From Edaphocola aurantiacus (lineage in GTDB: Bacteria > Bacteroidota > Bacteroidia > Chitinophagales > Chitinophagaceae): a DNA stretch of 64,000 nt. A program made the position numbers and the translations under genes. Of the stretch, positions 1-64,000 are shown in pieces. The stretch covers positions 744,001-808,000 of the forward strand of contig NZ_VOSI01000002.1 in the NCBI RefSeq assembly GCF_019797745.1, written 5' to 3'. Under the pieces are notes generated by a model, which saw nothing but the letters and a program-made list of their open reading frames with translations, did no database searches and was not told the DNA's origin. Each line of letters begins with the position of its first letter. Positions within the stretch are counted from its first letter, which is position 1.

Positions 1-43
1 GCAGATCATCGAACCCATCTGGTGTAAAAGGAACTTTTGCCAT
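1..43 (-). CDS. N-terminus of an unknown protein, cut by the left edge
   Basis: The first 14 codons of a minus-strand gene are visible, beginning MAKVPFTPDGFDDL, and the rest lies outside the window. The start faces the LytTR gene at 247, about 200 bp away. The unknown gene at 1193-1576 faces the second LytTR gene in the same way, and both small proteins have Thr-Pro at residues 7-8. Function is unknown; too little is visible to assign a family. Confidence 0.5.
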   Translation of the reverse strand, partial: MAKVPFTPDGFDDL

Positions 44-246
44 ATTGTTTCAGTTTTAAGAGATAAAATATTGCGTTCTTATATCGAAAGTTTACCGATT
101 CAAAATTATCTGGAAAGTAGCTGCATCAATTTACACTACTATTTCAAATATAAAAAATAAATAATATATTAGCAATAAGGAAGAAAATGAATTAATTGAT
201 TGATTATTGTTGAGCTATTAAGTAAGCTCCAGGTAATTGCAAAGTA

Positions 247-1155
247 ATGAGTATACCGCCCATTAAATATAATGATCTGTGGTTTAGAATAATTGTCTGT
301 TTGCTGTCTGCCCATTTTTTGGTTATGGTGGGAGAGAAGGTAGATACGTTGGAAGCATTGACTATTCCTTCATACTATCCAACCCTTTTGATCAATTATA
401 TAATCGCCCTTCTGATTGCCTTTGCGGTAAAAAAGGTTACGGTTAGCCTGGATAAAACCTTACGGTGGGAAAATGATCTCCTGCGCCGCCTGATCCTGCA
501 ATTCGTTTTTGGTGTGTTTGCGGTATCTGTTCTGTCCTTTGCTCTGGTTTTTATTTACTTCATTTCTTTTGGTCAGGATATATTGGCATCCACCTATCCG
601 GCATATGAATTCCCGTTTTCCGTAGTATTGATTCTTTGCCTGAACTTCTTTTATGTAACCTTCTATTTCTATCAGCTCAGAAGAGAAAGTCATCTGTCAG
701 GGCAACTGGAAGATAAGGATTTCTCGATGCAGGTAGTTCATAATATTGTGGACGAACTACATCAGCGGGATAAGAAGGAGATTTTGATTATTGATATGGC
801 AACCAGAAGTATTCCGGTCCGTATTTCAGAGCTGGCATTTACATTTGTAGACAGCGGAGCCACATTCGTTATGCTAAAAAGCATGCAGAGACTGCAGGAT
901 GCGTACGTGGTAAATAGTACCTTAAAGGATCTTGAGCAGAGCCTTGATGGAGATCGTTTCTTTAGGATCAACAGGAAATGTATAGTAAACTTCGATGTGA
1001 TCAGAGCCTATAAAAGTGGGCAGGACAGATCGCTCGTGTTAATATTGGAACCGGATATTACCAAATGGATCGGTATGGAACAACAAGATTTGATCAGGAT
1101 ATGTACCGTAAGTGCCGATAGGGTGTCAGCATTTAAACGTTGGATTGATCGCTGA
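247..1155 (+). CDS. Membrane-anchored LytTR-family transcriptional regulator
   Basis: This 302-residue protein has four predicted hydrophobic segments in its first ~145 residues (roughly 12-30, 43-63, 83-107, 122-143) and a LytTR DNA-binding domain at ~190-300. The diagnostic LytTR stretch FFRINRKCIVN is present. LytTR proteins bind direct-repeat sites and activate transcription, usually as response regulators; here a membrane module replaces the receiver domain, so sensing at the inner membrane is an inference. A similar protein lies at 1665-2525. Probable targets are the head-to-head small genes, but no binding site could be defined by eye. Confidence 0.8.
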   Translation: MSIPPIKYNDLWFRIIVCLLSAHFLVMVGEKVDTLEALTIPSYYPTLLINYIIALLIAFAVKKVTVSLDKTLRWENDLLRRLILQFVFGVFAVSVLSFALVFIYFISFGQDILASTYPAYEFPFSVVLILCLNFFYVTFYFYQLRRESHLSGQLEDKDFSMQVVHNIVDELHQRDKKEILIIDMATRSIPVRISELAFTFVDSGATFVMLKSMQRLQDAYVVNSTLKDLEQSLDGDRFFRINRKCIVNFDVIRAYKSGQDRSLVLILEPDITKWIGMEQQDLIRICTVSADRVSAFKRWIDR

Positions 1156-1192
1156 AATATTGCGGCAGGAAATTATCCATGCCGCAATGGTT

Positions 1193-1576
1193 CTACACCA
1201 GGGTGAAGGAAACGTCTATTTGAAAACTTCCGGTGAGTTCCAAGGTTGCATTAGAGTAGACAACATCGCAGAACATATTCTCGCGTGTTTCTTTAGCTCT
1301 TCTGGGAATCGGGTTCAGTGGTGGCAGAGCAAAATTTATGGTACCTCTTTTTAACAGGCAGGCGGCATGAATAAATCCCCAGAACGATTGGATATTAAGG
1401 GGTGCTCCGGAAATATACTCCTGTTGCTCAATGGTCAATGTAAAATTGGTGTTCATCCAATTGTAGAAATCCGATGCCATTTCAATTGCTGCTACGCGCA
1501 ATTCAGCATCGGTCAAGAGGTAAAATTCATCCAGGACAAGTGTTACATTGGCCGGGGTAAGTGTAGGTGCGGGCAT
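1193..1576 (-). CDS. Unknown 127-residue protein paired with a LytTR gene
   Basis: I do not recognise this family. The protein is soluble-looking, with no signal peptide or membrane segment, a helical middle (about residues 22-75) and a C-terminal part likely to be beta-strand. It reads toward the end of the first LytTR gene and stands head-to-head, 88 bp apart, with the second (1665). The partial gene at 1-43 has the same arrangement with LytTR gene 247. The repeated layout suggests that each LytTR protein controls, or is controlled by, its small partner; that is inference. Confidence 0.6.
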   Translation of the reverse strand: MPAPTLTPANVTLVLDEFYLLTDAELRVAAIEMASDFYNWMNTNFTLTIEQQEYISGAPLNIQSFWGFIHAACLLKRGTINFALPPLNPIPRRAKETRENMFCDVVYSNATLELTGSFQIDVSFTLV

Positions 1577-1664
1577 AAAGGGACGTTTTAGTTTATACTT
1601 TGATTACTTGTATGCCTAATATAAGCAATTCAAATATTTAAGTAAAGAATTAAAAGCAAATAGC

Positions 1665-2525
1665 ATGATGAGAAATATCTTGGATAAATTCTACGTTAGG
1701 TTAATTCTGGTTTTATTGATATCCCTGTTCGTTTCTGAAACGGGCAGCACCATTGGACTTACCCATCGGCTGTTAACACTTGACTTTTATAAGGAGTATT
1801 TTGCAACAGTCTTTATAGCGCAGATCGTATTTGAATTGGTGCACTATCTCAACGGTAGATTGGATAAGAGGTATGACTGGACTTCAGGCTGGTTTAAAAG
1901 ACTTCTTGCCCAGATAGGGCTAGGAATAGTCATTCCTTCATTAGCCGTGCTTTTATTGGCAACAGGATATTTTAGATTCTTCGGTGTCAATATCCTAAAA
2001 ACCGATTACCTGTATTATATCTTTCCGCTTGTTCTTGTCTTAATTATCTTTTTGAATGTGCTCTTGATTATGACCCCGTATTTCATCCTGGGGCTTCAGT
2101 CGGTTAGAGGTGGAGGGACTACAGGGGTCGTGAGTATTGCGGGGCATGGAACTATTGCTGAAGAAAGCAATACCACACTCAATGGCACCGTTAAGGTCTA
2201 CCAGGGACAGAAGATAAGATACCTATCGGGTAAAGACCTTATTGCAGGATATATTATTGAAGGCAGAGTCATGGTCAGAACCAAAGATGGGGATGATCTG
2301 ATAGCTGATATAACGCTGGATGAACTGGAGTCATTCTTGGACGAGTCATTCTTTAGGATTAACCGACAGCTGATTGCAACAAGGAGGTACTGCAGAGGAT
2401 ACCAGGTGATAGAAAATGGGAAGTTAAAAGTAGACCTTAACATAACAGTACCCGTAGAACCCATTGTCAGCCAGGTAAAAGCAAGGACTTTTAAGAAATG
2501 GTTACAAGAGATAACTATTAATTAG
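1665..2525 (+). CDS. Second membrane-anchored LytTR-family regulator
   Basis: The 286-residue protein has the same architecture as the one at 247-1155: four hydrophobic segments in residues ~8-142, a linker, then a C-terminal LytTR domain (~180-286) containing FFRINRQLIATRRY. The two are paralogues by layout and motif but are clearly diverged, so this is an old duplication rather than a recent one. ATG at 1665 is the first start after the divergent gene's promoter region. Confidence 0.8.
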   Translation: MMRNILDKFYVRLILVLLISLFVSETGSTIGLTHRLLTLDFYKEYFATVFIAQIVFELVHYLNGRLDKRYDWTSGWFKRLLAQIGLGIVIPSLAVLLLATGYFRFFGVNILKTDYLYYIFPLVLVLIIFLNVLLIMTPYFILGLQSVRGGGTTGVVSIAGHGTIAEESNTTLNGTVKVYQGQKIRYLSGKDLIAGYIIEGRVMVRTKDGDDLIADITLDELESFLDESFFRINRQLIATRRYCRGYQVIENGKLKVDLNITVPVEPIVSQVKARTFKKWLQEITIN

Positions 2526-2541
2526 CTGTCTCATAGAATTC

Positions 2542-2700
2542 CTATTGCTTAGGAAATTTTAAGCTATTGAATACAGTGGGACCGTATACGCTATTCCTTT
2601 CAAGATATTTACCTTTCTTCTGAATAGCCCTCTTTTTAGTAGCAGAAGCAAAAGAATTGACCTTAACCGTACAAGCAAAAGAAACAAGCGATGAATACAT
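2542..2700 (-). CDS. Possible small basic protein, 52 residues
   Basis: A minus-strand frame from ATG at 2700 to TAG at 2542 encodes a Lys/Arg-rich 52-residue peptide with a protein-like C-terminus (RNSVYGPTVFNSLKFPKQ). It fills most of the 228-bp gap between the LytTR gene and the DUF4365 gene. I see no clear ribosome binding site and recognise no family, so it may be a remnant or chance frame. Confidence 0.25.
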   Translation of the reverse strand: MYSSLVSFACTVKVNSFASATKKRAIQKKGKYLERNSVYGPTVFNSLKFPKQ

Positions 2701-2753
2701 GAAAAAATATTGCTATTTTTATACATACACCTGTTAAATACTGATTTACTAAT

Positions 2754-4709
2754 ATGGCTTTTGAAGACTTACCACAGATCGATCGGCCTTCTTTAAATAG
2801 TGATGCTTCGGCTATCGAGCTTCAGATTTTACTGAATAGGAACAGTGGTTTTATACTTCGTGAGGATGTCCCTGACCTCGGTTGTGATTTCGATGTCGAA
2901 CTTATAAAAAATGAGACACAGGCATCAAACTGGCGATTTGCACTTCAACTAAAAAGCGTTGAGTCTATTTCTTTTATACGGGATGGACTATATCTTTCTT
3001 ATTCATTTAAGACGTCTCGCCTTGGATATCTTTTGAGAAGGCAGCCTGCATATGGCCTTGTGGTGGTTTATGACGTGGTTTCGAAAAAACTTTATTATGA
3101 TTACGCAGACGAAATCTATAATCGTTTAATGCTAGATCGCGGTTCTGACGATTGGAAAGCTAATGACCAAGTAAACATCCTTATTCCAGTTGATAATGTT
3201 TTAACAAAACAGAGTGCAGAGGCATTACATAAAAAATTCATTGCTCGATTTGAACAGGGTGCACTGATGCATTTGTCTCAAGGTGCGAAATATGGACTGC
3301 CAACCGTCAATTTAGAGAGCAAGTCAGGTTTTGATTTTAACAACTTGGATGATGTGAAGAAAGCTTTGAAAAAATGGGGAATGAATTTGCTATCCCAATT
3401 CGATCTTCAAATTGTTTATGATCTGATCACTAAATTGCCAACATCCCAGATTCTGAGTGATAAAGAAATTTGTCTAATTGCATTGATAGTTTATGCTGAG
3501 TCTGGTAAATACGCAGATTCTGTTTTTTACACCGAGCGGATAAGGAAACGTTATGAGTTGACGGAATTCGAGAAAGGCTCGGTGGATTTTATAGAATTGA
3601 AAAATCAATTACGTCTCGGAGATATAGGACCAAAGGAATACATTGAACGGACTAGAAAACTGTTACCTGATGTTGTCAGTGCCAATTCACTGACCTTAAG
3701 GGTCAATATTTTGTATTTCGAGCTATGTATGGTTAAAGGATTGGAACCGATGCCTCTGGACATGGGAGAGCAAATTCAGCAATTGTTTTTTGACATAGAT
3801 AATGCAAACATTGACCCTCTACAGAAGCAATATCTTAAACTATGGAATGCTGAGAATTTGGAGCGTTGGATAGGTCATTTTCGAAGCGAGGGATTTGCTG
3901 AACTCTCTGTGCGCGAGAACATGGGTAAGCCTCTTACCTTATCAGAGCGATTGCAAAGAGCTGAGTCATTCGTGAAGGTGCACAATATGTTTTACACCTT
4001 TTTAAACGGCATTGACAGCTACGCAAAAGCAAATGACAATCTGATACTTCAAGCACATGTAATAAAGTTAATGATCAGATTTGAGCTGAGTTTTGAAATT
4101 GACCAGATTTCTCATGATTCTCCTCGACCCAATGACGTAGAATCAAAAATACCAAAGCTTTTAACCTTAACGCGTAGTGCTTTCAATACTTTTCTTTTAA
4201 ATAACCTGTATAACGATGCCTATCAGGTACTTCTGTTCCAAATTGACCTCTACTATGTGGGAGTTAATCGCTATCGGATTGAAAATAAGGAAATGATCGA
4301 TGAATTACTCAAAATCAAAATTGCTATGGAAAGGGAATATGAATTCAATGGGGAACTCAGTATTCCTTCCTTGTTGAAAAGTAAAACTGAGAATAACACT
4401 GAAAAGACATCTAATTTGGCGCATTTAATAGGCTTGAATGACGGGCAATTAGACACCCTCGCAGAGATAATGATGCAGTCTAATAAATTTCCAATGGCTA
4501 AGAAAATTAATATCACAAAGCAAATGAAAAGTTATCAGTTATTCTATGAGCGTTGTAAAGATCCATCTATTGAAGTACAGGAGGTTTTAGTTGCGGACCA
4601 AATTGCATACTCCAGTCCAGTTATTTTTATTCTGAAAAACCGTATTACAAATCTGGTGTCTTTGCCAAGTAACGACTTGGATGGACTTTTAAAATCTTGG
4701 GGATTTTGA
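2754..4709 (+). CDS. DUF4365-domain protein with long helical C-terminus
   Basis: The 651-residue protein opens with a DUF4365-type PD-(D/E)XK nuclease-like domain at residues ~15-150. Candidate catalytic residues are E36, D45/E49 and the Q65-L-K67 strand. The remaining ~480 residues are mostly helical and look like a repeat scaffold, but I recognise no domain there. DUF4365 proteins are frequent in defence islands, and the long C-terminus could be a sensing or assembly region (inference). It is a single gene with flanking gaps of ~230 bp on both sides and is AT-richer than the tra genes. The biochemical activity is untested from sequence alone. Confidence 0.7.
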   Translation: MAFEDLPQIDRPSLNSDASAIELQILLNRNSGFILREDVPDLGCDFDVELIKNETQASNWRFALQLKSVESISFIRDGLYLSYSFKTSRLGYLLRRQPAYGLVVVYDVVSKKLYYDYADEIYNRLMLDRGSDDWKANDQVNILIPVDNVLTKQSAEALHKKFIARFEQGALMHLSQGAKYGLPTVNLESKSGFDFNNLDDVKKALKKWGMNLLSQFDLQIVYDLITKLPTSQILSDKEICLIALIVYAESGKYADSVFYTERIRKRYELTEFEKGSVDFIELKNQLRLGDIGPKEYIERTRKLLPDVVSANSLTLRVNILYFELCMVKGLEPMPLDMGEQIQQLFFDIDNANIDPLQKQYLKLWNAENLERWIGHFRSEGFAELSVRENMGKPLTLSERLQRAESFVKVHNMFYTFLNGIDSYAKANDNLILQAHVIKLMIRFELSFEIDQISHDSPRPNDVESKIPKLLTLTRSAFNTFLLNNLYNDAYQVLLFQIDLYYVGVNRYRIENKEMIDELLKIKIAMEREYEFNGELSIPSLLKSKTENNTEKTSNLAHLIGLNDGQLDTLAEIMMQSNKFPMAKKINITKQMKSYQLFYERCKDPSIEVQEVLVADQIAYSSPVIFILKNRITNLVSLPSNDLDGLLKSWGF

Positions 4710-4849
4710 AAAAGGCTGTTTTGAAAAAGAACAGGAATAGAGGAGCGTCTAAGGTTACAAAGGTGTGATAAAAAAGTAAATAGGTACAAAATCCTTTCTT
4801 TCATTGCTGCATTAACCAACTAACTTTAGGTAATACGAATGAAAAAGCC

Positions 4850-4865
4850 GCACCAGAAATGGTGC
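4850..4865. other. Small hairpin between DUF4365 gene and repressor gene
   Basis: A 6-bp perfect stem (GCACCA/TGGTGC) with a GAAA tetraloop lies between the convergent genes ending at 4709 and 4938. It has no T-run on the plus side, so it is only a weak terminator candidate. Confidence 0.25.
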
Positions 4866-4937
4866 AGCCAGAAGCAATATTTTATAAGTGATTCTTGTCC
4901 ATTGCAAATATAAGGAAAGAGATATTTTCGAACCTTT

Positions 4938-5741
4938 TTATTTTCCTACAACTTCAGATCTGAAATTTCTAATTTCACTGAGCACCATCTCAAGATCAGT
5001 TTGAGGTTCCGGCATCTGCCTGCTTGTAAAACTATAGAATTTCCAAATTTCCGCCACCTCATTTATAGGTACAAGGTATGGCTCATACAAGGAATTTGTG
5101 GATTCTAATAGTATATTTCCATCTTCCTGTACGGTTACCATTTTAAAAACGATATCCTGAGCAAATGAAAGTACCACAATGGCCGGAGTTCTTTTTTTTA
5201 GCATAAACCAATCCGTCACATATTCACCCGCTATAACGCTTCCATCTGGTATGGGAAGCATCGAATCGCCCTGACCACGAAAGAAACGGAAGGTCCCTGT
5301 ACCCGGCATATCGGGCATACTGAATCTTTGTAGTTCTTTTTCTATAAACTCCTGGTCTGCAAAGCCCCCTGAACTGTAGCCCATTTTAGCAGAGACCGGT
5401 ACATACTCTATATTTTCGTTATTGCTCTTATCTATACTAATAGCCAGTACCCTAAGATTACCTCCCTTGATGTATACATCATCTCCATTTTCCAGCTCTC
5501 TTAACTTAAGCTCGCCAATTTTGGATAAGTCAATTTGTAACAGTGTATCAATACTGAGCCTGTAAAATCTCGACAGCTTCAGAAGTTCTTCCATATTGGG
5601 CGATTTGGTTTTTCCATTTTCCAGGTTGGTATATTTTATTCTGTGCATACCCAAAGCCGCAGAAACCTGTTCCTGAGTGATTTTCCTTCGGTTACGCAGG
5701 AATCTCAAATTAGAGAAAAAATATATTTTTTGCGTATTCAT
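4938..5741 (-). CDS. HTH + S24 peptidase repressor (LexA/CI-like)
   Basis: Residues ~9-65 form an XRE-type helix-turn-helix and ~110-255 an S24 LexA-like self-cleaving peptidase domain. The catalytic dyad is visible as S160 in GQGDSMLP and K200 in DIVFKMV. Proteins of this kind block SOS genes until RecA filaments trigger autocleavage. The cleavage site, usually Ala-Gly, seems to read Met120-Gly121, so cleavage should be tested rather than assumed. It is divergent from the polymerase cassette across a 75-bp region holding palindromic operators (5747-5780), so control of both itself and the polymerases is likely. Confidence 0.9.
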   Translation of the reverse strand: MNTQKIYFFSNLRFLRNRRKITQEQVSAALGMHRIKYTNLENGKTKSPNMEELLKLSRFYRLSIDTLLQIDLSKIGELKLRELENGDDVYIKGGNLRVLAISIDKSNNENIEYVPVSAKMGYSSGGFADQEFIEKELQRFSMPDMPGTGTFRFFRGQGDSMLPIPDGSVIAGEYVTDWFMLKKRTPAIVVLSFAQDIVFKMVTVQEDGNILLESTNSLYEPYLVPINEVAEIWKFYSFTSRQMPEPQTDLEMVLSEIRNFRSEVVGK

Positions 5742-5746
5742 TTTTA

Positions 5747-5780
5747 CATGTTTATATTATGAACATGATTTATGTTCATA
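5747..5780. promoter_or_regulatory. Palindromic operators between repressor and polymerase genes
   Basis: A perfect 9-bp inverted repeat TATGAACAT-N5-ATGTTCATA spans 5758-5780. A second, overlapping pair, CATGTT (5747-5752) and AACATG (5762-5767), and a further GAACA half-site at 5785-5789 lie beside it. The region sits in the 75-bp divergent gap between the S24 repressor and the Y-family polymerase. These are the expected binding sites of the repressor. Confidence 0.8.
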
Positions 5781-5787
5781 TTTTGAA

Positions 5788-5795
5788 CAAATCTA
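5788..5795 (-). promoter_or_regulatory. Probable -7 box of the S24 repressor promoter
   Basis: On the minus strand this reads TAGATTTG, a match to the Bacteroidota -7 consensus TAnnTTTG, about 45 bp before the repressor start. Transcription from it would begin within the operator cluster, consistent with autorepression. No good -33 box is visible at the right spacing. Confidence 0.45.
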
Positions 5796-5816
5796 GTAAA
5801 AATTAATTGTAAAATT

Positions 5817-6995
5817 ATGGATAGGCATATTGTTCACTGTGATTTAGATACATTTTTTGTATCTGTAGAACGGTTGCTCAATTCTGAGTTGATGGGCAAA
5901 CCGGTATTAATTGGGGGTACAAGTGACCGGGGAGTGGTGGCTTCCTGCTCATACGAGGCCCGGAAGTATGGCATATATTCTGCCATGCCCATGCGGCTGG
6001 CCCGTCAGCTATGTCCCGAAGCCGTTCTGGTCAGGGGAGACTATGATCAGTATTCCAAATATTCCAATATAGTCACCCAGATCATTGAAGAAGTCGCTCC
6101 ATTGGTAGAAAAGGCGAGCATTGACGAGCATTACCTCGATATCTCTGGAATGGACCGCTTTTTCGGCTGCTGGAAGTGGACGCAGGAACTGCGAGGCCGG
6201 ATCATTAAAGAAACCGGGCTACCAATCAGCTTTGGGCTCTCCGTGAACAAGACCGTTTCCAAAATTGCTACAGGAGAGGCTAAGCCCTGCGGGGAGAAAA
6301 AAGTGGACACCGGGGCAGAACGGTCATTTCTGGCACCACTATCTATTAAGAAAATACCGATGGTAGGGGAAAAGTCATATACGACACTCCGTAATATGGG
6401 CATCTCACAAATTTATACGCTCCAGCAAATGGAAGTCTTTACCATGCGTAAAGTACTCGGTGAAAATGGGGTGTCTATCTGGAATAAGGCCAATGGTCTA
6501 GATAAAAGCCCTGTCGTGCCCTTCCGGGAACAAAAGTCCATGAGTAAGGAGACAACCTTTGAGGCTGATACCACGGATATGGAACGGCTCAGGAAAACCC
6601 TGGTCTCTATGGTGGATCAGCTGGCCTATGAATTACGGAAGGACGGCAAACTCACCGGATGTATTACACTAAAGATCCGCTATTCCAATTTCGATACCCA
6701 TACCCAGCAGGTAAAAGTATCCTATACCAATTCGGATAAACAGATTACCGCTAAGGTGATGGAGCTTTTTAAAAAACTCTACAGCCGGAGAATGCTCATC
6801 CGTCTGATCGGGGTAAAGTTTTCCAACCTGATTACCGGGAACTACCAGGTAGATATTTTTAACGATACGATGGAAGAAATCCACCTGATGCAGGCGATGG
6901 ATCACATCCGCAAGCGCTTCGGGGTGGAGTATATTATGAAAGGCATTTGTTTGGAAGGAAAAGGAGGGAAGTATGCTACTCAATTTGCACAGTAA
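5817..6995 (+). CDS. Y-family translesion DNA polymerase (DinB/UmuC type)
   Basis: The 392-residue protein has the Y-family catalytic signature: D9 in HCDLDTFF, SYEARKYG at ~45-52, and D103-E104 in SIDEHYLD. Fingers, thumb and little-finger regions follow to the end. Such enzymes copy damaged templates with low fidelity. The gene overlaps the downstream DnaE-like gene by 23 bp, so the two are co-translated, and the S24 repressor is divergent. This resembles an ImuB/DnaE2-type SOS mutasome carried on a mobile element, but here the Y-polymerase keeps its acidic catalytic residues whereas ImuB proteins normally lack them. Confidence 0.92.
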   Translation: MDRHIVHCDLDTFFVSVERLLNSELMGKPVLIGGTSDRGVVASCSYEARKYGIYSAMPMRLARQLCPEAVLVRGDYDQYSKYSNIVTQIIEEVAPLVEKASIDEHYLDISGMDRFFGCWKWTQELRGRIIKETGLPISFGLSVNKTVSKIATGEAKPCGEKKVDTGAERSFLAPLSIKKIPMVGEKSYTTLRNMGISQIYTLQQMEVFTMRKVLGENGVSIWNKANGLDKSPVVPFREQKSMSKETTFEADTTDMERLRKTLVSMVDQLAYELRKDGKLTGCITLKIRYSNFDTHTQQVKVSYTNSDKQITAKVMELFKKLYSRRMLIRLIGVKFSNLITGNYQVDIFNDTMEEIHLMQAMDHIRKRFGVEYIMKGICLEGKGGKYATQFAQ

Positions 6996-9912
6996 TTATA
7001 GCCTTCGCTATGGTACAATGAGCCTGGATGACCTGATCGCTGGGATGATGGCCACTGGTCATGATAGTGCCGTACTCACCGATATTAATAATAGTTCTGC
7101 ATCCATTCACTTCATCCAGAAGGGACGGAAGGCAGGGCTAAATATGCTGGCCGGTATGGAACTGCGCCAGGGTGATGAACTTCGGTTTATCGCCATTGCT
7201 AAAAATACCGAAGGATTCCGCGAGATCAACGAGTACCGTACCCATGCCAACCAACATGAGCTATCAATCCCGAAACGCGCCCCCGAGTTCCGCAATGTAT
7301 TTGTCATCTACCCATTTGGTAGTATAGCCGTAAGCCAACTTCGGGATTATGAGTATATCGGCCTACGGCCGTCCGAACGTAATCTGATCGTACTGGAACC
7401 CAAAACCAATTATGAGCGCTATGTCATATTGGCCCCTGTGAGTTATAAATCAGCGGACTATAAGCTACATTGCCAGTTGCGGGCAATTGACCATAATATC
7501 CTGTATTCCCAGCTGGAAAAGAGCCAGGTTGCGCCAAAGGACGAAGTATTTATAACTCGTGTAAAACTACTGGAATTGTACCAGCAGTTCCCGCAGCTTA
7601 TTGCCAATACAAACCGATTGATGGGACAGTGTTCCTTTGATATGGATTTTAAAAAGATCAAGAATAAGGAAACCTTTACCGGTGCACGGTATAGCGATAA
7701 AGAGCTGCTGCTGTTATACACCAGGGACGGATTTATCAATCGATATCAAAAGCATGATAAAATAGCGCAAGAGCGGATTACTAAAGAACTGGAGATCATC
7801 GAGAACTTGAACTTCTCCAGCTACTTTTTAATTACCAATGATATTTGTCGCTACGCAAAGGGACGGAACTTCCATTATGTGGGCCGGGGCAGTGGCGCAA
7901 ACTCCGCGGTTGCCTATTGCCTGGGCATAACCGATGTAGACCCCATTGAGTTAAATCTTCCCTTTGAACGGTTTCTAAATCCGAAGCGGCAATCACCACC
8001 GGATTTTGATATTGATTTCTCATGGAACGAAAGGGATGATATCTATAAATATATTTTTACCAAATACAAAGGACCGCATACCGCATTGATGGGCGCAATG
8101 AGCACGTTCAAGGGAAGAAGCATCCTCCGGGAGTTGGGCAAGATCTATGGCCTGCCCAAAGGCGAAATTGACCGCTTGGTGCATGAGCCGGCAAATATGC
8201 TGAACAAAAATGAGGTGGCCAATATGATCCTGAGTGTATTTAACCGCCTTGAAGATTTTCCCAATCAGCGAACTATCCATGCTTCAGGGGTATTAATTTC
8301 CGAGCAGCCCTTAACCTGCTACTCTGCCCTGGACTATCCGCCGAAGGGATTGCCCACCGTGCAGTACGATATGTATGTGGCCGAAGATATAGGATTTGAA
8401 AAATTCGATATCCTGAGCCAGCGAGGTCTTGGCCATATTAAAGACTGCAGGGACATTGTGCTGCAGAACACAGGCCAGGTGATTAGTACGGAAAGTCCCA
8501 AGCGGTTTTTTAAAGATCCAAAGATTGCCGAGCAGTTGCGCAACGCAAAAACCATAGGCTGTTTTTACATCGAAAGCCCGGCCATGCGCCAGCTGATTAC
8601 CAAGTTAAAGTGTGATGACTACCTGACCCTAGTGGCGGCTTCATCTATTATTCGTCCCGGTGTAGCCAGTTCGGGAATGATGGCAGAATTTATCAAGCGG
8701 CATCATGATCCAAGTCTCGTGCAGTATCCTCACCCGGTATTTAAAGAACAGCTCGAGGAAACCTATGGAGTAATGGTATACCAGGAAGATGTAATGAAAA
8801 TAGCTAATGCCTACGGGGGATTGGATATGGCTGATGCCGATGTACTGCGTAGAATGATGTCGGGTAAATACCGGAGCAAGGATCACCTGGTGCTGATCCA
8901 TGATAAGTATTTTGCCAATTGTAAGGCCAAAGGCTACCCAGAGGAGGTGAGCCGGGAAATATGGCGGCAGATGGAGAGCTTTGCAGGCTACAGTTTCAAT
9001 AAGGCGCATTCAGCCAGCTTTGCGGTTGAAAGCTATCAGAGTCTGTTTTTAAAAACATACTACCCGCTAGAATTTATGGTTTCGGTGCTCAATAATTACG
9101 GGGGCTTTTATAATGCAAAAGTTTATATCAACGAGGCAAAAGTTTCCGGGGCTACTATTTGTCTGCCATGTGTAAATACCTCTGGTTTCCAGGCAATCAT
9201 TCAGGGAAAGGATATTTACCTGGGGTTTGACCGGTTGCTGAATATGAAAGAGGGACTGGCGCACGGGATTGCGCCGGAACGGGAACGTAATGGCGATTAT
9301 ACAGGTCTGGAAAATTTTGTGATACGGACAGGGGCCAGCCTGGAACAGCTCATTATCCTGATACGAGTTGGTGCCTTCCGTTTCCTGGGCATAGGTAAAA
9401 AGGAACTGCTGTGGGAGGCCCATTTACTGCTCAGCACGGACAAAAAGGAGCAGTCCAAGGGGATGGTGCTATTTGAATCGATGAGTCGCAAGCCGGTACT
9501 GCCTAAACTGGAGCATTCTATCCTTGAAGACTATTATGATGAAATTGAGCTGATCGGCTTTGTCGTGTCCGGTAGCTCTTTTGACTTGGCCAGGTCTGAG
9601 TATCGGGGAGAATGCAAAGCGAAGGATTTATTAAAATTTCTAGGAAGAACTATACGGATTGTGGGTGACTTTGTGACGGATAAAACGGTAAAAACCAAAC
9701 ATGGAACTTATATGAAATTTGGGACGTTCTTTGATGAAGACGGAGATTTTTTCGATACGGTGCATTTTCCACCTTCTTTGGAAGCTTATCCGCTAAGGGA
9801 TTGGGGCCTTTACCTGATTGAAGGAAAGGTTGTGGAGGAATTCGGCTGTCCGGCAATAGAGGTTTCCAGGTGTGGGAAAATGCCATTAAAGGCTGATCCG
9901 AGAAGCGTTTGA
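6973..9912 (+). CDS. DnaE-like DNA polymerase III alpha subunit (error-prone type)
   Basis: The 979-residue protein has the C-family order: PHP domain (~1-210), polymerase palm with GRGSGANSAVAY (~305) and catalytic D344/D346 in PPDFDIDF, then fingers, helix-hairpin-helix and OB regions. It is shorter than replicative DnaE (~1160) and closer to DnaE2/ImuC. The first PHP metal-binding His appears to be Asn4 (LNLHSNYS), which argues against PHP exonuclease activity. A strong ribosome binding site (AAGGAGGG) inside the end of the Y-polymerase gene fixes the start. Likely role: translesion extension with the upstream enzyme after DNA damage. Confidence 0.9.
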   Translation: MLLNLHSNYSLRYGTMSLDDLIAGMMATGHDSAVLTDINNSSASIHFIQKGRKAGLNMLAGMELRQGDELRFIAIAKNTEGFREINEYRTHANQHELSIPKRAPEFRNVFVIYPFGSIAVSQLRDYEYIGLRPSERNLIVLEPKTNYERYVILAPVSYKSADYKLHCQLRAIDHNILYSQLEKSQVAPKDEVFITRVKLLELYQQFPQLIANTNRLMGQCSFDMDFKKIKNKETFTGARYSDKELLLLYTRDGFINRYQKHDKIAQERITKELEIIENLNFSSYFLITNDICRYAKGRNFHYVGRGSGANSAVAYCLGITDVDPIELNLPFERFLNPKRQSPPDFDIDFSWNERDDIYKYIFTKYKGPHTALMGAMSTFKGRSILRELGKIYGLPKGEIDRLVHEPANMLNKNEVANMILSVFNRLEDFPNQRTIHASGVLISEQPLTCYSALDYPPKGLPTVQYDMYVAEDIGFEKFDILSQRGLGHIKDCRDIVLQNTGQVISTESPKRFFKDPKIAEQLRNAKTIGCFYIESPAMRQLITKLKCDDYLTLVAASSIIRPGVASSGMMAEFIKRHHDPSLVQYPHPVFKEQLEETYGVMVYQEDVMKIANAYGGLDMADADVLRRMMSGKYRSKDHLVLIHDKYFANCKAKGYPEEVSREIWRQMESFAGYSFNKAHSASFAVESYQSLFLKTYYPLEFMVSVLNNYGGFYNAKVYINEAKVSGATICLPCVNTSGFQAIIQGKDIYLGFDRLLNMKEGLAHGIAPERERNGDYTGLENFVIRTGASLEQLIILIRVGAFRFLGIGKKELLWEAHLLLSTDKKEQSKGMVLFESMSRKPVLPKLEHSILEDYYDEIELIGFVVSGSSFDLARSEYRGECKAKDLLKFLGRTIRIVGDFVTDKTVKTKHGTYMKFGTFFDEDGDFFDTVHFPPSLEAYPLRDWGLYLIEGKVVEEFGCPAIEVSRCGKMPLKADPRSV

Positions 9913-9995
9913 TTTTTTAAAAAATTAAGCACATAATAGAGATTATATTTAAAACGAAGAAAAATCCATATATCTTTAGTTTCAACAACTACATT

Positions 9996-11099
9996 ATGAC
10001 TTTTTTAGAAATTATAAGGCATCCAATAACGGATTTACCAATACAATATACACGGCCGTTTCGTGAAGAGATAAATAGCCGTATTAAATTATTCGGTGAA
10101 ATACTTGATAGTTCAGATAATTTGTGTGACGGAATGAATGATAAAACATTCCATGAGGACTATTTTAAAAAAAATAATAGGATTTTAAGAGATGGAATTC
10201 TTAAGGCTGTGGATGTTTATTATGAAGGTAATCCTAGTGGAGCATATATCACATTAAAAGAAGCACTGGAAAAATCCCATCTCTCTAACTTTCTAGATAA
10301 AAAAAGTGAGCTACCTGCAAATTCCAGTTTATTCAGAATTCGTCCAATTAATTCTAATTATGCACTATCCAAAGAAGAAATGTTTCATATTCCATTTGAA
10401 TTGAGGACGAAGGTAAATACTCAGCGGTACAGTATCCCAGGGTTACCATCCTTATATTTATCCAATTCTATTTATGTTGCTTGGGAAGAACTTAAGCGTC
10501 CAGGAATTAGCGAAATCCAAGCGGCTAGAATTGTAAATAACAATTCGTTGAATCTTTTAGATTTAACGTCCGATATTTTTTCAAAGAATGATCATTTGGA
10601 GAATAACTTCTCTTACAGTTGGAGTTTGCTTTATAAAGTAATGGTATGGCCTCTAATAGCAGCATGTTCCTTTAAAGTCAAAAATCCTTTAGATTCCTTT
10701 AAGCCGGAGTATATCATTCCACAACTTCTTTTACAATGGGTAAATAAGAGTTTTATATACGGCATCAAATATTCCTCAACCCATATTAACAGAAAAGAAG
10801 ATAATCATGATGGATACTTTTACAATGTAGTAATTCCAGTACGGACATTTAATAAGGAAGAAGGACATTGCTCACAATTACTTGCAGCATTTCGATCCAC
10901 CCAAGTACTTCCGCTCCAAATAAGGCAGTTTGTTACGGTATCTGATAGGCTCGCCCACCAGCCATCAATACAATCTAATGTAAATCCAGATATTTCAGGA
11001 ATTGAATTAATAAAAGGCTATATACAGCCCTATTCGTCAACAATTTTTGGAATGTTAGAACATAATTTGCATGGAATAGAAACAGCTAACTTTGACTGA
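9996..11099 (+). CDS. RES-domain protein, probable NAD-targeting effector
   Basis: In this 367-residue protein, residues ~1-110 form an N-terminal helical domain and ~118-290 a RES domain. Visible RES features are FRIRP (R124/R126), RYSIPGLPSLYLS (154-166), E174 and the late YGIKYSS. RES toxins degrade NAD+ and normally pair with an Xre/MbcA-type antitoxin; no such antitoxin is next door. Instead the partner, 39 bp downstream, is a DUF4365 nuclease-like protein. The pair is visibly AT-richer than the polymerase genes before it, which suggests separate acquisition. N-terminally extended RES proteins occur in conflict systems; an abortive-infection role is inference. Confidence 0.75.
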   Translation: MTFLEIIRHPITDLPIQYTRPFREEINSRIKLFGEILDSSDNLCDGMNDKTFHEDYFKKNNRILRDGILKAVDVYYEGNPSGAYITLKEALEKSHLSNFLDKKSELPANSSLFRIRPINSNYALSKEEMFHIPFELRTKVNTQRYSIPGLPSLYLSNSIYVAWEELKRPGISEIQAARIVNNNSLNLLDLTSDIFSKNDHLENNFSYSWSLLYKVMVWPLIAACSFKVKNPLDSFKPEYIIPQLLLQWVNKSFIYGIKYSSTHINRKEDNHDGYFYNVVIPVRTFNKEEGHCSQLLAAFRSTQVLPLQIRQFVTVSDRLAHQPSIQSNVNPDISGIELIKGYIQPYSSTIFGMLEHNLHGIETANFD

Positions 11100-11138
11100 G
11101 TATAGTAGAAGTAATTTTAAATTCTAAAGAAAGAAAAA

Positions 11139-11990
11139 ATGAGAACTTTTCAGCATATAATAGATACAAAAGCGGTTAAACAAGTTTTAAATAATATTCC
11201 AGAGCACTGCGTAATCAGGGAATTGACTGAGCGAGATTACGGAATAGATCTAATGTTAGAAATATTTACAGAGGATGGGGAAAATAGTCAAGGCCATCAA
11301 AATTATTCAGGCACTGGACATATCTGTTACTTCCAAGTAAAAGGAACTGAAACTCCTTTGGAGATTAAGAATGAGACAATCACATATCAAATTGAAAAAA
11401 AAGCGCTACTGTATATTGAGAAATTTGCGACTCCATTTATTTTATTAAGGGTATGCACGGCAAAAGGACATGAGCGAATTGCATTTATCTGGCTACAGAG
11501 ATATATAGCCGATGTTTTAGATTTTGACCGACCCAATTGGAGAAATGTAGATCAAGATTCATTTTCAATAAAGATTCCTGCTGGTAATACATTATCTAGA
11601 TTTAGTAAGATAGAACAGATTGCTGCTAGAATAAAATATTTGGAAGAACTTGCTGACTTCTTTGAGATTTGGGATGAATTAAAGATCTTTTTTTCTAATT
11701 GTATCATCAACTCAACATTGGATCCCCAATACTTTGCACATATAAGGAAAAAGTTAAGCCGTATCTGTAACTTACATACCTTATTCAAATATAATTATTG
11801 CTGCATTGATGAAAACTCAATTGTAGAATTAAGGGAATATATAAATGAAATTGAAAGAGGTTTAAAAAAACCAAATGATATGGAAGATTTTCCAGAATAT
11901 CACAATTTGGACCTTTTAGCATCAAGTACATTTTCGATAAAATTTATTGAAAATCTTACTGCGGAAAATGATAGTGATACTGTCTATTAG
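11139..11990 (+). CDS. DUF4365-domain protein, partner of the RES protein
   Basis: The 283-residue protein has a DUF4365 PD-(D/E)XK-like core at ~10-150 with candidate residues E31, D37 (DYGID), E41 and Q66-V-K68. The C-terminal ~130 residues are helical and unassigned. It follows the RES gene by 39 bp on the same strand with equally low GC, so the two look like one transcription unit. It could sense or cut foreign DNA, or restrain the RES protein; the sequence cannot decide between these. Confidence 0.7.
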   Translation: MRTFQHIIDTKAVKQVLNNIPEHCVIRELTERDYGIDLMLEIFTEDGENSQGHQNYSGTGHICYFQVKGTETPLEIKNETITYQIEKKALLYIEKFATPFILLRVCTAKGHERIAFIWLQRYIADVLDFDRPNWRNVDQDSFSIKIPAGNTLSRFSKIEQIAARIKYLEELADFFEIWDELKIFFSNCIINSTLDPQYFAHIRKKLSRICNLHTLFKYNYCCIDENSIVELREYINEIERGLKKPNDMEDFPEYHNLDLLASSTFSIKFIENLTAENDSDTVY

Positions 11991-12045
11991 AAAATTGTAA
12001 TTTAAATCCAATCCAATAAGCATAATCCATTAAAAAAGAATAGTA

Positions 12046-12873
12046 TTATACATCATAAACTAATTCCGGAACTTCTGCGTAAACAAATGCTTTACCGGGA
12101 GTTCCAGTTGTTTTAAAGTCCTTTTCTATCGTATAAGCTTCCATTTCTTTTGCGCTGATCTGGTAGGTAGCGAGTTCAGTAATACGCTCTTCTGAAAGAT
12201 CGCCCATTATCCATTCCCAGGCCAGTTCATCAGGGAGCATGGTGGGCATCCTGTTTTTGGAATTATGGATCTGTCTCATTAATGAGTTGGCTTCTGTAGT
12301 TACCAGAGCAACAGTGTCTACCGTTTCTCCGGTATCCTTGTCCGTCCAGTTCTGCCAGATCGCAGCAATAAAGAAATACTCTTTATCCTTTAATCCAATA
12401 TGGTATGGATACTTTTTAGCCGTTTTTAGCGGTTCTCCTGTCCGTTTATTAGTAGGATAAATATGTTGCCATTCATAGAACTCAGAAGATAGGATAAGGC
12501 AGCGTCTTTCCAAAGCAGCTTTCCGAAACATTTTCTCCTTTCCTGTACTTGGGTCTACATATAGCAGTTCTTCACCTTTTGCATTTAAGGTAGTGTACGG
12601 TTGATGCCATTTCCCAGTACCATCTTTGTAGCCAAACCGCATCTTACCCACGGCATCCCTGTTTTTAGTATATGGTGGAATAAAGCCCCATTCCATCTGG
12701 ACAATATCGAAGTTACATTTATCGGCAGTGGGTTTGATCACTGCAATATTGCCATAACTGAAACCATCATGGATGTCCTTATCCAGGAAGTCATAGTTTA
12801 CGACCGCTTTTTCCAGATCCATAAGGCGGATAAATTCCGCACGGCTAACTTTTTGTCCGTTATAATAACACAT
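12046..12873 (-). CDS. SRAP-domain protein (YedK/HMCES family)
   Basis: This 275-residue SOS-response-associated peptidase family member keeps the catalytic Cys2 exposed after Met removal, the CLILSSEFYEW motif and IHNSKNRMPTMLP. The family forms a covalent thiazolidine crosslink with abasic sites in single-stranded DNA and protects them. It is the last gene of a short minus-strand unit with 12877-13119 (3-bp gap). Its closeness to the SOS polymerase cassette fits a shared DNA-damage role, though no full operator palindrome is seen upstream. Confidence 0.92.
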   Translation of the reverse strand: MCYYNGQKVSRAEFIRLMDLEKAVVNYDFLDKDIHDGFSYGNIAVIKPTADKCNFDIVQMEWGFIPPYTKNRDAVGKMRFGYKDGTGKWHQPYTTLNAKGEELLYVDPSTGKEKMFRKAALERRCLILSSEFYEWQHIYPTNKRTGEPLKTAKKYPYHIGLKDKEYFFIAAIWQNWTDKDTGETVDTVALVTTEANSLMRQIHNSKNRMPTMLPDELAWEWIMGDLSEERITELATYQISAKEMEAYTIEKDFKTTGTPGKAFVYAEVPELVYDV

Positions 12874-12876
12874 AAA

Positions 12877-13119
12877 CTATTCTCCTTTAAAATGAGCTTC
12901 TATAATCGCTCCAATACCTTCTGTTTCTTTTCGCCCCGGCGGTATACTCGTCCAAATCATCCCGGCATAGCTTTTCATTCGGGTAAGCACGAGAGGTTTC
13001 CTTTTATCGCTAAACGAAATATAGAACACCCTGTCTGAACCAACTTCTGCCTCCCTAATGTGTAACCTAATCCCTTCATCCCGCCATTCAAAATCCTCTA
13101 AGCGAAATAAATTGCTCAT
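12877..13119 (-). CDS. Unknown 80-residue protein upstream of the SRAP gene
   Basis: The start is set at ATG 13119, preceded by AGAGGA, giving MSNLFRLEDFEW; an open frame continues upstream to 13278 but overlaps the next gene and lacks a binding site. The protein is small, soluble and charged, ending 3 bp before the SRAP start, so translation is probably coupled. I recognise no family. A single TGTTCA half-site resembling the SOS operator lies 38 bp before its start (13157-13162). Confidence 0.65.
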   Translation of the reverse strand: MSNLFRLEDFEWRDEGIRLHIREAEVGSDRVFYISFSDKRKPLVLTRMKSYAGMIWTSIPPGRKETEGIGAIIEAHFKGE

Positions 13120-13216
13120 TAAAATTCCTCTATTAAAATTACGAAAAATATTATTTTGTTCATCTTTGGTTATCAATTCGCGGGCTTTACAACAGTATTT
13201 CCGTACGTCAAAACAA

Positions 13217-13459
13217 TCATGCTTCCCTAGGATTAAAATAGACCACCCTGAGCAAAAATAAATACTCCTGGTAGTCATTATAATTTTCCAGGGCTACATG
13301 TATATCTATAAGTTCATCTTCCCAAAGTGGCGTTTGGTGCATTTTATCGAGCAAGGATGAATAGGATTGCTTTAATGGGACGAAATAATCCTTTTTCCGG
13401 TCACGGTACAATACCTTATATCCCTTTTTTTGAAGTGCTTGAAGTTGTAAGTAATCCAT
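13217..13459 (-). CDS. Unknown 80-residue protein
   Basis: This small minus-strand gene begins MDYLQLQALQKKGYKVLYRD and continues with aromatic/charged sequence and no membrane segment. It lies about 100 bp upstream of the 12877-13119 gene on the same strand and may belong to the SRAP unit. Function unknown. Confidence 0.55.
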   Translation of the reverse strand: MDYLQLQALQKKGYKVLYRDRKKDYFVPLKQSYSSLLDKMHQTPLWEDELIDIHVALENYNDYQEYLFLLRVVYFNPREA

Positions 13460-13508
13460 ACGAAATGCCCCAGTCTTACCATAACAATTTTAGCCCTATA
13501 TGGTTTTT

Positions 13509-13551
13509 TAAAAAAAAAATGTGGTGATCTATTTTTAAATAGATCACCACA
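13509..13551 (-). terminator. Strong intrinsic terminator for the gene at 13595-14308
   Basis: A perfect 15-bp stem (13520-13534 with 13537-13551) is followed, reading leftward, by a run of ten A on the plus strand, which gives a U-run in the minus-strand RNA. It separates the 13595-14308 gene from the SRAP unit. Confidence 0.8.
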
Positions 13552-13594
13552 AAGATTATATTTGGTAGACAAATATTTAATAACGAGAAATTGT

Positions 13595-14308
13595 TTAGAA
13601 ACCAAAAAATTTGGTATCTATTCCAATCCCAAAACCTGCCCAATATTTGCCATTATTATCCCATTTTTTTCCTGCATCATCCAATCCCCAGTCAAACCCA
13701 ATAGGGACAAGGGCAAAGGTTAAGGACTTATAAGTATAAGTCGCAGCAAAAGACGTTGATAGCATTACCGCTGTGTAAGATTTGTCTGTGTTATTGAAAT
13801 AGCCCCCTGTATTTTTGTCGTTTAATGTTTCGGCCATTGGGGAAATAAGTAGCCCCAGTGCGAACTTGTGTTTGCTTGTAGTATTGTTTAACCAATATCT
13901 GGTCTTTTCGTAAACATAAAATGGCAGATATACCCCAATATTTTTCAAATCAGCTTGGGCGGTGACCCTACCGTCATCATTTCTTTTTCTGATCTTGAAT
14001 GGAACCGTTAAGAAAGAAACAGATTTCAAAGAACCCAATAACCATTGGTGTCTCGATTGGGAAACAAAACCGTATTGGTCAAGGCCCGCTTCATAATATT
14101 TAATTTTATTATCCGCATAATCGAGTACTTTGAACTTAAGCAGCGCTGTTTGATTTACAGTGTCTTTAATTATTTGTTCTGTACTGATGATGTAAAGTTT
14201 CCTGGCTGCTTCAAATTCAGATTTGGACATCAGGATTTCATGGTTTTTCTGAGCAAATGAACTACAAATGCTTGCTAGCAGAAAGATAATTGTAGATATG
14301 GTTCTCAT
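13595..14308 (-). CDS. Exported protein, probable outer-membrane beta-barrel
   Basis: The start is placed at ATG 14308 (MRTISTIIFLLASICSSFAQ), which gives a clean signal peptide; a longer open frame reaches 14359 without adding protein-like sequence. The mature ~215 residues are rich in alternating Tyr/Phe strands and end in phenylalanine (GIDTKFFGF), typical of outer-membrane barrels. I recognise no named family. The single-gene unit has its own terminator. Whether it belongs to the neighbouring defence-like operon is unclear, since 118 bp separate them. Confidence 0.6.
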   Translation of the reverse strand: MRTISTIIFLLASICSSFAQKNHEILMSKSEFEAARKLYIISTEQIIKDTVNQTALLKFKVLDYADNKIKYYEAGLDQYGFVSQSRHQWLLGSLKSVSFLTVPFKIRKRNDDGRVTAQADLKNIGVYLPFYVYEKTRYWLNNTTSKHKFALGLLISPMAETLNDKNTGGYFNNTDKSYTAVMLSTSFAATYTYKSLTFALVPIGFDWGLDDAGKKWDNNGKYWAGFGIGIDTKFFGF

Positions 14309-14426
14309 AATATAAGATTTTGGCTGAGATAAATATAATAACCAAAATTTATAATTCATATTAATGGGTATTATTAAATATGATTAATTTGAGTTTTTCA
14401 ATTTGATTTACTGATTGAATATATAT

Positions 14427-15482
14427 TTATTCCTTTAAAAATGCTGTATATTGTTGGCTTCTTGCAAGAATTGGAGCAATTTCAGATAGGTAAGACTGCT
14501 CATCTTTTAACCACCTTTTGATAACCTTAATATACTTTTTTTGATCACTACTAATTTCTTCCCGCATTTGATCGAGTTGTAGTCTTCTTAAACTGCCAGC
14601 AAGGTCTAATTGCTTTTGTTCCAAATCAGTCAACTTTCCCTCTTGGAACAGTTGATATGCACTATAAGAGGAAAGAATTTTTTTTGTGATTGTAACCAGC
14701 ACATCAATTAGCTTTGAATAGGTGATTAAGCTACTTTTTTGCGTTCCTAGAAACTTATTGAAACTTGATTCACCGTTTAAAATGGGATAAATACCTGAGA
14801 ATTGGTTTTTTAGTGGAGAAAAGTAAGGAATGTCAAATGGAAATAGCTTTAACCATTTTTCATATTGGTTTATGAGAATATTTAAATCTGCCTGTTTTAC
14901 TTCAGTATTTGGTTCAGAATAACCTTCAAGATAGTTAAGTATTGTTGTCATTCTATCCTTAGGATACTGAACTTTTCCCGAATTATTTTTAATAATCCAT
15001 TTTGAGAATACCAGATAGTCTTCCAGGCCTAATGGTGGCCCAAACCCTGCCGGAAACTGTCCGAAAGAATAAATGCAGTATTCTATAAACTGAGTTATTT
15101 CTTCATACCAGTCATCAACATTTACTTTATTCAAAATCTGATATTCTGTAAAATGAACTGCTTTGGCGGTATGAAGGGGTAAGCCCATATAATTTAATTT
15201 ATCAAACCATGCCTGGCCCTCCAGTTTTGCATGCTGTGCACAACATTTAGGAAATATGGAGATATGCTGTTGTACATCTTCAACAATCCGCTCGTGAACC
15301 GTGCAGCAGTATGGAAAACCTTCGGGTTCTTTATATTCCTGATCAGGGCTATTGATTACGTTATACCGTATTTCAAAGTCCGTGTGCTCCAGGAAAGCAA
15401 TATTTGTATGTTGATGATTCAGTTGTTTAAATACCCGGGCCATTGCCAGTGGGTTTGTAAGGTGTATATTTCTAGTGCTCAT
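14427..15482 (-). CDS. Unknown 351-residue protein with two CCxxH motifs
   Basis: The start at ATG 15482 (MSTRNIHLTN) overlaps the end of the upstream nuclease gene by 11 bp. A longer open frame to 15584 runs inside that gene and is rejected. The N-terminal part carries C59-C60-x2-H63 and C80-C81-x2-H84, two identical CCxxH units 16 residues apart, which may bind zinc or an iron-sulfur cofactor. The middle is aromatic-rich and the last ~120 residues are helical and charged. I recognise no family. Translational overlap with the nuclease strongly suggests that the two act together. Confidence 0.65.
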   Translation of the reverse strand: MSTRNIHLTNPLAMARVFKQLNHQHTNIAFLEHTDFEIRYNVINSPDQEYKEPEGFPYCCTVHERIVEDVQQHISIFPKCCAQHAKLEGQAWFDKLNYMGLPLHTAKAVHFTEYQILNKVNVDDWYEEITQFIEYCIYSFGQFPAGFGPPLGLEDYLVFSKWIIKNNSGKVQYPKDRMTTILNYLEGYSEPNTEVKQADLNILINQYEKWLKLFPFDIPYFSPLKNQFSGIYPILNGESSFNKFLGTQKSSLITYSKLIDVLVTITKKILSSYSAYQLFQEGKLTDLEQKQLDLAGSLRRLQLDQMREEISSDQKKYIKVIKRWLKDEQSYLSEIAPILARSQQYTAFLKE

Positions 15483-16599
15483 ATTCATGTTCAAAATAAT
15501 CAGTAAATTGGGGTGGATCATTATATTCTGGCTGTTCAGGGTCGATGATAATTTCTTTAAGCTGCCAGTAATAGGTCGTATCATAATTGATGAATAAGGA
15601 TCCCGATTCTGTTTTTTCAGCAGAAAGCAATCTCCACTTTATTTCAAGTTGTCCTTTATCATCAATTGGTTTTAGCGCAAAGGTTTCAAACTTTGCATAG
15701 TCCTGGGGGACGAGTACTGTATTTCCGGGAACAATTTGCCAGTGAGTGTCTGAAATTTTTCTTATTTTAAAAGAAAGTAGATCAAAATTTAAAGGTTGAC
15801 GTTTGTAGATTTTGCCCAATTCAATTTTAGAGGTGTTACCAATTATTTCCATTTCAACTTTATAATTATGAATAGGTTCATTACCAGTGTTTTTTAAGAA
15901 CAACCCAAAGTATATATAGCTTTTATTGATCAGGTTATGGTCCATTTGAGCGCCTAATGTTTTGGATATCAAATTGGAAAATTTAAACGCTTTTTGAATT
16001 GCCGGATTTTTGATAAATGTTCGCTCAGGCCCTGGCTTGTGCCTGTATTTAGTAATATGCTTTTGCCGTTCGCATAAAACATCCATGGTATTTTTATCAC
16101 CTAAAAAGGTTAATTCGGTATTCAGATTAACCTTAAACCCTATAGACTTTACATAAAAGTTGTAGGTGTCTTTATGTTCCAAAATCAGATCCACAATATC
16201 TTCCCAGGAAAAAAGGTGTACTTCAAATAATCCCAGTTGCTGGTTTTCTAAATCTTTTAATCTAATATACTCTTCGATTTTGGTATCCTTATTTGCAGTT
16301 GTGGCAAAATATAGTTTCTTAATTTGAGGCTTGAAATCTTTGGCTTTTTCTATTTCGGTATCAATTTCGGCATTTGTCAATTGGGCATGGGTATAGCTAT
16401 CCTTGCCTTTACACTGTATACCATAATACTGTGTTTCCCCATTTGGTTTACCGTACACATCCACCCCATGTTGTGCCTGGCCACTTCTACCGTTTTGCTT
16501 AATCTCCCGGCACTGCCAGATTTCACCCCATAGCTTTTTACATAGGGTCTCAAAATCTTGCCAATTGGCTGGTTTATTTAATTGTACTTTTGCTTGCAT
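15472..16599 (-). CDS. Predicted Mrr-like PD-(D/E)XK nuclease with C-terminal beta domain
   Basis: Residues ~8-150 match the Mrr-type restriction endonuclease fold: E17 in the first helix, NGRSGQAQHGVDVYG giving D47, and YYGIQCKGK giving Q62 and K64. The Trp/Asp-rich C-terminal half (~190-375) looks like a beta-sandwich recognition or interaction domain and is unassigned. Mrr-like enzymes cut modified or foreign DNA. The gene lies 34 bp after the membrane-anchored gene 16634-17272 and overlaps the CCxxH gene, forming a three-gene minus-strand operon of low GC. A defence role is inferred. Confidence 0.75.
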   Translation of the reverse strand: MQAKVQLNKPANWQDFETLCKKLWGEIWQCREIKQNGRSGQAQHGVDVYGKPNGETQYYGIQCKGKDSYTHAQLTNAEIDTEIEKAKDFKPQIKKLYFATTANKDTKIEEYIRLKDLENQQLGLFEVHLFSWEDIVDLILEHKDTYNFYVKSIGFKVNLNTELTFLGDKNTMDVLCERQKHITKYRHKPGPERTFIKNPAIQKAFKFSNLISKTLGAQMDHNLINKSYIYFGLFLKNTGNEPIHNYKVEMEIIGNTSKIELGKIYKRQPLNFDLLSFKIRKISDTHWQIVPGNTVLVPQDYAKFETFALKPIDDKGQLEIKWRLLSAEKTESGSLFINYDTTYYWQLKEIIIDPEQPEYNDPPQFTDYFEHEYEH

Positions 16600-16633
16600 A
16601 AAATTGATAATTAATTCTATTGTTTAAAATTAA

Positions 16634-17272
16634 TTACTTAGCTGTCAATAAGGTAATTATTATTGATACTATCGAAGAAATGGCTATACCGATAATAGCC
16701 CATTTTACAGTTTGGCGGACTCCTGCTTTTCCTTCTTCTTTTACCGGAAGGATAATGTTTTTATAAATGTCCTCATAATTATCTGCCACTTTACTAATAC
16801 TAGAAAAATGTGCCTCAATCTGAGCAAGTTGGGGAGATAGCGATGTTAAGGTAGGGTCAGACGCTATAAGCTTTTTGGTGCCTTGTATCTTTTGTTCTGT
16901 GGCCTTTATCTCATTAGATAACCTTTTTGGATTAAACGTGAGTATATCTTTTATACGGTCATTCAAACGATCAATTTCAGTGGCATTTTTAAGCTGAAAT
17001 TCATGCAGATCATTAAGCAGTTTTTTATAATAGACTCTAGTCTTTTCATCAACAGAACACATAATGATAGGTTTAAAGCCATCTTCTCCAATTTCCTCAT
17101 AGTAGATGAAATTTTGTTCAGCCAATTCTAAAAAGTAATCTTCATGAATCTTGGTGTTTTCATTTAAGAATAGTTTTTTCCAGACATCAGGATTATTCAG
17201 GTCAAGTTGTCCATCTGGTGCAGCATGTTCAAGCATAGCGCCAATAAGGTATATCTCTTCTGTTGTGTTCAT
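16634..17272 (-). CDS. Coiled-coil protein with C-terminal membrane anchor
   Basis: The first gene of the three-gene operon encodes 212 residues. The N-terminus (~1-70) looks like a small helical/winged domain, ~85-155 is a coiled coil, and ~188-209 is one transmembrane helix followed by only a few residues. The topology is that of a tail-anchored protein with a cytoplasmic body. Such anchors are common in abortive-infection effectors or membrane tethers; no catalytic motif is visible here. Family not recognised. Confidence 0.6.
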   Translation of the reverse strand: MNTTEEIYLIGAMLEHAAPDGQLDLNNPDVWKKLFLNENTKIHEDYFLELAEQNFIYYEEIGEDGFKPIIMCSVDEKTRVYYKKLLNDLHEFQLKNATEIDRLNDRIKDILTFNPKRLSNEIKATEQKIQGTKKLIASDPTLTSLSPQLAQIEAHFSSISKVADNYEDIYKNIILPVKEEGKAGVRQTVKWAIIGIAISSIVSIIITLLTAK

Positions 17273-17717
17273 GATAGGGTATTAAAATAAGGTGTAATAA
17301 TTCCCTATAAAGTTAACAGTTAAATTGAAATGTGGCCGACAGGCAATGCATTTTCAATGTATTTTTTGGTATGGAATTCAAAAGATGGTTTTAAGAAAGT
17401 GCAAAATAAATCGTTGTTCCCGGGTTAAAAGAAAAAAAAAGTTTAAAAATTCTATGGGGTTTTGCGGTTTTAAATACTAGAATTCCTCAAATAGTTATAA
17501 CTATCCTGATACCATTCCCATATCATTTAATAAATCGTAAAAAGTATAAAAGTTCAGTTTTTATTCATCACTGAATACAAAATTTATGCTTTAGGCTATT
17601 GTATCCTTCTGTAATGCGCTTTTACTGCTAACTATTTCGGTGTCAATCCATGCAAATTGGCAATAGCATTTTTGTATCGTAAACAAACAACAATATCGGA
17701 CTAAACACTTTGAAACA
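17273..17717. other. Divergent intergenic region before the transfer operon
   Basis: This 445-bp AT-rich gap separates the minus-strand defence-like operon from the plus-strand tra operon and should hold both promoters. I see no tRNA, no long inverted repeat and no convincing TAnnTTTG/TTTG pair. An oriT could lie here but I cannot recognise one. Confidence 0.5.
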
Positions 17718-18152
17718 ATGATACAGGATATACAAAAAACGGAATTTCTAACGATCATATTACTTGCACTTCTGCTTTGCCTTTTTATAGTGCTAATCAA
17801 CATGTTTTGTGACGCGCTGGAAAATCATCTTCAGGATACAGAATTCAGTATTGCAATCAGGAGAAGTAGCGAGCCACAGGAAGAAACTGCAGCGCAATAC
17901 CTGGACCAGCTGGAGTACCTGGTTACAAGGATACGCAGGGAGGTTTTGGAAAAGGCAGGAAAGGATACCACAACCGAAGAACTTCTGGAAGGAGTTAAGG
18001 ATATCGTGGTCAGCTTTGGCGGCTTAAGTCATCCTGCCTACCAAAATGCCCTTGATGGTTATATCATCTCCCATTCAAAAAGTATCTGCGGGCTTGTGAT
18101 CACCAAAGCAGATCTGGAACAGACCTGGATATCCATGCCCCGCTTCAGTTAA
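17718..18152 (+). CDS. Small membrane protein opening the transfer operon
   Basis: The 144-residue protein has one N-terminal transmembrane helix (~10-32) and a cytoplasmic helical tail. Its last ~60 residues match those of the protein at 20187-20612 in the pattern G-L-x2-PA-(Y/F)-x2-AL ... CG(L/V) ... LE-x-TW, so the two are paralogues. Both sit in the tra operon, around the lipoprotein and RteC genes. A conjugation-related role is inferred from position; I do not recognise a named family. Confidence 0.7.
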   Translation: MIQDIQKTEFLTIILLALLLCLFIVLINMFCDALENHLQDTEFSIAIRRSSEPQEETAAQYLDQLEYLVTRIRREVLEKAGKDTTTEELLEGVKDIVVSFGGLSHPAYQNALDGYIISHSKSICGLVITKADLEQTWISMPRFS

Positions 18153-18169
18153 TTAAAACCCATAATTTT

Positions 18170-19198
18170 ATGAACAAAAAAATCAAAACAGCAATGCTGC
18201 TGGCCATTACTGTGCTGGCAGGCTGCCGCCAGGATGTATTTCCGGCAAAGGAAAATCCCGAAGAAAGCAATCCACTGCCTTCTGCTATTGTAAAAGAACA
18301 GGATTACCTGGCTTTTGCCAGCATGCAGACCTTTAACCGTGCGATGGAACAGATGCAGGGAGATAAAGAAAGCCCTGAACTCTTTGAAAAAAGGTATCCT
18401 GGCTATCGGTCGATGCGTTTGCTCCAGGACTCCATTCAAGGTCTGGAAGATCAATCAGGCAGTATCTGGTCACAGGCCAATATCCCTGACCCATATTTTA
18501 GGACCGTGCTCAGCGCAGAAGGCAGGATTCGGATTGCCGATACCCTTTATCAGTTTGAACCGGGTAAGGAACAAGGTATAGCCTATGCAGTACCTATGGC
18601 TTCGGCCAAGGAACTGCTATCAGGTAAGACCCCACCCCAAAAGATAAAAGGAGTAGCGATCTATCAGACTACGATGAACATGCTGCCTTTTCCTAAATGG
18701 GCAGATGATCCTATAAAGATCGACGATCCATCAACCTGGGAGCTGTGCCGCTTTCCCGACTCATTTATGATTCCCTGGTGGGGACAAAAGGGTGGGGCGG
18801 TCTATCATGACGACTCCGGTGCCGAACTGCCTAGGGATAATGGCAGAAGAATCCGTATTGACTATCACCGCTGGCGGGTGGGATACGTGTTTTATTCCTC
18901 TATCGGTATCCGGGTAAAGATCTGGAAAGATACCCGCTTTGGTGGCTGGATGTCCAATATCCGAATGGATAAAGTCTTTATGGAGGCCTGCACAGAAGGA
19001 AGGATTATCACACCAGGGATATTTCCGGTACCATTTCATGAAAATGCCATCCTGAGTGCAGATAATACCAATGTGCTGGAAAAGACCCTGAAATGGTCAG
19101 CAGCGCCCATGCATACCGAGGTGATGCCAGAGCATTTTAATTTTCATTTTAAGGCACTATTTCGGGGCAGACCGGTGGAACGCTATATCAACGAATAA
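18170..19198 (+). CDS. Lipoprotein of the transfer region
   Basis: The 342-residue protein has a lipoprotein signal peptide ending LAGC at Cys19. The mature protein is Trp/Pro-rich without a recognised domain. It begins 17 bp after the preceding gene, so it is co-transcribed with the tra genes. Outer-membrane lipoproteins in ICE operons may act in surface exclusion or mating-pair formation; no direct evidence is available. Confidence 0.75.
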   Translation: MNKKIKTAMLLAITVLAGCRQDVFPAKENPEESNPLPSAIVKEQDYLAFASMQTFNRAMEQMQGDKESPELFEKRYPGYRSMRLLQDSIQGLEDQSGSIWSQANIPDPYFRTVLSAEGRIRIADTLYQFEPGKEQGIAYAVPMASAKELLSGKTPPQKIKGVAIYQTTMNMLPFPKWADDPIKIDDPSTWELCRFPDSFMIPWWGQKGGAVYHDDSGAELPRDNGRRIRIDYHRWRVGYVFYSSIGIRVKIWKDTRFGGWMSNIRMDKVFMEACTEGRIITPGIFPVPFHENAILSADNTNVLEKTLKWSAAPMHTEVMPEHFNFHFKALFRGRPVERYINE

Positions 19199-19238
19199 AC
19201 CTCTGTTTTTAATTCTCTTACGCTTTTAATGACGGCTT

Positions 19239-20087
19239 ATGAATATCAATATCCAATCGCTGTACGAGCGAATGCAGCAGGCTTTGCGGCAGGCAACGGC
19301 CGGGCCGGAGACCACGCTTGAAAAGGCCGGGCGTTGTATAGGTATTGCCACAACACACCTAACTGAGCTGAAGGACTATATTTCCGCGGGTGACTTTGGC
19401 ACCATTGAAGACGAAATTGAATTTTTCAAAGAGGTAAAGCCTTCCTTTCATAAAGAGCTCATCTTCTGGTCTGAGCTTATCTATATAGAATCCCATAAAC
19501 CGCTCGGTGATGGCCGGAGCCTAAAGCGTTACGGTGAGCAAAAACTTAAAGAAATAGAAGCGGAATACGGCCGTTATCGCTGGCTGGATACTTACCGGCG
19601 TAAGGGTAGCACTTATGCTGATACCGAACTTTTCCTTCGCCAGGCTTCTGGTCATCAGCTGTTGGATGAGGATTCTTCGGATCTGGATGGCCGTTTTACG
19701 ACCGTTGCAAGCCATAAGCTTTCCCGCTTGCTGGCCCTAACAGAGCTCACCAGCTGGATACAGGTTAATTATGTTCTGGCCTCGAAGATACCGGAAAAGG
19801 AAGATCAGAAAGCTGGGCTGGTATGGACCGGCTCGAAGGCCCAGCTTATTGAGCTGGTCTATGCTCTGGAAAGTTATGGTGTATTTAATAACGGTAAAAC
19901 GAATGTAAAGGAGGTAATGGAGTACTTCCAGTATTGCTTCGGGGTGGATAAGGTAGCCAATTACTATGGTTATTTCCAGGGCATGCGTATCCGGAAAAAG
20001 GACCGTACCCCATTTTTAAATGGGTTGGTAGAGCAGACCATCCGCAGGATGGATGAGTCCGATGAGTTTCCGCGTTTTGCTACCTGA
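19239..20087 (+). CDS. RteC-domain protein
   Basis: The 282-residue protein has RteC hallmarks: EIEFFKEVKPSFHKELIFW (~64-82), a central SHKLSRLLALTEL region, and the C-terminal W(T)GSKAQLIELVYALES ... FNNGKT ... RKKDRTPFLNGL. In CTnDOT, RteC is a DNA-binding activator of excision genes. Here the gene lies within the tra operon rather than beside a two-component pair, and no excisionase gene is in the window. A regulatory role for ICE excision or transfer is therefore plausible but indirect. Confidence 0.8.
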   Translation: MNINIQSLYERMQQALRQATAGPETTLEKAGRCIGIATTHLTELKDYISAGDFGTIEDEIEFFKEVKPSFHKELIFWSELIYIESHKPLGDGRSLKRYGEQKLKEIEAEYGRYRWLDTYRRKGSTYADTELFLRQASGHQLLDEDSSDLDGRFTTVASHKLSRLLALTELTSWIQVNYVLASKIPEKEDQKAGLVWTGSKAQLIELVYALESYGVFNNGKTNVKEVMEYFQYCFGVDKVANYYGYFQGMRIRKKDRTPFLNGLVEQTIRRMDESDEFPRFAT

Positions 20088-20186
20088 AAAAAAAGAATTT
20101 TTAGTAGGCACTGCTACGGTATCAAAAACGAAGTGCCGCCAGACTGAATTTTGCTATCAATAAAAGAACAATAAAACAAAAGAACA

Positions 20187-20612
20187 ATGTTAGAGCAAAT
20201 TACATGGAGTACCTATTGGACAGCGGTGATCATTTTATTGCTGCTCTATTACCTGGTGATCGGCGTGCTGTATTTCCGCGGAGATCTCCCGATACTGATC
20301 AGGAAACTGAACCGGAAGCGAATGGCTGGGAGTAGCAAGACGGGAGAGGATAACGTGGTGGCTGGCCCAGGAATTGAAACCTTGCAGCAAAAGGTTCAGC
20401 AGATCAATACCATATTTAAGGATGCGGGCAGCCAGGCCGATAAGCAAGCACTCCTTGCTGAAATTGGACGGGTGCTGACCGGATTCGAGGGACTGGAACG
20501 TCCGGCATTTAAAGCAGCCCTGAGCAATCATATCATCCGGGAAGCAGAAGAGCAATGCGGAGTAGACCTTACAGAGTTAGAATTGGAGCGTACCTGGGGC
20601 AATTTATCATAA
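20187..20612 (+). CDS. Small membrane protein, paralogue of 17718-18152
   Basis: The 141-residue protein has one N-terminal transmembrane helix (~12-30), a basic segment just after it and a helical cytoplasmic tail ending LELERTWGNLS. The tail aligns with the one at 17718-18152. It lies directly before traE. Function unknown; probably a conjugation apparatus component. Confidence 0.7.
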   Translation: MLEQITWSTYWTAVIILLLLYYLVIGVLYFRGDLPILIRKLNRKRMAGSSKTGEDNVVAGPGIETLQQKVQQINTIFKDAGSQADKQALLAEIGRVLTGFEGLERPAFKAALSNHIIREAEEQCGVDLTELELERTWGNLS

Positions 20613-20650
20613 GAATTAATCAAAAGTATACCTGGAAAGAGGAGGGCATT

Positions 20651-20962
20651 GTGAAGAGGAAAAGTATAGTAAAATATGGTGCCATTGTGATTGCACTGAT
20701 GATCATTACGACGATGGTTTATGGCCAGAATGGATCAGCGGGGATCACCAACGCGACAAATAAGGTAAAGGAATACTTTAACATAGCGATCAACCTGGTC
20801 TATGCGATCGGTGCGGTGATAGGTCTTGTAGGGGCCATAAAGGTATACAGTAAATGGAGTAACGGGGAACCGGATACCTCCAAAGTTGCTTCCAGCTGGT
20901 TTGGGGCCTGTATATTTCTGGTGGTTGTAGCCACCATCCTGCAAGGGTTCTTCGGTGTATAG
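20651..20962 (+). CDS. traE: Conjugative transposon protein TraE (DUF4134)
   Basis: The start is placed at GTG 20651, which follows GGAGG and yields a basic signal-type N-terminus; the longer in-frame ATG at 20555 lies inside the preceding gene. The 103-residue product has a hydrophobic segment near residues 8-24, then two more helices (~50-70, ~85-102), and the KEYFNIAINLVYAIGAVIGL region typical of Bacteroidetes TraE. It resembles a VirB2/VirB3-size membrane subunit of the transfer channel. Confidence 0.85.
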   Translation: MKRKSIVKYGAIVIALMIITTMVYGQNGSAGITNATNKVKEYFNIAINLVYAIGAVIGLVGAIKVYSKWSNGEPDTSKVASSWFGACIFLVVVATILQGFFGV

Positions 20963-20982
20963 ACAAAATAAATAATTGATTT

Positions 20983-21354
20983 ATGGGAAGGAAACTGACC
21001 AGGGTAAATATTAAAGGAACCCTATTTGAAGTGGACGCATTTAAAGAGGTGCTGCGCCAAAAGGATCAGCCGAATAACCGGATTGCCTTCCAGCTTTTTG
21101 AACCGGAGGGAGACGGTTACCGCCTGCTTTATGATATGGAAACCAGGAATGTGGCGAAAAGTAAAAAAGAGGTATTGGCAAGTCCTGAAAGATATTGCTG
21201 GGTACTGCTGCCTGCGCTTATGGAGCTGGACCCCGAAGGCATTGCCCGTCACTATGATATACCCCTGGAAATTCTGTGTCCCGAAGGAACAGCCCATATC
21301 CCGGAGGAGATTACGGCAGAAATCAGACCCTTAACGATTAAAGGAAAGCACTAA
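20983..21354 (+). CDS. Unknown 123-residue tra-region protein
   Basis: This soluble protein carries the phrase ELDPEGIARHYDIPLEIL (~86-103). The next protein, 21365-22162, contains the closely similar RLDPEGMAAKYNMKVRDL, so both share a short domain. The genes lie in tandem between traE and traF. No family assigned. Confidence 0.65.
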   Translation: MGRKLTRVNIKGTLFEVDAFKEVLRQKDQPNNRIAFQLFEPEGDGYRLLYDMETRNVAKSKKEVLASPERYCWVLLPALMELDPEGIARHYDIPLEILCPEGTAHIPEEITAEIRPLTIKGKH

Positions 21355-21364
21355 ACACTTGGTT

Positions 21365-22162
21365 ATGAAAAAGACATTACCGATTTACAAAATCGAGGGA
21401 AAGTTACCTTTTTATGTGGATGTGGACCTTGGGCTGCTCAGGAGTGTACATGATCCGGCGCACTTTATCGAGTTTGGTGATATGATCGATAAGGGAACCC
21501 ATTATGAAATCGATATCAATATGAAAACAGGCATAGCTGATTTATATGGTGTTGGAGGCAGAGGTCTGGTGACGGCTAAAATTCCGCCGATGGTACGGCT
21601 GGATCCCGAGGGTATGGCCGCAAAATATAATATGAAGGTTAGAGATCTACCTGTTTATGACCATGAATTAAAAATGGACCCTGTCTGGTATAACAACCGG
21701 AAGTTAGGTGCACTGCCCACCATGAAAATACTGGGGCAACTTTATTTTGTCAACGTTCGCTTAGGTCAGCTGGAACCAAAGAATCTATGGTTTAATCCTA
21801 TACGTTTGGAGCAGTTCAGAAAAGACCCTACCAATACCTTCTATTACGGTATGCTCGATAAGAAATCAATGGCCCTAATTGCCTATGATGAGGGTCAGAT
21901 CCTGGATATTCCCAAGGGAGCTGTGCTGATCAGGGTGCCTCATGAACGCGTGTTGGATCCATTTATACACTTACGATACATGGGCTGGGAAGATCATCCT
22001 GAAAGGATAGGCAAATTCCCTGTCCGCTTTAATATGGAAGCCATGGAGCTGGACTGGAACCAGAGCCCAATTCCCAGGCTGATCGAAGAGAACAGGCGAC
22101 AGTTGGAGCAGAAGACAGGTGTAGTAAAGAAGCCCCGGAAGAGTAAAGGAATGGGCAGATAG
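21365..22162 (+). CDS. Unknown 265-residue tra-region protein with basic tail
   Basis: ATG 21365 is preferred over 21359 by position in MKKTLPIYK. The protein repeats the LDPEG-Y module of its neighbour (~75-95), followed by a PTMKILGQLYFVNVRLGQLEP segment and a Lys-rich end, KKPRKSKGMGR. Similar basic Gly-containing tails end three accessory proteins further on (34849, 35832, 37593). The stop is 3 bp before traF. Function unknown. Confidence 0.7.
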   Translation: MKKTLPIYKIEGKLPFYVDVDLGLLRSVHDPAHFIEFGDMIDKGTHYEIDINMKTGIADLYGVGGRGLVTAKIPPMVRLDPEGMAAKYNMKVRDLPVYDHELKMDPVWYNNRKLGALPTMKILGQLYFVNVRLGQLEPKNLWFNPIRLEQFRKDPTNTFYYGMLDKKSMALIAYDEGQILDIPKGAVLIRVPHERVLDPFIHLRYMGWEDHPERIGKFPVRFNMEAMELDWNQSPIPRLIEENRRQLEQKTGVVKKPRKSKGMGR

Positions 22163-22165
22163 GGC

Positions 22166-22558
22166 ATGGAAACAAAATATACGATCAATAAAGGGGTGAA
22201 CCGGCCCATAGAATTCAGGGGGCTAAAAGCCCAGTACATATATATACTTGCGGTAGGACTGGCCGTGTTGCTGGTCCTGTTCGTGTCAACTTATATAGCG
22301 GGGGTACCCATATACCTATGCCTGCCGATGGTGGTGTTGTCAGGATCTGTGTTGTTTATGGTTGTTTACCGGTTGAGCAATAGGTATGGAGCATTCGGCT
22401 TAATGAAAGCCCTTGCTCATAGAAAGGTACCCTCCGCTATTATTTGTCGCTCCAGGAGCGTCTTTAAACATGGTTTGTGCATAGAAAAGGTGAAAAAGGA
22501 TGATCATAATATTAATACTATCAGGGCTGCTGCTGGCTGCAGTACTGCTTCAAAGTAA
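22166..22558 (+). CDS. traF: Conjugative transposon protein TraF (DUF4133)
   Basis: The 130-residue protein opens with the DUF4133 signature NKGVNRPIEFRGLKAQYIY (~8-27), followed by two transmembrane helices (~27-48, ~50-70). TraF is a VirB3-like inner-membrane component. The 3' end overlaps traG by 59 bp, an unusually long coding overlap; the last ~25 residues are unlike the family and may be a read-on extension. Confidence 0.85.
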   Translation: METKYTINKGVNRPIEFRGLKAQYIYILAVGLAVLLVLFVSTYIAGVPIYLCLPMVVLSGSVLFMVVYRLSNRYGAFGLMKALAHRKVPSAIICRSRSVFKHGLCIEKVKKDDHNINTIRAAAGCSTASK

Positions 22559-25028
22559 AGAGCCCTTATCGGGAGCCGGTGAGCTGGAAACACTATTGCC
22601 CATCTGGAAGATTGAGCAGGATTGTATTCTTTCTAAAAAAGGGGATGTCACGATTGCGTTCCGTCTGCAGCATCCGGAGATCTTTACACTTTCAGGCAGT
22701 GAATACGATAATCTGCACCAGATCTGGTTAAAGGCTATAAAGGTCCTTCCGGCAGGAACGATCCTGCACCAGCAGGACTGGTTTACCAAACAAAACTATC
22801 GTTCTGCTTTTGGCGAGGATAGTAATTTCCTGGACAGGGCAAGTGAACTGCATTTTAACGAACGGCCATATCTGGCTCATGATAGTTTTTTGATGCTTAC
22901 CCTGAAGGCTAAAGACCGGCGGCCATCAACGTCTGCGGTATCCTCGCTGCTGAGAAAAAGCATGGTCAAAGAAAGCATTGATGCCAAAGGACTGCAACAA
23001 CTCCTTGATATTGTAGGACAATTCCGCAGTATCCTTTCTGATGGCGGATTCTTATCGCTGGAGCAATTACTGGAAAAAGATCTGGTTGGAACGGATGCAG
23101 TTCCCGGATTACTGGAGCGCTACCTGTTTCTGCTATCCAAAGAAGAAAAACCGGAACTAAAGGATATCACCTTTAAACCGGAATGGAAGGTAGGGGAGCA
23201 ATATTGCCAGCTGTACACGATGGCTGATACGGAAAATATGCCGGCAAGCTGTGGCCCTCAGAAACAATATGGTAAGTATTCTACCGACAAAACAAAGTTT
23301 GCGGTTGGTTTTGCCACACCGGTAGCGCAGTTATTACCGGTAAATCATATCTACAACCAATATATGGTGATAGCCGATACGACCAATACCTTAAAACGAC
23401 TGGAGGCCAAGAGAAAACGGATGCAGTCATTGGCTTTGTACAGCAGGGAAAATGCGATAGGTAAAGAAGCCATACAGGAGTATTTAAATGAAGCTATCGG
23501 TCAGGGACGCACGCTTATTAAAGCACATTTTAACCTGCTTTGCTGGACAGATGACCGGGAAGGTATTAAGGAACTGCGTAACCAGGCAGCATCTGCACTG
23601 GCAAAGATGGATGTTACCCCACACCTGGAAACCAGCGGTGCCCCACAGATCTGGTGGGCGGGGCTGGCCGGCAATGAAGGCGAACTGCCGGAAAATGATT
23701 GCTTTGACACCTTTGCCGAACAGGCGACCTGCTTTTTGAATATGGAAACGGCATACCGGAGTTCCAACAGTCCTTATGGTATCCGCTTTGGAGACCGCCT
23801 TACGGGTACTCCTGTATTGGTAGACCTCAGTTTTGAACCGATGTCCAAAGGTATTGTCAGTAACAGGAATAAACTCGTGGTTGGCGGATCGGGATCTGGT
23901 AAGAGCCTTCTGATGAATCATATCCTGCACACCAATGTCCAGCAGCAGGCCCATTGTGTGATTGTAGACGTAGGCCATAGCTACTCTGGTCTCTGCGAGC
24001 TGTTGGGGGGATACTATTTTACCTATAGGGAAGATGACCCGATCCGGTTCAATCCTTTTTACCTGCCACCGGGCGACATTCTGGATACCGAAAAGAAGGA
24101 AAGCATCAAGACTTTACTGGTGGCATTATGGAAACAGGCAGATGAGTCCTTCAGGCGAAGTGAATACGTAGCGATATCCAATGCCCTGCAATCCTATTAC
24201 ATATACCTGGGTAGCCATCCGGAGATATTTCCCTGCTTTAACAGCTTTTATGAATTCCTGCAGACTGAATTTGTAAAAGAGCTAGAAGCAGATCATGTCA
24301 AGGATAAGGATTTCGATATGCATAATTTCCTTTATGTGCTCAGGCCATTTTACCGGAACGGGGAGTTTGATTTTTTGCTCAATGCGACCGAGAACCTGGA
24401 TCTGCTGCACCAGCCATTTGTGGTCATAGAGCTGGACAATATTAAGGATCATCCTATCCTTTTTGGGATCGTGACCCTGATTACAATGGAGTTATTTATC
24501 TCAAAGATGCGTAAGCTAAAAGGTATCCGGAAGGTAATTGTGATTGAAGAAGCCTGGAAAGCCATCAGCAAAGGTGGCATGGCTGAATTTATGAAATACC
24601 TGTATAAAACGGTGCGCAAGCATTTTGGCGAAGCGGTCACGGTGACCCAGGAGCTGGATGATATTATCGGTAATGAGATTGTAAAGGATGCGATCATCAA
24701 TAGTGCGGATTGTAAGATTATACTGGACATGAAAAAGTACCAGAACAATTTTGAAGCCATACAGAAAGTGCTGGGCATGACCGATAAGGGGAGGGATCTG
24801 GTATTGTCGATCAATAAATCAAATGACCCGGCCTATCGCTATAGGGAAGTATTTATTGATCTGGGTGGGACTCAGATGAAAGTGTACCGTTACGAGCCAT
24901 CTCCTTATGAATATTATGCCTTTACTACGGAACAGAGTGAAAAGGTATTGGTAGAACAGTACGCCAAAAAATATGGCAGTATCCAGAAAGGAATCGCGGC
25001 ACTGGTGGCCGATCAGAAGAAAAAATAA
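22500..25028 (+). CDS. traG: TraG, VirB4-type conjugation ATPase
   Basis: The 842-residue protein has an N-terminal hydrophobic helix (~2-16), Walker A GGSGSGKS at 462-469, and Walker B KVIVIEEAWK at ~678-687. This is the VirB4 ATPase that powers pilus or channel assembly. It is the largest gene of the operon, and its start lies inside traF. Confidence 0.95.
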   Translation: MIIILILSGLLLAAVLLQSKEPLSGAGELETLLPIWKIEQDCILSKKGDVTIAFRLQHPEIFTLSGSEYDNLHQIWLKAIKVLPAGTILHQQDWFTKQNYRSAFGEDSNFLDRASELHFNERPYLAHDSFLMLTLKAKDRRPSTSAVSSLLRKSMVKESIDAKGLQQLLDIVGQFRSILSDGGFLSLEQLLEKDLVGTDAVPGLLERYLFLLSKEEKPELKDITFKPEWKVGEQYCQLYTMADTENMPASCGPQKQYGKYSTDKTKFAVGFATPVAQLLPVNHIYNQYMVIADTTNTLKRLEAKRKRMQSLALYSRENAIGKEAIQEYLNEAIGQGRTLIKAHFNLLCWTDDREGIKELRNQAASALAKMDVTPHLETSGAPQIWWAGLAGNEGELPENDCFDTFAEQATCFLNMETAYRSSNSPYGIRFGDRLTGTPVLVDLSFEPMSKGIVSNRNKLVVGGSGSGKSLLMNHILHTNVQQQAHCVIVDVGHSYSGLCELLGGYYFTYREDDPIRFNPFYLPPGDILDTEKKESIKTLLVALWKQADESFRRSEYVAISNALQSYYIYLGSHPEIFPCFNSFYEFLQTEFVKELEADHVKDKDFDMHNFLYVLRPFYRNGEFDFLLNATENLDLLHQPFVVIELDNIKDHPILFGIVTLITMELFISKMRKLKGIRKVIVIEEAWKAISKGGMAEFMKYLYKTVRKHFGEAVTVTQELDDIIGNEIVKDAIINSADCKIILDMKKYQNNFEAIQKVLGMTDKGRDLVLSINKSNDPAYRYREVFIDLGGTQMKVYRYEPSPYEYYAFTTEQSEKVLVEQYAKKYGSIQKGIAALVADQKKK

Positions 25029-25041
25029 GGGTATAGAGGTT

Positions 25042-25725
25042 ATGAAAAAACAAGCAAGAACAATGCTGGCGCTGCTGCTGATTGTAGTAATGGTTTGCGC
25101 ACCAGCGAAGCAGTCCCATGCGATTGGTATTTATGAAATCATAAAAGCGGCTGTTACCAAGGTAATTAAGGCTGTTGACCTGAAGATTCAGCGCATGCAG
25201 AACAAGACGATATGGTTGCAGAATGCTCAAAAAGAACTGGAGAACAAGATGTCCAAACTAAAACTTGGCGAGATATCGCAGTGGACAGAAAAACAGCGGC
25301 AACAGTATGATGCCTATTTCAAGGAGCTCTGGCGGGTAAAGAACGCCCTGGCAACTTATAAAAAGGTAAAGACTGTAACGCAGAGACAACTTCAGATTAT
25401 TGAAGAATACAGAAGGGCATGGTCGCTATTGCAAAAGGATAAGCATTTTGAGCCAAAGGAGCTGGAGTATATGTACAAAGTATATTCTGGAATGCTGGAA
25501 GAAAGTATGCGGAACCTCGATCAGCTCATACTGGTGATCAATTCTTTCCGTACACAAATGAGCGACGGGAAGCGTATGGAGCTTATTGCCCAGGTAGACA
25601 AGGATATGGAAACTACCCTTATTGACCTTAGGAAGTTCAGCGACCGCAATTTTCGCCTAAGTATTTCCCGGTCAGCTGATCAGAAAGAGGCCGATCACTT
25701 AAAGGAAATCTACGGTTTAAAATAA
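25042..25725 (+). CDS. TraI-like conjugation protein, copy 1
   Basis: Start chosen at ATG 25042 after AGAGG. The 227-residue product has a signal peptide (to about HA-IGIY) and a long helical body. The segment FEPKELEYMYKVYSGMLEES ... MSDGKRMELI aligns with the copy at 27709-28335. Bacteroidetes TraI-type proteins are periplasmic helical components of the transfer apparatus, sometimes annotated as TerB family; exact role unknown. Confidence 0.8.
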   Translation: MKKQARTMLALLLIVVMVCAPAKQSHAIGIYEIIKAAVTKVIKAVDLKIQRMQNKTIWLQNAQKELENKMSKLKLGEISQWTEKQRQQYDAYFKELWRVKNALATYKKVKTVTQRQLQIIEEYRRAWSLLQKDKHFEPKELEYMYKVYSGMLEESMRNLDQLILVINSFRTQMSDGKRMELIAQVDKDMETTLIDLRKFSDRNFRLSISRSADQKEADHLKEIYGLK

Positions 25726-25731
25726 GGTACT

Positions 25732-26142
25732 ATGAAACAAGAAAAACGGGGAAATTTATTGGCAGACAAGCTCAGGATGTTACTGAACCAAAAGGGATAC
25801 CGCAGACGCTTTACTCTAAGGGCAATCGGCAGGCGGCAATGTAGCGGTGAAATAACGGAATGCCTCGAGCAGTTTTTGGGCCAGCAGTGCTCTGGTATCG
25901 TATCGCTGGAACTGGAAACAATGGCCCCTTACAATGATCAGATTACCTGCCGTTTCGCTTTGGACTATGAGCCTGATAAGGGTTTTAAGATTAAGGAACT
26001 TACTGTAGGGAAGCCTGGCTATCCGTCCCGTACTTTTCCCTGCGCTACAGGCCAGGACATACCGGGGAGCATGAGCCTAGAAGGATTATTTAAAAAGCCA
26101 AAGCCCTGGGAATGGAATATGAAAGGCAAATACAGAATGTAG
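25732..26142 (+). CDS. Unknown 136-residue tra-region protein
   Basis: This small, basic, soluble protein begins 6 bp after TraI-like copy 1 and ends 16 bp before copy 2. It contains four cysteines (CSGEITEC, CSG, C in ITCRF region) without a clear metal motif. No family recognised; the position implies co-expression with transfer genes. Confidence 0.65.
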   Translation: MKQEKRGNLLADKLRMLLNQKGYRRRFTLRAIGRRQCSGEITECLEQFLGQQCSGIVSLELETMAPYNDQITCRFALDYEPDKGFKIKELTVGKPGYPSRTFPCATGQDIPGSMSLEGLFKKPKPWEWNMKGKYRM

Positions 26143-26158
26143 GACTGTAAAGAAGACG

Positions 26159-26812
26159 ATGATGAAAGGTGGAAAATGGATAGCATTGGGAGTAGTAAAC
26201 CTGCTGAGCCTGTCGGTATCAGCACAGACCTATGGCGAGCTTTTTAAGCAGAAGAAAACCCAGAAGAAATACCTGCTGGAGCAGATAGCGGCGCTACAGG
26301 CCTATAAGAAATACCTGGGTAGTGGCTATGGCATCGTTAAGGAAGGCTCCGGTCTGATCGGCAGTATTACCGGGGGAGAGTTTGACTTGCATCAGCGTTA
26401 TTTCCTGAGTCTGAAATCGGTAAATCCGGCGCTGCTTAAAAACGGAAAGGTGGATGCTATACTGCGTATGCAAAAGGAGATGGACCAAATGCGCATTGCG
26501 TATTGGAAGCAGGTAGGATTGGGTGATCTGTTTACCTCTGGCGAGCGTATTGCGATCAAGGGCCTCTTTGATGGAATGGCAAAAGATTGCAATGGACTAC
26601 TTAGCGAACTGGAAATGGTGCTTAATGATGGAAAGGTAGAGATGGGAGATGATGAACGGATCAGAAGAATTGACGGAATTTATAATGCAACCATCAGCCT
26701 TTACCAGCAACATAAGCGCACAGTGCGGGTGCTTGCATCACTTTCCACAGGCAGGCAGCAGGAACTAAAAGAAGTGGAATTATTAAAGAAAATTCAGCAA
26801 AAGGATCGCTGA
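26159..26812 (+). CDS. TraI-like conjugation protein, copy 2
   Basis: The 217-residue protein has an N-terminal signal peptide (cleavage near SVSAQ) and a helical body. It aligns well with copy 3 at 27709: both contain G-x-FDLH, a VNP motif, and (D/E)ERxRxIDxxY near the C-terminus. The two ATGs at 26159/26162 are equivalent. It is probably a periplasmic conjugation component. Confidence 0.75.
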   Translation: MMKGGKWIALGVVNLLSLSVSAQTYGELFKQKKTQKKYLLEQIAALQAYKKYLGSGYGIVKEGSGLIGSITGGEFDLHQRYFLSLKSVNPALLKNGKVDAILRMQKEMDQMRIAYWKQVGLGDLFTSGERIAIKGLFDGMAKDCNGLLSELEMVLNDGKVEMGDDERIRRIDGIYNATISLYQQHKRTVRVLASLSTGRQQELKEVELLKKIQQKDR

Positions 26813-26817
26813 AAATT

Positions 26818-27684
26818 ATGGAACACGTGAAGAAAGAGATGGTGGGTATGGTAACAGTAATTTCACTTGGATTGGGTATCCAGAGTACGGCCCTGTATTA
26901 TATGGCCAGCATGAACGAGATGCCAAAGGCAACGGTTGCAATCTTTTCTGATACCGGGAGAGAAAGTAGGGCAACTTATGATTATCTGAATTATTTACAG
27001 AACTGGCAGCAGCAGAACAAGGGTATTAAAATCGCCGTTTGCACAGAAAAGAACCTGTATCATGATCTGTTGTACTCAGGTCAGGGCAGCAGGTTTGCGT
27101 CTATACCAGCATTTACGAAAAATGAGAATGGCAAGGTAGGCATGCTCAAAAGGCAATGTACAGGGGATTATAAGATCAAATCGGTTGATAATTATATCCG
27201 GGATGAGATTTATGGGCTTCCTAAAGGGGCGAGGCGGCCTGTGACCAATGTTTGTATTGGTATTACCCTGGATGAAGCCGAACGGATGAGTATTCCAAGA
27301 GAACGGTGGAAGGTAAATGTATACCCATTTCTGGGAATGAAGGTGGACAGTTATGGGAATGTGGAGCGTATCCCCTGGACGGTACCGATGGACAGGGCGG
27401 CAGTGATAAAATGGTACCATCAAAAAGGACTTCCCGTGCCTCCGAAGTCAAGCTGTGTGTTTTGCCCTTACCAGTCAGATCATACCTGGGCGATGCGCAA
27501 AGCGCAGGCACCGGAGGATTTTGCTGATGCGGTAAGCGTGGATGAGGCCATACGGAACAGTACCCGACAAGGCGTGCATAACCCGGTTTACCTGCACCGG
27601 TCCTGCATCCCCCTGAGCGAGGTACAATTTGACCAGTCCCAAAAGGTAGAATGGGGAGAGTGCTCGGGCACCTGTCATACTTAG
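26818..27684 (+). CDS. PAPS-reductase/ATP-pyrophosphatase-like protein
   Basis: The 288-residue protein shows the N-type ATP pyrophosphatase P-loop SLGLGIQST (16-24), KRQCTGDYKIK (C114) and a C213-x2-C216 pair. This is the PAPS-reductase/DndC-like fold, which activates substrates by adenylation for sulfur transfer or reduction. No dnd partners or sulfate genes are nearby, so sulfate assimilation is unlikely. It sits between two TraI-like copies in the tra operon with only 5 bp to copy 2, making it co-expressed cargo. A second start at 26848 has the better ribosome binding site. Nucleic-acid modification is a possible role. Confidence 0.8.
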   Translation: MEHVKKEMVGMVTVISLGLGIQSTALYYMASMNEMPKATVAIFSDTGRESRATYDYLNYLQNWQQQNKGIKIAVCTEKNLYHDLLYSGQGSRFASIPAFTKNENGKVGMLKRQCTGDYKIKSVDNYIRDEIYGLPKGARRPVTNVCIGITLDEAERMSIPRERWKVNVYPFLGMKVDSYGNVERIPWTVPMDRAAVIKWYHQKGLPVPPKSSCVFCPYQSDHTWAMRKAQAPEDFADAVSVDEAIRNSTRQGVHNPVYLHRSCIPLSEVQFDQSQKVEWGECSGTCHT

Positions 27685-27708
27685 TATAGATGAATAAAAG
27701 GAAAGAAG

Positions 27709-28335
27709 ATGAAAAGATTGCTTTTACTACTGATAGGGGTTTGCTGCCTGCAGCTACACCTTGTTTCCGCCCAATCGGCGGAGGTGCAACAGTTGCTGCT
27801 GAACGTGGAGAAACTGGCCCAGTTTAAACAGATCCTCTCTGATATGAAAAAGGGTTACCAGGTGACCTATAAGGGCTATAATGCGATTAAGAACATATCG
27901 CAGGGGAATTTCGATCTGCATAAAACGTTTCTGGACGGCCTGCTTAAAGTGAACCCGGAAATTGCCCGTTACCGGAAAGTCGCCGAAATTATCCGTTTGC
28001 AGTCGGCAATCCTTTCAGAATATAAATCTGCTTATCAGAGGCTTACAGCTGGTGGTCGCTTCCGACCCGAAGAGATCAGGTACCTGCAGCAGGTATATAA
28101 AAACCTCTTTGATCAGAGTGTCGATAATTTGGAAGAGCTGGCCATGATCCTTACGGCAAGTAAGCTCAGGATGAGTGACGAGGAACGGTTAAGGTCCATA
28201 GACAGGCTTTATGAAGATATGGGCGGAAAGCTGGTCTTCCTGCGGAGATTTAATAAGCAGGCAACCGCCCTGGATCATAACCGGGCAAAAGCGCAAAGTG
28301 AACAGGTGTTAATTAAGAAAATGTACGGGAAATGA
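27709..28335 (+). CDS. TraI-like conjugation protein, copy 3
   Basis: The 208-residue protein has a signal peptide ending VSAQ and a helical body. It shares G-x-FDLH, VNP and MSDEERLRSIDRLY with copy 2, and FRPEEIRYLQQVY ... NLEEL with copy 1, so it bridges the three-member family. Its last 4 bp overlap traJ. Confidence 0.8.
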   Translation: MKRLLLLLIGVCCLQLHLVSAQSAEVQQLLLNVEKLAQFKQILSDMKKGYQVTYKGYNAIKNISQGNFDLHKTFLDGLLKVNPEIARYRKVAEIIRLQSAILSEYKSAYQRLTAGGRFRPEEIRYLQQVYKNLFDQSVDNLEELAMILTASKLRMSDEERLRSIDRLYEDMGGKLVFLRRFNKQATALDHNRAKAQSEQVLIKKMYGK

Positions 28336-29351
28336 AACATACACTATACAAGGGTAAATGGATTATTAGGGCAGCCTTTATGGTAATTACCAGCCTATTT
28401 GTTCCTCATATAAGTTATGGCCAGGCCATAGGAGATAGTCTTTATAGTTTTAATAGTGTACTGGAGCAGTTATTTAACCAGATGCTACCCTTATCGGGAA
28501 AGCTGGTTGATATAGGCAGGGCAATAGCCGGCTTTGCTGCACTCTGGTATATTTCAGTCAGGGTATGGAAAAATATGGCTAATGCCGAAAGTATCGATTT
28601 TTTTCCGTTGCTCAGGCCATTTGCCATAGGGCTTGCACTGCTTTTTTACCAGGATGTTATCGGGCTGATGAATGGGGTATTGCAGCCCTTGGAAACCGGA
28701 ACCAGGGAAATGGCTTCCGAATCACATAAAGCGATACAGGAACATATACGGCACCGGGAGGAGCAGGTGAAGGAAACCCCTCAGGATGTGATCTATCCAA
28801 ACGGTCTGCCGGAAACAGAAAAATATGAACAGCCTGATAATATCTCATCACAGGGCGGGGGCTTCTTCTCAGGACTACAGAGTGCCTTTAGCTTTAGTAT
28901 GATCACCCGAATGGTAAAGACATTTGTCAGTGAAATTGCCCATATCTTATACTCAGCGGCCAGTTTATGTATTAACGTTATCCGCACGTTTTACCTGCTG
29001 ATTCTGGCCATATTGGGACCTATTGTAATGGGGCTTAGTGTTTTTGACGGTTTTCAATCCTCGCTCAGTAATTGGTTTGCCCGCTATATCCATGTCTACC
29101 TCTGGCTACCGGTCGCTAATGTCTTTGGTGCGATCTGCTCGAAAATTCTCGAGAACATGATGGTGCTGGACGGTGATTTTTTGAGCTCAACAGCCTATAT
29201 CATCTTTATGGTTATAGCCATTGTAGGATATACTACAGTGCCTACGGTAGCAGGCTATATCGTCCAGGGTGGGGGCAATGACTCCCTGTTGGGTAAGATA
29301 AACGACAAAGTGCATCAGGGGGCAGCTTTGGCCGCAAAGGTGATCGTATAA
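28332..29351 (+). CDS. traJ: TraJ, VirB6-like inner-membrane protein
   Basis: The 339-residue protein has a signal-like N-terminus and about six hydrophobic helices, including GFAALWYISVRVWKNM and the C-terminal ISYTTVPTVAGYIVQGG-like end (VGYTTVPTVAGYIVQGGG). TraJ is the VirB6-type polytopic core of the conjugation channel. It overlaps the upstream gene by 4 bp (ATGA). Confidence 0.92.
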   Translation: MKHTLYKGKWIIRAAFMVITSLFVPHISYGQAIGDSLYSFNSVLEQLFNQMLPLSGKLVDIGRAIAGFAALWYISVRVWKNMANAESIDFFPLLRPFAIGLALLFYQDVIGLMNGVLQPLETGTREMASESHKAIQEHIRHREEQVKETPQDVIYPNGLPETEKYEQPDNISSQGGGFFSGLQSAFSFSMITRMVKTFVSEIAHILYSAASLCINVIRTFYLLILAILGPIVMGLSVFDGFQSSLSNWFARYIHVYLWLPVANVFGAICSKILENMMVLDGDFLSSTAYIIFMVIAIVGYTTVPTVAGYIVQGGGNDSLLGKINDKVHQGAALAAKVIV

Positions 29352-29393
29352 AAGCAAGTGTATTGTAGAGAAGAATGAAAAAGAGGAGAAATG

Positions 29394-30011
29394 ATGTTTA
29401 AGCACTTTAATAATATTGAAACAGCCTTCAGGCATGTGCGCCTGTTCACCTTTGTAGTTATTGCCGCCTGTATGGCCACCTGCTGTTTTGCGGTCTTTGA
29501 GAGTTACAAATTCGTTAGCCGGACACAGGAACGCATTTATCTGCTGGCTAATGGTAAAGCACTGGAAGCTTTTTCGGCAGATCGAAAGGATAATATTCCG
29601 GTAGAGGCAAAAGACCATATCAGGATGTTCCATCATTACTTTTTTACGCTGGACCCGGACGATAAAGTTATTGAACAAAATATAGGTAGGGCCTTGTACC
29701 TGGCTGATGGAACGGCTCGGAAACAATATGAAGATCTGAAAGAGGGTAATTTCTATTCCAGCATTATCAGCGGAAACATCAGCCAGAAAATTACGACGGA
29801 TAGTATTGCTCTGGACCTGCAGGAGCACCCCTATCGCTTCCGGTTTTATGGACAGCAGCAGATCATACGCCCCACAGCACTGGTTAATCGCAGTCTGATC
29901 ACCGAAGGCTATCTGCGTAACGTGAGCCGGTCAGATAATAATCCCCATGGGTTTCTTATCGAACGCTGGCATATTATCGATAACAGGGATATCAACTCCC
30001 AGAAACGGTAG
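29394..30011 (+). CDS. traK: TraK, VirB8-like protein
   Basis: Start at ATG 29394, after GAGGAG; an ATG three bases earlier is also possible. The 205-residue protein has one N-terminal transmembrane helix (~17-38) and a periplasmic domain with the family's VSRSDNNPHGFLIERW end. It is a VirB8-like assembly factor. Confidence 0.92.
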   Translation: MFKHFNNIETAFRHVRLFTFVVIAACMATCCFAVFESYKFVSRTQERIYLLANGKALEAFSADRKDNIPVEAKDHIRMFHHYFFTLDPDDKVIEQNIGRALYLADGTARKQYEDLKEGNFYSSIISGNISQKITTDSIALDLQEHPYRFRFYGQQQIIRPTALVNRSLITEGYLRNVSRSDNNPHGFLIERWHIIDNRDINSQKR

Positions 30012-30013
30012 TC

Positions 30014-30334
30014 ATGAAAAGGGAGCAAAAAACGGATAGCAGAAACAGCGTCAAAGATAAAATCGCCGAATGGATTGCGGGCTATATCGTTAGGGCCCAG
30101 ATAAGCATCAGCCGTCGCTTATCCCTTTGGGTACAGACGGGTAGTAAAGCCTTGGTGAAGGCTGTTTTCTTTACCCTGGTTACCATAGGGGTGATCGCAT
30201 ATGGCCACCTGCTCATCAGAGCATTGGGTAGTAGTAGCCATGTCACAGGTAGAAATAATATGATCAGGGTAAATCCATACCCTTCAATAAAGCATAAGCA
30301 TTTGGACAGTGTACAAATTGAAAAGAACAATTAA
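30014..30334 (+). CDS. traL: TraL-like small membrane protein (DUF3989)
   Basis: The 106-residue protein has a basic, amphipathic N-terminal half and one transmembrane helix (~48-68). Size, topology and position between traK and traM match Bacteroidetes TraL. It starts 2 bp after traK stops. Confidence 0.8.
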   Translation: MKREQKTDSRNSVKDKIAEWIAGYIVRAQISISRRLSLWVQTGSKALVKAVFFTLVTIGVIAYGHLLIRALGSSSHVTGRNNMIRVNPYPSIKHKHLDSVQIEKNN

Positions 30335-30346
30335 AAACAAAAGAAA

Positions 30347-31636
30347 ATGGAGCAACAAACAGCACAACTAGTAAAGAGAAAGAAGTTCCTTTTGGTACTT
30401 CCCCTGTTGGTACTGCCTTTTATTACCATGGCATTCTGGAAGCTTGGTGGTGGAAAGGGCACAACAGATCAAGAAGTAGCCGCTCATGAGGGCATCAACA
30501 AGGAACTGCCCGGAGCGCAGCTGGAGAGCGGTACCCTCGATAAGATGAGCCTGTACGGTAAATCCGCCCTTGACTCCGCAGGACAGCAGGGCATTGATTC
30601 AGGTAAGCTTGTCCTTGGGCCAGATTCAACAGGAGTATTTAGTATGGACTCTCCATATGGGGCTTACGGACCAGTTGGATTTGGCGGTCAGGGATATGGT
30701 GATCCCAATGAACAAAAGGTTCGTCAGCGTCTTGAAGAGCTGGAGCGGATTATGAGCATGCAAAATAATATGAGCGCCACCGATTTTAGCCAACAGTATA
30801 ACAGCAATCTTTATGGGGCTAGTGATGGATCTGTCGGGCGACTGGAACAAATGATGGGGCAGATGGCAGGACCTGCTGAGCCAGATCAGGAGCTCCAGGT
30901 TTTAGATGGCATGCTCGAAAAAATTATGGATATCCAGAATCCGGAACGTTCAAGGGAAAAACTAAGAGCTGCATCCCTGGAAAATCGAGGCGTAGTGTAT
31001 GCCGTAACCCGGCAAGCCAGGAGTAACGAAGTTGCTTACATGAAGCGCGATGAAAATGAGGCTGAAACAGCAGCCAGTCAAAAGGCAACGGATTTCCAAA
31101 AGGAAAACAGCTCAGAAACAAATGGATTTTATCATGTAGGTAATGGTAGTATGGAGCAGAGTAAAGAAATGAGCGCCATTCCGGCAGTGATACATGAAAG
31201 CCAGACGATTACTTCAGGCTCGAATATGAAGATGCGGCTTACAGAAGATATTTATATCAACGGTATTATGATACCCGCTGGCCAGTTTATCACGGGTACC
31301 TGTACTTTGAATGGTGAACGACTATCTGTTGCGATCAGTGGCATTCGCTATGGAAACTTCCTGTTACCGGTCAGATTATCGGTATTTGACCTTGATGGTG
31401 TGGAGGGAATCCGGATTCCAGGAGCAATTTCCAGGGATGTAGCTAAGGAAAGCTCTGAGAATGCCATACAATCTATGCAGTTTATGTCAATGGATCCGTC
31501 CATTGGGGCTCAGGCTGCAGGAGCAGGTATAGAGGCAGCAAAGAGCCTTTTTTCAAAGAAGGTAAAGCTGACCAAGGTGACCGTCAAAGCCGGACATCCG
31601 GTATTACTCTATGATCAACAATCTAATAAACAATAA
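30347..31636 (+). CDS. traM: TraM, VirB10-like channel protein
   Basis: The 429-residue protein has a transmembrane helix at ~13-31, a low-complexity Gly/Gln/Met-rich periplasmic stretch (~100-190) and a C-terminal VirB10-like domain (~275-429) with LTEDIYINGIMIPAGQFITG. TraM spans the periplasm and links inner and outer membrane complexes. Confidence 0.9.
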   Translation: MEQQTAQLVKRKKFLLVLPLLVLPFITMAFWKLGGGKGTTDQEVAAHEGINKELPGAQLESGTLDKMSLYGKSALDSAGQQGIDSGKLVLGPDSTGVFSMDSPYGAYGPVGFGGQGYGDPNEQKVRQRLEELERIMSMQNNMSATDFSQQYNSNLYGASDGSVGRLEQMMGQMAGPAEPDQELQVLDGMLEKIMDIQNPERSREKLRAASLENRGVVYAVTRQARSNEVAYMKRDENEAETAASQKATDFQKENSSETNGFYHVGNGSMEQSKEMSAIPAVIHESQTITSGSNMKMRLTEDIYINGIMIPAGQFITGTCTLNGERLSVAISGIRYGNFLLPVRLSVFDLDGVEGIRIPGAISRDVAKESSENAIQSMQFMSMDPSIGAQAAGAGIEAAKSLFSKKVKLTKVTVKAGHPVLLYDQQSNKQ

Positions 31637-31649
31637 AAATAATAATACA

Positions 31650-32483
31650 ATGAAACAGCTTTTATTATGGGCCATAGCCCTTTTTTGTACGGTTTCTGTA
31701 TCGGTAGCCCAACAAAAAGAGCCGATTAAGGCTAAGGAAATTATTACGGACTATCCACTGGACATCACCTGGCATAAAACAACGGTGCTGATATTTCCTG
31801 CTGCGATTCAGGATGCAGACCGTGGGGACCATTACGTGAAGGCGGAAAAAGCCGAGGGGGTAGAAAACATGCTGAAGGTAAAGGCCGGACAGCAGCATTT
31901 TTTACAAAGTAACCTCCATGTGGTCACTACAGATGGAAAGGTTTATGGTTTTACGGTTAATTATGCCGAAAACCCGAGTACCTATCTTATCGATATGGGT
32001 AAAGTTTATCCACATTCTCCGGTAACCTTTGAGGGGATTTCGCTCAACAGTAAAGAGCTGGAACTTAAAGCGGCCACCATTCGCGGGATAGCCCCATTTA
32101 TTTCGAAGGTAAAGCAGGATAAATATGATATGGACCTTAGACTTGAGGGCATTTTTGTAAAAGATGATGTACTGATGATGCATTATAAGATTAAAAATGG
32201 AAGCCAGATCCGTTATGATGGCGCAACACCCCGCTTTTATATCCGTGATAAGAAAAGAGCTAAGCGTACAGCAGTGCAAGATACTGAAGTAAAAGCGGTT
32301 TATGTGCAGCGTAGTGGTAAGCCAGAAGATCCGGAGGGACAATCGATTATAGTGGCCTTTCCCAAGTTTACGATAGCAGAAAACAAGTATTTCGTAACCG
32401 AATTTATGGAGCAAGGTGGAGATCGTAATCTGGAATGCCGCTTTGACCAGGGTAAACTATTGCAGGCAAAGACCCTGAATTAA
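31650..32483 (+). CDS. traN: TraN, VirB9-like protein
   Basis: Start at ATG 31650; a frame to 31611 lies inside traM and is rejected. The 277-residue protein has a signal peptide ending VSVAQ and a beta-rich periplasmic domain with the conserved DITWHKTTVLIFPAAI region. TraN is the VirB9-type outer-membrane core component. This is the last recognisable structural tra gene; traO, traP and traQ are not seen. Confidence 0.9.
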   Translation: MKQLLLWAIALFCTVSVSVAQQKEPIKAKEIITDYPLDITWHKTTVLIFPAAIQDADRGDHYVKAEKAEGVENMLKVKAGQQHFLQSNLHVVTTDGKVYGFTVNYAENPSTYLIDMGKVYPHSPVTFEGISLNSKELELKAATIRGIAPFISKVKQDKYDMDLRLEGIFVKDDVLMMHYKIKNGSQIRYDGATPRFYIRDKKRAKRTAVQDTEVKAVYVQRSGKPEDPEGQSIIVAFPKFTIAENKYFVTEFMEQGGDRNLECRFDQGKLLQAKTLN

Positions 32484-32508
32484 AAAACGCGATAAAGGGG
32501 AGGGGAAG

Positions 32509-33030
32509 ATGGATTACGGATTAAGTACAGCAGACAACAGATTACTGACCGATTTGGGGGATTGGAACCGGCTGGAAGCTATGTTTCAGAGCACCTTTGG
32601 CGATGAATCTTTAAAAGATAAGTATTTCCGAAAAATGAAGCTGGCAACATATGAGCGCCTGTATGACCGGTATAAGGATGATCTGGAGCTTTCTAAAGAC
32701 GAGCGGGCGCTAGTGGTGATGTTGCGCTTTCAATGTACAAAGATCAGGAAGATCCTTTATCCAAAGCCTGTCAGCCGTTTGCTGTACCGTATCCGTAATT
32801 TTTTTGCGCTGTCGTTTGCTAAAATGTTCAATAGGAGAACGGCATATGATTATAATAGCGAGGCATTTGCCAGCAGTAATCTGCGTTTTGAGGGTTTGTT
32901 TACTAAAGGAGAACAAGCCAGCCAGAAGCCGGCCGTTGAAAAACGAATGGAACAGAAGCCAAGAGTCGGCCCGGATCTGGGACAGAGAAATAGCTATGAA
33001 AACGGGCAGGGAAAAGGACATTCCGTCTAG
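32509..33030 (+). CDS. Unknown 173-residue protein after traN
   Basis: A strong binding site (GGGGAGGGG) precedes the ATG. The helical, basic protein has a Gln/Lys-rich disordered tail and no signal peptide. It is a candidate cytoplasmic accessory factor of the transfer operon; no family recognised. Confidence 0.65.
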   Translation: MDYGLSTADNRLLTDLGDWNRLEAMFQSTFGDESLKDKYFRKMKLATYERLYDRYKDDLELSKDERALVVMLRFQCTKIRKILYPKPVSRLLYRIRNFFALSFAKMFNRRTAYDYNSEAFASSNLRFEGLFTKGEQASQKPAVEKRMEQKPRVGPDLGQRNSYENGQGKGHSV

Positions 33031-33075
33031 CATAAATAATACTCATTTTTTAATATAAATAAAGCAATAAGGAAT

Positions 33076-33870
33076 ATGGAAAATATAGAATATTTGGAAC
33101 AGCAGTTGTCAGAAAGGGGCTGGGAGCACCTTAAGGCAGAACTTGCAGAAAAAATAAACAGCGGTGTCACTGAGTTTTCACTTTATACGAATACGGATGG
33201 GCAGCCCAATAGACTGGACTTTGAATTGCAGTTTAAAAAGCATGCAGAAAAGCCGGTATATTATTTTAACCGGATCAATGCTGCCCTGGTAAGCGGCGAT
33301 GAAGTCCTTTCCCAGGCATCCTTTCGGGAATCCTGGAAGATGGCCCCTGAAGAAATGGGACGCGTCCTGGAGTATGGAAGCAAGGTAGCAATCTATAAGG
33401 AAGGCTTATTAAATGAAGAAAGAAAGCCGTTTAATGCCTGGATCAGTGTTCATACGGAAGAGCCACTGAAAGAGGATGGGACTTTGAACCTTAACCTGTA
33501 TCATGATAATTACTATCAAAAGCATCCTTTTAACCTCGAAGTTGAGGTGTCTAAACTACCGGCATCAATCCTGGAGCAATACAAGGGTAAGGAAAGTATC
33601 CTGACAACTTCATTAAAGCATGGCATACTGGTTGCTGTCGAACATGATAATGGAAATGGGCCAGAACCTTGTTTTCTTACCGTCAATGCTAAAGTCGGAC
33701 GGATAGATGTGCTGGATAGCGAAATGGAGCCGATCTCCTTAACGAAACGACCTGAAATTACCCAGCAGACCGAACAGACACCGGCCGGCGAAAAAAAAAA
33801 CTCCTTCAGCAAGGGACAGCAAGTAAGGAGCAATCCGGGCAACCAGAACAGGAATAGACCACATATGTAG
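33076..33870 (+). CDS. DUF3945-like accessory protein, copy 1
   Basis: The 264-residue protein starts after AAGGA. Its C-terminal half resembles those of the next two proteins (LP-x-hydrophobic block, a G-I-L strand and an I-x-VLD-x-E/G strand), with a disordered Gln/Asn-rich end. It is probably cytoplasmic. DUF3945-type proteins are common ICE cargo of unknown function, so the assignment is by resemblance only. Confidence 0.5.
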   Translation: MENIEYLEQQLSERGWEHLKAELAEKINSGVTEFSLYTNTDGQPNRLDFELQFKKHAEKPVYYFNRINAALVSGDEVLSQASFRESWKMAPEEMGRVLEYGSKVAIYKEGLLNEERKPFNAWISVHTEEPLKEDGTLNLNLYHDNYYQKHPFNLEVEVSKLPASILEQYKGKESILTTSLKHGILVAVEHDNGNGPEPCFLTVNAKVGRIDVLDSEMEPISLTKRPEITQQTEQTPAGEKKNSFSKGQQVRSNPGNQNRNRPHM

Positions 33871-33919
33871 GATTGCAACTGTAATGATTAAATACAGGTA
33901 GTGGATTTAAAAGGATCTT

Positions 33920-34849
33920 ATGATATACAGTGCGAACAAAAAGGAATTACTGGACTATTTGCTCATGTTGGGGCTGATCGGAGCAAACACCCATACCATG
34001 ATGCTTCATAGGGAGATCAATAAGGATGTGGTCTGTAAAGGCAATGTTGAACTCGAAAATGAAATAATCAATTTAGAGGTAAGGATTGAATGGGAAGATA
34101 ATGCGTATAAGGTTATTGGGTTTCGCGCAGAGCTGGTTTGTATTCCTACTTTGGAGCATACCGTTTCCCAGGGAATGGATACTGCGATGCTGGAACAGAG
34201 GATTTCGGAAGTCAATTGGAAGCAAGTAAGTAAGGAAGAGTTATTGGAGGATAAAATATCGGCAATTATAACCGATGTTCAATTTCTGCAACTAAACGGG
34301 AGTGGTCATGCCCAGGAGGTGATGGAGATGCTAATGTTAAAGTATTGGGAGGCAGCTCCGGTATCGGAAGTCGCGGTATTTCCGAACCGGGGAAACTATA
34401 TCACTTCGGTAGTGATGGATTTGAATGGGGACCTGAATGATCTTGATATTTTAAGGATAAACAATTTGCTTCATGGACGAAGCCTGGTTCAGTTTGATTT
34501 CTCTAATACGGATTTATTTGCCCGGAATTATATTATAAAACTGGAGAACGGATTGTTAACACGATATCCTGACTTTAATGTTTCTTTTTGTCTGCAGCAA
34601 TTGCCCTTCGCCGCCTTACCACCAAATGATATTTTAAAAAGGCTCCTTTGCGGTCAGAGGGAGGCGGTTGAATTGATTGTGGATGGAACCGCAAAGAACG
34701 CCTTTATTGAAATGGATGGGCAGCATTCAAGGATTGCCATATATGATACCGATGGTCAGGAGGTAGATCTCGCCTCCATCAATAAACCTAAACAGCAATC
34801 GCAAGAGCCACTAAACAAAAAGGACAGGGGTAGGAAGAAGGGATTGTAG
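33920..34849 (+). CDS. DUF3945-like accessory protein, copy 2
   Basis: The 309-residue protein shares with its neighbour at 34891 the patterns VVMDLNGDLNDL, LLHGRSLVQF, PDFNVSFCLQQLPFA and IYDTDGQEVDLA. The two are tandem paralogues. The C-terminus ends in the basic tail DRGRKKGL. Function unknown. Confidence 0.55.
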   Translation: MIYSANKKELLDYLLMLGLIGANTHTMMLHREINKDVVCKGNVELENEIINLEVRIEWEDNAYKVIGFRAELVCIPTLEHTVSQGMDTAMLEQRISEVNWKQVSKEELLEDKISAIITDVQFLQLNGSGHAQEVMEMLMLKYWEAAPVSEVAVFPNRGNYITSVVMDLNGDLNDLDILRINNLLHGRSLVQFDFSNTDLFARNYIIKLENGLLTRYPDFNVSFCLQQLPFAALPPNDILKRLLCGQREAVELIVDGTAKNAFIEMDGQHSRIAIYDTDGQEVDLASINKPKQQSQEPLNKKDRGRKKGL

Positions 34850-34890
34850 TTACCTGTGTTCATTATTGGAATACATAAATCAATACAATT

Positions 34891-35832
34891 ATGATTGAAG
34901 AGAAAGAATTGGATCAGATACCCAAGTGTCTTGCAGAAGCTGGGCTGATACCAAAAGATTTAATAGATCACCTGGTCAGCAAGGGTGAAGATTTTACGAT
35001 ACTAGCTACTAAAAGACAAGGTACAGATACCTTCTTTTATGAGGTCACCGTGGAAAAAAAGGAGAACCTGGGGGTGTATTGTCTTCCAGGGTATCGGGCC
35101 ACTGTATTACATGTTGGCGAAATTGACCATATAGAAATTTCGGGATTAAATACTGCGGACATTGAAAAGAGGTTTGCCTCAATTGATTGGCAACATTTAT
35201 CACCGCTTGTGCTGAGTGAAGATTCCCATCCGCGTTCGGCAATCTTACAGCTTGGCTTACTGTATGCTACCCACAATCAGAAGCTATGCGATATTGCTGA
35301 CCTGCTATCCTTAAAATATCTGACCGGTACACCAATAACTATGCATTTTACGGTTGACGATAAAAGAAAAAAATATGAATCTTCAATATTTATAGATCTT
35401 AACGGAAATGAGCAGGATTTGGGACTAGATGATTCTTTTCGACTGTTGGCCGGACGAGGGGTGACGAGGTATTTGAATGATAACCCCAATCAGCTTGGCT
35501 GGCTGATAAAGGAGGGGGATACGGTACGGCAGCTACCAGATTTTGATCTGTCTGGAGAACTGGCAAAATTACCCTTTGCAAGTCCAAAGAATAATACCTC
35601 AATTGCCCAGGTCATCATGCATTTAAGCGCCGGAAAAATCCTGGAATCCAGATTTACCATTTCAGGGCATACTTTCCGTGGTTCCTATTATGCAGATCCG
35701 CGGACGGGCTCCATTGCCGTTTTGGATAAGGCAGGCAAAAGGGTAGATCTGGCCTTACTACAAAGGGATCAGCAGGCATTAAAAGAGTTTATCGTTAAGG
35801 AAAAGGTTAACCGAAAGGGATTAGGGCTGTAA
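34891..35832 (+). CDS. DUF3945-like accessory protein, copy 3
   Basis: This 313-residue protein is a paralogue of the preceding one, with IFIDLNGNEQDLGLDD, LLAGRGVTRY, PDFDLSGELAKLPFA and VLDKAGKRVDLALL. It ends in NRKGLGL, another basic Gly-containing tail. The copies are diverged along their whole length, so the duplication is old and probably under selection. Function unknown. Confidence 0.55.
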   Translation: MIEEKELDQIPKCLAEAGLIPKDLIDHLVSKGEDFTILATKRQGTDTFFYEVTVEKKENLGVYCLPGYRATVLHVGEIDHIEISGLNTADIEKRFASIDWQHLSPLVLSEDSHPRSAILQLGLLYATHNQKLCDIADLLSLKYLTGTPITMHFTVDDKRKKYESSIFIDLNGNEQDLGLDDSFRLLAGRGVTRYLNDNPNQLGWLIKEGDTVRQLPDFDLSGELAKLPFASPKNNTSIAQVIMHLSAGKILESRFTISGHTFRGSYYADPRTGSIAVLDKAGKRVDLALLQRDQQALKEFIVKEKVNRKGLGL

Positions 35833-35857
35833 GCTCATTTAATTTAGGAAATGGATA

Positions 35858-36700
35858 GTGAATATGGAACAGCGTAAAAGAATTAAACCACCGCTTACTT
35901 ATTACGGAGGCAAGCAGACATTGGCCCCTTTTATAGAAACCTTAATACCGGAGCACCGGTTATATGGAGAGCCTTTTTTCGGAGGGGGAGCCGTTTTCTT
36001 TTTAAAAGAACCTTCGGTTGTGGAAGTAATCAATGATAGCAATAAAGAGCTTATGAATTTTTATGAGGTTGTTAAAACGAAGTTTGAACCGCTTCATACT
36101 TTAATTGACCTTAGCCTGGCTAGCAGGGATCTTCATCATAAAGCTACAATTGTATATCATAATCCCGACCTATTCGATGAAGTGCGCAGGGCCTGGGCTG
36201 TATGGGTACTCTGTGCCATGGGGTTTTCATCCAGGATGGATGGCCCCTTTGGCTATGACCGGGCTAGTGGATCGCAGGCCGGTCGATTGAGTTTTAAGAA
36301 AGAAGCTTTCACACAAGAGCTCATGAAAAGGCTGGAGCGGGTTCAGGTTGAATGTGCCGATGCACTTTATGTAATTCAAAGTAGAGATTTTCCCGAAGCC
36401 TTTTTTTACTGTGACCCGCCGTATATTGGAAGTGATATGGGCCATTATAAGGGCTATACGGAAGCAGACTTTAAGGCCTTGTTAGAAATGCTTTCCTCTA
36501 TTAAAGGTAAATTCCTACTTTCTTCATACCCATCTGATCTGCTAAAGGAGTTTTCGCAGCAGTATGGTTGGTTTAGCATGAAAAAGGAAATACTGGTAAG
36601 TGTCAATGCCAAGAGTGGTAACCAAAAGAAGAAAGTTGAAGTCCTCACAGCAAATTACCCGCTGTCCGAAGGTAATGGATTTATGCAATATAAGCTATAG
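35858..36700 (+). CDS. Dam-type (D12 class) DNA adenine methyltransferase
   Basis: The 280-residue protein shows the D12-class order: PPLTYYGGK (11-19), SAM-binding EPFFGGGAVFF (38-48), a TRD-like middle, and catalytic D186-P-P-Y189. These enzymes methylate N6 of adenine, often at GATC. No restriction partner lies nearby. Being an orphan methylase on an ICE, it could protect incoming DNA from recipients' restriction or regulate the element. The recognition site cannot be read from sequence. Confidence 0.92.
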   Translation: MNMEQRKRIKPPLTYYGGKQTLAPFIETLIPEHRLYGEPFFGGGAVFFLKEPSVVEVINDSNKELMNFYEVVKTKFEPLHTLIDLSLASRDLHHKATIVYHNPDLFDEVRRAWAVWVLCAMGFSSRMDGPFGYDRASGSQAGRLSFKKEAFTQELMKRLERVQVECADALYVIQSRDFPEAFFYCDPPYIGSDMGHYKGYTEADFKALLEMLSSIKGKFLLSSYPSDLLKEFSQQYGWFSMKKEILVSVNAKSGNQKKKVEVLTANYPLSEGNGFMQYKL

Positions 36701-36789
36701 GCAAATATTGGTCAGGAAAGGATTAACTGCTAGACTGAAATGCCTGGATGAAGATAGGTTTATTTGAAACAATTGTAAATGGAGAAGAT

Positions 36790-37593
36790 ATGGAAAACAG
36801 CAATTACTACATAAAGAATCAAGAAACAGATAAGATCAATATTTATACTTCAAAGGCATTTTATGAGGCGCTGCCAATAGATCAAAAGAAGATCTTCACC
36901 CGTTTCTGTCTGTTTAGCCGGAAACAGGATTGTTGGATATCTAAGGCGAAGTCTGGAAATGCAGGATACTTGATTCAGTTATTATCTGAGTTGGGTTTTT
37001 ATAGCCGTGGTGCAGAAGGAACGCGTTTACCCTTTGCCGAGCAGATTGCCAGGCAACAGGAAAGAGCCGCCAATCGTGCCGAACGATCGGAAAAAAGGGC
37101 GGAACAGGCTACAAAACGGTCTAATGAACTCTATGAACGAGCATCAGAAATGGGAAAAGCCATTCCTATGGGGCAACCAATATTAATTGGCCATCATAGT
37201 GAACACCGGGACCGAAGATATCGTGAAAGGATACATAATACAATGGGGCGCTCTGTTGAAGAGGAGAAGAAAGCCCAGTATTATAAAGATAAAGCAGAAA
37301 CGGCAGCAATAACTGCGGCAGGAGACAAATATAAAAACCCCAGGTATTTGGAAAAACGAATAAAAGAAGAGAGAGCTGACATCAGGCAGCTGAACAGGTA
37401 TCTGGAAGGGAAGTTTTCGCGTGGTGCAGAACCAAGGCAGATCAGTGAGCGGGAAAAGACACACTACACCTCCAAACTGGAGGAACATACCGAGAAGTTG
37501 AATTATTATATCAACTGTATGGTAGCAATCGATCCTGGTTACCAGGTCGATAAGCCGCCCAAAAAGCAAATTAAGAAAGGCAAAGGGTTATAG
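36790..37593 (+). CDS. DUF3560-domain protein
   Basis: ATG 36790 is chosen over 36748 because GGAG lies just before it. The 267-residue protein has the DUF3560 features: an Arg/Glu-rich coiled coil (~85-130) with RAERSEKRAEQ, then MGQPILIGHHSEHRDRRYRERI (~140-165). The C-terminus ends in KKQIKKGKGL. DUF3560 proteins are typical of plasmids and ICEs; function unknown, nucleic-acid contact is inferred from the basic charge. Confidence 0.8.
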   Translation: MENSNYYIKNQETDKINIYTSKAFYEALPIDQKKIFTRFCLFSRKQDCWISKAKSGNAGYLIQLLSELGFYSRGAEGTRLPFAEQIARQQERAANRAERSEKRAEQATKRSNELYERASEMGKAIPMGQPILIGHHSEHRDRRYRERIHNTMGRSVEEEKKAQYYKDKAETAAITAAGDKYKNPRYLEKRIKEERADIRQLNRYLEGKFSRGAEPRQISEREKTHYTSKLEEHTEKLNYYINCMVAIDPGYQVDKPPKKQIKKGKGL

Positions 37594-37630
37594 TGATATC
37601 AAATGTATAATAATTTTTAAGGAAGCGTTT

Positions 37631-37939
37631 ATGGCTGATCTGAAAAAGAAGGTCTTATCGTTTGAAAACGGTAAGACCCTAAAATTATGGGGCAATAGCG
37701 TAGCTATTAGTAAAAGTCTGGAAATAGGGGAAGGGTATGCTCCGAACCTATTTGCTTATTCTGTGTCACAAAAAGATGATAAGGCGATTCCGGAGGTCTA
37801 TAATCCACATGGATTAACCAAGGAAGAATTACTGGAGTTAGCAGATTTTCAGATCAGACTGTGGATGGATTTAAAGGATAGTATCCGTAAATATGGGATT
37901 AATAGCGTTAAGGTATTTGTGAAGGAGGCCATTATATGA
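37631..37939 (+). CDS. Unknown 102-residue ICE protein
   Basis: The small soluble protein has an N-terminal beta part (LSFENGKTLKLWGNSVAI) and a helical C-terminus. It overlaps the next gene by 4 bp, so translation is coupled. No family recognised. Confidence 0.6.
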   Translation: MADLKKKVLSFENGKTLKLWGNSVAISKSLEIGEGYAPNLFAYSVSQKDDKAIPEVYNPHGLTKEELLELADFQIRLWMDLKDSIRKYGINSVKVFVKEAII

Positions 37940-38367
37940 TGAAAAAGAAAGTCCATAGAAGCGAATTGTTTTTGGGAAGGCCCGTGCGCGTACCTTTATC
38001 TTTAACAACCGACCCTGCTGAACACAAAGGTTCCTTCGGTATTATCCTGGAAGCGGATTGGGAGCAGGATAAGGCAATAGTTCAGTTTGAAGGCGGAAAT
38101 ACTGGTTACTACCAGTTCAATGCATTGGAAACGCTTTATCCCAAAAAGGCTTTATTGTACAGTTTAAGTATGGTTAGGGCTCAAAAATATAGAGACGAGA
38201 TTGATACATTTCGCAAAATAGTATCATTGGTAATTCAAGGAGCAGAGTTGGCTGCACTAAAACTGGCTTATTCAAATTTAAGGACCGAGGAGTTTGCAGT
38301 AACCCGTTTGGATCAGCTCTATGAAATGAAGCGTGATTTAAGAAAATATGCAGGTATAAAAAAGTGA
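37936..38367 (+). CDS. Unknown 143-residue ICE protein
   Basis: An N-terminal ~55-residue beta domain (G-x-I-L-E ... IVQFEGGN) is followed by a helical C-terminus. The following protein at 38394 has the same layout, with G-V-V-V-E ... VVQSINGF and a similarly spaced helical part, so they may be distant paralogues. Function unknown. Confidence 0.6.
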   Translation: MMKKKVHRSELFLGRPVRVPLSLTTDPAEHKGSFGIILEADWEQDKAIVQFEGGNTGYYQFNALETLYPKKALLYSLSMVRAQKYRDEIDTFRKIVSLVIQGAELAALKLAYSNLRTEEFAVTRLDQLYEMKRDLRKYAGIKK

Positions 38368-38393
38368 TATAGGGATTTGAAGGGAGTAAGGAA

Positions 38394-38807
38394 TTGGATC
38401 GGAATCACAACCTCTATAAGAAACTAGTTGCCTGGGAGGTATATCCGCAGCAGAATAAAATGGGCGTAGTTGTGGAGATTGGATCTATAGTTGAACTTGA
38501 CCCATTGACAGATATTGCTGTTGTTCAATCAATTAATGGGTTTAAAACCAGTTTACCGACAAGTAAGTTATGGATGCTGAAGGATCGATCTGCTATTATA
38601 CAAAATATCATCAGGTACCTGAATTTGCCTAATATTGACTTTAATAAAATTACAGAAATAGCGAATCTTTACCGTCAGGGTAAAGAATCTGTTGCGTTAT
38701 TAAAAGCAATGGAAAACAGAGTAACCAGGCAGGTTTGCCTATTGAATGCAAAGTCATTTAATCAGATAAGGGAGGGGTTTAAACGCCACGGTAAAAGAAA
38801 ACGGTAA
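38394..38807 (+). CDS. Unknown 137-residue ICE protein with TTG start
   Basis: The open frame begins with TTG at 38394, preceded by GAAGGGAG; no suitable ATG exists nearby. Its layout resembles the preceding gene's and it ends in a strongly basic tail (GFKRHGKRKR). This is the last plus-strand gene of the ICE before the integrase. Function unknown. Confidence 0.5.
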   Translation: MDRNHNLYKKLVAWEVYPQQNKMGVVVEIGSIVELDPLTDIAVVQSINGFKTSLPTSKLWMLKDRSAIIQNIIRYLNLPNIDFNKITEIANLYRQGKESVALLKAMENRVTRQVCLLNAKSFNQIREGFKRHGKRKR

Positions 38808-39079
38808 ATCATACTGTTATTTTTAGGGTATTTATCCCCTTGTCTAATAATCCTTAAAGAAAGAATTTTACAGGTGATATCGCAGGACTAAGTTGATTCT
38901 AATTGGAATTAATCCAATGCACACTTAAGCACTTGGTAACGAGAGAGGGTGGTCCTTGTGAATTATTTTTAGTTTAGTTTCATCAATGAGGAGTAGGGTT
39001 TCTTTACAGATTTTAATGAAGAGTAAGCAATAAATTCTGATTACCCCATAAAGGAACCAATTGAAGTAAATGGATAAGG
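38808..39079. other. Gene-free gap before the integrase
   Basis: About 270 bp of AT-rich sequence with short open frames only. I see no RNA gene or repeat. It may carry the 3' untranslated end of the accessory operon before the hairpin at 39080. Confidence 0.5.
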
Positions 39080-39110
39080 AAGGAGCAGTTTCATAACTGC
39101 TCCTTTTTAT
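39080..39110 (+). terminator. Terminator of the accessory operon
   Basis: A perfect 11-bp stem AAGGAGCAGTT/AACTGCTCCTT with a TCAT loop, followed by TTTTTAT on the plus strand. It lies between convergent transcription units and probably serves plus-strand transcripts. Confidence 0.75.
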
Positions 39111-39115
39111 ATATT

Positions 39116-40537
39116 TTACCCTATATAATTAAAGTTATAATTGCATGGCGTTGTACTGCTTGGAATTGAATACCGTACAAATGGTGTTGGTATTGTGGCA
39201 GGTTCGTTTTTGTTTTTAATGATTTCGGTAGTTATTCCTTTCAACTTTTGTATTGTAAGCTCAGGCCTTACATTTTCATTAAAGCTTTTCTTAATTCTTC
39301 CTTTACTTACTTTACAATACCTTTCGGTTGTGCGGATTACTTTATGACCTAGCATTCTGCTCACTTCTTCCAATGACATGCCATGATTTAGCATAAAATC
39401 GGCAAATGTGTGGCGGGCGAGGTGTGTGTTTAGTTTTCTATTGATTCCAACAATTACCGCAATTTCTTTTAGATATCCGTTATAAATAGTATTGGAATTA
39501 ACCGGCATTAGGGCATTTCTAACGATGCATTTAGGATGGCTTTTGTATCGGTCAATAAGATCATCAACTATGTCCAGAATAGGGACGATTTCATAGCCAT
39601 CGGTTTTACCCCTATGCTTGGCAAGCCACCGTTCCTTTTCGATTCCAACATAAATAATGTTTTCTGGCGATAACCCGTAGATATCCTGAAAGGCGAATCC
39701 GGAAAAGCACTGGAATATAAAACAGTCTCTTACCTCGTTTAGCCTGTCACAGCCAAAATCTTTATTGTAAATTCTCATTACTTCTTCCAATTCCAATGGT
39801 GGAATATCTTTAGTATCCCCACCGCATTTAAAACCAGCAATTGGGTTTGTTGGGATTATTTTCTTGGTAACGCCAATATTAATTATCTGCTTTATTTTTT
39901 TGATATGCTTTTTTGCAGTTGCATCTGATAGCGGTTTGGGAAGATGTATTGTAAAGTATTTATACATATTGATCGCAAACTCACCATCTATTTCAGGAAA
40001 AGTGATATCCTTAATTTCTTTTTTGGGGTATTTGTATGTTAAATACTCAATTGCTTTTTTTCTTGTAGATTTCCATTGCCTTAAGGTTCCTTTCGATCTT
40101 TCTTTTGATGCTACTAATTTTGTGAATTCCTCAATATAGCCGTCAAAGGCTTTTGTCAGCGTAAATTCTTCAATTAATTCTTCTGGAATAGGAGTAGGCT
40201 TCTCAATAGGCTCTTGTCCTTTAAATACCCTTTTGATCATCAAAGGGGTTACAAAATCGTAAGTAAGAAATAATTGATCATAGATCCTTTGAAGATCAAC
40301 CAATGCTTCTGTTAACCTTTTATTGATTTCTTTGAATCCAGGTTCAGATTTGCTTACTTCCTTTTCTTTAACAAGCCAGTTTTCCGGGGATACCGTTCTG
40401 GAGAGAGATACTTCATTGCTGTCGCAGTTCAGCGTAATTCTAATAATAATGGGAGCCTTGCCTTTCGATCTCTGTTTACTTTTCAAGACCATAGGTAACA
40501 AGTCCAAATCTTGCTTGATTTTCATCTTTCTACACAT
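39116..40537 (-). CDS. int: Tyrosine recombinase, ICE integrase
   Basis: The 473-residue protein has an N-terminal Arm-like domain, a SAM-like core-binding domain (~130-230) and a catalytic domain with K311, H372-x2-R375, H398 in MLGH and nucleophile Y407 in TTERYCKV. The first catalytic Arg is replaced by Ala in FSGFAFQDI (282), as in many Bacteroidetes recombinases. The 5' end lies ~206 bp from tandem tRNA-Lys genes, the likely target. The C-terminal ~60-residue tail is Pro/Thr/Ser-rich. Confidence 0.92.
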   Translation of the reverse strand: MCRKMKIKQDLDLLPMVLKSKQRSKGKAPIIIRITLNCDSNEVSLSRTVSPENWLVKEKEVSKSEPGFKEINKRLTEALVDLQRIYDQLFLTYDFVTPLMIKRVFKGQEPIEKPTPIPEELIEEFTLTKAFDGYIEEFTKLVASKERSKGTLRQWKSTRKKAIEYLTYKYPKKEIKDITFPEIDGEFAINMYKYFTIHLPKPLSDATAKKHIKKIKQIINIGVTKKIIPTNPIAGFKCGGDTKDIPPLELEEVMRIYNKDFGCDRLNEVRDCFIFQCFSGFAFQDIYGLSPENIIYVGIEKERWLAKHRGKTDGYEIVPILDIVDDLIDRYKSHPKCIVRNALMPVNSNTIYNGYLKEIAVIVGINRKLNTHLARHTFADFMLNHGMSLEEVSRMLGHKVIRTTERYCKVSKGRIKKSFNENVRPELTIQKLKGITTEIIKNKNEPATIPTPFVRYSIPSSTTPCNYNFNYIG

Positions 40538-40715
40538 TTTAAAGGTTAACCGAGGCTAAGCCTTTTGCCAATCGTCACAATCAAATACAATTCGTGGTGG
40601 CCAAATTTAAACTAATCAAATGGCCACCACAATAGCCACCATTTAGATTGAATTTAGATGTATTCAAATGAATTAGAAATTATTGAAAATCGCTGTTTTA
40701 GATAGGATTTAAACT

Positions 40716-40742
40716 AAAAAAGCGCACCTTAGTGCGCTTTTT
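40716..40742 (-). terminator. Terminator next to tRNA-Lys
   Basis: An 11-bp stem (AAAAAGCGCAC / GTGCGCTTTTT) with a CTTA loop ends 2 bp before the tRNA discriminator base. It is active in both directions by composition and probably ends the tRNA-Lys transcript. Confidence 0.8.
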
Positions 40743-40743
40743 G

Positions 40744-40816
40744 TGATCCCGCTGGGACTCGAACCCAGGGCCCATACATTAAAAGTGTATTGCTCTACCA
40801 ACTGAGCTACGGAATC
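40744..40816 (-). tRNA. tRNA-Lys (anticodon TTT), ICE-proximal copy
   Basis: A 73-nt cloverleaf: acceptor GATTCCG/CGGGATC with one G-T pair, anticodon loop CTTTTAA, T-arm GGGTTCGAGTCCC. The CCA end is not encoded. The integrase gene is on its 3' side, so the 3' end is the probable attachment core. Confidence 0.97.
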
Positions 40817-40855
40817 AATCCGGGGTATTTATTAGAGATGTTTTCCTTCATCTTG

Positions 40856-40928
40856 TGATCCCGCTGGGACTCGAACCCAGGGCCCATACATTAAAAGTGT
40901 ATTGCTCTACCAACTGAGCTACGGAATC
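40856..40928 (-). tRNA. tRNA-Lys (anticodon TTT), second tandem copy
   Basis: Identical in sequence to the copy at 40744, separated by 39 bp. It is upstream in the same orientation, so both are probably cotranscribed. The duplicate would keep a functional tRNA-Lys even if integration disturbed the ICE-proximal one. Confidence 0.97.
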
Positions 40929-41113
40929 AGCCCTTATTCACTTTCCGCCGTTGTGGCGTTCCGTAAATGGAATGCAAAGGTATGAAAAAGAAAGCGAATT
41001 CACCAAAAAAAATTTAAATAATTCTGAAAATAAATCTCTTAAGACCCTTTTACAATATAGAAGTGCTGAAAAATTACGTTCTTTGTATCCGCAAAACAGA
41101 TTCTTTAATTATC

Positions 41114-41749
41114 ATGTTACACATAAAACAATTTACCTGCAATCCCTTCCAGGAAAATACCTATATCCTGTACAACGATCAGCGTCAATGCTGGATCATT
41201 GATCCGGGTATGTACGGTGTGGAAGAAGAACAGCAGGTGTTTCAATTTATAGCAGAAAAGCAACTGGTACCGCAGCAGATCATCAATACGCATGCGCATA
41301 TTGATCACATCTTCGCGGTAGACAGTGTAAAGCAAAGATATAATATACCATTTGGCGTACATCAGCTGGAAGAGCCGATTTTACGCAATGCTGCAAATAC
41401 TGCAGTAATGTTCGGATTTAATTTTCCGGTGTCTCCAACTCCTGACTTCTTTATCGAGACCGGTACCATGACACTGGGTGAAGATACGGTAGAGGTAAGA
41501 CTGGCTCCGGGCCACTCTCCGGGTAGCGTTGTATTTTATAACGAAGCAGATAATTTTGTAATTGCCGGAGACGTATTGTTTCAACGCAGTGTAGGGCGCA
41601 GCGACCTGCCGGGCGGTGATCATGATACCCTGATCAACAGCATTCGTACACAATTACTGGATTTGCCTGAAGAGACGATTGTACTGAGCGGACACGGTGC
41701 ATCCACTACAATTGGGGAAGAGAAACTGCACAACCCATTTTTACAATAG
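41114..41749 (+). CDS. Metallo-beta-lactamase-fold hydrolase
   Basis: Start at ATG 41114 (MLHIKQFTCNPF), as the longer frame has no family match upstream. The 211-residue protein has the metal motif H60-A-H62-I-D64-H65 and later GHSPGSVVF and a GHG near the end. It belongs to the glyoxalase-II-like hydrolases that cleave thioesters such as S-D-lactoylglutathione. The substrate is uncertain. First chromosomal gene beyond the ICE. Confidence 0.9.
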   Translation: MLHIKQFTCNPFQENTYILYNDQRQCWIIDPGMYGVEEEQQVFQFIAEKQLVPQQIINTHAHIDHIFAVDSVKQRYNIPFGVHQLEEPILRNAANTAVMFGFNFPVSPTPDFFIETGTMTLGEDTVEVRLAPGHSPGSVVFYNEADNFVIAGDVLFQRSVGRSDLPGGDHDTLINSIRTQLLDLPEETIVLSGHGASTTIGEEKLHNPFLQ

Positions 41750-41779
41750 GCTGCGGTGAAGAAGTAATTTCAGTTATCC

Positions 41780-42253
41780 TTAATGGATGATGCGGTCTGC
41801 GCAGGAAGTGCTGGCAAAGGCATCGGGTTTGGCTTTAAAGGCAAAACCCATTCCCATAATGTAACCCATAGCTTCATGCAAGGCTACATTGCTTTTGAAA
41901 TGAGGATCGGTATTGATGTCGGCATGGACCTCCATCGCTACATCATACGCCGTAAGGATCTCGCAGAGCTCATAAGCGATCTGTATGCTTCGGGTTACCT
42001 CCAGCAGCATACGCTCCCGGATCTGGTAAGTACATTTTTCGCTCTGGCGGTGGATAAACATAAATCCGCCTTTTTTTTCACGGAGAAAAACAATAACCGT
42101 TGCGAATTCTGTGGTACCGCCAAACACCTGTGAGTCTGTGCCGATGTACAGTTTAATACGGTTGCCGAGGGCATGCTCAGCGATGATAGTTTCTTCAACT
42201 ACTTCTGTAATGGGCTTCTTGAGCCGGGTACCATTTAAACGTTTCCATTCCAT
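41780..42253 (-). CDS. RNase H-like YkuK family protein (DUF458)
   Basis: The 157-residue protein contains YIGTDSQ (first acidic strand), a central HRQSEKCTYQIRERMLLEV segment and HADINTDPHFKSN, the family's fold markers. The retained Asp/Glu set is compatible with RNase H-like activity; function of the family is poorly known. Confidence 0.85.
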   Translation of the reverse strand: MEWKRLNGTRLKKPITEVVEETIIAEHALGNRIKLYIGTDSQVFGGTTEFATVIVFLREKKGGFMFIHRQSEKCTYQIRERMLLEVTRSIQIAYELCEILTAYDVAMEVHADINTDPHFKSNVALHEAMGYIMGMGFAFKAKPDAFASTSCADRIIH

Positions 42254-42433
42254 AATTAAAAAGTTGTGTATATAAATTCATTCCCTGAAATTAACAAAAA
42301 ATATAATGTGAATGTATTATATTGTTGTTAAGTGTAATTTAATTACGCACACCTGTGCATTACTTTTAAATAAATATATTGTTATATATAGTACTTTCGG
42401 TACTCATTCCGGATTCAAAATGATCTCTAACAT

Positions 42434-43072
42434 ATGGAACTAGAACAGTTGATATTACATGTGGAAGCCCTGATATTTTCCAGTCAGCAACCGATAACTC
42501 AGGTAGAGCTTATCGAGCTGATCTCTAATGTTATTGAAGAACAGATACACGGTGACCGTATTGCCCTGGCAGTGGAGACCATCCGTGAGAAGTATGATAC
42601 GCCGCATTATCCTTTCGGCCTGGTGTCGTCCGGTGGCGGTTATCAGTTCCTGACCAAGTCTGTATATCACCAGACAATCATGCAGCTGAACGGTGATAAG
42701 TATATCAAGAAGCTTTCTGCAGCAGCAATGGAAACCTTATCCATCATTGCCTACAAGCAACCGGTGACAAAAGCAGAAATAGAATTTATCCGGGGCGTAA
42801 GTGCCGATTATTCGATCCAGAAATTGCTGGAAAAAGAATTGATCATCATTGCCGGCCGCAATGAAGAGGCAATAGGTAAACCCCTGATTTATGCTACCTC
42901 TAAGCATTTTATGGATTACCTGGGCATAAACTCTCCCCATGAGTTGCCTAAGCTGAAAGAAGTGGCTAATATGGAAATCGTATTGCCTACAGATGCTGCA
43001 GATGCCGTTCCGGAGCAGGAACAGCAAATGGCCATTGGCGACGACGGCCTGCTGAAAACAATGGAACAGTAA
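42434..43072 (+). CDS. scpB: Segregation and condensation protein B
   Basis: The 212-residue protein carries paired winged-helix domains, with LSAAAMETLSIIAYKQPVTK (~95-115) and IEFIRGVSADYSIQKLLEK typical of ScpB. It binds ScpA-SMC in chromosome condensation. The last ~40 residues are an extra acidic/Gln-rich tail. A strong terminator follows. Confidence 0.95.
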   Translation: MELEQLILHVEALIFSSQQPITQVELIELISNVIEEQIHGDRIALAVETIREKYDTPHYPFGLVSSGGGYQFLTKSVYHQTIMQLNGDKYIKKLSAAAMETLSIIAYKQPVTKAEIEFIRGVSADYSIQKLLEKELIIIAGRNEEAIGKPLIYATSKHFMDYLGINSPHELPKLKEVANMEIVLPTDAADAVPEQEQQMAIGDDGLLKTMEQ

Positions 43073-43089
43073 GAACAATAATAATAAGT

Positions 43090-43124
43090 AAATGCCTGCA
43101 GTATTCTTTACTGCAGGCATTTTT
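43090..43124 (+). terminator. Terminator after scpB
   Basis: A 14-bp perfect stem AAATGCCTGCAGTA/TACTGCAGGCATTT with a 5-nt loop and trailing T-run, 18 bp past the scpB stop. Confidence 0.9.
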
Positions 43125-43196
43125 ATATCGGAATACAAGCATCGTTAAGGTTTGCGCACAGGCAGGAAAATTTGTATTTAATCCACAATCTTTAAT

Positions 43197-43204
43197 TACT
43201 TTTG
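43197..43204 (+). promoter_or_regulatory. Probable -7 box of the MlaE-type permease gene
   Basis: TACTTTTG matches the Bacteroidota -7 consensus TAnnTTTG. TTTG at 43171-43174 could be the -33 box, with 22 bp between, slightly long. The ATG follows at 43210. Confidence 0.55.
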
Positions 43205-43209
43205 TTGCT

Positions 43210-43962
43210 ATGTTAACTAAATTCCTGTCACATGTAGGCCGGTTTATACTGATGCTTATGGGCATGCTGAGTAAGCCGGAGAACCGTAAGGTATATTGGA
43301 AAGAATTCATGCATCAGTGTAATGATATCGGTTTTCGGTCATTGCCTATTGTGCTGATTATTTCTACCTTCCTGGGTGCCGTAATGACGCTGCAATCAGC
43401 CTATCAGCTGGTAAGCCCTGTCATTCCGCGCTATGTGATCGCGCAGATCGTGCGGGACTCTACCATCCTGGAATTAGCTCCTACCATGATCTGTGTCGTA
43501 CTGGCCGGTGTAGTAGGTTCTAAGATCGCTTCTGAGCTGGGTAATATGCGTATCAGTGAGCAGATCGATGCCCTGGAGATCATGGGGATCAATACCAAAA
43601 GTTACCTGATTATGCCGAAGATCGTGGCAGCCTTATTTATGGTGCCTTGCCTCATTATCCTGGCTATCGTGATCAGCATGGTTGGTGGTTATGCCGCAGG
43701 GTCTATGACCGGAACCGTATTGCCGGATCAGTTCCATTACGGTCTAACCACAGACTTTGTTCCCTTCAATATGTATGTGGCATTAGCCAAGTCTTTTACA
43801 TTTGCCTTTATCATTTCTACGATACCAGCCTATTATGGATACCATGTAGAAGGTGGTGCCCTGGAGATTGGTCGCTCTTCCACTACATCAGTGGTGGTGA
43901 GCTGTATTACTATCCTGCTGGCCGACTATGGTATTACCGCGCTCATGTTGAGCAATGGTTAA
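43210..43962 (+). CDS. mlaE: MlaE-family ABC transporter permease
   Basis: The 250-residue protein has five to six transmembrane helices and the family signature ELAPTMICVVLAGVVGSKIASELGNMRISEQIDAL split across ~85-120. MlaE permeases move phospholipids between the membranes. The usual ATPase gene mlaF is not next; the downstream gene is unrelated, so partners are elsewhere. Confidence 0.92.
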   Translation: MLTKFLSHVGRFILMLMGMLSKPENRKVYWKEFMHQCNDIGFRSLPIVLIISTFLGAVMTLQSAYQLVSPVIPRYVIAQIVRDSTILELAPTMICVVLAGVVGSKIASELGNMRISEQIDALEIMGINTKSYLIMPKIVAALFMVPCLIILAIVISMVGGYAAGSMTGTVLPDQFHYGLTTDFVPFNMYVALAKSFTFAFIISTIPAYYGYHVEGGALEIGRSSTTSVVVSCITILLADYGITALMLSNG

Positions 43963-43988
43963 TAATACCTTATTGACATATTATTTAA

Positions 43989-44018
43989 TTGCATAGAGAA
44001 TAATTGCAGTTATTTTTG
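43989..44018 (+). promoter_or_regulatory. Bacteroidota-type promoter for 44037-44672
   Basis: TTG (43989-43991), 19 bp, then TATTTTTG (44011-44018). This is an exact match to the -33/-7 spacing and -7 sequence; the ATG is 19 bp further on. Confidence 0.75.
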
Positions 44019-44036
44019 TGTAATAAAATCATATTT

Positions 44037-44672
44037 ATGTTTAAGAAAGTATTATTGGCCTGTATAGGTTTTGGTGGCATGATGACGGCTGCAAGTACCC
44101 ATGCTTTTGCGCAGCAGGAAACTACTATAAAGTACAATAGCATCGATGCCGCTGCATTTACTATGCCGCTGGATGCGGATAAAGGAGATGTATCCAACGC
44201 CGTTGAAGATTATTTCAAAAATACATTTACCGTAAAATCAGCCAGCAGTAAAGGATTTCGGGTGTTTAAAGCCGTTTCCTGGCCGGAAGTTTCTACAGAG
44301 AAGCTGGATGTATATTATAAAGTAGAGGGTAGAAAAGGAAAGAGTGAAGTAACGATGCTGGTGTCTAAAGGCTACGATAATTTTATCAGTAACCAGAGTG
44401 ATGCACAAGCTGCTGCAGGCATTAAAAATTTCCTTTCCGGACTGAATGTAAAAGTGGGTGAATATACTAAAGGTATTGCAGTTGCTGCCGGTACCAAGGG
44501 CCTGGAAGCAGCCCAGAAGGAGTATGATAAATATGCTAAAAAAGCAGAAGACCTCAACAAGCAGAAAACGAAACTGGAAAAGGAAATAGCCGATAACCAG
44601 TCTAAGCTTGCAGAAAGAGAAAAAGACCTGAATAAAGCCAAATCCTTACTGGATGCAGCTCAAAACAAATAA
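44037..44672 (+). CDS. Exported protein with C-terminal coiled coil
   Basis: Start at ATG 44037, which follows a good promoter; a longer frame lacks support. The 211-residue protein has a signal peptide ending AFAQ, a globular beta-rich middle and a Lys/Glu coiled coil (~150-208). Periplasmic or envelope-bound; no family recognised. Confidence 0.75.
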   Translation: MFKKVLLACIGFGGMMTAASTHAFAQQETTIKYNSIDAAAFTMPLDADKGDVSNAVEDYFKNTFTVKSASSKGFRVFKAVSWPEVSTEKLDVYYKVEGRKGKSEVTMLVSKGYDNFISNQSDAQAAAGIKNFLSGLNVKVGEYTKGIAVAAGTKGLEAAQKEYDKYAKKAEDLNKQKTKLEKEIADNQSKLAEREKDLNKAKSLLDAAQNK

Positions 44673-44692
44673 GAAATACCATTTGATTACAT

Positions 44693-44724
44693 AAATAAAG
44701 CAGGACCTTGGTCCTGCTTTATTT
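44693..44724 (+). terminator. Terminator after 44037-44672
   Basis: A perfect inverted repeat AAATAAAGCAGGACC/GGTCCTGCTTTATTT with a very short loop, followed by AT-rich sequence. Confidence 0.85.
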
Positions 44725-44795
44725 ATGTTCCTTATTCAAACTCTTCCATTCCCGGGTAAAGCCCAGGTATTGTTTGGGTACCTGGCTCCAGTCAA

Positions 44796-44827
44796 TAAAA
44801 AAAGCCAGGAAACAATTCCGGGCTTTT
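44796..44827 (-). terminator. Terminator of the trigger factor gene
   Basis: The stem AAAAGCCAGGAA/TTCCGGGCTTTT has one mismatch and an ACAA loop. On the minus strand a U-run follows. It lies 20 bp past the tig stop. Confidence 0.8.
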
Positions 44828-44847
44828 CTATAATAAATCAATTAAGA

Positions 44848-46227
44848 TTAGTGTGCGTGAGCATCGTGTGCGCTAGGCAGGTTCTGGAATTCTTCCAGGG
44901 AAATAGCTTTTTCGCTAACTTCCATTTTCTCACTGATTGTTGCAAACAATTTATCCATCAGCAGTCGACGGTATGTTTCGTTCAGGGTGTTCTCATCGTT
45001 CACCATTTTGTCAACATACTCTTCTAACCAAGGAGCGTCAGCAGCAGTGTTACCGAAGTAAGCCAGTACGCGGGTTTTCATTTCTTCTTTAACTTCTTCC
45101 AGGGTTACATTGATCTGGTATTCGCTGATCAGTTTGTCAGAAATTAAAGTCCAGCGCAGTTGGTGTTCAAATGAAGGCCATTCTTTAGCAACTTCTTCAT
45201 CAGATTTAACTTGCTCCTGACCTTTTTGTAACCATGCTTTCAGGAAGTCAACAGGCAGTTCGATCTCAGTTCCGTGAACCAGTGTTTCGAAGATATCGTT
45301 TTGTAAACGATCGCTACCGATACGGTTGATCTCTTTACCCATTTCTTCTTTGATACGAGCTCTGAAAGCTTCGATATCTTTTACTTCCTGACCTGGGAAT
45401 ACTTCTTCGAAGAAAGCTTCATCCAGTTCACGAGGAGCCAGACGACCAACTTTAGTCAGGGTCAGGGTATAGTATGCATCAGCAGCTTCTTTGCTTTCTG
45501 CATCTTGCTTTAAAGCATCTTTCAGTAATTCTTTCAGTTCATCACCTTCAGCAACAGCAGATGGCTGGAATGTAAAGGTAGTGCCGGTTGCAGCACCCTT
45601 CAGCATTTCCTGCAGTTTCTTAGGCATTTTGTCCAGAGTAACTACATCTTCGATTACAGCAGCATCAGCAGCGGCATTACCATCTTTATCAGTAGCCTGG
45701 TAAGAAGCATAAACGATGTCGCTGTCTTCTTCCAGTGTTTCCGGATTTTCAACTTTACCTGCACGCTTACGGATGTTTTCTACTTCTTCATCCAGCATTT
45801 TATCATCAACGTTGATCAGGAACTTATTCAGGTTACCTTTCTTATCGTTGATTGGTTTTACATCAAACTCTGGTTTCAGACCGATTTCGAAATTGAATAC
45901 GAAATCCTGAGGAGCATTCATGTCAAAGTTCATACCAGCGTTTTCCAGAGGTAATGGTTGAGCAAAAATGCTAGGTTTTTCAGTAGTTAAATATTGTTGT
46001 AACTGCTCGTTTGCTTGTTGGATTACTGCATCAGTGAATACAGACTGGCCGAACATTTTTTTAACCATACCAGCAGGAACGTTTCCTTTTCTGAATCCTG
46101 GGATGTTAGCTTGTTTGCCGTACTGCTTCAGGTTCTTTTCGAAAGAAGGTAAGTAGTCTTCTTTATTAATAGTCACGATCAGTTTATCGTGTAATTTTGC
46201 TATTGGTTCGCGTGTTACCGTTGCCAT
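44848..46227 (-). CDS. tig: Trigger factor, ribosome-associated chaperone
   Basis: The 459-residue protein has the N-terminal ribosome-binding domain with GFRKGNVPAGMVKKMFG (~40-56), a central PPIase-like region in which the FKBP motifs are weak, and a helical C-terminal chaperone domain ending in His-rich AHDAHAH. Bacteroidota trigger factors are often diverged in the PPIase part. It binds nascent chains at the ribosome exit. Confidence 0.95.
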   Translation of the reverse strand: MATVTREPIAKLHDKLIVTINKEDYLPSFEKNLKQYGKQANIPGFRKGNVPAGMVKKMFGQSVFTDAVIQQANEQLQQYLTTEKPSIFAQPLPLENAGMNFDMNAPQDFVFNFEIGLKPEFDVKPINDKKGNLNKFLINVDDKMLDEEVENIRKRAGKVENPETLEEDSDIVYASYQATDKDGNAAADAAVIEDVVTLDKMPKKLQEMLKGAATGTTFTFQPSAVAEGDELKELLKDALKQDAESKEAADAYYTLTLTKVGRLAPRELDEAFFEEVFPGQEVKDIEAFRARIKEEMGKEINRIGSDRLQNDIFETLVHGTEIELPVDFLKAWLQKGQEQVKSDEEVAKEWPSFEHQLRWTLISDKLISEYQINVTLEEVKEEMKTRVLAYFGNTAADAPWLEEYVDKMVNDENTLNETYRRLLMDKLFATISEKMEVSEKAISLEEFQNLPSAHDAHAH

Positions 46228-46271
46228 TGAGCTCAGTTTTATAGTTTATACAAATTTTTAAAATAACTAAA

Positions 46272-46293
46272 ATGCTCCGCAGGTGCGGAGCAT
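46272..46293 (-). terminator. Hairpin between tRNA-Leu and trigger factor gene
   Basis: A 9-bp perfect stem ATGCTCCGC/GCGGAGCAT with an AGGT loop, followed on the minus strand by TTTTAGTTATTTT. Probable terminator of the tRNA-Leu transcript. Confidence 0.7.
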
Positions 46294-46300
46294 CGTGTTG

Positions 46301-46382
46301 TGCGGATGGAGGGACTCGAACCCCCAAGCCTCGCGGCACTAGATCCTAAGTCTAGCGTGTCTACCAATTTCACCACATCCGC
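46301..46382 (-). tRNA. tRNA-Leu (anticodon TAG)
   Basis: An 82-nt class II tRNA: acceptor GCGGATG/CATCCGC, anticodon loop CTTAGGA, a long variable arm, and T-arm GGGTTCGAGTCCC. CCA is not encoded. Confidence 0.96.
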
Positions 46383-46565
46383 ATCCTCTTAAAAGGGAGG
46401 CAAAGGTAATGTTTTTTTATATTCAAAATACATATTTCCTCATAATTTCTGAAAAAATATATCTGTTCCGGAGACACTATACCAAACATTGTAATATTTC
46501 CATTCTGTGAATGTGCACGGTGTCGAAAAATACCTTATCTTAGGGACAGAGCAATAAATTATTTA

Positions 46566-47069
46566 ATGAATATTAAGTCGTTTTGGGGGATATGCATTGT
46601 GCTCCTTATGCTGTTAAGCGGATGTTCCGAACAGAAATCACTGACGGTAGGAACCTTCGTGAATAACACATGTGCAGTAGGAAATATAGATAAGGTAAAG
46701 AACTACTGGAGCATGATCCTGGAGCATAATAAAATGGATGCCCGGTTAGAGAATTTTAAAATTATCGGCAAAGAAGATCTGCAGACAGGAGAGTCTTACT
46801 ATCTGTTGATCGGAGCCAATAAGGACTACAGTTTTAATATTGCCACCCAGGTATTCCGGGAGGGTAATAGTATTGTCCTGAACGATAGTTCTCTGGTCAA
46901 AGGTTCGGCAAGTTGCCTGGGTTGTACTACAGGTTGCTCACCCGAGTTGTCCAATGGTGTCTGGCTGTGTACTAATACCTGTGAGACCGCCTGTACCAAA
47001 GTCATTACGGTGGCCCACGAAGAAAATAACTATACTACCCCTATCCAGGCCTTTATCGAGCGCTATTAG
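46566..47069 (+). CDS. Cysteine-rich lipoprotein
   Basis: The 167-residue protein has a lipoprotein signal ending LLSGC at Cys20. The mature part has a nine-cysteine C-terminal cluster with CLGCTTGC and CTNTCETAC, suggesting a disulfide- or metal-stabilised knot. I recognise no family. It is immediately upstream of, and in the same frame as, the broken gene at 47078. Confidence 0.7.
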   Translation: MNIKSFWGICIVLLMLLSGCSEQKSLTVGTFVNNTCAVGNIDKVKNYWSMILEHNKMDARLENFKIIGKEDLQTGESYYLLIGANKDYSFNIATQVFREGNSIVLNDSSLVKGSASCLGCTTGCSPELSNGVWLCTNTCETACTKVITVAHEENNYTTPIQAFIERY

Positions 47070-47077
47070 TATTATAC

Positions 47078-47792
47078 ATGTCCCCGTACCTATCAATTAC
47101 AGATTAGTAGCCCCTGCACTGAAGACTGGGCTGCTATGCTTCCCGAAGAAAAAGGGAAATTCTGTTTATCCTGCCAGAAGTCTGTTGTCGATTTCAGCAG
47201 TATGAGTGATGCCCAGATTGTACGTGTACTGGAACAAAGCAGTGGTGCTATTTGCGGACGCATGCGGGCATCGAAGTAGCAGAGAGATCTGAAGATGATC
47301 ACGCCTAGTTCAAATTGGTTTTCCGCGGTCTGGAGATCTGCAGCGGGACTGCTGTTTGCTTTGGGAACTAATAATGCGATCGCTCAAGAAAAGCATTCCA
47401 ACAAAATAGAATTAGTGCCTATTAGTCCGGCAGATATGTCTAAAATTGATAGTGCGAAAGAATATCTAATGGGAAGGGTGACAAATCAGGATGGAAACGA
47501 GCTGCCCGGTGCTGTAATTCAGATAAAAGATATAGACGTGGTGGTGCTTTCAGATGATTTTGGCATATTCTCCCTTTCTATACCTCTAAATCTACAACAG
47601 CAAACATTTACTATTGTGGTAAAATATTTTGGTAATGAACCGATAGAGAAAATAATAGCTCCGGTGCAATATCAACAAAATCAATTGCTGATTACCTTGT
47701 ACTATGATATGTCAATTGGAAGTCAGGTCGGTGGCGTTTGTGCTACAAAAAAACGCCATTGGTGGCAGTTCTGGAAACCAAAATATTTCTAA
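47078..47792 (+). pseudogene. Broken CarboxypepD_reg-like gene: frameshift after start plus internal TAG
   Basis: The conserved CxxC-type N-terminal module (SPCTEDWAAM ... GKFCLSCQKSVVDF ... MSDAQI ... CGRM) is readable in frame from 47082, but the only ATG, 47078, is one base out of frame because of a CCCC tract (47082-47085). Removing one C gives MSRTYQLQISSPC. A TAG at 47277-47279 then interrupts the same frame before QRDLK, and the remainder (47280-47792) continues with a hydrophobic helix and a carboxypeptidase-regulatory-like beta domain (~55-140 of the 165-residue second part). An ATG at 47295 could start a truncated product. Related proteins, as I recall them, are one chain. A sequencing error could explain one lesion, less easily both. 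Confidence 0.7.
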
Positions 47793-48821
47793 CTAAAATA
47801 ACATTCCCACCCCACCCTTATTATATCCTTCGCGGCCCAGGTGTTTGTATGCCTTCTCTGTGACCTCGCGCCCGCGTGGAGTACGGATGATATAGCCCTC
47901 CTGTATCAGGAACGGTTCATATACTTCTTCAATAGTACCACTTTCCTCGCCCACAGCAGTTGCAATATTGCTGATGCCTACAGGACCACCTTTGAATTTC
48001 TCAATAATAGTAGACAGGATACGGTTATCCATTTCATCCAGACCATTGGCATCAACCTGCAATGCTTTCAGGCCATGTTCTGTAACCCCCAGGTCAATGA
48101 TGCCATTTCCTAGCACCTGTGCGAAATCGCGCATACGACGCAGTAGTCCGTTGGCAATCCTTGGTGTACCACGGCTACGGCCGGCAATTTCAATAGCGGC
48201 ATCAGAAGTTACCTTTACATGCAATAGTGTAGCAGAGCGCATCACGATATTCTGCAATACCTCTTTAGAATAATAATCCAGTCTTGATTTAATACCGAAG
48301 CGCGAAAGCAAAGGTGCTGTCAGTAAGCCCGAGCGGGTCGTTGCTCCCACTAAAGTGAAGGGCGATAAGTCGATCTGAATAGTACGGGCGTTCGGGCCGC
48401 TATCGATCAGGATATCGATCTTATAATCTTCCATTGCAGCATACATATACTCCTCTACCACTACACTGAGGCGGTGTATCTCATCAATAAACAATACATC
48501 CCTCTCCGCAAGATTGGTCAGGATACCTGCAAGGTCACCCGGCTTTTCCAGTACTGGACCACTGGTTTCTTTAATATTCACACCCAGCTCATTGGCTACA
48601 ATGCGCGATAGTGTAGTCTTTCCCAGGCCCGGAGGGCCGTGAAAAAGGATATGGTCCAATGCCTCGCCCCGCATATTGGCCGCCTTGATGAATATACGCA
48701 GGTTCTCGATCAGCTGAGGCTGGCCGGAGAAGTCTTCTATAGACTGCGGTCTGATGGTATTTTCGAACTCACGTTCTTTATTAGTCAGGTTATTGTTCGG
48801 GCGTACATTAGAAGGTTCCAT
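47793..48821 (-). CDS. ruvB: Holliday junction DNA helicase RuvB
   Basis: The 342-residue protein has Walker A GPPGLGKT (62-69), Walker [10 protein letters not shown], and sensor GATTRSGLL. It drives branch migration of Holliday junctions with RuvA. It is divergent from recX. Confidence 0.97.
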
Positions 48822-48892
48822 ATCTGTACAAAGATAAGGAGTAAAATGATTGTACCGCTTCTTGCAATTACAGGACCCTCGCTAAAAAGCGT

Positions 48893-48900
48893 TATTTTTG
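48893..48900 (+). promoter_or_regulatory. Probable -7 box of the recX promoter
   Basis: TATTTTTG is an exact TAnnTTTG match, 35 bp before the recX ATG. It supports the start at 48936 rather than any earlier in-frame ATG. No good -33 box is visible. Confidence 0.5.
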
Positions 48901-48935
48901 ACCTTAAAAAAACATTGGGAGTATTAGAAGCAACC

Positions 48936-49379
48936 ATGGCCGCTATCAGGCATTATTGCGCTTACCAGGATCGTTGTCACAGCGAAGTCCGGAGCAAATT
49001 GCTGGGCATGGAATGTTATGGAGAAGATCTGGAAGAAGCCATCAGTATACTGATAGAAGAAGATTTTCTGAATGAGGAACGGTATGCACAGGCCTATGCC
49101 CGCGGCAAGTTTCGTATGAACAAATGGGGGCGCATACGTATAAAGCAACAACTGAAACTGAAAAAGGTATCGGATTATTGTATCCGGAAAGCCCTGGCTC
49201 AGCTGGATGAGGTTGAGTATGCCCATACCCTGCATGAGCTCATGCAAAAAAAGCTGGCCACCCTTTCTGGCGAACGTAACGAATGGATACGTAAGCAGAA
49301 AGTATACCAGCACCTATTACAAAAAGGGTATGAGTCGGATCTGGTACAGGATACCTGGAAGGCATTTGACAGCCAGTAA
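48936..49379 (+). CDS. recX: RecX-family regulatory protein
   Basis: Start at ATG 48936 gives a 147-residue protein of usual RecX length; longer frames run into the ruvB promoter. Features are CHSEVRSKL, DFLNEERYAQAYARGK and WGRIRIKQQLKLKKVS, the three-helix repeat pattern. RecX inhibits RecA filaments. Its proximity to ruvB fits DNA repair. Confidence 0.9.
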   Translation: MAAIRHYCAYQDRCHSEVRSKLLGMECYGEDLEEAISILIEEDFLNEERYAQAYARGKFRMNKWGRIRIKQQLKLKKVSDYCIRKALAQLDEVEYAHTLHELMQKKLATLSGERNEWIRKQKVYQHLLQKGYESDLVQDTWKAFDSQ

Positions 49380-49387
49380 TCATGTAC

Positions 49388-49822
49388 TTAGGCCTTTTTC
49401 TGTTTCGCTTCCGGAACAAACAATTTATGACGGAAAAAATACAGCCATATAGAACGGGATTGTCGCATCATTACCGGTTGCACAATGATCAGTAAAAGCG
49501 CTGTAGCCGCCAGCCAGTAATACAGACTGTTGCCCATAAAAGAAAGACCGAAAAACAGATAAGAGATGATAAAGGAAAATATGGTCAATCCTACAGATAA
49601 GCCATAGCTCACATAACCGGTACCAAAGAAAAATCCTGGTTCGGCATCAAATTGTACGCCACATTTGGTGCATTGTTCCGGCATATCCAGCGTATGGGCC
49701 AGGTTATATGGATTCCTGTAGGTAAATAGACTTCCTTTGCCACAATTTGGGCATTTACATTGAACGATCTGCAGCAGGCTTTGTTTATGTTCTGTCGTAT
49801 TATATTCGGTTACGGTTTGCAT
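49388..49822 (-). CDS. DUF983 membrane protein with zinc ribbon
   Basis: Start at ATG 49822. The 144-residue protein has a zinc ribbon, CKCPNCGKGSLF ... CTKCG (~22-58), then two transmembrane helices (~70-95, ~103-122). DUF983 proteins are common in Bacteroidota; function unknown. Confidence 0.85.
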   Translation of the reverse strand: MQTVTEYNTTEHKQSLLQIVQCKCPNCGKGSLFTYRNPYNLAHTLDMPEQCTKCGVQFDAEPGFFFGTGYVSYGLSVGLTIFSFIISYLFFGLSFMGNSLYYWLAATALLLIIVQPVMMRQSRSIWLYFFRHKLFVPEAKQKKA

Positions 49823-49910
49823 AATATCAGGTATTTGATACTGCAAAGTTCCGACCCTTCTGATAATTTTAATGGTACGAACAGTAGCTTGTATGGTATG
49901 ATTGAGAAGC

Positions 49911-50798
49911 CTATTCCGGCTTATAGGCATTACGGAATTGCTCCGGTGTCATTCCCGTATATTTCTTAAAGAACTTCCCGAAATTAGAGGCATCACTGAA
50001 GTCCAGCTCAAAGGCTATTTCATTGATATGCATACCGAAATTCACCAGCAGGCGCTTGGCCTCCAGCAGTAATCTATTGCGGATATAAGTGCCGGCAGGT
50101 ACACCGCTGAAGCTTTTGCTGATGACATTGAGCTGATGAGTGCTGACAAACATCATTTCGGCATATTCCTTCGGCAGTTTTTTCTGTCGGTAGTGCAGGT
50201 CTGTCAATTGCTCAAATTGTCTGAAAGCCGCGTAGTGTATATGTTCTGTGGCATTGGCCAGATCTGTGGACTGCACTTGTCTGCCGGCAAGTATAAGGAA
50301 CTGCAGCAGCAGTGTAGCCATGTATAGTGCGCTTTGTTTGCCTCCTTCCTGTTTCTCCCGGAGTATTTGTTCCAGTATAGACCAGGCCTTAGCTTTATCT
50401 GCATCAGAAAAGGGTATTGTGCCGGAATGTATATCTTCCAGGACCGGCAATTGTACCAGCAGTGCAGATGAAAGTTTCAGTGTGTCAAAAAATAAAGGAG
50501 AGAAGTTAATTACAATGCCTTCCGCCTCTTCTGCACTGAACTCCCAGTTATGCACCTGGCCGGGTTTCATAATATAAAAGGAATCATTGCGCACAGGAAA
50601 GGTGTGGAAATCTATAGTGTGCTGGCCGCTGCCTTTCCGGAAATAGGTCAGGTGATAGAAGCTGTGGGTATGAATGCCCTGCAGGTGCGGATTGCGGCTT
50701 ACATATCCTCCGAAAGGCTCGATGCTGATCAGGTCTTTCAGTATCTTATCCGTATTCAGGTTACAGATATCAAAACTGGGGTATACATGTTGCGCCAT
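49911..50798 (-). CDS. AraC-family transcriptional regulator
   Basis: Start at ATG 50798 (MAQHVYPSF). The 295-residue protein has an N-terminal cupin-like sensor domain with HTHSFYHLTYFRKGSG and PGQVHNWEF, and a C-terminal double HTH ending FSDASNFGKFFKKYTGMTPEQFR. It binds DNA in response to a small ligand, unknown here. The divergent neighbour, apaG, is not an obvious target. Confidence 0.9.
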   Translation of the reverse strand: MAQHVYPSFDICNLNTDKILKDLISIEPFGGYVSRNPHLQGIHTHSFYHLTYFRKGSGQHTIDFHTFPVRNDSFYIMKPGQVHNWEFSAEEAEGIVINFSPLFFDTLKLSSALLVQLPVLEDIHSGTIPFSDADKAKAWSILEQILREKQEGGKQSALYMATLLLQFLILAGRQVQSTDLANATEHIHYAAFRQFEQLTDLHYRQKKLPKEYAEMMFVSTHQLNVISKSFSGVPAGTYIRNRLLLEAKRLLVNFGMHINEIAFELDFSDASNFGKFFKKYTGMTPEQFRNAYKPE

Positions 50799-50961
50799 AC
50801 TGTTTGAGAAAATCCGTAACAAATATACAGTCTTCCTCCGAGACAATAGTCCGCTACAATGCTTTAGTGACCTGAGCGGCAAGGAATAATACCAGGCAAA
50901 GCATCGTGATAAATTACCATTCTTTTTGCAAGGTACAGTACCATTTTATCAGCCGATTGAT

Positions 50962-50969
50962 TAGATTTG
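50962..50969 (+). promoter_or_regulatory. Probable -7 box of the apaG promoter
   Basis: TAGATTTG matches TAnnTTTG and lies 15 bp before the apaG ATG, implying a short leader. Confidence 0.5.
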
Positions 50970-50984
50970 CAGTAACAAGGCTAT

Positions 50985-51371
50985 ATGGTAAAGAAAATTA
51001 CAGAGGGGATTTGTGTTACGGTAGAAACATTTTATCAGGATGCGCAAAGCAGTCCGGTAAATGGGGAATATATGTTTGCCTATCGCATCACCATCGATAA
51101 TTATACCGAAGTGCCTGTGCAGCTGCTCCGCCGCAGCTGGTATATTGTAGACAGTACCCTGGGCCTGAGAAAAGTGGAAGGCGAAGGTGTAGTCGGACAA
51201 ACGCCTATTATTGAGCCCAATGAAACCTTTCAGTATGTATCTGCTGCAAACCTGCGCAGCGATATGGGCAAAATGTACGGTTCTTACCAGATGCTGAACC
51301 TGTACTCCCATCAAAAGTTTGATGTGGTCATTCCCGAATTTATGTTACTGGCGCCTTTTAAAAGTAATTAA
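50985..51371 (+). CDS. apaG: ApaG family protein
   Basis: This 128-residue immunoglobulin-like protein has the family motifs YMFAYRITIDNYTEVPVQLLRR, WYIVDS, EGEGVVGQTPIIEP and GTMYGSY-type GKMYGSYQM. ApaG is implicated in cation efflux and stress, with no firm activity known. It is convergent with rlmH with only 2 bp between the coding ends. Confidence 0.93.
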   Translation: MVKKITEGICVTVETFYQDAQSSPVNGEYMFAYRITIDNYTEVPVQLLRRSWYIVDSTLGLRKVEGEGVVGQTPIIEPNETFQYVSAANLRSDMGKMYGSYQMLNLYSHQKFDVVIPEFMLLAPFKSN

Positions 51372-51373
51372 GC

Positions 51374-51847
51374 CTACTCGTGATGATAAGGGGTATTGTT
51401 TAAAATGCTAAATGCGCGGTACACCTGTTCTGCAATCATCAGGCGAACGAGCTGATGGGGAAATACTAATTTAGATAAAGACCATACCTGGTTGGCACGA
51501 TCACGTACTGCATCTGTAACACCAAAGGCCCCGCCGATAAGGATCACCAAAGTGCGTACTCCCTGATTCATAAAAGATTGAAACTGGCTCGCCCATTGGG
51601 TTGAATCCAGCATTTTACCCCGCTCATCCAGCAGGATCAGGTAATGTTGTGCCTGTAGTTTTTTGAGGATCATTTCCTCTTCCAGCTTTTTGGTGCGCTG
51701 TACATCAGTACTCACCAACTTTTTGGGAAGCTGAAAAGTGTCCAGTTTGATCTTATTCCAGGGCATAGTCTTTTTGAAGTAATGTGCTATGCCGTTTTCA
51801 ATAAAGCTGTCGTTCTCTTTTCCTATCGACCAGATCTCAATATCCAT
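51374..51847 (-). CDS. rlmH: 23S rRNA pseudouridine-1915 N3-methyltransferase RlmH
   Basis: The 157-residue SPOUT methyltransferase shows LLDERGKMLDS, VILIGGAFGVTDAV (SAM site) and SLSKLVFPHQLVRLMIAEQVYRA; it ends NNTPYHHE. It methylates pseudouridine 1915 of 23S rRNA. Confidence 0.97.
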   Translation of the reverse strand: MDIEIWSIGKENDSFIENGIAHYFKKTMPWNKIKLDTFQLPKKLVSTDVQRTKKLEEEMILKKLQAQHYLILLDERGKMLDSTQWASQFQSFMNQGVRTLVILIGGAFGVTDAVRDRANQVWSLSKLVFPHQLVRLMIAEQVYRAFSILNNTPYHHE

Positions 51848-51868
51848 CTATTCTGTTGCTGCTTTTGA

Positions 51869-52633
51869 TTAAAATACGTAACGGCCTTTTTCGTCATACA
51901 TTACCGGAAGAATGTTGTGGTTACGTTCAAAGTAATCGTAAGCAGATTTCAGGTTCACCCAGAATTTTTGTTTATCTACCTCGTGGCGGTACTCGCGACC
52001 CAGGAAGTTAAGTCCGGCTTTATCGAAGCGGGTCGGGAAGATGTGGTAAGGAATATTTACCTGCCCGTTTAAACGGGTAGACAGGCATAAAGTATAAATC
52101 TCCTGTATACCCTCGTCCGTCATAGGGATACAACCAACGGTCAGACAACCACCATGTACATAGATGTCACCACCCGGCTTTTCCTGGTGGCTCAGGATCT
52201 GATCAGAATAGTTAGGATAGTTCACCAGCATAGACAGGTAGAAATCGCTTTTCGGGTTGAAATCAGCCAGGAAGTACAATCCTTCCGGAACCTGACGATC
52301 TCCTTCAGCACGCTTAGGACCTAATACACCTGATAAGGCACAAACCTTATATTTTTTATATAAAGTAAAGGTATCTGCATTCTTGTTTTTTACCCAAACC
52401 TCCAGCTCATTCTGTGCCTTGAAAGAGCGCAGGTAAATGTTACTGGCAGGATATTCCAGGCCTTTGCTTTTGAAATCATTGCGCAGTGTATTGTCATATT
52501 TGGCATAAGCACTGACTACACGAGGCATAGACATCTGATAGCTTCTGAGCGTATTTACATCTGTAAACTGGGCCTGCGCTCCGGTAATGCCGAATGCAAG
52601 CAATAAAATGATATTTAGAAAGTATTTATTCAT
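51869..52633 (-). CDS. Exported L,D-transpeptidase (YkuD fold)
   Basis: Start at ATG 52633 (MNKYFLNIILLLAFG), with signal peptide cut near AQAQ. The 254-residue protein has the catalytic motif IYVHGGCLTVGCIPM with H160 and C168. These enzymes cross-link peptidoglycan or attach proteins to it. The -7 box TATTTTTG lies on the minus strand at 52658-52665. Confidence 0.9.
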   Translation of the reverse strand: MNKYFLNIILLLAFGITGAQAQFTDVNTLRSYQMSMPRVVSAYAKYDNTLRNDFKSKGLEYPASNIYLRSFKAQNELEVWVKNKNADTFTLYKKYKVCALSGVLGPKRAEGDRQVPEGLYFLADFNPKSDFYLSMLVNYPNYSDQILSHQEKPGGDIYVHGGCLTVGCIPMTDEGIQEIYTLCLSTRLNGQVNIPYHIFPTRFDKAGLNFLGREYRHEVDKQKFWVNLKSAYDYFERNHNILPVMYDEKGRYVF

Positions 52634-52710
52634 GTAAATAAAGCAATTATGAACATACAAAAATAACGAAAAAAATTAGTGTACTTGTCCTAAACATATA
52701 TTAAAAAAAT

Positions 52711-52740
52711 AAAAGGAGTGAAACATCACTCCTTTTATTT
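52711..52740 (-). terminator. Terminator of the metalloprotease gene
   Basis: An 11-bp perfect stem AAAAGGAGTGA/TCACTCCTTTT with an AACA loop, AT-rich on both sides, 20-odd bases after the protease stop on the minus strand. Confidence 0.85.
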
Positions 52741-52758
52741 TTTATATGATAAGCTATC

Positions 52759-55023
52759 TTATTTTAAGATCACCTGTTTCATTCCGTACTGGTTAGCTTT
52801 CAGGTTCTGGAAGTGCAGGTAATAAATACCTCTGCCCATTTCAGTTACCGGGATACTTAATGATTCTTTCAGATCACCTGACCATACGCGCTGACCCAGA
52901 GCATTCAGCATCTGTACCTGCAGTATTTCACCGTTATACTGGTCGTTTCTGATATTCAGGTTTTGTGTAGCCGGGTTAGGGAATACACTGATGTTGTTAT
53001 TCAGCTCCATGTCACGAACGGAGTTAGGATTACCGTTGATTTTGAAGTTGGCATGAGATACATCGAAGAATACATTACCTACCGCTTTAATCTTAATACG
53101 GGCTTCTGTAGTGAACAGGTCCGGTGCAGTGATATCGAAGTTTCCATCATTCTGAACATTGGTAGCCAGGATGATCGGGAATGTTTTACCACCATCTTTA
53201 GATAAATAGATATTCACAAAACCAGCCATAATACTATCAGCCGGAGTCATGGTATTACCAATGCTCCAGGTAACAGTATATTTCTGACCAGGAGTCCAGG
53301 TTACATTTGTACTAGGAGTCAGGACACGGAAATCACCGGTATTGCCTTTTACTACTTTAAGGCGAACAAAGCTATCGATGATATTGTGTGTACCCCATCC
53401 GTCAGTAGCAATGCTTCTTGCAGTTACTTTGAAGGACATATTTCTCGATACATTCGGCAGGCGTGCACCTGAAGAAGAGTATTGGTTATTGGATAATAAC
53501 AGGTAAGATGGGAATACGCGTATTCTGCTGGTATCCGGATCCAGACTGCTGAAGGTAGGACCAGTTGTTACTGAAGCACCATTAGCTTCTACCATGGTGA
53601 TCGGTCCTTTATCGGACTGCTCCCAGCAATAAGTAGTGGTTGCATTGCTCGCCACTGTTTTAAATGCTTCAGGAGAGATCAGTTCAAATGGAGTGTTAGC
53701 CGGGATAATATGACGAACAGACAGGTTAGCCATAGTAATCGGTGTCTGACCTACAGTCGTATTACCACAGTTCATACCTGTACTGGTCAGGAAAATATTC
53801 ATCTGCTGCAGGTTATAGCGGTTGTAATAATCCGTGCTTACAGATGGTGTGTTATCTGCAGCGCAGGCACCATTATATGACATGATAGAGGTACCACTTC
53901 CCGGTTCGTAAGCAGATTCGTCCATACCATTACCGCTACAGCCACCTGCCTCTGAAGTAAAGGTGTGGCCGGCACCTAACTGGTGACCAACCTCGTGTAT
54001 TACAGTACCGATGTCAGAAGGGCCGCTGGAACCGCTCACCCCGCTGGCTTTAGAGCCATTGCTACAGGTAGAGGCCAGTGCAGCCAGACCACCACCGGCA
54101 GTATTGAATACGTGACCGATATCATAATTGCCCGAACCAATAACGTTATTTACGTTGGTTTGGTTTTCATCAATCAGGATATCATTGGTATCATTAGTAT
54201 AAGGATCGGAGTTGCCATCCAGGTAGATTACGCTGGTGGTGCTGCTCACCAGTTTGAGGGATACAGATACTTCTCTTTCCCAAACCGCGTTGGCATTATT
54301 GATTGTAGCAGTGATCACAGCCAGTACCTGAGATACAGTAGGCACCGGAGATCCGGTAACCGCCTGTGCATATTCACCAGTACAAGCCATAGCCAGTCTG
54401 TATGTGTGACGGGAACTACCATTGGTGCGTTGTGCCGTACTGCCTCCTGTTCCGTCCAGCTCTACCGGAGTTCCTTCTGTCAGGTTGCCCAGTTTTGCAG
54501 GATTACAGGCCGATGATACCGGTAAGCTATTAACGTTCTTGCTGTAAGCAACAGTATAATATCCATTGGCATCGTAGCCATATGGCTCAATAGCAAAAGA
54601 CTCGTTGTTGTTGTATGAGAATACTCTTGCGAAGAATCCCATTGGAGTAGCACTCATTTTAACCGTTACGCCACCGTCGGTAGTGGATATACCGGTATAG
54701 GTCTGGATATCCTGGTGCTGACTTTGCAAAGCCTCGTCCAGTACAGGTGTATTCCATACGGTAAATGTTCTGAAAGTGCCGTCCGGAGCCGGAATAGACA
54801 CTTTTACACCAGTTTCCGGGCTGGTTCCGGCACCTGCCAGCAGTGCGTTGATACCTTGCTGGTTTAAGGTCACAATGGAATATTCAGACGGAAGAAACGA
54901 TTTAGGGTTTGCTGTAGGCGCTGATTTTCCATAAAAGCTGCCCCATAAACCTTGCTGAGCAAATGATGGGCTGTAGGCGGCAATGCATATGCTAGCGAAA
55001 GCGAGGTATGTAAATTTTCTCAT
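52759..55023 (-). CDS. Secreted zinc metalloprotease with T9SS sorting domain
   Basis: The 754-residue protein has an N-terminal signal peptide (to AYSPSFAQ), a propeptide-like region, a metzincin zinc site H343-E-V-G-H347-x5-H353 with a downstream Met-turn (TSIMSYN), beta-rich domains (~430-650), and a C-terminal type A sorting domain (VFPNPATQNLNI to the end, ~80 residues). It resembles reprolysin-type (M12B-like) proteases secreted by the type IX system. It probably degrades external protein. Confidence 0.92.
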   Translation of the reverse strand: MRKFTYLAFASICIAAYSPSFAQQGLWGSFYGKSAPTANPKSFLPSEYSIVTLNQQGINALLAGAGTSPETGVKVSIPAPDGTFRTFTVWNTPVLDEALQSQHQDIQTYTGISTTDGGVTVKMSATPMGFFARVFSYNNNESFAIEPYGYDANGYYTVAYSKNVNSLPVSSACNPAKLGNLTEGTPVELDGTGGSTAQRTNGSSRHTYRLAMACTGEYAQAVTGSPVPTVSQVLAVITATINNANAVWEREVSVSLKLVSSTTSVIYLDGNSDPYTNDTNDILIDENQTNVNNVIGSGNYDIGHVFNTAGGGLAALASTCSNGSKASGVSGSSGPSDIGTVIHEVGHQLGAGHTFTSEAGGCSGNGMDESAYEPGSGTSIMSYNGACAADNTPSVSTDYYNRYNLQQMNIFLTSTGMNCGNTTVGQTPITMANLSVRHIIPANTPFELISPEAFKTVASNATTTYCWEQSDKGPITMVEANGASVTTGPTFSSLDPDTSRIRVFPSYLLLSNNQYSSSGARLPNVSRNMSFKVTARSIATDGWGTHNIIDSFVRLKVVKGNTGDFRVLTPSTNVTWTPGQKYTVTWSIGNTMTPADSIMAGFVNIYLSKDGGKTFPIILATNVQNDGNFDITAPDLFTTEARIKIKAVGNVFFDVSHANFKINGNPNSVRDMELNNNISVFPNPATQNLNIRNDQYNGEILQVQMLNALGQRVWSGDLKESLSIPVTEMGRGIYYLHFQNLKANQYGMKQVILK

Positions 55024-55154
55024 TTTTGAAAATTAAATATGTTTCAATTTAAAATTTATTAAGTTGCAATATAAAAAATGTAGGCGAGATTTCATAATTT
55101 CCATTTCACCTACTATAAAGACGATATTTAAGCGCTACAGGTTTGTATTCTTTT

Positions 55155-55553
55155 TTAAGTTTCGTCCATAATGTCATCCCAGTCGCGACGCTGCTTCTTT
55201 GTAGGTCTGCCCACCTTGCTCAGGCGCTTACCGGTAAAGAAGCTGGATGATTCACTTTTCGTATTTGTTTTGTCCTCTTCCGGGGTCAGGTCTTCATAAA
55301 AATTGATCGCTTCACTATAGGCTTTACGCTGCAGCAGCAGTCCGGTCACCTTAATAATCCATTTGCGGTCACTGGTCCGTATTTCATAAGTATCTCCGAT
55401 AGCGACATTTCTGGATGGTTTTACTGCAGATTCATGCATTTTTACCCTGCCGGCATCGCAGGCATCAGTAGCCATACTTCTTGTTTTGAAAATACGGATA
55501 CTCCACAGGTATTTATCAATCCTTAATTTCTCTTTTTCTGTTTTTTCTGCCAT
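55155..55553 (-). CDS. S4-domain RNA-binding protein (Hsp15-like)
   Basis: Start at ATG 55553 (MAEKTEKEKLRIDKYL). The 132-residue protein has an S4 domain (~10-75) with RIDKYLWSIRIFKTRSMA and a basic C-terminal tail. Hsp15-like proteins rescue stalled 50S subunits; the exact role is not shown by the sequence. Confidence 0.9.
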   Translation of the reverse strand: MAEKTEKEKLRIDKYLWSIRIFKTRSMATDACDAGRVKMHESAVKPSRNVAIGDTYEIRTSDRKWIIKVTGLLLQRKAYSEAINFYEDLTPEEDKTNTKSESSSFFTGKRLSKVGRPTKKQRRDWDDIMDET

Positions 55554-55615
55554 AATACTCAAATTAAAATTCTATTGTCAAATGTACGATTTTAGACTTC
55601 AGTTATCTTAAATAA

Positions 55616-55650
55616 AAGAGCGCCCGTTTATATTATAAACGGGCGCTCTT
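55616..55650 (-). terminator. Terminator of the DUF3276 gene
   Basis: A 14-bp perfect stem AAGAGCGCCCGTTT/AAACGGGCGCTCTT with a 7-nt AT loop. It lies ~40 bp after the DUF3276 stop on the minus strand. Confidence 0.85.
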
Positions 55651-55688
55651 AATATATTTTTATGAGTAGTAAGGTATTACTCAGCTAA

Positions 55689-56087
55689 TTACATTTTCCA
55701 TTCATCAACAGTAGTATCTTTCAACTCTACAGGAGTTGTATCGTAGCTTCCTTCCTGAGTTTCTGCAACAAATTGCTCTGTCTCATCATGGTTGAAAGCA
55801 TCGAAATCAAAATCAGGCATTAAATCCGTTTTCACGAAATCAATAGTTTCGGTCAGCGCTGCCAGAAATTTATTAAAATCTTCCTTGTACAAGAACATTT
55901 TGTGGCGATCGTAACCATCGTCGTTGAATCTCTTCTTGCTCTCTGTGATAGTGATGAAATAATCATTACCTCTCGTCTCGCGCACATCAAAGAAATAAGT
56001 TCTTCTTTTTCCGGCTTTGATCTTTTTACTAAAAGCTACCTCTGTGTTACGCTTATCATCGTAATTTTTGTTGTTTTCGTACGACAC
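55689..56087 (-). CDS. DUF3276 protein (PUR-alpha-like nucleic-acid binder)
   Basis: The 132-residue protein has the PUR-type repeat: KIKAGKRRTYFFDVRETRGNDYFITITESKKR and FLYKEDFNKFLAAL. An acidic C-terminus follows. DUF3276 proteins bind single-stranded DNA or RNA and are typical of Bacteroidota. Confidence 0.9.
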   Translation of the reverse strand: MSYENNKNYDDKRNTEVAFSKKIKAGKRRTYFFDVRETRGNDYFITITESKKRFNDDGYDRHKMFLYKEDFNKFLAALTETIDFVKTDLMPDFDFDAFNHDETEQFVAETQEGSYDTTPVELKDTTVDEWKM

Positions 56088-56181
56088 CGTTCTGTTGATT
56101 TTAATGTGAATGAGAATATGTATGCAAAAATAATAAAGTAAAGAATTTTACCAAATATTTGAAATTATTTTTTTATGATGG

Positions 56182-56664
56182 TTAACCCCGGTTAAAAATG
56201 GGTGTATTTCCCGTAAAAAAAGTCAACCAGGCATTGCAGCTGCGCTGTATCAGATCAAATACAGGCGCGTATCCCGACTCATCTCCGTACCATGGATCAG
56301 GCACAGATGCCTGCTCGCCGGGAGAGAGGCTGTCGAGAAAGAAATGGACCTTTCGGAGGGCCGTTTCAGAGGGTGCAAGACGGCTTACATCATCATAAAC
56401 ATCTGCTGCCATCACGAGGATATGATCGTAGGTATCAAAGTCGCTGCTGCGAAATTGCCTTGCCCGTTGATGACTGATGTCGATTCCGTATTGCCGGCAG
56501 ACTTTCTGAGCAGAACGATGGGGACTTTCTCCCGTATGATAGTTGTTGGTGCCGGCAGAGTCAACCTGCCAGTCAAGGCCTTGTTCTCGTACGATATGTT
56601 GCATAACTCCTTCAGCAATAGGAGATCTACATATATTTCCGAGGCATACCATTAAAATTTTCAT
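56182..56664 (-). CDS. Low-molecular-weight protein-tyrosine phosphatase
   Basis: The 160-residue protein opens with the P-loop C7-LGNIC-R13 S and carries the acid residue in VPDPWYGDE (~120). It removes phosphate from tyrosine, often of polysaccharide-assembly kinases. It is divergent from the sugar dehydratase gene. Confidence 0.95.
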   Translation of the reverse strand: MKILMVCLGNICRSPIAEGVMQHIVREQGLDWQVDSAGTNNYHTGESPHRSAQKVCRQYGIDISHQRARQFRSSDFDTYDHILVMAADVYDDVSRLAPSETALRKVHFFLDSLSPGEQASVPDPWYGDESGYAPVFDLIQRSCNAWLTFFTGNTPIFNRG

Positions 56665-56749
56665 TTATATATTATGGGGTTTTTCTCAATAAAAGGTAAA
56701 TTAACATTGGAAAAACTAAATTATACTCGGACAATACAAGGCTTTTGCC

Positions 56750-56757
56750 TAGCTTTG
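56750..56757 (+). promoter_or_regulatory. Probable -7 box of the sugar dehydratase promoter
   Basis: TAGCTTTG matches TAnnTTTG 27 bp before the ATG at 56785. No -33 box at standard spacing is visible. Confidence 0.45.
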
Positions 56758-56784
56758 TGATAATTTAACATAATTATACACTTT

Positions 56785-58689
56785 ATGTTTAAAAAACTGG
56801 CGATTGCACCCAGATGGATTATCTTTTTAATTGATCTGACGTGTGTACTCATATCCATACTCATAGCCTATATCATCAGACTCAACTTTAACCTTAACCG
56901 ATTCGTCGAGTTTGTAGACCTGCGTGCTTCTTTCGGCATTGTGGCCGGGGTAAATGTTGTTTTACTGCTGCTTTTCAAGAACTACAAAGGCGTTGTACGC
57001 TACACCACACTGGAAGATGCCAAGCGTGTACTGCTGCTGAATCTTACTGCGAGTGTTCTTTTCCTGGCGCTGAATTACACCAGGCTGCACTCTGAAAATC
57101 TGCTGTTGTTCCCTTTATCGGTTACCGCGATCTACTTCCTTTGTGCCAACTTCTCGCTCCTTGCCTATCGTATCGTGATTAAGACAATTTACGAAGGGAT
57201 GTTTACCTTACGTAAAAAGACGGTGAAAGCGGTTATTTATAATGCAAGCTATGAAGGTATGCTAGCCAAAAGAATGTTTGCCAACAATGAACGGTCTACG
57301 ATAAAAATTATCTCTTTCCTGGATGATAATCCGCGCCTTATCGGTAAAAAGATCGAAAATGTGCCGGTATTTAATGCAACCCGTCAAAATCTGCAAAAAT
57401 TAAAAAAGGACGGTACCGAACTGCTGATCCTGGCAGAACCGTTTATTAATAAAGAAAAACTGAACTTCCTGGTGGATGCCTGCCTGGAACTGAATATCAA
57501 GATACAGCAGGTGCCGCCAAGTGAAAAGTGGACCAATAACCAGCTGGATGATACACAGTTGAAAAATATCAATATTGAACAGCTGCTGGATCGTGAAGTC
57601 ATCTCTATTCGTAATGAGAGTGTGGTAAGGGAAATCAAGGGCAAGAAAGTATTGGTAACCGGTGCTGCCGGATCGATCGGAAGTGAGATCGCAAGACAGC
57701 TGGTTAAATATAGTCCTGCTGTAGTGATACTTTGTGATATTGCAGAAACACCATTGCATGAACTGATGCTGAGCTTTGATGAAGGAGCCCCGGTAAGAAG
57801 TTTTATCGGCGATATCAAAGACAAGGTACGCATGGAGCAGATTTTTGAGATCTATGAACCCGATATCGTGTACCATGCTGCGGCGTACAAGCATGTGCCC
57901 CTGATGGAAGAGCATCCTTCTGCGGCAATTGTAAATAATGTATCCGGTACCCGCATCCTGGCGCAACTGGCAGTAGACTATGGCGTGGAAAAATTTGTAA
58001 TGGTATCGACCGATAAGGCCGTGAATCCTACAAATGTAATGGGTGCCTCCAAGCGGATTGCCGAGATATATACACAATCTTTATACAAACATTTGTCCAT
58101 GGCATCGCAGCACAAAGGTGCAGCAAATGTATTACCACATACCCGTTTCATTACTACCCGTTTCGGAAACGTACTGGGTTCAAATGGTTCGGTAATCCCA
58201 AGATTCCAGAAGCAGTTAGAGGAAGGTGGCCCGATCACGGTGACACACCCGGAGATCACCCGTTATTTTATGACCATACCGGAAGCCTGTCAGCTGGTCC
58301 TGGAAGCAGGATCTATGGGTAAAGGTGGTGAAATCTTCGTATTTGATATGGGTCGTCCGGTTAAAATCGTTGACCTGGCTTATAAAATGATCCGCCTTGC
58401 AGGTAAAGTTCCGGATGTGGATATCCGCATTGTATATTCCGGTCTGAGACCTGGCGAGAAGCTCTATGAGGAACTGCTGAATAATTCAGAAAATACCTTA
58501 CCTACTTATCACGAAAAGATCCTGATCGCTAAGGTGCGTGAATATGATTTCGTATGGGTTCAAACCCAGATAGATGAGTTATTGAGACTGGCCGAAGGGC
58601 ATATTGTCCTGGATACGGTAATTAAGATGAAAGAAATCGTACCGGAATATGTCAGCAATAACTCCGTTTATTCCAAATTAGATAAGTAA
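56785..58689 (+). CDS. Membrane nucleotide-sugar 4,6-dehydratase (WbpM/PglF type)
   Basis: The 634-residue protein has four N-terminal transmembrane helices (~12-115), a CoA-binding-like Rossmann domain (~140-260), and a catalytic SDR domain with GAAGSIGSE at 293-301, YHAAAYKHVP, and VSTDKAVNPTNVMGASKR. The DKA motif is that of UDP-GlcNAc 4,6-dehydratases feeding capsule, O-antigen or glycoprotein sugars. Confidence 0.93.
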   Translation: MFKKLAIAPRWIIFLIDLTCVLISILIAYIIRLNFNLNRFVEFVDLRASFGIVAGVNVVLLLLFKNYKGVVRYTTLEDAKRVLLLNLTASVLFLALNYTRLHSENLLLFPLSVTAIYFLCANFSLLAYRIVIKTIYEGMFTLRKKTVKAVIYNASYEGMLAKRMFANNERSTIKIISFLDDNPRLIGKKIENVPVFNATRQNLQKLKKDGTELLILAEPFINKEKLNFLVDACLELNIKIQQVPPSEKWTNNQLDDTQLKNINIEQLLDREVISIRNESVVREIKGKKVLVTGAAGSIGSEIARQLVKYSPAVVILCDIAETPLHELMLSFDEGAPVRSFIGDIKDKVRMEQIFEIYEPDIVYHAAAYKHVPLMEEHPSAAIVNNVSGTRILAQLAVDYGVEKFVMVSTDKAVNPTNVMGASKRIAEIYTQSLYKHLSMASQHKGAANVLPHTRFITTRFGNVLGSNGSVIPRFQKQLEEGGPITVTHPEITRYFMTIPEACQLVLEAGSMGKGGEIFVFDMGRPVKIVDLAYKMIRLAGKVPDVDIRIVYSGLRPGEKLYEELLNNSENTLPTYHEKILIAKVREYDFVWVQTQIDELLRLAEGHIVLDTVIKMKEIVPEYVSNNSVYSKLDK

Positions 58690-58731
58690 GATTGCTTTAA
58701 TATTATAAATATTTATTTTTCTGATTAGTAT

Positions 58732-58761
58732 TTTGAAATCACAACTTCTCTATTATCTTTG
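58732..58761 (+). promoter_or_regulatory. Bacteroidota-type promoter for 58786-59508
   Basis: TTTG (58732-58735), 18 bp, then TATCTTTG (58754-58761). This is a full -33/-7 match, and the ATG is 25 bp further on. Confidence 0.75.
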
Positions 58762-58785
58762 TTGGATATAGATAAACAGTTTATT

Positions 58786-59508
58786 ATGAAAAAAATAGTT
58801 ACTACCATATTAGGTCTGGCATTAGGTGTAAGTGCCTTTGCACAGGTTAGTATAGGAGTAGAAGCAGGTGCCGCATACGGAGGAATGACTCAATATCTTA
58901 ACAGCGCTGACCGCAATGCTACCGGTATGGTAGGATATAAAGGTGGCGTGAATGTAAATATTCCTTTAGGCAGCATGAGTCGCTTTCACCTGCAACCTGG
59001 TGTATTATACAGAGGTATGCTGGGCTCCGAAAGTAGTTACTATAAACAATCTGCAACCGGAAGTGGTACTCCGACATATGAAAGTGATTACAGAAAATAT
59101 GTACTGAACCAGGTACAGGTGCCTGTATATTTTGTATTCAAATCCGGAGATCCTGAGTTTGATTACAATCACTTCTTTGTAGGCGTAGGACCGTCATTAT
59201 CTTATACAGTAGGAGGTCGTCTGCACCAGATTTATTCCAACTCACTGAACGGCAGTGAGCGGGTTCGTGATAATAATGACCCGTTGGTAATCGGTACCGG
59301 CGAGTATAAAGACATTGCCCCTATCAACGTAGATGCAGCAGTAATGCTGGGTTATGAAGATAAGTCAGGCTTCTATATAAAAGCTTATGGCCAGTTAGGT
59401 CTGCTGAACATTCACCCGCTTGCAGACTCCCGCAATCGCTTCAATACTTATGAAGCCGGCCTTAGTCTTGGTTTTTTCTTCAAAAAATTTGAGAAATACA
59501 AGTACTAA
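58786..59508 (+). CDS. PorT-like outer-membrane beta-barrel protein
   Basis: Start at ATG 58786, following the promoter at 58732. The 240-residue protein has a signal peptide ending SAFAQ and a beta-barrel pattern with alternating Gly/Tyr strands; the last strand is AGLSLGFFF before a Lys tail. It is a member of the PorT/OmpW-like eight-stranded barrels. Ligand unknown. Confidence 0.8.
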   Translation: MKKIVTTILGLALGVSAFAQVSIGVEAGAAYGGMTQYLNSADRNATGMVGYKGGVNVNIPLGSMSRFHLQPGVLYRGMLGSESSYYKQSATGSGTPTYESDYRKYVLNQVQVPVYFVFKSGDPEFDYNHFFVGVGPSLSYTVGGRLHQIYSNSLNGSERVRDNNDPLVIGTGEYKDIAPINVDAAVMLGYEDKSGFYIKAYGQLGLLNIHPLADSRNRFNTYEAGLSLGFFFKKFEKYKY

Positions 59509-59555
59509 CGCATTTCACACATACGTTTAAATAAATTGGATATCATATAAGGAAT

Positions 59556-59578
59556 AGACGCAATACTGCGTCTATTTT
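59556..59578 (+). terminator. Terminator after the beta-barrel gene
   Basis: Stem AGACGCA/TGCGTCT with an ATAC loop followed by ATTTTTG, about 50 bp after the stop. Confidence 0.8.
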
Positions 59579-59628
59579 TGTACCTTTGCCACCTTAATTT
59601 TATATTTTTTAAATATTCTATTGTCAGA

Positions 59629-60381
59629 ATGGATATTAAAGCTGCAATACAGAGCGCTACTTTACCGGACCATATAGCTATTATTATGGACGGTAACGGC
59701 CGGTGGGCAAAAGAAAAAGGAGAGAGCCGTATTGTGGGCCACTATGAAGGCGTAGTGTCTGTAAGGGATATTGTAGAAGGTTGCGGAGAGCTGGGTATCA
59801 AATACCTGACCTTATATGCATTTTCTACAGAAAACTGGAATCGCCCTAAGGCAGAAGTGGATGCGCTGATGGAGCTTATGGTCAGTACCATACGCCTGGA
59901 AGCAGAACAATTGAAAAAGAATAATGTACGCCTGAGACTGATCGGTAATATGAACGATCTGCCGGAGACCTGTCAGAAGGAGATGCAGGAGGGAATGGAT
60001 ATTACAGCCGGTTGTACCGGTCTTACCCTTATCCTTGCTCTGAGCTATAGTGCCAAATGGGAGATCATCGAAGCAGCAAAACGCATAGCCCGAGAAGTAG
60101 CAGCAGGCACCCTGAAAGAAGAAGATATAAATGATGCCTATTTCAGCCAATGCCTGACGACAGCAGACTTTCCGGATCCGGAACTGCTGATCCGTACCAG
60201 TGGTGAGCATAGGATCAGTAATTTCCTGTTATACCAGATTGCGTATAGCGAACTGTATTTTACAGATGTACCCTGGCCGGCTTTCCGGAAACAGGAATTA
60301 TATGAAGCTATTTTGAACTATCAGCAGAGAGAAAGACGCTTCGGAATGACCAGCGAGCAGTTAAATGCAGACGAAAAGTAA
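59629..60381 (+). CDS. uppS: Isoprenyl transferase (undecaprenyl diphosphate synthase)
   Basis: Start at ATG 59629 (MDIKAAIQSATLPDH). The 250-residue protein has IMDGNGRWAKEKG (20-32) with the metal-binding D21, TLYAFSTENWNRP, and LLIRTSGEHRISNFL. It condenses isopentenyl units to the C55 carrier lipid for peptidoglycan. A TACCTTTG box lies at 59581-59588. Confidence 0.95.
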   Translation: MDIKAAIQSATLPDHIAIIMDGNGRWAKEKGESRIVGHYEGVVSVRDIVEGCGELGIKYLTLYAFSTENWNRPKAEVDALMELMVSTIRLEAEQLKKNNVRLRLIGNMNDLPETCQKEMQEGMDITAGCTGLTLILALSYSAKWEIIEAAKRIAREVAAGTLKEEDINDAYFSQCLTTADFPDPELLIRTSGEHRISNFLLYQIAYSELYFTDVPWPAFRKQELYEAILNYQQRERRFGMTSEQLNADEK

Positions 60382-60430
60382 TTATTTCACGCTTTTTGCG
60401 TTAAAACAATAAAATTATAAAACCATTTTA

Positions 60431-63169
60431 ATGGATCTTAAGTATATAAAAAGTGTAGCAACCCTAACCTGTGCGGCTGTTACCTTTGCTATTACCTCGG
60501 CAGATGCACAGCACCTGAGCGATCCGGGCAATAACAACACTCAGACTAAGGAAGTCAATTTCGGTGAAACAGATATCGAAGGAGAGTTCCAGATTGCAGG
60601 AGTGAAGGTGAGCGGAGTCAAATTTGCCGATTCTGCTACTGTTCTGGAAGTTGCCGGATTGAAAGTCGGACAGCATGTAAAGTTGCCATATGATCAGGAG
60701 ATTGCAAGATCCATCCGTGTATTATGGAACCAGGCCATGTTCTCTAATGTTGAAATCATCATCAACAAGATCGACGGGAATAAAATATACCTTACCATCC
60801 ATCTCGACGAACGTCCACGCCTGACTACATTCAAGTTTACTGGAATTACCAATACTCAGCAAGCAGAAATAAAAGAAAAGCTTGGCCTGGTGAGCAATAA
60901 AATGATCACCAATGCCATGAAGAAGGATATTGAAAGCAGAACCCGTCATTACCTGATGGAGAAGGGCTTTCGCAATGCCAGCGTGAGCATCATTGAAGCA
61001 GTAGACCCTAAAGTGCTGAACGGCGCCAGCCTGACTATTAACGTAGAAAAAGGCAGCAAAGTGAAGATCAATAATATCAACTTTGTCGGCAATGAATCAT
61101 TTTACGGTGCCCGCCTGAAAAGGAATATGAAAGGCACCAAAGAAATGGCCCGCATCTCTTTATATCCTGCAGATGAATTTACTGCTTACCCGAAACCGGA
61201 AAGAAAGTTCAGTAATTATATGAACCAGAGCGGACCGCTGTCTTTAAGTAAGACACTGGACGCTGTGAATCCGTATTTCCGTTACGGCATCATGTCTGCC
61301 TCAAAGTTTGATGAGAAAAAATATGATGAGGATAAGGCAAGCGTAATCAGTTTTTACAATACTTCTGGTTACCGCGATGCACAGATCGTAAAAGATACCG
61401 TTTATAATGTAGAGAATGGTAATATCAATATTGATATTAAGGTAGATGAAGGACAGAAATATTATTTCGGTGACATCAACTGGAAAGGTAATACCAAACA
61501 TAGCGACTCTGTACTGAATCAGTTACTGGGCGTTAAGCGTGGTGATGTATACAATAAAGAACTGCTGGAATCCAAAATCAGGGGTCAGGCTACAATGACC
61601 GGAGGTATTGATGTAGGTAGTATTTACCTGAACAATGGGTATCTGGGTTATCGTGCAGAAGCAGTGGAAAGAGCAATCCGTAAGGATACTATCGATTTCG
61701 ATATCATCGTAAATGAAGGTCCGCAGTTCCGTGTGAAAAATATCAATATCATCGGTAATGACCGTACCAATGATTATGTACTCAGAAGAGAGATGGAGAC
61801 CATGCCTGGTGATATTTACAATCAGTCCAGCCTGGTAAGTTCAATCCGTCGCGTTTCTGCTCTGGGTTATATCGATGCAACTAAAGTGAATCCTATTCCT
61901 AAACCGAATATGCAGGATAAAACAGTGGACATTGACTTTAATATTGCAGAAAAGTCTTCAGATCAGCTGGAATTATCTGCCGGTTACGGTGGAGGTATCG
62001 GTTTCACCGGTACAGCAGGTATTACATTTAATAACTTCTCCCTGAAGAACCTATTTAAAACAAAGAACTGGGATCCATTGCCAATGGGAGACGGACAGAA
62101 ATTGTCTTTCCGTTATCAGTCCAGCGGTTTATGGTATAACTCCTTGTCTTTCTCGTTTACAGAGCCATGGTTAGGTGGTAAGAAACCGATCGCATTGAGT
62201 GTAAGTGCTACTTATGGCCGTTATGCACTGAACGATCAGGGGTATAACAGTACTACAGGACGTCCGATCGCTTCTCCGTACGATAAATATATCCGTAACA
62301 TCGGTGGTGGCGTAACACTAAGCCGTCGTTTGACCTGGCCGGATAATAACTTTATCCTTTCTGTAGGGGTAGACTATATGAACTTTAAGCTGAAAGATTA
62401 TCCGCTGCTGCAAACAGAAATGCCGGAGTATCGCAACGGTTATTCCAATAACCTGGCTTTAAAATTAACACTGGCCAGAAATACAATTGATCAGCCAATC
62501 TATCCGCGTTCCGGTTCCAACATTATGCTGAGCCTGGCATTTACCCCACCGGTATCTGCATTCAGCGATAATGATTACAGCACGATGACGGCCCGTGAGA
62601 AATATAAATGGGTAGAGTATCATAAATATAAATTCACTGCTGACTGGTACCAGCGCATTGCCGGTAACCTGGTGTTGAAACTGAGTACTAAATACGGTTT
62701 CCTTGGCTACTACAACAAAAACCTGGGCTTCTCTCCGTTTGAGCGCTTCCAGGTGGGTGGTGACGGTCTTTCCGGCTTCAACTACTTCGTAGGTCGCGAT
62801 ATCGTAGCACACAGAGGTTATGATGTATACAGCAGCTTTGACGGAACCAGCACAACAACCAACAGTTATACGATCTTTAATAAATACACCGCGGAGGTAC
62901 GTTATCCGTTCTCCCTGGATCCGAGTGCGACCATCTTCGGTCTGGCCTTCTTCGAGGCAGCAAACGGGTTTAACAGTATGAAAGACTATAACCCACTGCA
63001 GCTGAAACGCTCAGTAGGTCTGGGTTTAAGGGTTTACCTGCCAATGTTTGGTCTGTTAGGTCTTGACTACGGTATCGGTATCGATAACCTGACCGATGTC
63101 AATGGTAATAAAGTAAAACTGGGTTCTGCTGCGAAGTTCACCTTCATGTTAGGTCAGGAACCACAATAA
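60431..63169 (+). CDS. bamA: Outer-membrane protein assembly factor BamA
   Basis: The 912-residue protein has a signal peptide (to SADAQ), several POTRA domains (~60-510) and a C-terminal 16-stranded barrel with the lid-type FQVGGDGLSGFNYFVGRD and SLDPSATIFGLAFFEAAN. An extra ~70-residue insertion near 235-310 splits a POTRA. It folds outer-membrane proteins. The uppS-bamA order is common in Bacteroidota. Confidence 0.95.
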   Translation: MDLKYIKSVATLTCAAVTFAITSADAQHLSDPGNNNTQTKEVNFGETDIEGEFQIAGVKVSGVKFADSATVLEVAGLKVGQHVKLPYDQEIARSIRVLWNQAMFSNVEIIINKIDGNKIYLTIHLDERPRLTTFKFTGITNTQQAEIKEKLGLVSNKMITNAMKKDIESRTRHYLMEKGFRNASVSIIEAVDPKVLNGASLTINVEKGSKVKINNINFVGNESFYGARLKRNMKGTKEMARISLYPADEFTAYPKPERKFSNYMNQSGPLSLSKTLDAVNPYFRYGIMSASKFDEKKYDEDKASVISFYNTSGYRDAQIVKDTVYNVENGNINIDIKVDEGQKYYFGDINWKGNTKHSDSVLNQLLGVKRGDVYNKELLESKIRGQATMTGGIDVGSIYLNNGYLGYRAEAVERAIRKDTIDFDIIVNEGPQFRVKNINIIGNDRTNDYVLRREMETMPGDIYNQSSLVSSIRRVSALGYIDATKVNPIPKPNMQDKTVDIDFNIAEKSSDQLELSAGYGGGIGFTGTAGITFNNFSLKNLFKTKNWDPLPMGDGQKLSFRYQSSGLWYNSLSFSFTEPWLGGKKPIALSVSATYGRYALNDQGYNSTTGRPIASPYDKYIRNIGGGVTLSRRLTWPDNNFILSVGVDYMNFKLKDYPLLQTEMPEYRNGYSNNLALKLTLARNTIDQPIYPRSGSNIMLSLAFTPPVSAFSDNDYSTMTAREKYKWVEYHKYKFTADWYQRIAGNLVLKLSTKYGFLGYYNKNLGFSPFERFQVGGDGLSGFNYFVGRDIVAHRGYDVYSSFDGTSTTTNSYTIFNKYTAEVRYPFSLDPSATIFGLAFFEAANGFNSMKDYNPLQLKRSVGLGLRVYLPMFGLLGLDYGIGIDNLTDVNGNKVKLGSAAKFTFMLGQEPQ

Positions 63170-63191
63170 TATTTGCATCCGAATTGGATAT

Positions 63192-63225
63192 AAAAAAGCT
63201 GCCGCGATACCGCGGCAGCTTTTTT
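63192..63225 (+). terminator. Terminator after bamA
   Basis: A 15-bp perfect stem AAAAAAGCTGCCGCG/CGCGGCAGCTTTTTT with an ATAC loop and a T-run on both sides. Confidence 0.92.
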
Positions 63226-63259
63226 ATATGATACACAGTGATATTGATCGAATAAGCCG

Positions 63260-63267
63260 TAAATTTG
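63260..63267 (+). promoter_or_regulatory. Probable -7 box of the beta-lactamase promoter
   Basis: TAAATTTG matches TAnnTTTG, 19 bp before the ATG at 63287. TTG at 63244-63246 is only 13 bp away, shorter than the usual spacing. Confidence 0.45.
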
Positions 63268-63286
63268 CGGCAAAAATATACTGAGC

Positions 63287-64000
63287 ATGATGATGCATAA
63301 AATAAAAGTAGCTGTTGCAGCATTAGGTATCGCACTGGGTCTGGCCTCCTGCAGTGATGTAAGGATCAATGATCATGATGAGTGGAAGCCTGTGTTTGAT
63401 AAATATAAAGTCACAGAAGGATGTTTCGAGTATTACGATAATAACAAAGAAGAAGCTAACTATTATAATAAAGAGCGTTGTTCTAAACGCATGAGTCCGG
63501 CATCTACTTTTAAAATCTTCAATTCACTTGTTGCACTGGAAACCGGTGTAGCGCTGGATGAGCAGATGAAGATCAAATGGGATGGTGTAGCGCGCAGACC
63601 GGAATGGGACAAAGACCTGACCATGGCAGAAGCATTTAAAGTAAGTGCAGTGCCTTATTACCAGGAGCTGGCCCGCCGTATCGGGGCAAAGGAAATGCAG
63701 CATTACCTGGATACAGTGCAGTATGGCAATATGCAGATCGGCAATCAGATCGATCAGTTCTGGCTGAACGATACATTACAGATCACTCCGGACGAACAGG
63801 TAGGCTTTATGAAGCGTTTGTATCATGATGAGTTACCTTTCTCGCCACGCAGCCAGCGTATCGTAAAAGGGATGATGCTTCAGGAAACGGCTAATGATTA
63901 CCAACTGTACTACAAAACCGGATGGTCCAGCATTGACGGTGCAAAAGAAGATATCCTGTGGGTGGTAGGTTATGCAGAAACGGTACACAGACTTAAGAAT
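63287..64000 (+). CDS. Class D beta-lactamase, lipoprotein, cut by the right edge
   Basis: The first 238 codons are visible and the frame is open at the edge. A lipoprotein signal ends LASC (Cys22). Class D motifs are all present: S73-T-F-K76, S120-A-V122, Y146-G-N148 and K210-T-G212, so the enzyme should be active on penicillins. It acts in the periplasm, membrane-anchored. It is an OXA-like chromosomal enzyme, outside the ICE. Only the C-terminal part is missing. Confidence 0.92.
   Translation, partial: MMMHKIKVAVAALGIALGLASCSDVRINDHDEWKPVFDKYKVTEGCFEYYDNNKEEANYYNKERCSKRMSPASTFKIFNSLVALETGVALDEQMKIKWDGVARRPEWDKDLTMAEAFKVSAVPYYQELARRIGAKEMQHYLDTVQYGNMQIGNQIDQFWLNDTLQITPDEQVGFMKRLYHDELPFSPRSQRIVKGMMLQETANDYQLYYKTGWSSIDGAKEDILWVVGYAETVHRLKN

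Follow-up and report, generated by a model that had tools for sequence, protein, structure and literature searches.

Here, we describe a cassette of three genes that we read, with a probability of roughly 0.76, as a self-regulated translesion-mutagenesis module borne by an integrative and conjugative element (ICE) and switched apart from the SOS genes of its host. It lies in a stretch of 64,000 nucleotides of Edaphocola aurantiacus (contig NZ_VOSI01000002.1, positions 744,001 to 808,000; hereafter the window, to whose numbering coordinates refer unless a contig is named). As an earlier note on this DNA had described, a repressor, a Y-family polymerase and a DnaE-like polymerase form one cassette, with exactly the open reading frames given there. 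Between the two divergent start codons stand two tandem dyads, both of the form TGTTYA-N5-TGAACA, and the exact motif has two matches in the genome, which are these two sites.

The repressor (267 aa, 4938..5741, minus strand) is related to the non-canonical LexA proteins, though divergent, and has an HTH_3 match of 43 bits (Pfam cut-off 23). Its S24 match of 20 bits stays under the Pfam cut-off of 23.3, and the earlier assignment to the S24 type holds by its Ser-Lys dyad and LexA-type fold: Ser160 and Lys200 are retained and, together with Gly121, invariant in a 15-row alignment, and a Foldseek search with the structure model placed a lambda-186 hybrid repressor and LexA C-terminal domains at the top ranks. 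The model (mean pLDDT 69.0) is weak at the cleavage region, where residues 92-142 fall below 50, and a sequence search of solved structures returned two HTH matches only. A phage origin was considered and rejected, one pattern-based scan giving no relative of the repressor among viral contigs.

At its predicted scissile bond the repressor has Met120-Gly121 where Ala-Gly would be expected. Among 29 parsed relatives the bond is Ala-Gly in 27, with L018 and L097 being one locus, and Met-Gly in two; we therefore file the protein as a variant related to non-canonical LexA and not as a standard member. Could methionine at P1 render the repressor uncleavable, so that the cassette either stays silent for good, as cargo, or obeys a switch other than RecA? 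The departure from the common bond speaks for such an account, which we nevertheless consider improbable: Met-Gly recurs in two repressors from one genus of the host's family, each facing an imuA-like gene, UmuD uses Cys-Gly (PMC8565304), so that P1 is not fixed, and all three reading frames of the cassette are intact.

The Y-family polymerase (392 aa, 5817..6995, plus strand; IMS and IMS_C domains) is Pol IV-like. It scores 284.4 bits against the Pol IV model PRK02406.1 (cut-off 256), and its best NCBIfam models are Pol IV at 300 bits, with UmuC at 108 bits. The catalytic acids D9, D103 and E104 are all kept, and the contrast with ImuB drawn earlier is thus correct, yet for this polymerase group it was already made in PMC6511836. 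Pfam finds no ImuB-type C-terminal domain in the protein, and its tail AMDHIRKRFGVEYIMKG resembles the N-terminus of host RecA, TLDKIDKDFGKGSVMKLG, as judged by eye only. The DnaE-like (DnaE2-type) polymerase (979 aa, 6973..9912, plus strand; DNA_pol3_alpha, finger, HHH_6 and PHP) contains the motif PDFDIDF and scores 489.5 bits against TIGR00594 (cut-off 434.35). The two polymerase frames overlap by 23 bp, which puts them in the same operon; no ImuA gene was recognised within the cassette.

Which sequence would the repressor bind? A perfect 9-bp inverted repeat had been proposed as the operator, and the repeat does exist between the repressor and Y-polymerase genes: TATGAACAT-GATTT-ATGTTCATA at 5758-5780 spans 23 bp with 9-bp arms and zero mismatches, is the sole match in the window even at three mismatches (0.05 expected from shuffles) and in its exact form occupies one place in the genome. 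We predict two operator sites, A, TGTTTATATTATGAACA (5749..5765), and B, TGTTCATATTTTGAACA (5773..5789), each a 17-bp dyad, with B starting 24 bp past the start of A. On this predicted parse, the 23-bp palindrome is the inner half-sites of dyads A and B, mis-parsed earlier.

It is quite unlikely that the palindrome TATGAACAT-N5-ATGTTCATA serves alone as the operator, for all its perfect arms, 5-bp spacer and uniqueness in the genome. It occurs exactly in 7 of 188 loci, all seven being copies of the same place, and a second place is lacking among the 188. Absence from homologous cassettes had been named beforehand as the finding that refutes this operator; the palindrome is indeed missing there, whereas the pair of 17-bp dyads recurs in its place, and we therefore dropped it as the main reading. 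In the closest relative, L017, the arms are down to 7 bp while site B keeps 6/6 pairs. The two dyads of relatives start 23 or 24 bp apart (by eye), so that the spacer between dyads varies, and a free-spacer scan found the perfect dyads within sites to have a 5-bp spacer in L019, L045, L049, L051 and L053. Indeed, the proven geometry of the family is a dyad-N5-dyad inside each site (PMC8565304), and this geometry of Bacteroidetes LexA sites is kept at the cassette. The sequence of those sites is not: CTAA-N5-TTAG is absent between the repressor and Y-polymerase genes, and no GGA-N5-TCC was seen in the printed intergenic sequence. An intergenic promoter scan, which used the sigma-70 consensus and not the Bacteroidota type, was uninformative.

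The two predicted dyads suggest the following mechanism. A repressor dimer on each 17-bp dyad would silence its own gene and both polymerases; upon damage, single-stranded DNA would load host RecA and the S24 repressor would cleave itself; the RecA-like tail of the Y-polymerase may then hold RecA, and both polymerases would copy past lesions with errors. Damage induction of the ICE cassette and RecA cleavage we infer. In Elizabethkingia anophelis, a relative in the same layout, encoded opposite an error-prone polymerase, binds its site TTAC-AAATT-GTAA and is induced by mitomycin C (PMC8565304).

How do these dyads vary among related cassettes? The left half of site B reads TGTTCA in the cassette and L017, TGTTAC in L019 and L045, TGTCAY in L041, L043 and L049, TGACAC in L050 and L051 and TGCTAC in L053, and several relatives have, at the position of site B, a perfect dyad built on a different half-site. 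The cassette and L017 have their half-sites in common, and their repressors are identical at 62/70 N-terminal residues and only 59/153 C-terminal ones; half-sites and the DNA-binding domain of the repressor appear to travel together. In the two-site dyad scan, which had the N5 spacer imposed, the shuffle test was convincing for 12 of the 43 upstream regions; the 31 for which it was not include the host chromosomal one, with 197/300 shuffles as good. AT-rich DNA of this kind readily yields single 5-of-6 dyads (1569/2000 letter shuffles; 51/2000 if starting with TG).

Promoters facing a full-length-type repressor differ from the others in lacking CTAA-N5-TTAG (0/14 against 27/66, p 0.002) and in carrying TG-dyads (9/14 against 11/66, p 0.0007), where the 14 adjacent-repressor loci include L083 at 29% identity and all p values overstate independence because the Sphingobacterium rows are close kin. 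Six Sphingobacterium loci (L020-L025) combine short, HTH-only partial matches (ORFs of 88-89 aa in L020 and L024) with a TGCTAC dyad and a CTAA-N5-TTAG box; counted as repressors, they make the CTAA contrast vanish (6/20 against 21/60, p 0.79) and the TG-dyad contrast strengthen (15/20 against 5/60). Several cassettes are irregular: a repressor gene is missing from L019, which has two dyads, the L045 repressor reads as an ORF of 188 aa, apparently through a frameshift, the L049 repressor continues past the end of its contig, and the best DnaE match in L043 spans only 467 of 979 residues. In a tree of 37 Y-polymerases the cassette copy pairs with L017 (support 99/97), and the host chromosomal copy comes next (88/78, below the support mark). 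An own-repressor label requires five changes on this tree, at least three of them forced by well-supported branches; thus, own-repressor cassettes do not emerge from it as one clade.

The host chromosome also encodes a homologous repressor (52% identical) with its own polymerase cassette and another operator, so that the ICE brings no wholly new capacity here and adds a second mutasome that is probably separately switched. Exact copies of the host-type motif TGTTAY-N5-RTAACA stand at two places, the chromosomal cassette and C3:347979. With up to one mismatch, 65 matches against 64 for the reversed control leave no regulon visible, and none of the matches listed, which in contig order extend beyond C2, lies at the ICE cassette. 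The 400 bp upstream of host recA contain no CTAA-N5-TTAG and one TG-N13-CA string that is not a clean dyad. A wider regulon of the ICE repressor was likewise sought and rejected, the genome holding no third exact operator. Since the ICE half-site is unlike that of the chromosomal paralogue and unlike CTAA-N5-TTAG, separate switching from the host SOS genes would be expected, and the ICE operator probably escapes the host's own repressor. The earlier claim of control by the element and not by host LexA therefore stands as to the private predicted operator, with both exact sites here and no listed host-type site; it does not stand as to its counterpart, since PMC8565304 reports no canonical LexA homologue in the Bacteroidetes phylum and the host has a homologous repressor and cassette.

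The carrier is a 113-kb CTnDOT-type ICE at tRNA-Lys, known here from its genes and ends. Its conjugation genes TraG, TraJ, TraK-like, TraM and TraN occupy 22500..32483 on the plus strand (P-loop_TraG, CtnDOT_TraJ, Transposon_TraM, DUF4138), the TraK-like ORF (29391-30011) having no Pfam match and being named from its position between TraJ and TraM. A relaxase is present, as is a tyrosine integrase (39116..40537, minus strand; Phage_integrase, Phage_int_SAM_5, Arm-DNA-bind_5). The right attachment repeat TTTGTGATCCCGCTGGGA (18 bp, 40740..40757) lies at the 3' end of tRNA-Lys and overlaps that gene (40743-40816), with the left copy at contig C2:671644-671661. In a genome of the same genus (G034) the site is empty and the repeat is found once, as opposed to at both ICE ends in the host. 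With the direct repeats at a tRNA gene, the empty site, the tra genes, the relaxase and the integrase all found, the placement of the cassette on an ICE is confirmed.

In six further genomes, one without the repressor, the cassette lies 25-75 kb from homologous conjugation genes. Within 80 kb on the same contig, a limit chosen after the distances had been seen, TraG accompanies 6 of the 12 cassettes searched and none of 16 controls, of which 7 come from genomes without any TraG and three (L036, L039 and L048) are on contigs 109-164 kb long. On long contigs only, with L041, L044, L047 and L049 (contigs <33 kb) dropped from the 12, the ratio is 6/8 against 0/16 (p 0.0002), and with L019 moved to the repressor-less group it is 5/7 against 1/17 (p 0.003).

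This company of conjugation genes would also suit a repressor that acts as a SetR-like master switch of the ICE, governing excision or transfer too, with the polymerases as one target among several; SetR of SXT/R391, an S24 repressor, controls transfer genes (PMC9578287). We hold this to be very unlikely, since neither the ICE nor the rest of the genome contains an additional exact operator and only 2 of 25 one-mismatch sites fall in the ICE (C2:747413 and C2:766363), where the fraction of the genome that it makes up predicts about 0.8. Returning to a repressor dedicated to the cassette, we tentatively raise the rather doubtful possibility that in a family of Bacteroidota ICEs the mutasome operators have drifted from element to element and ignore the repressor of the host and probably those of most other elements, leading to a burst of polymerase at conjugation (zygotic induction). 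If so, the operators would be free in a recipient without the cognate repressor and both polymerases would be made during conjugation, coupling transfer to translesion synthesis and to mutagenesis of the new strand or the recipient.

The components are known; we did not find their element-borne, self-regulated combination described in the literature searched. Like the non-canonical Bacteroidetes LexA (Sanchez-Osuna et al. 2021, PMC8565304), above all the E. anophelis paralogue encoded opposite an error-prone polymerase, the ICE system has an HTH_3 and S24 repressor, a dyad-N5-dyad site and a divergent error-prone polymerase gene; it departs from that family in its core, TTCA-N5-TGAA instead of CTAA-N5-TTAG or GGA-N5-TCC, in its predicted Met-Gly bond, where the family has Ala-Gly, and in its location on an ICE. 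The same paper describes promoters that carry at least two sites and LexA paralogues whose sites have diverged, and a string search of its main text gave no 'conjugative', 'integrative' or 'plasmid'; ICE cassettes may be one source of its extra odd-operator LexA-like paralogues. The pair of two active polymerases, PolY and DnaE2, has also been described (PMC6511836, PMC12926913). The cassette shares with this putative PolY2-DnaE2 or DnaE2B-PolY-RecA mutasome the operon of an active-type Y-polymerase and DnaE2 and, by Pfam, the missing ImuB-type C-terminal domain, and differs in its dedicated divergent repressor and ICE location; to the RecA-N-terminus-like Y-polymerase motif of the DnaE2B-PolY-RecA module, the ICE tail offers a resemblance seen by eye only. 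The ImuA-ImuB-DnaE2 mutasome likewise pairs a Y-family protein with a DnaE2-type polymerase, whereas here the catalytic acids are kept and an ImuA gene is not recognised. As in SetR-rumAB of SXT/R391 (Gonzalez et al. 2019, as cited in PMC9578287), an ICE-encoded S24 repressor helps control an ICE-encoded mutagenic polymerase; rumAB are umuDC homologues, in contrast to a Pol IV-like polymerase with a DnaE partner, and SetR governs transfer genes too, of which the ICE repressor gives no sign. The cassette thus joins two separate published stories, the non-canonical LexA and the two-active-polymerase mutasome, and a third strand, conjugative elements, that neither mentions in the parts of those papers considered here. 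If the private-operator reading is true, conjugation carries mutagenesis modules with a control of their own through the phylum, and the half-site drift provides a natural repressor-operator set for testing changes in S24 specificity.

A gene for an SOS response-associated peptidase (SRAP, PF02586, 113 bits; 12046..12873, minus strand) is a possible partner of the cassette, on the opposite strand and outside the operon. As separate observations, weak SRAP-like matches (25-26% identity) lie close to the cassette in L017, L053 and L019, and annotated SRAP genes adjoin two of the three plasmid copies examined.

We read the stretch at 4938-9912, at roughly three chances in four, as an ICE-borne, self-regulated translesion-mutagenesis cassette. 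All three genes that the earlier note had assigned to one cassette were found there: a repressor gene on the minus strand (4938-5741), with HTH_3 and a weak S24 match in Pfam (20 bits against a cut-off of 23.3), a Y-family polymerase gene (5817-6995; IMS and IMS_C in Pfam, NCBI Pol IV model passed) and a DnaE-like polymerase gene (6973-9912; alpha-subunit domains in Pfam, polymerase III alpha superfamily model passed), the two polymerase genes overlapping by 23 bp. The Y-polymerase indeed keeps its catalytic residues D9, D103 and E104, as had been proposed, and its tail is similar, in a comparison by eye only, to the start of the host RecA.

The claim that the cassette is ICE-borne also holds, given an insert with repeats, an empty site, a relaxase, tra genes and an integrase. 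The flanks are joined in the same-genus genome G034 (C1:1256556-1258215 matching C2:670001-671661, and 1258197 onwards matching C2:784739 onwards, C2 being the host contig that holds the window), and the 18-bp sequence TTTGTGATCCCGCTGGGA lies at C2:671644 and C2:784740 (40740 in the window), with a single copy in the G034 stretch. Because of the joined flanks and the repeat at both ends, we place the cassette inside an insert of about 113 kb. The right flank was also matched in three further same-genus genomes. The window has two tRNA-Lys genes (40743-40816 and 40855-40928), and the insert encodes a relaxase, TraG, TraJ, TraM, TraN and a tyrosine integrase adjoining the tRNA.

The palindrome suggested as operator in the earlier note, TATGAACAT-GATTT-ATGTTCATA at 5758-5780, is exact and has no second match in the window; a search of the whole genome for further copies, in the ICE or elsewhere, returned this exact form only once. 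In the wider sequence, however, it dissolves into the right half of one site and the left half of another with neighbouring bases: two 17-bp units, TGTTTATATTATGAACA (site A, 5749-5765) and TGTTCATATTTTGAACA (site B, 5773-5789), are both TGTTYA-N5-TGAACA dyads with starts 24 bp apart, and this dyad has two exact matches in the 3.69 Mb genome, both at the cassette. AT-rich DNA readily yields single dyads by chance. In a two-dyad test with 300 shuffles per region, covering 43 upstream regions (those of 14 cassettes and of 29 loci, L097-L125; a facing Y-polymerase is within reach in 13 of the 29, and L097 duplicates L018), 12 regions had a score that no more than 3 shuffles reached, and 31 were not outstanding, the host chromosomal cassette among these. 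Since any N5 dyad was accepted, the TG and CA ends are neither used nor proven by this test, and the second 'dyad' of locus L100 is not of the TG/CA type.

Is this arrangement shared by relatives? A collection of species genomes was scanned with the Y-polymerase, and among the best 80 of 129 loci a repressor homologue is adjacent and divergent in 14, L083 included. In the closer relatives dyads occupy the equivalent intergenic place, and the half-site varies by lineage: the left half of site B reads TGTTCA in L017, TGTTAC in L045 and L019, TGTCAY in L041, L043 and L049, TGACAC in L050 and L051, and TGCTAC in L053. In L098, from the same-genus genome G217, TGTTATTATTGATAACA and TGTCATTATTAATGACA (12/12 pairs) lie 24 bp apart, upstream of a repressor that is not opposite this Y-polymerase. 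The window and L017 have their half-sites in common, with site A identical and a different spacer in site B, and their repressors agree at 62 of 70 N-terminal residues (89%) and 59 of 153 C-terminal ones (39%). The recognition-helix region, located from the predicted structure, reads HRIKY in both, against [TS]R[SA]KL in most of the TGNNAY group. It is suggestive, for one pair against the rest and with no statistical test, that half-site and DNA-binding domain travel together. The L017 repressor (L017:9123-9926) is a mosaic relative to that of the window, and its sequence suggests a domain exchange with the operator kept. At L019:9000-10003, in a Taibaiella MAG, a related element has lost the repressor gene and kept two TGTTAC dyads, so that its polymerases may be unregulated.

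According to PMC8565304, the main SOS box of the phylum is CTAA-N5-TTAG. Among the best 80 of 129 Y-polymerase loci, and with the short HTH-only ORFs of L020-L025 not counted as repressors, this box lies within 250 bp upstream of the Y-polymerase in 0 of 14 loci with an adjacent repressor versus 27 of 66 without (p 0.002), and TG-dyads lie upstream in 9 of 14 versus 11 of 66 (p 0.0007). When these ORFs are counted, the CTAA contrast vanishes (p 0.79) and the TG-dyad contrast grows; the former hinges on this choice, which tempers our confidence in the main reading. Both types occur in Sphingobacterium faecium: L037 has the common box, and L053 a dyad and a repressor of its own. Of three plasmid copies opened, CTAACAATATTAG is present in an Adhaeribacter plasmid copy without a facing regulator and missing from the two with one.

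The invariance of Ser160 and Lys200 across 15 alignment rows bears on inducibility. The structure prediction for the repressor is of modest quality, with a mean pLDDT of 69.0 and values below 50 at residues 92-142. In Foldseek it matches best a lambda-186 hybrid repressor and the C-terminal domains of LexA, with E values from 2e-4 and TM scores by target that are mostly 0.35-0.69. The predicted scissile bond of the repressor is Met-Gly; under a strict pattern that parsed 29 of 109 loci, relatives have 27 Ala-Gly and 2 Met-Gly bonds, the latter two (L099, L100) from one genus. From its sequence we take the gene divergent from these two to be imuA-like, so that Met-Gly recurs beside an SOS-type gene; cleavage at this bond is putative.

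TraG is present in 8 of 12 cassette genomes searched and lies 25-75 kb from the cassette on its contig in six (L017, L019, L043, L045, L050, L053), which also carry TraJ, TraK, TraN and other ICE homologues nearby. Within 80 kb on the same contig, a limit picked post hoc, TraG is linked to 6 of 8 testable cassettes versus 0 of 16 controls, which are loci that lack a full-length repressor next to them (p 0.0002). An integrase homologue adjoins tRNA-Lys in L017, L043 and L050; the stretches read of L045, L019 and L053 showed no tRNA. A Y-polymerase with 51-61% identity occurs in five plasmid records; a regulator faces it in those of Chryseobacterium shandongense, whose intergenic region contains TGTCATAATTTATGACA, and Emticicia pEMTOL01, whose intergenic region gave no 5-of-6 dyad.

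A second cassette lies in the host genome at C1:869567-874524 (identity to the ICE copy: repressor 52%, Y-polymerase 82%, DnaE 74%); by eye, none of the ORFs in the 20 kb around it is recognisable as a conjugation gene. Its intergenic sequence, with TGTTATTAATAGTAACA, has the geometry of the ICE cassette and a different half-site. A genome search for repressors of this type found these two copies only; a third Y-polymerase, on contig C3, has 33% identity.

Beyond the existence of the predicted sites, we infer the following steps. Two repressor dimers would occupy the gap separating the start codons, at 7 bp from one codon and 27 bp from the other, and silence both directions; upon damage, RecA filaments would trigger repressor self-cleavage and both polymerases would be made. 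The active complex would probably comprise the Y-polymerase, DnaE2 and RecA, since the Y-polymerase tail resembles the RecA start, as PMC6511836 reports for Y-polymerases coupled with DnaE2. Host RecA would thereby be a sensor borrowed by the ICE. The regulator family is already described in PMC8565304 and the polymerase pair in PMC6511836 and PMC12926913; control of an ICE polymerase by a repressor of the ICE is likewise a published principle, with SetR and rumAB (review PMC9578287). We found no account in the open-access literature of a Bacteroidota ICE-borne cassette or of element-specific operators in it; relative to the literature found, these two would be new, as judged from sequence, and the components known.

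The ICE carries further genes. DUF4365 proteins are encoded on both sides of the cassette (2754-4709 and 11139-11990), an Mrr-like restriction gene lies at 15472-16599 and a D12-class adenine methyltransferase gene at 35858-36700. The left end of the ICE (L149:1887-9071, 9130-10431 and 10586-11608) resembles, by eye, a defence cluster, with two large ATPase-like ORFs (AAA_23 in the one scanned), a C5 cytosine methylase, an HNH-like ORF and perhaps a TIR-type ORF. Left of the window, C2:728447-742634 (L013) contains genes for a lantibiotic-dehydratase-like protein, an ECF sigma factor, a SusD/TonB receptor pair and a LytTR response regulator that stands next to a sensor-like ORF. In the related elements L017, L019, L043, L045, L050 and L053 several of these have homologues near the cassette, though not every element has all of them.
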